A stretch of DNA of 22,637 bases from a virus (IMGVR_UViG_3300017971_003464:1-22637), one strand, 5' to 3'. Shown: positions 1-22,637, numbered from the stretch's first letter. The notes: generated from the sequence alone by a model not told the origin. Numbers and translations are program-made.

Positions 1-50
<50 letters not shown>

Positions 51-122
51 AGGATTGGTGTTTAGTGTTAGGCGCTAAAATGGTTGGGAAGCAAACACGC
101 GCAGCGTAACCAGGGCGAGATT

Positions 123-143
123 AAGTTAACAAATCGTTAACTT
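123..143. repeat. Perfect 8-bp inverted repeat, hairpin or operator
   Basis: AAGTTAAC at 123-130 and GTTAACTT at 136-143 are exact reverse complements with a 5-base spacer, followed by TT on the plus strand. The stem has only two G-C pairs, so it would be a weak terminator. A protein-binding site is an equally good reading. Confidence 0.5.
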
Positions 144-147
144 TTAC

Positions 148-271
148 CAACTACGGACAATATACACTAAACATTAGAATAAATAACATATTAGAGATAT
201 TAGAGATTTAGCATAAGTAAATGTCCAATAACTCCATTATGTAGTACACTAGTGTAGTTTGTCCGTAGTTG
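148..271. repeat. 22-bp inverted repeat, 20/22 identical, arms 80 bp apart
   Basis: The left arm at 148-169 begins CAACTACGGACAA and ends TACACTA. The right arm at 250-271 is its reverse complement except for two adjacent bases. The first 13 bp match perfectly. The right arm ends inside the TTGACA of a promoter-like element, as an operator would. The inner end of the right arm also lies in a 12-bp palindrome, TACACTAGTGTA, at 245-256. Binding by a regulator or replication initiator is an inference. Confidence 0.65.
191..207. repeat. Short tandem direct repeat
   Basis: TTAGAGAT occurs at 191-198 and again at 200-207, a 9-bp period, inside the loop between the arms of the 22-bp inverted repeat. 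It is too short to interpret alone. Confidence 0.4.
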
Positions 272-299
272 ACAAATATTCGTCGTAAATGCTTATATT
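269..299 (+). promoter_or_regulatory. Possible rightward promoter overlapping the inverted repeat
   Basis: A perfect TTGACA at 269-274 is followed after 19 bases by TATATT at 294-299, five of six matches to the -10 consensus. The spacing is longer than the usual 16-18 bases. The -35 overlaps the last three bases of the right repeat arm. No good ORF follows on the plus strand, so a transcript would be non-coding or antisense to the minus-strand genes. Confidence 0.3.
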
Positions 300-442
300 A
301 AAAGGAGATAGGTCAAATAATTAATTTATTGGAGAGAGTGGAGATTTTAGACCACCCCCCACTTGGAAACGACTCGCGCGAGAGGGTATAACCGACCTCT
401 TAAAAGCGCGGTCTATTTTCACCAACCACCTAACGCCAAACA

Positions 443-640
443 CTAACTCGCCCCCCGCACGATCAACACATCCTGGTCGATATCATAAACCTTCTTCAGG
501 TTCACCGTATAATTCCTGCGCCCCACGCGAAACATCTCTATATTCAACCACAGCAGCACCTCGGCCGGATCTTTCACCGTCCGGGTCTTCACCTTCGACT
601 CGCCGCTGTCTGAGTCCCTCATCTCTATCCGTACTTTCAT
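443..640 (-). CDS. Small hypothetical protein, 65 aa
   Basis: I do not recognise a family. The product is charged, with Lys/Arg and Asp/Glu clusters at residues 1-25 and no membrane segment. The pattern suggests a short beta-alpha-beta fold. It starts at ATG 13 bases after the stop of the upstream ribbon-helix-helix-like gene, with AAGG as a modest ribosome site, and is the last gene of the leftward operon. Its stop codon lies in the right arm of the imperfect 62-446 inverted repeat. Operon position and codon continuity make it a likely real gene, but no function can be given. Confidence 0.6.
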   Translation of the reverse strand: MKVRIEMRDSDSGESKVKTRTVKDPAEVLLWLNIEMFRVGRRNYTVNLKKVYDIDQDVLIVRGAS

Positions 641-653
641 GGCAACATCTACC

Positions 654-947
654 TTACCCGTAGAACTGCAGATAGAAATCGACCGCTCTTCTCACGAACT
701 CCGCGATCGTCCACCCCCGCTTCTTTCTTATCCGCTCGATCTTCTTCATCGCCGCGTCTCCCACGCGCCCGTACAATCTCGCTGTTATCTTGTTCACCAG
801 TCCTCTACTCGGCCTCCCACTTCCTTGCCAGTTTTTCACACGCATCAGCTCGGCGAACTTTACCCGCTCGTCATTCGTCCAGCTTACCTTATTCCCGCTA
901 TAGTCTGTCCGTAGCCGCTGCCGTATCGTCCCGTGCCAGTTATTCAA
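654..947 (-). CDS. Probable ribbon-helix-helix DNA-binding protein, 97 aa
   Basis: The C-terminal 35 residues fit the helix-turn-helix part of a ribbon-helix-helix (CopG/Arc-type) fold: a first helix with MKKIERIRKKRG, then the turn WTIAEFVRRAV that usually reads S-x-S-E-hydrophobic-I-R-x-A, then a short final helix. The N-terminal 60 residues are basic and not recognised. Proteins of this kind bind operators as dimers, so it could regulate the leftward operon or act at the inverted repeats about 380-800 bp further left. The start shown is a TTG with a weak GGGAA upstream, so the true N-terminus is uncertain. It follows the radical SAM gene by 29 bases. Confidence 0.55.
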   Translation of the reverse strand: MNNWHGTIRQRLRTDYSGNKVSWTNDERVKFAELMRVKNWQGSGRPSRGLVNKITARLYGRVGDAAMKKIERIRKKRGWTIAEFVRRAVDFYLQFYG

Positions 948-976
948 AAGCGCCGTTCCCGTCCGCTACGCGTCCG

Positions 977-1855
977 TCACTCCCACGAGACGCCCTCGCG
1001 CACGTCCTTCAGGCTGTATATCGTGTTGAAATAGTCCTTCTTTACGTAATACGTGTGGCTGTCGTCTCCCTTGAAATGCAGTTGCCCGTACCATCCATCG
1101 CCGCAGTACTTCTGTCCGCACGTATCGCAGATTTCATGTGGTCCTAACCTTCTGGCGACGGTCTTAACCGACTCTTCTTTTAAATCACCGATGATCGGCG
1201 AGTTCATGTTTCGCTCACAAAGCCGGACTTTCAGATCACTGCGCACGACGAAGTAGTACCCCCGCCAGTATTTGCACGTGTATGCGTCGTTTATGCCCTC
1301 GTCAAGCTGCTCGGAGCTAAGCCAGTGCCGGATAATGACATAATCCGCGCCCGCAAATAGCCATCTTCGAATAAAGTCCTCGATTTCGCCCCAGGATTGG
1401 CCCTGTCGGGCAAGGGATACCGCTATCGCGCACGTCCTCTTCGAGCTAAGCAGCGCGTTTACCCGCGCCCGAGGGTCCGTTTTGACGCCTCGATAGTACT
1501 TTATGGTCGATAATCGGAAGCCATCGAGTGAAATACAGATAGATTCTGCGGTATCGAGGGCGATTTCCCATACGTCAGGCCGATCCAGCGTCCCGTTCGT
1601 GGCAAAATTGTAGCGATAGCCACAAAGTGCCAAATATGCGAGCATATCGCCGAAATCTGGGTGCAAAAGCGGTTCTCCGTCGGAAAACGGCACGATTTTC
1701 GTCGTTTTCGGGAATTGATCAACGACCATTTTGAAGTCCTCAAGCGACATATCGCCCTGGCCGCGGACTCCCTGACCCAAATATCGGTAACACCCTCGAC
1801 ATCTAAGGTTACACCTGCTCGTCGTCTCAATAACTAGCTGCTTTATGTATAGCAT
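977..1855 (-). CDS. Radical SAM / SPASM-type protein, 292 aa
   Basis: The N-terminus has the CX3CX2C cluster that binds the SAM-reducing [4Fe-4S] centre: C15, C19, C22 in CNLRCRGC. DGEPLLHPDF at 59-68 is the usual GGEPLL SAM-binding motif with the first Gly replaced. SLDG at 109-112 and a partial TIM barrel follow. The C-terminal cysteines C194, C213, C243, C246 and C251 fit a SPASM or twitch domain carrying auxiliary clusters. Members of this superfamily modify peptides, sugars or cofactors by radical chemistry; the substrate cannot be read from the sequence. The ATG has AGGAG nine bases upstream and lies one base after the stop of a 35-aa ORF. It is the second radical SAM gene in this operon. 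Confidence 0.85.
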   Translation of the reverse strand: MLYIKQLVIETTSRCNLRCRGCYRYLGQGVRGQGDMSLEDFKMVVDQFPKTTKIVPFSDGEPLLHPDFGDMLAYLALCGYRYNFATNGTLDRPDVWEIALDTAESICISLDGFRLSTIKYYRGVKTDPRARVNALLSSKRTCAIAVSLARQGQSWGEIEDFIRRWLFAGADYVIIRHWLSSEQLDEGINDAYTCKYWRGYYFVVRSDLKVRLCERNMNSPIIGDLKEESVKTVARRLGPHEICDTCGQKYCGDGWYGQLHFKGDDSHTYYVKKDYFNTIYSLKDVREGVSWE

Positions 1856-1856
1856 C

Positions 1857-1964
1857 TTACATCGCTCCTAAAAACTGGTATCTGTAAAGCCTCTTCCAAG
1901 GCGGGACCACCATCGCCACACGCTCCTCTTTCGTGGGATAGGCTGCCCAGATGATCCATGTCAA
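1857..1964 (-). CDS. Small ORF of 35 aa directly upstream of the radical SAM gene
   Basis: A TTG at 1964 is preceded by a strong GGAGGTG eight bases upstream. The reading frame runs 35 codons to TAA, one base before the ATG of the SPASM enzyme. The peptide begins TWIIWAAYPTKEER and ends PPWKRLYRYQFLGAM, with seven aromatic Trp/Tyr residues plus one Phe. The frame and ribosome site support translation. The role is open: it may be an ordinary small phage protein, a coupling leader for the next gene, or a substrate peptide for the enzyme. An internal ATG at codon 18 could give an 18-aa version. Confidence 0.5.
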   Translation of the reverse strand: MTWIIWAAYPTKEERVAMVVPPWKRLYRYQFLGAM

Positions 1965-1969
1965 CGCCG

Positions 1970-2176
1970 TTACACCTCCGCTTTCTCAATAATTCGCACA
2001 AAAGCCGCGTCCGCTATCTTCCGGGCATTGTCACACAGACTTTTTGTCTTCCCCCAGGATGCATATTCAACGATGTCTTTTTTCCTATCGATCATGAAAA
2101 CGATCACCTGATCCTTGCCAAATCGTTGTCCTATCTCTTGAGCTGCTGCTACCTTGGGTGACGGATTCCAGGCCAT
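1970..2176 (-). CDS. Small conserved-type phage protein, 68 aa
   Basis: The product has an alpha-beta-alpha look: a Lys/Ala/Gln-rich first helix, the strand QVIVFMID, the segment VEYASWGKTKSLCDNA, then a helix rich in Ala. The YASxGKTKxLC pattern seems familiar from small phage proteins, but I cannot name a family or function. The ATG has GAGGTTG just upstream. The stop lies five bases before the TTG of the 35-aa ORF, and its last codons form that ORF's GGAGGTG ribosome site, so the two are probably translationally coupled. Confidence 0.65.
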   Translation of the reverse strand: MAWNPSPKVAAAQEIGQRFGKDQVIVFMIDRKKDIVEYASWGKTKSLCDNARKIADAAFVRIIEKAEV

Positions 2177-2187
2177 TATTTCAACCT

Positions 2188-2565
2188 CTATAACGGGCGA
2201 GCATCTGCAGTTTCTTCTTCTCCTCGTCCGTCATCATCTCTAAGTTTCCTCCTAAAGTATTCTATGCCTTCCACGTTGAAGCCCATATTTTCCACTTTGT
2301 ACCCCCCAAACCGATCAAATACGATCTGGAACCATATTGGATGATCAGGCCACACAAGAAAGAACATAAACGGTTCCTCAGGAATCCACACCTCGTACTT
2401 AGGCTCCAAACCGTAAAAGCCAATATAGGGCCGAAGGGCATCGCCAAGTGACTCAGCATAGAAGTCCCTCCTCGGCGGTGCGGGAAGTAGCGGAGAAATT
2501 AGGGTAAACGAAACGATAAACACCGAGATTAGAATTATCGTGTGACATGCGTATTTCTCGATCAC
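2188..2565 (-). CDS. Membrane-anchored or exported hypothetical protein, 125 aa
   Basis: Residues about 8-27 form one hydrophobic segment (IILISVFIVSFTLISPLL core) after a short N-terminus with K4, followed by a Pro-rich PAPPRRD. This fits a membrane anchor or an uncleaved signal. The rest, residues 35-125, is soluble, aromatic-rich and ends in an acidic and Arg-rich tail. No family is recognised. It starts with GTG that shares one base with the TAG stop of the cupin gene, so it belongs to the same transcript. An envelope location would fit a cassette acting on surface glycans, but that is inference. Confidence 0.6.
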   Translation of the reverse strand: MIEKYACHTIILISVFIVSFTLISPLLPAPPRRDFYAESLGDALRPYIGFYGLEPKYEVWIPEEPFMFFLVWPDHPIWFQIVFDRFGGYKVENMGFNVEGIEYFRRKLRDDDGRGEEETADARPL

Positions 2566-2915
2566 TAAATCGGTCCGGACACATTTCTCCGCTCCACATC
2601 ATGATCATGGTGCCGCGTTGAGACCTCAAGAATGAACGCAGGCTCATCGCTGCTGTTTCGGAATCGGTGCCAGTGTTCGGCGGGGATAGTTATCGTGTCG
2701 CCCTCTTTGAGCAAGTACCACTTCTCATCGAGTTCCTCGTAGATTTTGCCCCTCAAGACATAGAAGGTCTCATCCTTTACTAGGTGTTGATGGATTGAAC
2801 ACTGGAAGCCGGGATTAAGCGTGATGAGTTTTGCGCAATACCGATCGTTGACAACGATCTTCTCTTCTCCCCAGACCTTCTTGACTGTCTTTATCGGGCG
2901 GGTAGCATAGTTCAT
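2565..2915 (-). CDS. Cupin-fold sugar-phosphate isomerase-like protein, 116 aa
   Basis: Both cupin motifs are present. Motif 1 is G36-x5-H42-x-H44-x4-E49-x6-G56. Motif 2 is G72-x5-P78-x4-H83-x3-N87. H42, H44, E49 and H83 are the expected metal ligands. The short single-cupin length and the VWGEE start resemble the C-terminal cupin of type II mannose-6-phosphate isomerases and related sugar isomerases. Substrate is unknown. I chose ATG 2915 because it overlaps the upstream TGA as ATGA with GGAG close by. An earlier in-frame ATG at 2936 would add seven residues and overlap the upstream gene by 25 bases without a ribosome site. Confidence 0.8.
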   Translation of the reverse strand: MNYATRPIKTVKKVWGEEKIVVNDRYCAKLITLNPGFQCSIHQHLVKDETFYVLRGKIYEELDEKWYLLKEGDTITIPAEHWHRFRNSSDEPAFILEVSTRHHDHDVERRNVSGPI

Positions 2916-3382
2916 CGCTCCAACCTTATGTAACATGGTTTGTTAAGGGTATATGACCAGCGGGCCGATTCACGCACGCGATTTTCCTGCGCCCCGTAGT
3001 TGTTGCTCCATATCTCGATGTCCATGCCGTTTACCACGTGCCAGTCGCCTGAGTCCCAGTGCGTGAAGCCGGCCTCCTGGTATGTTTTGCCCGCCCCGAT
3101 GCCCACGAGACGTATGGGCAACTGCTGATGGTGCATGTACAGCCGGATCATCTCGAACGGGCGAAAGACCAAAAAAGGTATGATCGTAAAACAGTACGGC
3201 TTGAAGCCTTCCTTTGCGAGGCCAGCGGCGGTAAGAATCATTAGTTGCTCGGAGGGCATCATGTTGTTCTTATACTTGCTCCACTCGTCGAGAAACTCAC
3301 CGCCGACGTCTCCGTAGAGGAGGACAATACTGTCATCCTTGATTCTATTGAGTTCGCCGAAGAAAACGTCACGCTGTCTCAC
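2912..3382 (-). CDS. Transketolase-like ThDP enzyme, pyrimidine-binding subunit, 156 aa
   Basis: The sequence matches the pyrimidine-binding (PP) domain of the transketolase family. PSEQ at 43-46 supplies the conserved glutamate E45 that activates the cofactor, followed by TAAGLAKEG and the IIPFLVFRPFEMIR segment typical of split transketolases. It ends at residue 156, so the third C-terminal domain of usual transketolase C-halves (about 300 aa) is missing. The GTG start has AGGAAAG six bases upstream and lies inside the end of the N-subunit gene, giving a 14-base overlap. It should form a heterotetramer with that subunit and transfer a two-carbon unit between sugars. Confidence 0.85.
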   Translation of the reverse strand: MRQRDVFFGELNRIKDDSIVLLYGDVGGEFLDEWSKYKNNMMPSEQLMILTAAGLAKEGFKPYCFTIIPFLVFRPFEMIRLYMHHQQLPIRLVGIGAGKTYQEAGFTHWDSGDWHVVNGMDIEIWSNNYGAQENRVRESARWSYTLNKPCYIRLER

Positions 3383-4046
3383 TGATTACTTTCCTCACAT
3401 GGCACAGGGGATCGTGTTCTAACCAATCGATGCCTCTGCCCTTAACTGTCTTGAATACGATCATCGAGTACGCGGAGATAAGGTTATCTCGGATTGCTCG
3501 CTTGTCGTGACCGTCTGCAACGTAATGATAGCCTAATGGGTAGCCGTTTAGGATTCCGCCGGGGATCGTGTGATATGTCGATTTCGAGTTAAAGTCTACG
3601 ATCGGGCGGATGATTTCCTGCAGGTTATGCTCCCAGATGAACCTAGCGGCCTCCCAAGTACTGCCCTCGTACAGCTCCCCATCGCCTATAAGCACGAAGA
3701 CGCGACCAGTGGTACCTTGAATACGCCTTGCCAGAGATATTCCAACTCCAAGGCCCAAGCCGCATCCGAGCGAACCCGTCGTAAAAGGTACACCCGGTGC
3801 CCGGAAATCGCAGTGAAGCCCATACTTTGGTAGATTCTCCCATTTTAATACTCCTTTCATAGCTAATATCGTGTACAACGCCGGAGCCGCGTGGCCCTTG
3901 GATAAGATAAACTCGTCGTCCTCGCTCAGCACTGGGGGATAGGGCGAGTCCACGCCATACAGAACGGATAGTATATCGACACACGAGAACGACGAGGCTA
4001 TATGATCGGAATAATTCTCAAGTATCTTTTTCCGTATTAGGTCCAT
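3369..4046 (-). CDS. Transketolase-like ThDP enzyme, pyrophosphate-binding subunit, 225 aa
   Basis: This is the N-terminal, ThDP-binding half of a split transketolase. SKGHAAPALY at 49-58 holds the conserved His. TTGSLGCGLGLGVG at 89-102 is the glycine-rich family motif. GDGELYEGSTWEA at 121-133 is the start of the ThDP/Mg motif, which ends near N153. It ends with FKTVKGRG, a normal domain end. At 225 aa it is shorter than usual N-halves (about 270). The ATG has AAGGA seven bases upstream and overlaps the sulfotransferase gene by 29 bases. The set suggests supply of a C5 or C7 sugar phosphate, though the donor and acceptor are not known. Confidence 0.88.
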   Translation of the reverse strand: MDLIRKKILENYSDHIASSFSCVDILSVLYGVDSPYPPVLSEDDEFILSKGHAAPALYTILAMKGVLKWENLPKYGLHCDFRAPGVPFTTGSLGCGLGLGVGISLARRIQGTTGRVFVLIGDGELYEGSTWEAARFIWEHNLQEIIRPIVDFNSKSTYHTIPGGILNGYPLGYHYVADGHDKRAIRDNLISAYSMIVFKTVKGRGIDWLEHDPLCHVRKVISETA

Positions 4047-4671
4047 AATAGGTCCTTACTGCCACCTCTTCGTAGTCCATGATCTTATTCATGAGAGGCT
4101 GGTTCATGTAGTAGGCAACCGGATGCGAAGAGGCGTTTATCTTGACTGTAGGTTCATACGCAGAGAAACTAATGTCCTCGTATTTCTCAATAAACTTGCG
4201 TACACTTGGACCGAGAGTTTCAGTCCTGCCAACTGTCGTATTCGGATTATCGGCGTAGTACTCGTAGAGATAGCTAAGAAAGCCGTCGGGGAAGGTTTTG
4301 ATCACGTTGTCGATGAATGGCTCGAAGCCTTCGAACATGGAATAGTTTCCGTCCCGACAGCGATCAAGTTTGCTGTCATACCAGACTTCGTGTTGGGCCT
4401 TGTGAGTATAGTAGGAAATATACCATGAGGGAGGAAATCGGACGATTACAAGAGACGGTTTTTTGGTGTCAATACGACAGTGAATGCGATCGACTTTCTT
4501 CGTTCCGATGAGGTCCCTCTCAATAGGTCGAGTTGGTCGCTTCTCGCGGTCTTCTGGAGAGTAGAGCAGACTCTCGAACGGAATCTTATTCGTCTCAAGC
4601 AGATTCCTTATCCAGAAGCCGCCCGTCCGGGGTATATGCTGTATCACACAGTGTTCGAGTTCAAAGGCCAT
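4018..4671 (-). CDS. Sulfotransferase-family protein, 217 aa
   Basis: The N-terminal strand-loop-helix IQHIPRTGGFWIRNLL (10-25) is the 5'-phosphosulfate loop of PAPS-dependent sulfotransferases. VRFPPSWYISYY at 77-88 corresponds to the 3'-phosphate-binding region (R, then S further on). Such enzymes move sulfate from PAPS to a hydroxyl or amine on a sugar, peptide or small molecule. At 217 aa it is compact. The acceptor is unknown; the surrounding sugar genes favour a glycan. The ATG has GAGGG upstream and overlaps the preceding radical SAM gene by 11 bases, while the end overlaps the ThDP subunit by 29, so it is embedded in the operon. Confidence 0.75.
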   Translation of the reverse strand: MAFELEHCVIQHIPRTGGFWIRNLLETNKIPFESLLYSPEDREKRPTRPIERDLIGTKKVDRIHCRIDTKKPSLVIVRFPPSWYISYYTHKAQHEVWYDSKLDRCRDGNYSMFEGFEPFIDNVIKTFPDGFLSYLYEYYADNPNTTVGRTETLGPSVRKFIEKYEDISFSAYEPTVKINASSHPVAYYMNQPLMNKIMDYEEVAVRTYYGPNTEKDT

Positions 4672-6076
4672 GATGATCCCTCTCTAGGCGGGTTTCCGTA
4701 AGATTCTCCATGAACTTGCGGGTCTCCTCACCAAAAAGGTTCTCTATTTGGGCAAGGTAGGCTGGATTTCGATGATATGCAGTAAAGGCCCAGTCTCGCC
4801 ACGCGACGGCCCAGGAACCACGGAGTGGATGTGAATCCGGTGTATGTTGGGCGTAACCTGTGTACGATAAAGGGGGTTCCCACCCTGATCTACAAGCATC
4901 ATGGTATAGTAACGAGCCGGGATATGGCATACACGTATTGATGTTCGCCCAAGCGCAGTTGAGGTCGAGCATGAGCTTAAAGGTTTCTCGGTGCGTTTCA
5001 TCTGTATCTTCCTCCATGCCGAACATATAATTTGCGTCGATTTGGATGCCGATCCTATGCGTCAACTCGACTGCCTGATACATCTTCTGCAGGATCTTGC
5101 CCTTCTTGGCCACGTCGAGTACGTGTTCATTTCCGCTTTCGAAGCCATAGCCGATCCAGTTGATGCCCGCTCGCTTCATAGCCACGAGCATCTCCTCATC
5201 AACCGTGTCTACTCGCGCATAGGCCCGCATATTGAGATTTAGCTTTAGACTTGCTATCTTGTCACAAAGCGTGATTACTCGGCTCTTGTTCAAGGCGAAC
5301 ATTTCGTCCATGATCTTGATGTTGACGACACCGTAGGTCTCGTTCAGCCATCGGATCTCGTCAACAACCTGGTCGATTTCCCTGTACCGGACCTTTCGGT
5401 GGATTTCTTCGGGTTCGTAGAAGAGGCTGTTGATTGTGCAGAACTTGCAGCGATATGGGCATCCAAGAGAGGTATAAACCACCGCATAAGGAGATCGAGC
5501 CCTTCCCCCGAAACACATGCAGAGGTGCGCCCGATATTTATCGACAGGCAAAAGATCCCATGCTGGTCTTGGAAGGTCTTTAGGGTCAACGAGGGTTGGA
5601 GCCACAGGGTTGAGGTTCTCTTTGGAGATGAATCCTGCCGGGTACTTTTTGCCTCTGAGATACTCTTCGATTCCATTAAATCCTTCTCCTTTGATAGCGT
5701 AATCGACTCCGTTGATCTCTAAGCAGTCTAGCGGGAGCGCGGAGGGGTGAAGTCCGTGTAAAGCGACAGGAGCGTTGATGAGAGGACTAAGATGAACAAC
5801 ACCAACCATATTCTGAGTGGAGGCATTAGGATTAGTACCGCTAACGGCGATAACACAAAGATGAGCCTGACGATCGTTAATATGTTGAGCTGTTTCTTCA
5901 TAAGTCCATCCTTCTACTTGGGCGTCGAGTAGTTCTGCCTCGAAGCCCTTTGCGCGTAGATATCCGGCGAGTAGGGCTCCCCAAAAAGGCGGTTCGCATC
6001 CCGTCCAGCCCTTCTCCTCAAGACCTGGATATATCTTCGCTTGATTATTCGCTCTGACTATTACTACGTCGGTCAT
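4661..6076 (-). CDS. B12-binding-type radical SAM protein, 471 aa
   Basis: Residues 1-140 fit a cobalamin-binding Rossmann domain of the BchE-like class: a conserved early Pro/Gly region, LLAGYLRAKGFE, and HGLHPSALP where GGPHPTALP is common. The classical DxHxxG ligand motif is not seen, as in many of this class. CPYRCKFC at 206-213 gives C206, C210 and C213 for the SAM cluster. A full TIM-barrel part follows with GYGFESGNE and MFGMEEDT. These enzymes catalyse methylation, cyclisation or other radical reactions on unreactive carbons. I chose ATG 6076 because GGAG lies ten bases upstream; an ORF extension to 6103 lacks this. Confidence 0.88.
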   Translation of the reverse strand: MTDVVIVRANNQAKIYPGLEEKGWTGCEPPFWGALLAGYLRAKGFEAELLDAQVEGWTYEETAQHINDRQAHLCVIAVSGTNPNASTQNMVGVVHLSPLINAPVALHGLHPSALPLDCLEINGVDYAIKGEGFNGIEEYLRGKKYPAGFISKENLNPVAPTLVDPKDLPRPAWDLLPVDKYRAHLCMCFGGRARSPYAVVYTSLGCPYRCKFCTINSLFYEPEEIHRKVRYREIDQVVDEIRWLNETYGVVNIKIMDEMFALNKSRVITLCDKIASLKLNLNMRAYARVDTVDEEMLVAMKRAGINWIGYGFESGNEHVLDVAKKGKILQKMYQAVELTHRIGIQIDANYMFGMEEDTDETHRETFKLMLDLNCAWANINTCMPYPGSLLYHDACRSGWEPPLSYTGYAQHTPDSHPLRGSWAVAWRDWAFTAYHRNPAYLAQIENLFGEETRKFMENLTETRLERDHHGL

Positions 6077-6209
6077 TAACAAGTTTCTCCAGAATCTCGT
6101 CATGGCGCATAACTATGCGGGCTGTCGATAATAGAACCTCCCACAGGGTCGGGAAGTTGTCTCCTTGCAAGGCTCGTTCGAGCGTTTCTCTATCAAAATC
6201 AGATGACAT
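6045..6209 (-). CDS. Small hypothetical protein, 54 aa, nested between sugar genes
   Basis: ATG 6209 has AGGCGG seven bases upstream and lies within the last codons of the SDR gene. The frame ends inside the start of the B12 radical SAM gene, a 32-base overlap. The product is mostly helical and amphipathic (TLWEVLLSTARIVMRHDEILEKL), with a polar tail. No family is recognised. It fits the overlapping style of this operon, but it could also be a translational coupling leader. Confidence 0.5.
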   Translation of the reverse strand: MSSDFDRETLERALQGDNFPTLWEVLLSTARIVMRHDEILEKLVNDRRSNSQSE

Positions 6210-7131
6210 TACAAAACCGCCTATTCTCAATTTGCTTATAGCCTTTAATGAGTTCTCTTATACCGTCGTCGAGGGAATGCTTGAACTTAAAGCCTGTCTT
6301 GAGGAGCTTACTCGAATCGAGAGCGAAGTTCCGCTGATCGGGGTCTTCTCTATAGGGAGCCTCGTGGTAATAGAAGTCGGGAATATGCTTTTTAATCCGC
6401 GCGCAAAGATCGAGTTTTGACAAGTTTGCCTCGGGCAGGCCGACATTATACGCCTCCCCCTTCATCGCTTCGAAGTTCTTCAGACCATGTAAAAAGGCTC
6501 GTGCTGCATCCCGGACGTGGACGGCGTTGCGCAGGTAGTGTCCCTGATAAACGACTAGAGATGAGTCCTTGAGAGCACGATATGTGAAGTCGTTGACAAG
6601 TAAATCTATCCGCATCCTCGGCGACATGCCGAACAGCGTTGCTAATCGAAATGATATACTGTTCTCTCTCTCCAGGATTAGTTCCTCCGCCAGAACCTTC
6701 GTTTGACCATAAAAGGATAGTGGCTTCAATTCGCATGATTCGTCTACTGCTCCTTCCCCCTCGCCGTAGCCCGAGTTCGTACAGGGAAAAAGTATCTTAG
6801 TGCTTGTTGGTGTGTTCCATACGAGGTTACGAACAGAGTCGAGGTTGACTTCTTTTGCCTTCTGCACGTTTTGCTCACAAGCTGGTGCTCCGACGATGGC
6901 AGCTAACCATATAATAACATCGAACATCTGAAAAAACCACGGTTTAAGCTTGCGGACATCCTTCCTAATAATCTCGAAGTTGTGATAATGGCAAACCTCC
7001 ACGAGAGAAGGAACTTTCCTCATGAAGTTATCGACAGCGACAACCTTATGTTCGCTGTTGTCCATTCTGACAAGATAAGGCGTCAGGATGCTTCCCAAAT
7101 AGCCCGCAGCACCTGTAACTAAGATTTTCAT
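6199..7131 (-). CDS. NAD(P)-dependent nucleotide-sugar epimerase/dehydratase (extended SDR), 310 aa
   Basis: An N-terminal Rossmann motif TGAAGYLGS places glycines at 7, 10 and 13. LAAIVGAP follows near 76-83. The catalytic set is T118/S120, Y141 and K145 in YGQTK. RNAVHVRDAARA near 201-211 is the substrate-domain signature of epimerase/dehydratase family members. Such enzymes oxidise, epimerise, dehydrate or reduce the sugar of a nucleotide sugar. The exact reaction is not decidable, since 4-epimerases, 4,6-dehydratases and reductases share these motifs. It starts at ATG overlapping the TGA of the RmlC-like gene (ATGA). Pairing with a 3,5-epimerase-like partner suggests a deoxy- or keto-sugar route. 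Confidence 0.88.
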   Translation of the reverse strand: MKILVTGAAGYLGSILTPYLVRMDNSEHKVVAVDNFMRKVPSLVEVCHYHNFEIIRKDVRKLKPWFFQMFDVIIWLAAIVGAPACEQNVQKAKEVNLDSVRNLVWNTPTSTKILFPCTNSGYGEGEGAVDESCELKPLSFYGQTKVLAEELILERENSISFRLATLFGMSPRMRIDLLVNDFTYRALKDSSLVVYQGHYLRNAVHVRDAARAFLHGLKNFEAMKGEAYNVGLPEANLSKLDLCARIKKHIPDFYYHEAPYREDPDQRNFALDSSKLLKTGFKFKHSLDDGIRELIKGYKQIENRRFCNVI

Positions 7132-7637
7132 TTAGTCTCCTCGAAGGGCATTATAATAGAGAGATCAGTTTCGCCTGAATCTCTTCTTGAGAGAATAGGG
7201 TCTTTGGTGGGCCAATATATATCGTAGGCCGGATCGTCGTATCTGATAGTGAACTGCTGTTGCGGTCCTCCGTAGTCTGCACTTTGCTTGTACCACCAGA
7301 CGACAGGGTCAGTGAGGGCGAGGTGTCCAAGTCCGAGGCCAGGTCTACTGAGTAGTGCCACACGAGACTTTTCGTCGATTGTGTAACTCTCCCACTTCTT
7401 TGATTGCGGGTCGACCACAACAACGTACGCCGCGCCATAGAGAACGCTGACATACTTCCATGTCCGTCTGTCGCCGTGTATTCCACGTAAGACTCCTTTC
7501 CTTGATATTGATATATCATCTTGGATGAAAGGTACTTTATGTCCGAGCTTTAAGATCCACCCGGAGTTGTAAATCTCACAGTATTCGCCTCGATGGTCGA
7601 TGAACGAATCGAGCTTAACTCTTTTAGCTAGCGGCAT
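7128..7637 (-). CDS. dTDP-4-dehydrorhamnose 3,5-epimerase-like (RmlC-type) protein, 169 aa
   Basis: The double-stranded beta-helix hallmarks of RmlC are visible. FIQDDISISRKGVLRGIH (37-54) carries the catalytic-type H54. A later GLGHLALTD (102-110) stands where GxAHGF is usual. YKQSADYGG and IRYDDPAYDIYWP near the end are standard. Known members epimerise C3 and C5, or only one of these, on NDP-4-keto-6-deoxy sugars. The GHGF change and the lack of RmlA, RmlB and RmlD nearby make a plain rhamnose role doubtful. The ATG has GGGAG ten bases upstream and overlaps the kinase gene by 14 bases. Confidence 0.85.
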   Translation of the reverse strand: MPLAKRVKLDSFIDHRGEYCEIYNSGWILKLGHKVPFIQDDISISRKGVLRGIHGDRRTWKYVSVLYGAAYVVVVDPQSKKWESYTIDEKSRVALLSRPGLGLGHLALTDPVVWWYKQSADYGGPQQQFTIRYDDPAYDIYWPTKDPILSRRDSGETDLSIIMPFEETK

Positions 7638-8625
7638 AGATTATATGGCTCCCTTCGTGGTCCAGTCCGACCCTGATTGGTTCGAACTTTGGAAATACTT
7701 TGATCAGACGAGAATGGGCAGAGGGAGGGGTAAGGAGCATCAAAAAACCCCCTCCCCCTGCACCGCATAGCTTTGCTCCCCAGGCTCCGTTGTTGAGCGC
7801 GGTTGCAATTATGCCGTCGATAGCATCGTTGGACACAAGAGGAGATAGCTTCTTCTTTATCAGCCACGCATCGTTGAGATACTTGCCCAGCGATTCGTAG
7901 TCTTCCTGCATAAGGCAGTAACGAGCGGAGGGGACCATGGAGGCAAGCTCGCATAAGGCGGAGGTTGAGTTCCTACGGAGCTTGTCCTTTTCGATTGTCT
8001 GTGCTATTCTAGTGAAGCCGGTAAACAAGAGAAGAATGTTGTCGAAGAAAGATTGATTTCTGAGTAAGATCCCCTCCAGCTCGATTCTGCCGTTTTCTCG
8101 AAACTTGATTACGTTGAGTCCTCCATAGGCGGCTGCGGTTTGGTCCTGACAACCGACAGTTTCTCCGATGAGTTCTCGTTCGATGCGGATTGCTCGTCCT
8201 GCAAGCTCTTGAGGACCAACTGGAGTTTCTCGGATTCCATAGAGAGTATTGAGCAGACCAACTGTAAAAGCAGATGACGATCCGATGCCACTTCTTGCGG
8301 GAAGGTCGCCATCGTGCGTAAGAGTGCAAGGCATATCCCATCCAAGGTCTCGGAAACATGCTCTAACCGATGGATGTTTGATGTCATTTATTTCCTCCAC
8401 GTTTTCAATTTGCGAGTACCGGATTCTGTACTTCGTCTTGCCGAGCGGCGGAACTTTGCGGACCATGACATAGGAATACTTGTCGATAGCCATGGATAGA
8501 ACCTGGCCGCCGTGTTTACGAAAGTGTTCGGGGAAATCGCTCCCACCCCCGAAGAAGCTAATGCGGTACGGAGTCCGGCTTATTACCACGATGGATATTG
8601 TCGCATATTCGGGGGCAGTACGCAA
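7624..8625 (-). CDS. GHMP-family sugar kinase, D-glycero-D-manno-heptose 7-phosphate kinase-like, 333 aa
   Basis: The start region ISRTPYRISFFGGGSDFPE is typical of HddA and fucokinase-like GHMP kinases. PARSGIGSSSAF (109-120) is the ATP phosphate-binding loop. GAKLCGAGGGGF (283-294) is the third GHMP motif. HddA phosphorylates C1 of heptose 7-phosphate on the way to GDP-heptose; an equivalent sugar is possible here. The TTG at 8625 has AGGGTGA nine bases upstream, which supports it; a later GTG at 8589 would match the usual family start but lacks a clear ribosome site. It is the first gene of the leftward operon. No GmhA or HddC partner is in the window. Confidence 0.85.
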   Translation of the reverse strand: MRTAPEYATISIVVISRTPYRISFFGGGSDFPEHFRKHGGQVLSMAIDKYSYVMVRKVPPLGKTKYRIRYSQIENVEEINDIKHPSVRACFRDLGWDMPCTLTHDGDLPARSGIGSSSAFTVGLLNTLYGIRETPVGPQELAGRAIRIERELIGETVGCQDQTAAAYGGLNVIKFRENGRIELEGILLRNQSFFDNILLLFTGFTRIAQTIEKDKLRRNSTSALCELASMVPSARYCLMQEDYESLGKYLNDAWLIKKKLSPLVSNDAIDGIIATALNNGAWGAKLCGAGGGGFLMLLTPPSAHSRLIKVFPKFEPIRVGLDHEGSHIIYAAS

Positions 8626-8642
8626 GAATTATTTTCACCCTA

Positions 8643-8671
8643 TTGACACATCTCGGCGTATATTATAGAGT
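8643..8671 (+). promoter_or_regulatory. Candidate rightward promoter for the virion module
   Basis: A consensus TTGACA at 8643-8648 and TAGAGT at 8666-8671 (four of six, keeping the key T, A and T) are separated by exactly 17 bases. Transcription would start about 8678, so the first gene, with ATG at 8680, would be nearly leaderless. That agrees with its lack of a good ribosome site (only GAG). Confidence 0.5.
8662..8667 (-). promoter_or_regulatory. Candidate -10 element for the leftward operon
   Basis: On the minus strand this is a perfect TATAAT, about 37 bases upstream of the TTG start of the kinase gene. No good -35 is present at 16-18 bases, so it may need an activator or a phage-modified polymerase. 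It overlaps the rightward promoter, so the two directions probably compete. Confidence 0.4.
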
Positions 8672-8679
8672 ATCTGCAA

Positions 8680-8973
8680 ATGAGCGAACAGTTCGACGTC
8701 GAAGACTATATCGAGCACCATCTTGTGCCGAAGGCGCTTGAGCGTATCGATTTGCTACTCGATTCTTCAAATGAGTCAACCGTGCGGGAAGTCGCCAAGG
8801 ACGTCCTCGATCGAGGCAAGACGACAAATCGTAAGTCCGGCGATGATAACCGATCGGTGAACGTGTTGAACTTCGATCCTAAGTATTTGGCTACAGCAGT
8901 GAAAGGAATGATCCGTGTCCTCAAAGACGATACGTCAGTGGACGAACAAGGGGTGGATAACCAGGAAAGTTAG
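8680..8973 (+). CDS. Small protein upstream of TerL, possible terminase small subunit, 97 aa
   Basis: The protein is acidic and helical. Residues 11-50, with IEHHLVPKALERIDLL and STVREVAKDVLDRGK, resemble the helical segments seen in small proteins encoded just before TerL. A helix-turn-helix cannot be shown convincingly. Its stop TAG shares a base with the GTG start of TerL, so the two are coupled. Position suggests a DNA-recognition subunit of the packaging motor, which is inference from synteny only. The start has only GAG as ribosome site and may be read from a leaderless transcript. Confidence 0.6.
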   Translation: MSEQFDVEDYIEHHLVPKALERIDLLLDSSNESTVREVAKDVLDRGKTTNRKSGDDNRSVNVLNFDPKYLATAVKGMIRVLKDDTSVDEQGVDNQES

Positions 8974-10664
8974 TGACCTTCGAGATAACCCCTCATCCGA
9001 ACGCTCGGATGTTCGAGGGGACAGACAAAGAGACGATTCTCAAGCAACTGATCCAGGAGATGCAGAATCTCCAGACGACGGAGAATCTGCGTGAGGGCCT
9101 GCGCCAGGCGGGATTCGTCAGCCTCTTCTTCTTCGAGAAGTTTATTGCGGGATATAACGGACCGTTTGACAAGCTCAACTACGGCCTCCATCTGGATATG
9201 GCCAACTTCTACCAAAAATACGCGCTTGTTCCCGGCTGTCGAGTGGCCTGCTTCGAGCCGCGATTCCACTACAAGTCTTCTGTGTTCACTACTGGAGGAA
9301 ATGGGTGGGATCTGCTAAGAGACCCGAATGAGACGATCGGGTTATACCACGCGAAATACGATGAAGCTCTGGACTTTTTGCATATCACGCAGCGCGTATT
9401 CGACTCAAACGAGTTCTTCAGGTGGCTGTATCCCGAGTACGTGCCCGAGCGGGGGCAGAAAGAGTGGAACGACAACGAGATGAGGCTGCCGCCTACGGTT
9501 AAGACACGGCACACGAAAGAGTGTTCCCTCGAATGCGGCTCCGTCGGGGGTACTTCCCAAGGTCGGCACTATACCAAAATCTGCATGGATGACATCGTTG
9601 GGGAGCAGGACCTCGATGCGGGACGAGCTTCGTCAATCGAGATGCTCAAGAAGACGAACTGGATCTCCGATGCCGAGCGAGCCTTAGTCATGACCGCGAC
9701 TTCGACCAGGATTGTGCTTGCCGCGACGAGATATGCCGAGGACGACGCCTACAGCCAAGTTAGTGATAATATGGGCAAGTTGATCGCCTACGACGATGAG
9801 AAAGCACTCGATTATCAGGTAGTCCCGAACGGGAAGTGGACGGTTTATTGGAGATTCGTCGAGGAGAATGGGAAGATCATCTTCCCGGAGGCGGTCACGA
9901 AAGAATATTTGGAAGATACGCGGAAGAACAATCCGTGGTTCTATTGGACACAACTTGAGAACAGACCCAAACGATCGGGTCTGAATGAGCTGATCAGTTA
10001 CAAAGTACATGATTGCAAGTTGATTTACGACGATGATAAGGGGTATCTTATAACATATGGAGAGCGCCAGGTCCAACCGCTCGATGAATGCGATGTCATA
10101 CAGGCGGAGGACCCAGCAGCTACGGAAACTGGAGTCAGCGCTAAAACATCTCGAACGGCTGTTGTACTCGTCGCTCACGCACCCGACAACAAACGATTCA
10201 TTATTGAAATCAGGGCGGGGTTTGTCGGGACGAGCGAAGGCTTTTCTTGGTTATTCGACAACGTGCGAAAGTATAAAGACTATCTTCGTGCGACTATCTT
10301 CGAAGCTCAGGGACCGTTCAAGGCGCTAATCGGGCCGCTGCGTGAGATGGAAAGTAGGGAGGAGTGCTACTTGAGCCTTGATCCGCAACCGGCAGAAGGT
10401 AAGAAAGATATACGAATCCGCAACGCGCTGCAACCTCTGGTTTCCGCTAACCTACTCTACATCGACGAGACCATTCGGTCTAAGTTTGACGACGAGTACA
10501 GACGTTTTGCCCCAGGAGCCAAAGCCCACATCGATATTCTTGATGCCTGTGCTTTGGCCCTTTCAAACACCATACGACCGCTGTCCGAAGAGGAGCGTCT
10601 GAAAAAGACAGTACTCAGAGAGAGGAGAAAACTGGCGTATACAACTAACGTCGCTGGTTACTAA
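8973..10664 (+). CDS. terL: Terminase large subunit, 563 aa
   Basis: This is the packaging ATPase and nuclease. The ATPase has the P-loop PRFHYKSS at 96-103 with K101. This is a deviant Walker A in which the Gly before Lys is Tyr. ICMDD at 203-207 is Walker B (D206, D207). ATR at 251-253 is the coupling region with DDAY after it. The C-terminal RNase H-like nuclease has acidic residues near D380, E444 and D521/D524. Full length and intact motifs argue for a working gene. It starts with GTG overlapping the upstream stop, with AGGAAAG upstream. The motor docks on the portal encoded two genes later. Confidence 0.92.
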   Translation: MTFEITPHPNARMFEGTDKETILKQLIQEMQNLQTTENLREGLRQAGFVSLFFFEKFIAGYNGPFDKLNYGLHLDMANFYQKYALVPGCRVACFEPRFHYKSSVFTTGGNGWDLLRDPNETIGLYHAKYDEALDFLHITQRVFDSNEFFRWLYPEYVPERGQKEWNDNEMRLPPTVKTRHTKECSLECGSVGGTSQGRHYTKICMDDIVGEQDLDAGRASSIEMLKKTNWISDAERALVMTATSTRIVLAATRYAEDDAYSQVSDNMGKLIAYDDEKALDYQVVPNGKWTVYWRFVEENGKIIFPEAVTKEYLEDTRKNNPWFYWTQLENRPKRSGLNELISYKVHDCKLIYDDDKGYLITYGERQVQPLDECDVIQAEDPAATETGVSAKTSRTAVVLVAHAPDNKRFIIEIRAGFVGTSEGFSWLFDNVRKYKDYLRATIFEAQGPFKALIGPLREMESREECYLSLDPQPAEGKKDIRIRNALQPLVSANLLYIDETIRSKFDDEYRRFAPGAKAHIDILDACALALSNTIRPLSEEERLKKTVLRERRKLAYTTNVAGY

Positions 10665-10667
10665 CGT

Positions 10668-11567
10668 ATGGAAATTGGTCATAGCACGGTTTACCTGCAT
10701 AAGGCAGAAGATTGGGTAGATGTATTTCTGCTCGGGGATTTCCACGAAGGGAACTACAACCACGATCACGAGGCGCTCGACGCATCGATCAAGATTATCA
10801 AGCAGAACGCCGAGAAGAATCCTTACACTTTTGTGATTCTGATGGGAGATTACTGCGAGTATATTGTTTCGCAGAGTGATCCCAGATGGGACCCTGTTGT
10901 CGTCAGTGACAAGTACAAGATCAAAGACCTAAAAAACCTTGCCTACAAGCAGACTGATATGCTTTTCGAAAGAATCGAGCCGATCAAACATCACGTTGTT
11001 GCTCTACTCGTCGGGAATCACGAAGAGAGCTTTATCAAGCACAACGCTTCTGACGTATACGACTATTTAACCAAGAAGTTCCCTGATGCAACGAAACTCG
11101 GCTACGTCGGTTATTACGTCTTCGACGTTGAATACCAAAACTCTACGATGAGGACGATCTTCGCGCTGAACCACGGCGAGGGCGGGGGCGGTAAGACACT
11201 CGGCTACCAGGAGAATAAGCTCTACGATTTGTTCCACATGGAAAAGAGCGCAGCTTACCGGATTGCTGGACACATGCACAGATTGATCACCCGTGATGTT
11301 CTCATGCGCGACCCCGATCAGTTGCTTCAGCGCGTGAACAGGGAGCGTATTTGGTACGGGTGTTCAGGATGTTATCTACGAACCTATAAGGTTGGACATA
11401 AGAACTACTTTGAGAAAAAGGGCCGCGAGGAGGCCGACATCGGTATGTTGAAAGCGAGTTTCAGATATTATCATAGACAAAAAGACGGTCGGCGGTTTTG
11501 GGTTAAACAGCACCTGCTGAAGAAGATCCAGTTCGATCTCAACGACGGCTCATGGGAGGAGAAGTGA
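10668..11567 (+). CDS. Calcineurin-like metallophosphoesterase, 299 aa
   Basis: All five metal-binding blocks are visible in order: GDFHE (D24, H26), MGDYCE (D61), VGNHEE (N117, H118), LNHGEGG (H169) and AGHMH (H202, H204). This family hydrolyses phosphomonoesters, phosphodiesters or nucleic acids with two metal ions. The gene sits between TerL and portal, follows TerL by three bases, and overlaps the portal start as GTGA. A role in packaging, DNA processing or host nucleotide metabolism is possible; the sequence does not choose. Residues after 210 are basic, which would suit nucleic acid binding. Confidence 0.85.
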   Translation: MEIGHSTVYLHKAEDWVDVFLLGDFHEGNYNHDHEALDASIKIIKQNAEKNPYTFVILMGDYCEYIVSQSDPRWDPVVVSDKYKIKDLKNLAYKQTDMLFERIEPIKHHVVALLVGNHEESFIKHNASDVYDYLTKKFPDATKLGYVGYYVFDVEYQNSTMRTIFALNHGEGGGGKTLGYQENKLYDLFHMEKSAAYRIAGHMHRLITRDVLMRDPDQLLQRVNRERIWYGCSGCYLRTYKVGHKNYFEKKGREEADIGMLKASFRYYHRQKDGRRFWVKQHLLKKIQFDLNDGSWEEK

Positions 11568-13405
11568 GCGACATTTTCATCGACGAGGAACAAAAGAAAG
11601 AAGTAGTCACGTATTTACAGGAAGAGACCAACAAGGCGTTTTACGAGCGGGAGCTTGTAGAGCGCAAATGGATGAAGTGGCGGCGTCAGGCCGACGCACG
11701 ACCGGAGAAAGACGTCAAGTCGTCTCCCTGGGAAGGCGCGGCGAATGTCTGCGTGCCGTTGACGGCCATGATCACCGACGGCATCTACGCGGCTATGAAG
11801 TCGGCTTTTGCGGCTCGCAAGCCGCTCATCACCGCCAAACCCCTTGATAAATCACCCGAGGACATCCGTCGAGCCGAGGTCATAAGCAAGTATCTGAACA
11901 TACTGTTCTCGTCGCCCAGACATATCAACTACGACAAGATTTCGAATACCTTATATAGAGATTTGGTCTTGTTGGGCACGCAATTCGTGGAGATACCCTG
12001 GACGATTCAGCAGCAGATGTTCAAGAAACGCGATGATAGTGGAGCGTTGATACAGGTGACGCAGCTACAGAAAAACTGCCCGACAGTGGTACCGATCAGG
12101 CTTGAGGACTTCGTTGCGAGAAGCTACTTTACGGACCCGCAGACGATGCCCTGGTACGGTATACGGCACCGCTTCGCCGAGCATGAGTACAGACGGGAGG
12201 TTAGCCTTGGTTTCTTCGAAGACGTTTTGGAATCCAGAGAAGTCCTTGACGACGAAGGACTTGAACATGAGCTACGACGATCTGGTGTTTCTCTACAGAA
12301 TACTCAGTTGTATCAAATTATCAAGTATCACCTCTTCTGGGACATCGACGGCGACGGGTTCTTCGAGGACATCATCGTCTGGATGGACCCGAACACTGGA
12401 CACGTAGCCCGCAGCGAGTTCAACGAGCTGGGCGTTCGGCCTGTCGTGCGTTTACCTTACGTAGACGTTTCGAACAACCTTTACGCGCAGGGCACGGGTC
12501 ATATGTGCGAGCACTTACAAGACGAGGTCGACGCTTTGCACAATATGCGAATCGATGGAACTCAACTGTCGATGTTGCAGATCATCATCGCGCGGCGCGG
12601 GTGCGGCTTCGAGGAGGACGAGGAGTTCTATCCGCTTGCGGTCAAGCTCGTCTCTGATCCTACGAAGGACGTGCAGATCGTGAAGTTTCCTGACATCGGC
12701 CCGACAAGTTTCACCGCCGAGTCGATTGCTAGAATGTATGCTGAAAGACGGACTGGTTACGGGCCTGCAACCGCAGGTTTTCCCGACGAATATGCGAAGA
12801 CGCGTGCTACATTCTCGGGCCAGGCTCTACAGGCCCAACAGTCCGATAAGCTGGCGGCGGCTGTTCGGGATAATACCGGCGATGCATGGGGCGAGATTGC
12901 CCAGATGGTGGTCTTCCGCCTAATCGAGCATAGAGACGAAGTAGATTTGAGTCTTTTATCCGAGGAAGACGTGCCGATCATGCAGGACATCCTCAATATT
13001 CCAATCGAGGATATCCCGCTGAGGTTCCGCTTCTCGATCCAGATTACCGACACCGCCGAGACCGAAGAGGCGCGGAGGCAGGGCTTGCTGATGCTTGCCA
13101 ATCTGTACACGCAATATTGGCAGGGTATCTTCCAGCTGATGCCGATGTTCTTCAACGAGATGTCGCCGCCGCAGGTACAGCAGGCCGCAGCTGGATTCTA
13201 CTCGACGGCAGGTATCAAGGGACTGACCGGGGCTAGCGAGCTTATGCGCAAGATATTCGATTACTTCGGCGAAGACGACGTGAAAAAATACATACCCTAC
13301 ACGAAAGACCTTGAGATGTTGACTCAGGCGATCGAGAACATGAAGGAGATGCAGGTTAGAAATGTACGAACACGACAAGCCCAGGGGATTGCCGGAAATC
13401 CATAA
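11564..13405 (+). CDS. Portal protein, 613 aa
   Basis: The N-terminal part has the family pattern of Trp- and Arg-rich RKWMKWRRQADAR, then SSPWEGAANVCVPL, then a long helical region. The stretch around VALHNMRIDGT (DEVDALHNMR) and the later helices fit the stem and crown. The portal forms a dodecameric ring at one capsid vertex through which TerL pumps DNA. I take GTG 11564 as start because it overlaps the previous TGA (GTGA) and has GGAGG four bases upstream. A slightly earlier ATG at 11552 lies within that ribosome site. Length is typical of portals of podovirus-like and related phages. Confidence 0.85.
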   Translation: MSDIFIDEEQKKEVVTYLQEETNKAFYERELVERKWMKWRRQADARPEKDVKSSPWEGAANVCVPLTAMITDGIYAAMKSAFAARKPLITAKPLDKSPEDIRRAEVISKYLNILFSSPRHINYDKISNTLYRDLVLLGTQFVEIPWTIQQQMFKKRDDSGALIQVTQLQKNCPTVVPIRLEDFVARSYFTDPQTMPWYGIRHRFAEHEYRREVSLGFFEDVLESREVLDDEGLEHELRRSGVSLQNTQLYQIIKYHLFWDIDGDGFFEDIIVWMDPNTGHVARSEFNELGVRPVVRLPYVDVSNNLYAQGTGHMCEHLQDEVDALHNMRIDGTQLSMLQIIIARRGCGFEEDEEFYPLAVKLVSDPTKDVQIVKFPDIGPTSFTAESIARMYAERRTGYGPATAGFPDEYAKTRATFSGQALQAQQSDKLAAAVRDNTGDAWGEIAQMVVFRLIEHRDEVDLSLLSEEDVPIMQDILNIPIEDIPLRFRFSIQITDTAETEEARRQGLLMLANLYTQYWQGIFQLMPMFFNEMSPPQVQQAAAGFYSTAGIKGLTGASELMRKIFDYFGEDDVKKYIPYTKDLEMLTQAIENMKEMQVRNVRTRQAQGIAGNP

Positions 13406-13607
13406 GCAGGCTTTACGGGATCTCCGAAGCAACGAAACGATGTGGCGGGCGTTAACGCACCAGCGGGACGAGGTTCTCGTCGGGCCATTTACACAGCTTA
13501 GAACCGCCACCGATATGAACGATGTGATTTTTGCGAGAGGAGTCATCCACGGTATAGAGGAACTCTTCTCGAATGTACAACGACTGGCGAAGGAGGCCAA
13601 GGAATGA
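13362..13607 (+). CDS. Small hypothetical protein between portal and scaffold, 81 aa
   Basis: A helical protein, with Asp/Glu/Lys/Arg-rich segments and a closing helix ending FSNVQRLAKEAKE. It overlaps the portal 3' end by 44 bases and has AGGTTAG just upstream of its ATG. It ends in an ATGA overlap with the next gene. Small helical proteins at this position are common in phages and may be accessory head proteins, but no family is recognised here. Confidence 0.65.
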   Translation: MYEHDKPRGLPEIHKQALRDLRSNETMWRALTHQRDEVLVGPFTQLRTATDMNDVIFARGVIHGIEELFSNVQRLAKEAKE

Positions 13608-14464
13608 GTGACGAAGTAGAGATTAAGTTCGAACAGCCGCCCGAAGGCGATCCTTGGACCTCGTGGGAACCCGAGGAAGACTACGTAACTAAAGAAGAGA
13701 CGGAAGAGCCTACTGAGGAGCCTACAGGTCCGAACAGAGAGGAGCTTGAGGCTGAGGTCGAGCGGTTGAAGACGAGCATAGCCGCCGCCGAATCCAGGGG
13801 AGACTCGGTCAGCGCGATGACTAAGTCAATTGAGGGCTTGCGGGAGGCGCTGACGCAGCCGACTCAGCCTGTTCAGCATCCGCAGGAGTCTGAGGAAGAC
13901 TTCAACAAGCGGTATCAAGAGTTACTAATCGAGAATCCGGTTGCGGCCAACGAGGAGTTGATGAAGCGAAAGCTCGGTCCTATGCTCGGTCGGCTCGAAG
14001 GAGCCCTGATCAAGGTGACTCGGAATAATGTCAGGCGGGACAATCCCGAGACATTTGGGCGATACGAGGCTGAGATTGACCGGGAGTTTCAAACGATGCC
14101 CTACAAAGATGAGGACAGCTATCAGAAGGCGCACGATCTGGTCGTCGCGCGGCACTTGAGCGATTTGCAGGCTCCAACGAACGAGAAGATTGCGCAGTTG
14201 GAGAAAGAGATCGAAGAGCTGAAGAAGACTCGCGGAGCGCCGGCTAAACCCGCCGGACCTACGTATACGCCGCAGCAGGGACCGGGACCATCCAGCACAC
14301 GGCCTAAGCGCGTTGTGTCGAACTATCAACGGCAGAAGGCCGGGCAGATAGCGTTGAGGAAACGAGGAAGCACCTCGTTCGGGAATCATATACTGGCTAC
14401 GGCGCATCGGATGGTCGACGAGGGCAAAGCGAAAGACCTCGATGACGCACTTGGGAGGATGTAA
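13604..14464 (+). CDS. Scaffold-like head assembly protein, 286 aa
   Basis: The composition is typical of scaffolding proteins. There is a strongly acidic N-terminus to residue 50, coiled-coil segments at about 44-80 and 195-215 (EKIAQLEKEIEELKKT), a Pro/Gly-rich linker near 215-240, and a basic C-terminus that could bind capsid protein. No protease motif (Ser/His/Asp) is visible. It lies between portal and major capsid in the expected place, beginning with an ATGA overlap and ending in a TAATG overlap. Call rests on composition and position; sequence family is not identified. Confidence 0.65.
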   Translation: MSDEVEIKFEQPPEGDPWTSWEPEEDYVTKEETEEPTEEPTGPNREELEAEVERLKTSIAAAESRGDSVSAMTKSIEGLREALTQPTQPVQHPQESEEDFNKRYQELLIENPVAANEELMKRKLGPMLGRLEGALIKVTRNNVRRDNPETFGRYEAEIDREFQTMPYKDEDSYQKAHDLVVARHLSDLQAPTNEKIAQLEKEIEELKKTRGAPAKPAGPTYTPQQGPGPSSTRPKRVVSNYQRQKAGQIALRKRGSTSFGNHILATAHRMVDEGKAKDLDDALGRM

Positions 14465-15105
14465 TGGACGATTTTTTGCACGTGACTATTGACACAACTT
14501 TCGAAGATATAGTAAAATGGGATGAACAATCTAAGCGGGTGGACTTCGCTCATGAGCCTGGCAAGTTCAAGGAATTGAGTGAGAAGCAACTGGAGCAGCT
14601 CAGTGTATGGGCCAAGCGGCAGTACTTCCTCTCGAAGAACATGAATAAGCAGGCGAAGGCGGAAGAGGAAAGCCCGATCAAGGGCTTGAAAGTATCCCCA
14701 CGTTTAGTTTCACCGGGCAATAAGCTCGCGGTTGAGTATAAAGAGGGGTTTCGGGATAAGTGGCATCCCGCGTGGCTCCGGGCGGACGGGCATTACAAGC
14801 ACTTGCGTGACGGCTACCAGCCTATTACGCACGAGGAGATTGAGCATCATTTTGCGCCCGGCTTAGGTGCTGGGTCTACCGTCCAAATCGGAACAGAGCG
14901 GGAAACAGAGCTGATCCTGTACAAGTTACCTCTTGAAGAGCACGAGAGGCGTTTAGCCGCCGCTGGTAGGGTTAGTAGCGATCGCGTTGCTACGAACCAG
15001 GAGAACACGATGGAGGCTATTCGTCAGGGGGGAGGCCAAGCCTCCAAGCCGCCCGAGGGCAACGACGGGAGAAACTGGTCATCCCTACCGGAATACGAGA
15101 GGTAG
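14464..15105 (+). CDS. Head-region protein of unknown function, 213 aa
   Basis: Residues 90-125 contain a Trp-, His- and Gly-rich block (FRDKWHPAWLRADGHYKHLRDGYQPIT) that resembles small virion proteins with a compact beta fold of the type 'W-x-R ... GY'. The rest is helical and polar, with a Gln/Gly-rich disordered tail. No function is known. It starts as TAATG after the scaffold gene. Its C-terminal codons form the left arm of a hairpin that ends in the following 45-base gap. A promoter-like element lies inside its first 20 codons. Confidence 0.65.
   Translation: MDDFLHVTIDTTFEDIVKWDEQSKRVDFAHEPGKFKELSEKQLEQLSVWAKRQYFLSKNMNKQAKAEEESPIKGLKVSPRLVSPGNKLAVEYKEGFRDKWHPAWLRADGHYKHLRDGYQPITHEEIEHHFAPGLGAGSTVQIGTERETELILYKLPLEEHERRLAAAGRVSSDRVATNQENTMEAIRQGGGQASKPPEGNDGRNWSSLPEYER
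14489..14518 (+). promoter_or_regulatory. Promoter-like element inside the gene before the capsid genes
   Basis: A consensus TTGACA at 14489-14494 and TAAAAT at 14513-14518 (five of six) lie 18 bases apart, in an AT-rich patch unlike its coding surroundings. It would boost transcription of the decoration-like and major capsid genes 630-1130 bases downstream. It could also be a chance match. Confidence 0.35.
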
Positions 15106-15126
15106 TTTAAGCCTCGGTTCGTATTC
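15091..15126 (+). other. RNA hairpin just upstream of the capsid genes
   Basis: GAATACGA (15091-15098) pairs with TCGTATTC (15119-15126), and GAGG (15099-15102) with CCTC (15112-15115). There is a 3-base bulge and a 9-base loop that contains the stop codon of the preceding gene. It has no U-tract, so intrinsic termination is unlikely. RNA processing or protection of the downstream capsid message is a reasonable inference. Confidence 0.5.
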
Positions 15127-15150
15127 TAACACTCAATTTCGGAGCTTTAT

Positions 15151-15642
15151 ATGGCACAGGTAGCTAATTCAACCGGCTTCACGCCGGTCTTGAACCTGGC
15201 CGTCGGAACTTCTGCTGTCCCTATCTGGGACGCGCTGCTTAAGTCCAACAATCTGATCTCTACCGGAGACGTTGCATACGCCTCCGCTGGGTACGTTCAG
15301 GCCGCGCAAACGACGGACAAATACCCGGTAGGTGTTACTTCTACTCGACAGGCTACGAGCGTTACGACCAACGTTTCTGTTGGTTTGTTTCCCGCTGCCG
15401 ACTGGGTAGTCTTTCGAGGTCAGTACGGCGGAACTGCAACTCAGGCTCACGTCTGGACAGCGCACTCAATCGCCGGAACCCGGGGCAAGCAGGAGATTTC
15501 TGACTCTGCTGGGGGCAAGTGTACGTGGATCATAGGTAAGGAGAGCACCTCTTCGTATGGTGCTTACACTACTATGTATTTCGTCTTTTCGAAGTCTAAG
15601 TTTACTGGCAAGACTTTCGATTCGGCTGGCCCGGCTGTTTAA
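15151..15642 (+). CDS. Capsid decoration-like protein, 163 aa
   Basis: A Gly/Ala/Thr/Ser-rich, beta-rich protein with few charged residues. It lies just before the major capsid gene, where decoration (cementing) proteins usually lie. Features such as TGDVAYASAGYVQ and SVGLFPAADWVVFRGQYGG suggest an extended beta structure. The GGAGCTTTAT ribosome site precedes the ATG. Assigning it as a decoration protein is from position and composition; no family motif is seen. The 45-base gap before it holds the hairpin described separately. Confidence 0.6.
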   Translation: MAQVANSTGFTPVLNLAVGTSAVPIWDALLKSNNLISTGDVAYASAGYVQAAQTTDKYPVGVTSTRQATSVTTNVSVGLFPAADWVVFRGQYGGTATQAHVWTAHSIAGTRGKQEISDSAGGKCTWIIGKESTSSYGAYTTMYFVFSKSKFTGKTFDSAGPAV

Positions 15643-15654
15643 GGAGGATTACAG

Positions 15655-16581
15655 ATGGCTATTACGAATACGAGGGTTTTCCCCAAACACTTAGACGGAG
15701 ATATCAACAAAATCTTCTTCGACGAATACGACATGTATCCGTCTCTGTTCGATAAGATCGCCAGGATTCAAAACATAGGTGTCGGGTCCGGCGGTAAGTG
15801 GACAGAAGCGGAGCTGTCTGGAGTTGGTCGTTTGCAGGCAATTAAGGAAGGTAATCCTTATCCTGCTGACCAGCCCAAGGAAGGTAATGAAATGACGGTC
15901 AAGCCGACCAAGTATGGCTTGATGCTTCACATTACCGAGGAGATGGTTAAGGATGATCGCCAGCAGAACTTCAAGAAGATGCCGGCCACCCTCGGTCGGT
16001 CTGCCGCTTACGAGCGGGAAGTTCAGTTCTGGGATCTTTTCAATAACGGTTTTGCGACGCACAAGGCGTGGGATGGCAACTACATTTTTGTCAAGACCAC
16101 TCGTAAAACTTTAAAGTCCCTAGACAATCAGTACAACAGGCCTACTACGGATGCCGCTCTTAGCGAGACGCCGTTACAGGCGGCTTTTGAGTACTTCGAC
16201 GGGCTTAAGGGAGCGAGCGGAATCCCGGTTGCGCCTTCTATGCGGCGCGTGGTCATCGTACCCAAGGAGCTTCGCTGGACTGTGAAGGCTCTGTGGGCTT
16301 CAGAGGGACCGTATCAGAGCGCGGACAGAAACATCAACACGCTCAAGCCTGAGAACATGGAGGAGGACTGGAGACCCCTGGTCAACATTCACTTGACTTC
16401 TTCTACGGCTTGGTTTGTGCTCGACCTGGACCTTCACGATTTCCGCTTCCAGTGGTACGATCCTATTCGGATGAGTTCGGCGGATGACTTCAATACCGAT
16501 TCTGCCCTGTTCAAGGTGTCCGAGCGGTTCGGCGTTGGATGCTTCAATCCTATAGGGGGCTACGGGACGACCGGAGCTTAA
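15655..16581 (+). CDS. Major capsid protein, HK97-like fold expected, 308 aa
   Basis: Size, location directly after the decoration-like gene and the sequence pattern fit a major capsid protein. An N-terminal strand-helix part has FFDEYDMYPSLFDKI; a middle part runs through TVKPTKYGLMLHITEEMVKDD, the E-loop to spine type region common in these proteins; and the end has SALFKVSERFGVGCFNP, where phage capsids often carry the R-F-G turn. No protease-cleavage site or crosslinking Lys/Asn pair can be assigned. It begins with the strong AAGGAGG site, as expected for an abundant protein. Confidence 0.85.
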   Translation: MAITNTRVFPKHLDGDINKIFFDEYDMYPSLFDKIARIQNIGVGSGGKWTEAELSGVGRLQAIKEGNPYPADQPKEGNEMTVKPTKYGLMLHITEEMVKDDRQQNFKKMPATLGRSAAYEREVQFWDLFNNGFATHKAWDGNYIFVKTTRKTLKSLDNQYNRPTTDAALSETPLQAAFEYFDGLKGASGIPVAPSMRRVVIVPKELRWTVKALWASEGPYQSADRNINTLKPENMEEDWRPLVNIHLTSSTAWFVLDLDLHDFRFQWYDPIRMSSADDFNTDSALFKVSERFGVGCFNPIGGYGTTGA

Positions 16582-16592
16582 GGAGGCTTTAA

Positions 16593-16976
16593 ATGGCGAC
16601 AAGAAACGAAACCCATCTTACACACCTCAACTTAGGCTCAGGAAATCTTTCTACGAGCGGAACAGCCAGACTTTCGACTCTCCAGGCTACATCGCCTGCG
16701 CTGAGTCACCCGGTTATGGGAAGTGTCTCGGTCATCGAGACAATTAACCTGAAGCAAACTTATGTGAATCTGGCAACCGGTAACGGACAGTATACAATCA
16801 CGGGGCACGCTTCGGGCGACGTATTGCTCAACGCGAGCTACGTAAGATTTTCAGCAGGCGCGGTTCAAACCGCTGGTGCGGCAACAGTAACAGAGGCGTC
16901 TGACACGCTGGTGAGTTTTAGCGGCGTTGTTTCGACTGCCCTTGGTTGTCTCAACTGGATTGACGTTAGCGCATAA
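16593..16976 (+). CDS. Virion protein of unknown function, 127 aa
   Basis: Ser/Thr/Ala/Val-rich, beta-rich, few charged residues. The region 40-75 (SVSVIETINLKQTYVNLATGNGQYTITGH) suggests a beta-sandwich. It starts after AAGGAGG just past the capsid gene, so it is probably highly expressed, such as an additional decoration protein or a head-fibre part. No family motif seen. Confidence 0.6.
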   Translation: MATRNETHLTHLNLGSGNLSTSGTARLSTLQATSPALSHPVMGSVSVIETINLKQTYVNLATGNGQYTITGHASGDVLLNASYVRFSAGAVQTAGAATVTEASDTLVSFSGVVSTALGCLNWIDVSA

Positions 16977-17230
16977 TGGCTATTCCTGACATGAGCGGGC
17001 ATGTCAAAGAGTCCGTATCTTGGACTTCTGGTGGGGTCACGTATCTGACCTATATGTATGCACCGTATAGGGCTACGCGTGGCCCCCATTCTTTTCAACG
17101 ATGGTACACATGTCAAATCTGTGGGTTTGACTTTCCAGCATCGGAAATCGTTCATGTGGGCGGAGCACCCTATTGCACGCGATATCAACACGCAACGGAG
17201 GCGATGATTAGACGTGATCGGAATCATTAG
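16976..17230 (+). CDS. Small zinc-ribbon-like protein, 84 aa
   Basis: A CXXC at 46-49 (CQICG), then C67 and H72 gives the order C-x2-C-x17-C-x4-H, a plausible single zinc site. This is typical of small phage proteins that carry a compact zinc fold for structural or nucleic acid roles. It overlaps the preceding stop as TAATG and its end overlaps the next gene by 17 bases. The function is not known. Confidence 0.65.
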   Translation: MAIPDMSGHVKESVSWTSGGVTYLTYMYAPYRATRGPHSFQRWYTCQICGFDFPASEIVHVGGAPYCTRYQHATEAMIRRDRNH

Positions 17231-17414
17231 TATCGGATTATCGCTATTAGCTATCTGTATAGGGATAGCGGCGTTTATTTACGCCCCGATCCACGTACAA
17301 ATAGTTAAGATTAGCGAAACCAAAGAGGAAGAAACTGATTCTTTGCAGCGAAGACGCTGGGAAAATCGACTCGAAAGAATAATTATGGGTGAGACCATGA
17401 GGGGGAGGAGATAA
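17214..17414 (+). CDS. Small single-span membrane protein, 66 aa
   Basis: Residues 1-26 form one membrane segment (IGIISIGLSLLAICIGIAAF core), followed by a charged, Glu/Arg-rich cytoplasmic tail. It could be a lysis-related or virion protein; a better holin candidate lies at 22213, so I do not call it a holin. The GTG start has GGAGG twelve bases upstream. Overlaps the neighbours by 17 bases and one base. Confidence 0.6.
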   Translation: MIGIISIGLSLLAICIGIAAFIYAPIHVQIVKISETKEEETDSLQRRRWENRLERIIMGETMRGRR

Positions 17415-17836
17415 TGGCAAACGTTCTCTACAATACTGCCATGGAATACATAGCTAAGGGGTCCGTAAACTTTGCGACCCACTCATTTATGTACGCCGTC
17501 TTGACTGCCGGCTACACACCAGCCGCATCGCATGGTGTATGGGCGGATCTAAGTAGCGGTGAGACTGCCGGAGCTGGCTATACCGGAGGCGGGCAGTTAA
17601 TGACCGGATTATCGGTCAATTTAAGTCAGGGATCGAACTATGTATATATTGATGCTAATAACGTCGTAATTTCCAATTCGTCAATCAACGGACGTTACGG
17701 TGTCATTTATGATACCACCCAGGTTTCCGACGCGGTAGTTTGCTTGCAGGACTATACTACTTCGTATACTTCATCGAACGGAAACTTTTCGGTAGCTTTT
17801 GCGAATACCGGATTTCTCTTAATGAGTCAACCATAG
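17414..17836 (+). CDS. Virion protein with phage beta-rich repeat-type fold, 140 aa
   Basis: The pattern 'AVLTAGYTPAASHGVWADLSS' followed by 'GAGYTGGGQ', then 'NVVISNSSINGRYGVIYD' recalls a common phage virion protein family that has a hydrophobic strand, YTP, a HxxxxD/W loop, GxGYTxGG and a late RYGVxYD. The biological role of that family is not known to me precisely; it is thought to be structural. The ATG lies in a TAATG overlap with GGAGGAGA as ribosome site. Confidence 0.7.
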   Translation: MANVLYNTAMEYIAKGSVNFATHSFMYAVLTAGYTPAASHGVWADLSSGETAGAGYTGGGQLMTGLSVNLSQGSNYVYIDANNVVISNSSINGRYGVIYDTTQVSDAVVCLQDYTTSYTSSNGNFSVAFANTGFLLMSQP

Positions 17837-17854
17837 TCATAAGGAGGTTAGTAA

Positions 17855-18121
17855 ATGGGATTGATCGAAAACTATGAAAAGATTCAGGCAGGCCGGATGC
17901 TAAAAGAGTGGGCATCGACGTTCGACTCTGAGCTTGTTGTCGCTGAAAAGATGGTTGACGGTAAGAAAGCAGTTGCTCCAATTATAACACACTGTGAGAC
18001 TCTTCTTACTAAGATGACTAACTTGAAGACAGTATATCCCGAGAATGTTGCAGAAGTAGACAGTCTTTTAATAGGTCGGCAAAAAGACTTAAGTAATTTT
18101 AAGACCCTACATGAAATATAG
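17855..18121 (+). CDS. Small helical hypothetical protein, 88 aa
   Basis: A mostly helical protein with a strong AGGAGG ribosome site and a middle part rich in Lys, Thr, Asp and Leu. There are no Gly-rich or membrane motifs. Its place between virion genes suggests an accessory virion or assembly role. No family is recognised. Confidence 0.6.
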   Translation: MGLIENYEKIQAGRMLKEWASTFDSELVVAEKMVDGKKAVAPIITHCETLLTKMTNLKTVYPENVAEVDSLLIGRQKDLSNFKTLHEI

Positions 18122-18148
18122 TGGTAGTAGTGGATTGCGGACCTAACA

Positions 18149-19162
18149 GTGGCTGAAACAGGCGGTCTTTGGATCATCGACGCAGAAGAGGGCGATACTT
18201 CGGAGTTTGACGCTACTACGGTAGAAGCAGATAATGAGCTTGCTGCCGGGGTTGACTATAAAGCTCACGGGACATACGGTTTTCGGGCGTATATGGGTGG
18301 ATCGAATGATGCTGCGTGGGGACGAAAAAACTTCACAGAACAGTCCGACATTTATGTTCGTATGTATGTTTATATTAGCGACAATTTCGATATAAATACT
18401 GCCTATGGTACCTCGGCATTATTAAGACTCTACGATGGGGAAAATGATCACTGCCTGTCTATGGGTATGCGAGATTATAGCGGCGACGGAGAAGTAAGTG
18501 CGTGGTATTACGACATCCAAGAGGGGTCGAACGGTCAGTCTGATACTAATTTTTCGACGGGCGAATGGCATTATATAGAGATTCACTGGGTTTCAGATGA
18601 GTCAGCTGGCGGCGGCGAGATCTGGGTTGATGGTGATTTAATTATTAGCGACGTGGACCAGAATACGTCTGCTCTTGTTCCAGACAACTGCCGAGCAGGG
18701 ATAAATTATGCTTCCGCAGTTCCCGACCTCGGAGATTATCTTCTTTTTGATGATATCAAAGCCGATACGAGTCCCATAGGAGCATATTCGGACGCTGGAG
18801 GTGCTGTTTCGATAGGAATCTCTCCAGACACGACATTTCTCGCTGGGACGATTATCAACGCTGCTCTAGCTGTTCAGAAGCAGATAGGTGTTTCACCGGA
18901 TACTACGTATGCAGCCAAAATCGTCCAAGACGCAACTGCACGCGCTCAGAAACGGCGTGGGATCAGTTCTAAGACAGCGATGCTAACCGCACTACTACCT
19001 GATGCAACGATCGGCGTCGTAAGAAACATTACTCCGCTAAGCCAAGTTACATACGGAACGTTCTACATACCAACTGTGACAGTAAGAACTAATCGTATGG
19101 TTGGTAGAAGATATTGGATGAGATACGGGCGGAAACTCGCCGCCTCTATAAGGAGACTCTGA
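18149..19162 (+). CDS. Fibre protein with lectin-like (LamG/ConA) domain and C-terminal repeats, 337 aa
   Basis: Residues 10-215 fit a concanavalin A-like jelly roll. Visible parts are YGFRAYMGG, YVRMYVYISDNF, a GEWHYIEIHWV strand, GEIWVDGDLII and a YLLFDDIKAD closing strand. Such domains bind glycans. Residues about 220-290 contain three imperfect 23-25-residue repeats, each starting GISPDTT, GVSPDTT or GISSKT and ending near AxxAVQK or ATARAQK. The start is a GTG with a weak ribosome site. A receptor-binding or head/tail-fibre role is likely but inferred. Confidence 0.7.
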   Translation: MAETGGLWIIDAEEGDTSEFDATTVEADNELAAGVDYKAHGTYGFRAYMGGSNDAAWGRKNFTEQSDIYVRMYVYISDNFDINTAYGTSALLRLYDGENDHCLSMGMRDYSGDGEVSAWYYDIQEGSNGQSDTNFSTGEWHYIEIHWVSDESAGGGEIWVDGDLIISDVDQNTSALVPDNCRAGINYASAVPDLGDYLLFDDIKADTSPIGAYSDAGGAVSIGISPDTTFLAGTIINAALAVQKQIGVSPDTTYAAKIVQDATARAQKRRGISSKTAMLTALLPDATIGVVRNITPLSQVTYGTFYIPTVTVRTNRMVGRRYWMRYGRKLAASIRRL

Positions 19163-19432
19163 ATGGCTTTATCGTTCGCAGGAACTAACTGCATAAGGTT
19201 CGGTTCTCAAGGTGACGCACTTACCGGACCTCAAAAGATAACCTATATACGGTGGGTTGGAGCAACAACTGCTGGACATAAATGTGAGATGACAGATACA
19301 GCCGGAAACGTGCTGTTCTCATCGGAGGCTGATGGGGCGAACTTTTTGGACATTCAACCTTTGTATCAGAGACGAACTGGAATTACGTTGTCAGACTTAG
19401 ATTCGGGCAGCGTGTTAGTCTATCGAGACTAA
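19163..19432 (+). CDS. Small virion protein, 89 aa, paralogue A
   Basis: A beta-rich protein that starts directly after the stop of the fibre gene. It shares with the next gene the order: hydrophobic strand, W, a GNVLF-type turn, FL, and a final strand ending in Y near the C-terminus. I read the two as tandem paralogues. Function unknown; a small fibre or head-fibre part is possible. Confidence 0.65.
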   Translation: MALSFAGTNCIRFGSQGDALTGPQKITYIRWVGATTAGHKCEMTDTAGNVLFSSEADGANFLDIQPLYQRRTGITLSDLDSGSVLVYRD

Positions 19433-19452
19433 GATATTAGGAGATAATGACG

Positions 19453-19716
19453 ATGGCAGCTGAAGGGCATTCTATAGGCATCATCGTGTTGAGTACGGAT
19501 GAACAGTACTCGACCGGCATAATCAAGCCGTGGCTTGTTCGAGGTATAGGCTCCAACGCCAACACCGACTTTCATTTACAGGACGGCAACGGTCACACGG
19601 TATTCAGAAATCGTGGCCAGGGTGAAGTATACTTTCTCTCACCCAAGCAATTTGACCGCCTGACGGTCGCTGGCACGCTCGGCGCGAGTCACTGGATTCA
19701 CATTTACACCCACTAA
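19453..19716 (+). CDS. Small virion protein, 87 aa, paralogue B
   Basis: The product resembles the upstream 89-aa protein in length and order of strands (HLQDGNGHTVF with FRN, then YFLSP, then HWIHIYTH). I place the start at the second ATG, 19453, because AGGAG lies nine bases upstream of it; the first ATG at 19447 is only three bases away. Function unknown. Confidence 0.65.
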   Translation: MAAEGHSIGIIVLSTDEQYSTGIIKPWLVRGIGSNANTDFHLQDGNGHTVFRNRGQGEVYFLSPKQFDRLTVAGTLGASHWIHIYTH

Positions 19717-19717
19717 G

Positions 19718-19873
19718 ATGCCTAAGAAGTTAGAGCGCAAGCTCAAGAAACAGGCTAAGGCCAAAGGTCTAAAAGGCGAACGCGCCGATGCGTATGTCTA
19801 CGGGACTATGAGACGGACCGGCTGGAAGCCTGCAAGGGAGAAGAGAAATGACTCTCGATCTTCTAAGGGATGA
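19718..19873 (+). CDS. Small basic protein, 51 aa
   Basis: A compact Lys/Arg-rich protein beginning MPKKLERKLKKQAKAKG and containing YVYGTMRRTGWKP, a pattern I have seen in many small phage proteins of unknown role. The ATG follows the previous stop by one base; the end overlaps the next gene by 26 bases in another frame. The charge would suit nucleic acid binding. Confidence 0.65.
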   Translation: MPKKLERKLKKQAKAKGLKGERADAYVYGTMRRTGWKPAREKRNDSRSSKG

Positions 19874-20849
19874 GATATGGCGGGGCTTAGGCGAACCAAC
19901 TGATCTCGATCCTGACAGCGATACGACTTATAACGGCGGGCCGCTTCTAACCTACGTTTGCAACGAGGCGCAGCGGCAAATCGCCATGTACAAAGATCCG
20001 ACGACCAATCGTCGGGTGAGATTTAGAAATCTGATCGCCGAGCTTTTCTTCAAGGCTAAAGTGATTCAGGGCGCAACGGCCCCCACGGGAACTGTCGCCA
20101 CGAGTACTTCGATCAAGCTCTCAAGCACGTATATCGGCTTGCAGGCCGATCGTTATAATGGCTGGGTAATCTCTACCGGCTCTGACGTTCGCCTCCTGGT
20201 AGACGGCGCATCGACCAGCGGTGTTTACTCGGCTACGATTCATCAATCTTGGGGTACAGTCCCGAGCAACTCGGCAAGTTATAGTCTATATAAGGACTTT
20301 TACTACCTGCTCTCGAATGGCGATTCTTGGCTAACGAATCCGGCAGGTGAACATATCCAACTTCCCACTACCAATTCTGTCGCTACTCGTCCCGAAGGGA
20401 ACTTCCTCGACATACTGCGCGTCGAGGACATGGAGAATCAGCGCCAGATACCCCGTGCGCCGAGAACCGCCGAGTGGGCTGGCAACTTCGTCTCGCCCGG
20501 CGATCCGCAGGAGTGGCGTAGGAACGGCAAAAAGCTCCAATTCAACACTCCGGGCAACGCCGAACACTGGTATAGATTAACCTACTACCGACTTCCCACC
20601 GAGATGCGTCAAAGTCAAGCAAGCGATAAGCCCGAGATACCTGAGATGTTTCATTATGGGATCGTTCTCTGGGGTCTGTGGTGGGGTTGCAGGCGCAACC
20701 GTGAAAGCGGCGCGGCCTACTCTGCGAAGAAGGACTTCGAGGACTTCATGAGAAATACTATGGACAACTACGAGATTGCTAACGAGTTTCAAAACATAAG
20801 CGGCAAACTGCGGCGTAGAGATTATAACTACGTCTTTGGAGGAAACTAA
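19848..20849 (+). CDS. Putative head-tail adaptor / tail-tubular A-like protein, 333 aa
   Basis: The N-terminus starts with MTLDLLRDEIWRGLGEPTDL and then YVCNEAQRQIAMY, the helical beginning usual in adaptor proteins that sit on the portal. The middle is beta-rich, and the end has two helices (ALWGLWWGCRRNRES-type and FEDFMRNTMDNYE) that would close the bundle. In podoviruses such proteins connect the portal to the nozzle or fibres. The call is from pattern and position; no close relative is identified. It has a GGGAGAAGAG ribosome site. Confidence 0.55.
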   Translation: MTLDLLRDEIWRGLGEPTDLDPDSDTTYNGGPLLTYVCNEAQRQIAMYKDPTTNRRVRFRNLIAELFFKAKVIQGATAPTGTVATSTSIKLSSTYIGLQADRYNGWVISTGSDVRLLVDGASTSGVYSATIHQSWGTVPSNSASYSLYKDFYYLLSNGDSWLTNPAGEHIQLPTTNSVATRPEGNFLDILRVEDMENQRQIPRAPRTAEWAGNFVSPGDPQEWRRNGKKLQFNTPGNAEHWYRLTYYRLPTEMRQSQASDKPEIPEMFHYGIVLWGLWWGCRRNRESGAAYSAKKDFEDFMRNTMDNYEIANEFQNISGKLRRRDYNYVFGGN

Positions 20850-21550
20850 TGGCTACATGGAACGCGGCGTTCGAGGCGACTCCCGCCGGCAGTGACGCGC
20901 CAGACACGATAGACGACAAGATCAACGAGTTCAAGGAAGAAGTACGAACCCGCATGGGCAACGAGCACGGAACCTACGACAACACGGCCCAGGGTGCCGA
21001 CGGCTCTCAGGCCGCCGACTGGTGTCACCGCACGGGTTCCGGACTCGCTTACTACCAATCCGATGCGCCCACGGCTCGACCTGGCGGCACGGCCCTCGAT
21101 TCCTCGGGTTCCAACGACGACGGCAGACTGTGGGTGTCTAACGGATCGAACAAGCCGATCAAGGTCTGGTCTGGCGGCACCTGGTTTAGCACAGCAGTGG
21201 GGGCTGTAGTCGACCAGAACTCAACAGGTAATGCGTTGAAGTTTAAAGTTACCTCTATCGGTGATTGGAATATGGATACTACCGCCGAAAAGTCGGTCGT
21301 TGTTTTACCTGCTGCGAGTTACGAATACTTCCGCATCTGCGACATCGTCATCCGACAAGACTCAAATGGAGGTTCCGCTAGTAATACCTATCCCCTAAAT
21401 TATACAGGAGCCTATGGGACTACAGGAGCCAGATATCATTTCCAAAGTGGGGCAGTAATCATGAAGCGGCTTCAGGCGGGGGTTTTCGATTCTGCCGACT
21501 ACGATCAAACCTCTTGGAACCGAGGATGGATAACAGTTGCGTATATATAA
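20849..21550 (+). CDS. Tail-fibre or tail-spike-like protein, 233 aa
   Basis: Residues 20-65 carry the pattern DDKINEFKEEVRTRMGNEHGTYD followed by HRTGSGLAYYQSDAPTARPGGTALDSS, which often appears in phage fibre tips before a variable C-terminal part. The C-terminal 100 residues are beta-rich and could be the receptor-binding domain. The ATG shares a base with the upstream stop (TAATG), with GGAGG as ribosome site. Confidence 0.65.
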   Translation: MATWNAAFEATPAGSDAPDTIDDKINEFKEEVRTRMGNEHGTYDNTAQGADGSQAADWCHRTGSGLAYYQSDAPTARPGGTALDSSGSNDDGRLWVSNGSNKPIKVWSGGTWFSTAVGAVVDQNSTGNALKFKVTSIGDWNMDTTAEKSVVVLPAASYEYFRICDIVIRQDSNGGSASNTYPLNYTGAYGTTGARYHFQSGAVIMKRLQAGVFDSADYDQTSWNRGWITVAYI

Positions 21551-21564
21551 GTTAGCAGGTTAAG

Positions 21565-22209
21565 ATGAATAACAACGAGATAGAAATCCAAGACATAACT
21601 CCTCGGATGTTTCCCTTCGACGACTGGGTGCATGAGGACTCGGCGAGGCATGACAATCCAGTGAGTGCGCAGCAGAACGGGAGGATGTCGATAGGAGGCT
21701 ACGGACGCGTCGACTTCAAGAACATGGCCTCGACGACTGTAAGCACTTCGGACGCCATCGCCGTCTACGACGAGTCGGCGGGAGGCTACCGACATGGGTA
21801 TCTGTCGGGACTGCTCGCCGCGTGGAAGTCGACGACGTTTCCTGTGTATTCGACCGGGTGGATCAATCGGTCAGACTGGACGAATGTACATCTCGGCTCG
21901 GATGATACGAAGGACAACGACTCGGATGTGAGTCACGGACTAGGCGCTGATCTCGGAGCACTCGATGTCGAGTTGTATGTCTCCTCGAATGGAGCCTGGA
22001 GTACAGCGCAACAGATAGTCGATTACCAGTATTTCGACTATGGAGAAGGTGTACGTTATCGGGGTTGGGCTGTATGGGAGATAAGTACGGACACTGTTCG
22101 AGTGCAGACAGGAAAGGATGGGTTGCACTATTTGAGCGATTCCGGTCAACACGCGATCGTTAATGATGAAGACTGGTACTACAACGTCGTGGTGAGGAAG
22201 GTGGTATGA
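21565..22209 (+). CDS. Second fibre-like or distal virion protein, 214 aa
   Basis: Beta-rich with many Gly, Tyr, Trp and Asp. Residues about 90-214 (WTNVHLGSDDTKDNDSDVSHGLG, then VELYVSSNG) look like a distal fibre or receptor-binding domain. It follows the other fibre gene by 14 bases with AGGTTAAG as ribosome site. No family identified. Confidence 0.55.
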   Translation: MNNNEIEIQDITPRMFPFDDWVHEDSARHDNPVSAQQNGRMSIGGYGRVDFKNMASTTVSTSDAIAVYDESAGGYRHGYLSGLLAAWKSTTFPVYSTGWINRSDWTNVHLGSDDTKDNDSDVSHGLGADLGALDVELYVSSNGAWSTAQQIVDYQYFDYGEGVRYRGWAVWEISTDTVRVQTGKDGLHYLSDSGQHAIVNDEDWYYNVVVRKVV

Positions 22210-22212
22210 TAC

Positions 22213-22500
22213 ATGCCTGAGGAAAGTTGGTACGTAGAGACAAGCAACAGGCTCGAACGAATCGAAGTGAAAATCGACGGCAACGGGGGTAAGGGGATCA
22301 TGGCCCGCCTCGACGATGTCGAGATGATTGCGAATGCCGCAGTCCTCGAAACTGACTGCCGCGAGCATGTTAGCGAGCTGAAGGAGATTACAGAAGGGTT
22401 GGCTACTGCGAAGAAGAATAGTCTCCGTTATGCTATCGACATCTTCATCCGTATCGCTCCTTGGGTAATCATTCTCCTAACGCTTTTGGGGGTCTTATGA
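22213..22500 (+). CDS. Putative holin, 95 aa
   Basis: An N-terminal helical region (RLERIEVKIDGNGGKGIMARLDDVE) leads to a linker and a single C-terminal membrane span at about 75-95 (FIRIAPWVIILLTLLGVL). A coiled-coil head with a C-terminal span is common in phage class III-like holins and hemolysin-XhlA-type proteins. The end shares ATGA with the next gene, which looks like an endolysin; this supports a lysis cassette. Confidence 0.65.
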   Translation: MPEESWYVETSNRLERIEVKIDGNGGKGIMARLDDVEMIANAAVLETDCREHVSELKEITEGLATAKKNSLRYAIDIFIRIAPWVIILLTLLGVL

Positions 22501-22637
22501 TCATCAGCTTGGCGAAACACTGGAACGACCGGGATTATTATTACATTCAGACGAACAATCCTACTGAGGAGATCCTTCGCAAGGCTGGCAAGGTCCGAGA
22601 CTTTCTTGAGTCCTGCGGTTCGACGGCGGCGGTAAAC
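22497..22637 (+). CDS. Endolysin or peptidase start, partial (47 aa, open at right edge)
   Basis: The frame begins in an ATGA overlap with the holin stop and runs without stop to the end of the window. The last residues SCGSTAAVN match the Cys-Gly-x-Thr helix of papain-like or C39-type cysteine peptidases, where the Cys is catalytic, and the QTNNP before it suits this class. A phage lysin that cleaves peptidoglycan crosslinks would fit. Only the first 47 residues are visible, so the catalytic His and Asp cannot be checked. Confidence 0.55.
   Translation, partial: MIISLAKHWNDRDYYYIQTNNPTEEILRKAGKVRDFLESCGSTAAVN

Follow-up and report, generated by a model that had tools for sequence, protein, structure and literature searches.

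A predicted GDP-4-keto-sugar module in the sugar gene cassette of a tailed virus, probably of a methanogenic archaeon

The window analysed here, that is, the whole stretch of DNA, is a 22,637-base fragment of a virus genome. Eight open reading frames are packed on its minus strand, from position 8625 to 2565, adjoining tailed-virus structural genes. In the order of transcription, these are the genes for a sugar kinase, an RmlC homologue, an SDR, a B12-binding radical SAM enzyme, a possible sulfotransferase, the PP and PYR parts of a transketolase, and a cupin. Adjacent genes overlap by 1–29 nt, the sole exception being a 95-nt gap between the SDR and B12 radical SAM genes. All eight overlapping or closely spaced genes described in the first-pass annotation are present on this strand, and its labels (GHMP kinase, RmlC, SDR, cupin, transketolase halves, B12 radical SAM) are borne out by family searches, with Pfam supporting seven of the eight assignments (all but the sulfotransferase).

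Judged by sequence comparison, the core of the cassette is an identifiable GDP-4-keto-sugar module, its activities being predicted ones. The SDR (6199–7131, minus strand) retrieves from the PDB the Campylobacter jejuni structures 6vo6 and 6vo8 with an E-value of 1.8e-86, compared with 4.9e-18 for the next solved structure; 6vo6 is the entry that we take to be Cj1427. The viral protein is 47% identical to C. jejuni Cj1427, retains S120/Y141/K145 and the SPRMRxDLLVNDFT motif, and is a predicted Cj1427-type GDP-sugar C4-dehydrogenase. Cj1427 itself oxidizes C4 of GDP-D-glycero-manno-heptose and regenerates NAD with alpha-ketoglutarate (PMC10680097).

The RmlC homologue (7128–7637, minus strand) has the C. 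jejuni GDP-4-keto-heptose epimerases as its top PDB matches. When its residues are mapped on the C. jejuni GDP-heptose epimerase structures (PMC7949155), His67, Asp69, Lys74, His123, Tyr134 and Asp173 are retained, and Ile56 and Asn121 are replaced by Ser and Leu, respectively. In the C. jejuni epimerases, which accept mannose substrates too, Ile56 is the residue used for C7, and His123 contacts the C7 hydroxyl (PMC7949155). Ser56 is a hexose-type residue, and His123 is kept in the viral protein and in 16 of the 16 other phage epimerases examined. This signature and the PDB matches point to an epimerase of the GDP-sugar type, for which a heptose is a likely and a hexose a possible substrate. 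A canonical dTDP-rhamnose RmlC is ruled out: those enzymes have the motif RGLH[FY]Q, H121 and an aromatic side chain at position 123, whereas the viral protein reads RGIHGD, with L121 and H123, and RmlA, RmlB and RmlD are absent from the fragment.

The first gene of the series (7624–8625, minus strand), which probably starts at GTG 8589 rather than at TTG 8625, encodes an HddA-like GHMP sugar kinase (Pfam GHMP N and C domains) with 4n3o as the best PDB sequence match. The resemblance to HddA was already part of the first-pass annotation, and HddA is indeed the best NCBIfam match, although a distant one, at 138 bits against a family cut-off of 600. The earlier view of the locus as a cassette for an unusual sugar is upheld, as are the kinase type and the tie to GDP-heptose chemistry. 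That tie, initially drawn through the kinase, extends to the SDR and the RmlC homologue, which themselves belong to the Cj1427 and DdahB/MlghB families.

The transketolase-like genes encode a ThDP-binding (PP) subunit (3369–4046, minus strand; Pfam Transketolase_N) and a PYR subunit (2912–3382, minus strand; Pfam Transket_pyr only). The PP subunit has as its best PDB match 6yak, the N component of a split-chain transketolase, and retains the GDGE..N motif; the PYR subunit retains the catalytic Glu (SEQ) and the GxTH motif. The two halves of the split transketolase proposed earlier are thus recognizable, but the second is a PYR domain alone: the 156-aa subunit stops short of the Transketolase_C domain, which is absent from the pair and present in four relatives. 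The common short phage pair, of 181 aa, is likewise too short for this third domain. This common phage pair is, however, PDH-E1-like (families f3/f5), whereas the pair described here is transketolase-like (families f34/f62), and family comparison rejects the short PDH-E1-like pair as its closest relative. ThDP enzymes known or proposed to put a two-carbon branch on C4 of NDP-4-keto sugars include YerE, AviB1/AviB2 and Pau11/Pau12 (PMC4753412, PMC10338323). As in the viral cassette, these occur alongside an enzyme that produces an NDP-4-keto sugar; they are acetolactate-synthase or PDH-E1 types that use pyruvate, in contrast to the transketolase-like viral pair with its two domains only.

The B12-binding radical SAM enzyme (4661–6103, minus strand; Pfam B12-binding and Radical_SAM) carries a CxxxCxxC motif that is invariant among seven relatives with 31–38% identity, and may be a C-methyltransferase or an AprD4-like enzyme. 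A second radical SAM gene (977–1855, minus strand; Pfam Radical_SAM), which lies outside the range covered by the first-pass annotation, shows a weak profile match to the radical SAM genes of the T4-like phage cassettes L143 and L144 and could be a further member of the cassette. The standalone cupin (2565–2936, minus strand) resembles the type II phosphomannose isomerase (PMI) domain (Pfam MannoseP_isomer, 5.6e-11), matches the C-terminal part of GMP_PMI in NCBIfam, and retains the PMI-type HxH/E/H ligands along with a terminal DxxxR-like Asp/Arg. Its predicted fold (pLDDT 82.5) ranks an archaeal PMI first, tied with other cupins, and the protein is plausibly a ketose-aldose isomerase acting in place of GmhA. 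The earlier sulfotransferase label of the remaining gene (4018–4671, minus strand) holds at the level of two motifs, a 5'-PSB-like loop HIPRTGG and a 3'-PB-like RxP..SxY, that are collinear with those of one genuine PF03567 protein (P = 0.0024). No family in Pfam (with E-values up to 1), NCBIfam or PHROGs matches the protein, and the PDB gives no meaningful sequence match; single-sequence fold prediction gives no usable model (pLDDT 39), and the related gene sets examined hold no counterpart.

The left end of the window starts in a poly-G run, and runs of G are a typical contig-end artefact. Two further contigs are 100% identical to the window, over 7245–15869 and over 10206–18237; no viral contig shares its left end, the overlapping ones spanning 7245–18237 only. 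No glycosyltransferase is found on the fragment. Because the record is a fragment, the absences of a nucleotidyltransferase, a phosphatase and a glycosyltransferase carry little meaning. The weight given earlier to the lack of a nucleotidyltransferase and a glycosyltransferase is accordingly unsupported, all the more as two phage relatives with both kinase and SDR (L090 and L098) carry an HddC/GMP-type nucleotidyltransferase.

The genes for terminase, nuclease, portal and major head protein (8973–16581, plus strand; PHROGs) are the virus's own. The terminase, portal and head protein, together with four more proteins, are collinear with Caudoviricetes sp. vir526, the record of which lists Methanomicrobiales as host, and a portal search of 50,697 phage records gave no match apart from vir526. 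The collinearity and the otherwise unmatched portal suggest that this is a tailed virus whose host is probably a methanogenic archaeon; ribosome-binding sites are uninformative for host assignment. The source, labelled a phage earlier, is, in view of its likeness to vir526, probably an archaeal tailed virus. The terminase-adjacent region of vir526 is without sugar genes, which suggests that the cassette is an accessory island. Methanogen viruses have already been reported to carry some envelope-sugar genes along with many radical SAM genes (PMC9723712).

Scanning viral contigs with one protein at a time (B12 radical SAM, SDR, transketolase or sulfotransferase) detected no relatives, and an alignment query was needed. 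A search with an alignment of this SDR, a phage SDR and Cj1427 yielded 366 SDR relatives from genomes of bacteria and archaea and a further 322 from viral contigs; the best 80 of each set were retained. The best 80 of the 322 viral relatives are 42–52% identical, so that at least 80 viral contigs carry an SDR homologue, usually together with the epimerase, the B12 radical SAM enzyme, a ThDP enzyme of two subunits, or a combination of these. Dereplication of these loci (the best 80 of 322) at 70% SDR identity leaves 20 groups, of which 13 include the B12 radical SAM enzyme, 12 the two-subunit ThDP enzyme and 10 the RmlC homologue; the same type of count gives only 3 groups with the kinase, 3 with a nucleotidyltransferase and none with GmhA. 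The ThDP pair is frequent in viruses where the kinase is rare, and therefore the ThDP enzyme goes with the maker of the C4 ketone. GmhA is also missing from 27 of the 28 whole phage records; searches of related phage records with PF00685 and SIS_2 gave nothing useful, the one SIS_2 hit being a lone fragment located at the end of a contig. Of 22 related records, 15 are identified as genuine phages by a terminase or a T4-type head protein (PF03237, Gp23), and the PF20441 terminase profile has no match in the related records.

In bacteria, 18 loci with a close SDR were compared with 62 control loci with a distant SDR, using tests that ignore phylogeny. The kinase occurs near the SDR in 10 of the 18 close loci versus 2 of the 62 distant ones (P = 1.4e-6), and the B12 radical SAM enzyme and the ThDP pair are each found in 5 of 18 versus 1 of 62 (P = 0.002 in both cases). 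Among 20 kinase loci, GmhA is present in 7 and ThDP/B12 genes in another 7, with zero overlap (P = 0.02, phylogeny again ignored); ordinary GDP-heptose clusters that include GmhA are seen at L015, L019 and L024. These co-occurrence statistics are suggestive. As to whether the same gene order exists elsewhere, a point of the earlier check, the families do co-occur, but the order varies and no other examined locus has all eight genes.

The C. jejuni HS:2 capsule GDP-heptose pathway (HddA, Cj1427, Cj1430, Cj1428) shares with the viral cassette the kinase type, the C4-dehydrogenase type and the epimerase clade. It differs in possessing a C4-reductase, GmhA, GmhB and HddC, none of which is found on the 22.6-kb fragment, whereas the viral set adds the ThDP pair, the B12 radical SAM enzyme, the cupin and the possible sulfotransferase. 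Surface-glycan clusters of bacterium JPMR_metabat.36, a member of the Holophagaceae and a member of the Phycisphaerae (L011, L017 and L018) combine, as here, a split transketolase, a Cj1427-like SDR and a B12 radical SAM enzyme, and the first two also share the kinase. These clusters differ in having a full three-domain transketolase and no RmlC or cupin match; L011 and L017 include a DegT aminotransferase, and a glycosyltransferase is identified in L011. The T4-like phage cassette L143/L144 resembles the viral set in its adjacent SDR and RmlC homologues, split transketolase, cupin and radical SAM gene, but belongs to another virus lineage (the L144 record holds a terminase and Gp23), contains an aminotransferase and has no kinase or sulfotransferase match. 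HddA-like kinases also lie in the sugar cassettes of the Synechococcus phages SynMITS9220M01 and Bellamy and the Caulobacter phage Cr30, which, unlike the cassette described here, have no Cj1427-type SDR at comparable identity. In Cr30, the kinase is found with GmhA; in Bellamy and SynMITS9220M01, it adjoins the same cupin family as in the viral cassette, forming a kinase-cupin-nucleotidyltransferase series that, in SynMITS9220M01, is close to a separate kinase-GmhA series. No publications on the combined gene set were found in the literature searched, and within that literature the joining of an SDR/epimerase/kinase core with ThDP and B12 radical enzymes appears to be an undescribed combination.

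The preferred reading, with a probability of roughly 0.4, is that of an accessory nucleotide-sugar module through which a GDP-4-keto sugar would be made, epimerized and branched at C4 by the ThDP pair, for a host surface glycan. A sugar phosphate (heptose-7-phosphate or a relative), perhaps supplied by the cupin isomerase, would be phosphorylated at C1 and activated to a GDP-sugar by enzymes encoded outside this fragment. Oxidation at C4 would fall to the SDR and inversion at C3, C5 or both to the epimerase; the ThDP pair would attach two carbons at the C4 ketone, producing a branched sugar of the kind known from yersiniose and avilamycin. This sugar would be decorated by the radical SAM enzyme, with a possible contribution of the sulfotransferase, and placed on the host cell-surface glycan during infection. 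Such a glycan is the most likely target because cassettes of this type usually serve to modify host-surface glycans and because this role fits the clusters that harbour the relatives. With a branch at the C4 ketone, a C4-reductase would be unneeded, which would explain why none is seen. Several observations count against the branching model: the C4-reductase and the activation genes may sit on the missing part and Ser56 allows a hexose; the ThDP pair is transketolase-like, unlike the PDH-E1-like phage pair; and the bacterial association is drawn from 18 loci, with phylogeny ignored.

The main rival, itself somewhat unlikely, takes the transketolase as the source of sedoheptulose-7-phosphate (S7P) and the cupin as a replacement of GmhA, with an ordinary C. 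jejuni-type GDP-heptose as the result: the kinase, along with host enzymes or those encoded on the missing part, would yield GDP-manno-heptose, which the SDR and the epimerase would modify, the C4-reductase gene being off the contig. Such a route agrees with the match of the kinase, SDR and epimerase alike to heptose enzymes, with the PMI-like cupin, and with the kinase-cupin-nucleotidyltransferase sets of SynMITS9220M01 (beside its kinase-GmhA set) and Bellamy. It fits less well with the presence of Ser at position 56 of the epimerase, and a dedicated transketolase would be odd given that S7P is a central metabolite. Moreover, the ThDP pair accompanies the SDR in loci that have no kinase, and none of the kinase loci with a ThDP gene has GmhA, which leaves the earlier suggestion of the transketolase as a C7-sugar maker weak. 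Since the ThDP pair tracks the C4-ketone maker and not the kinase or GmhA, we infer that C4 branching is to be favoured over S7P supply.

Less probable still is a GDP-hexose route, in which the SDR and the epimerase would act on GDP-mannose to give a GDP-4-keto-hexose that is branched or C-methylated, while the kinase salvages another sugar. Most viral loci with the SDR, and often the epimerase, are without heptose synthesis genes (witness the near-complete lack of GmhA in whole records), Ser56 is of the hexose type and the C. jejuni epimerases can use mannose substrates as well (PMC7949155); yet the C7-contacting His123 is retained here and throughout the other phage epimerases examined, and the bacterial relatives tie the SDR to an HddA-like kinase. 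That the genes are unrelated cargo, collected piecemeal and serving no single pathway, is very improbable: the order is not conserved, the full set of eight is confined to this locus among those examined and the sulfotransferase stands alone, but the genes overlap, their active-site motifs are intact, and the same families recur together, against controls, in unrelated bacteria and phages.

Beyond C4 branching at this locus, a wider and more tentative reading, in itself rather doubtful, is that an undescribed branched-sugar pathway is common to many phages and scattered bacteria and that a methanogen virus uses it here to alter the envelope glycan of its host. A Cj1427-type dehydrogenase would produce a GDP-4-keto sugar, either a heptose or a hexose, a split ThDP enzyme of two domains would add a C4 ketol branch, and the B12 radical SAM enzyme would alkylate or deoxygenate the sugar. 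Viral sugar cassettes in general are already known; the core described here indicates a concrete series of reactions, beyond a generic list of ‘sugar genes’. Many phage contigs and several bacterial phyla share these enzyme families, so that one series of assays could assign a widespread pathway. To our knowledge, envelope modification by methanogen viruses has been little studied, and among viruses related to those of methanogens the cassette would be a further case of envelope-sugar genes, one that is specific as to its chemistry.

The Cj1427-like SDR, a GDP-sugar C4-dehydrogenase, is accompanied by a PDH-E1-like ThDP pair in 12 of the 20 viral groups (the best 80 of the 322 viral SDR relatives, grouped at 70% SDR identity). 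In the viral loci L092-L169, this is a short two-domain pair, of about 210 and 181 amino acids, for which we found no description. The cupin family similar to type II phosphomannose isomerase (PMI) includes the gene at 3431-3781 of Synechococcus phage SynMITS9220M01 (profile E-value 7e-64), which carries the annotation 'putative nucleotidyltransferase'.

In T4-like phages, as at locus L105 (3081-9999) and others resembling it, the SDR/epimerase set adjoins repeated genes that encode GT7 glycosyltransferase and LamG-like domains. The 237-kb record of L105 contains one in-frame TAA, read through, within the Gp23 head protein frame (95809-97233), possibly reflecting stop reassignment, an intron or an error.

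Downstream of the cassette, the window encompasses a second radical SAM gene (977-1855), weakly related to those of two T4-like phage cassettes (L143 and L144). Close to the left end, an AT-rich non-coding stretch harbors a 27-nt inverted repeat (143-276), whose arms are separated by 80 nt and show 85% complementarity; this may be a region involved in replication or control.

The structural module of the window (8973-21550) is collinear with that of vir526, a member of Caudoviricetes with Methanomicrobiales listed as the host, and, this virus aside, the portal has no match among 50,697 phage records. Because of this combination of sequence features, the window probably represents an archaeal tailed virus.
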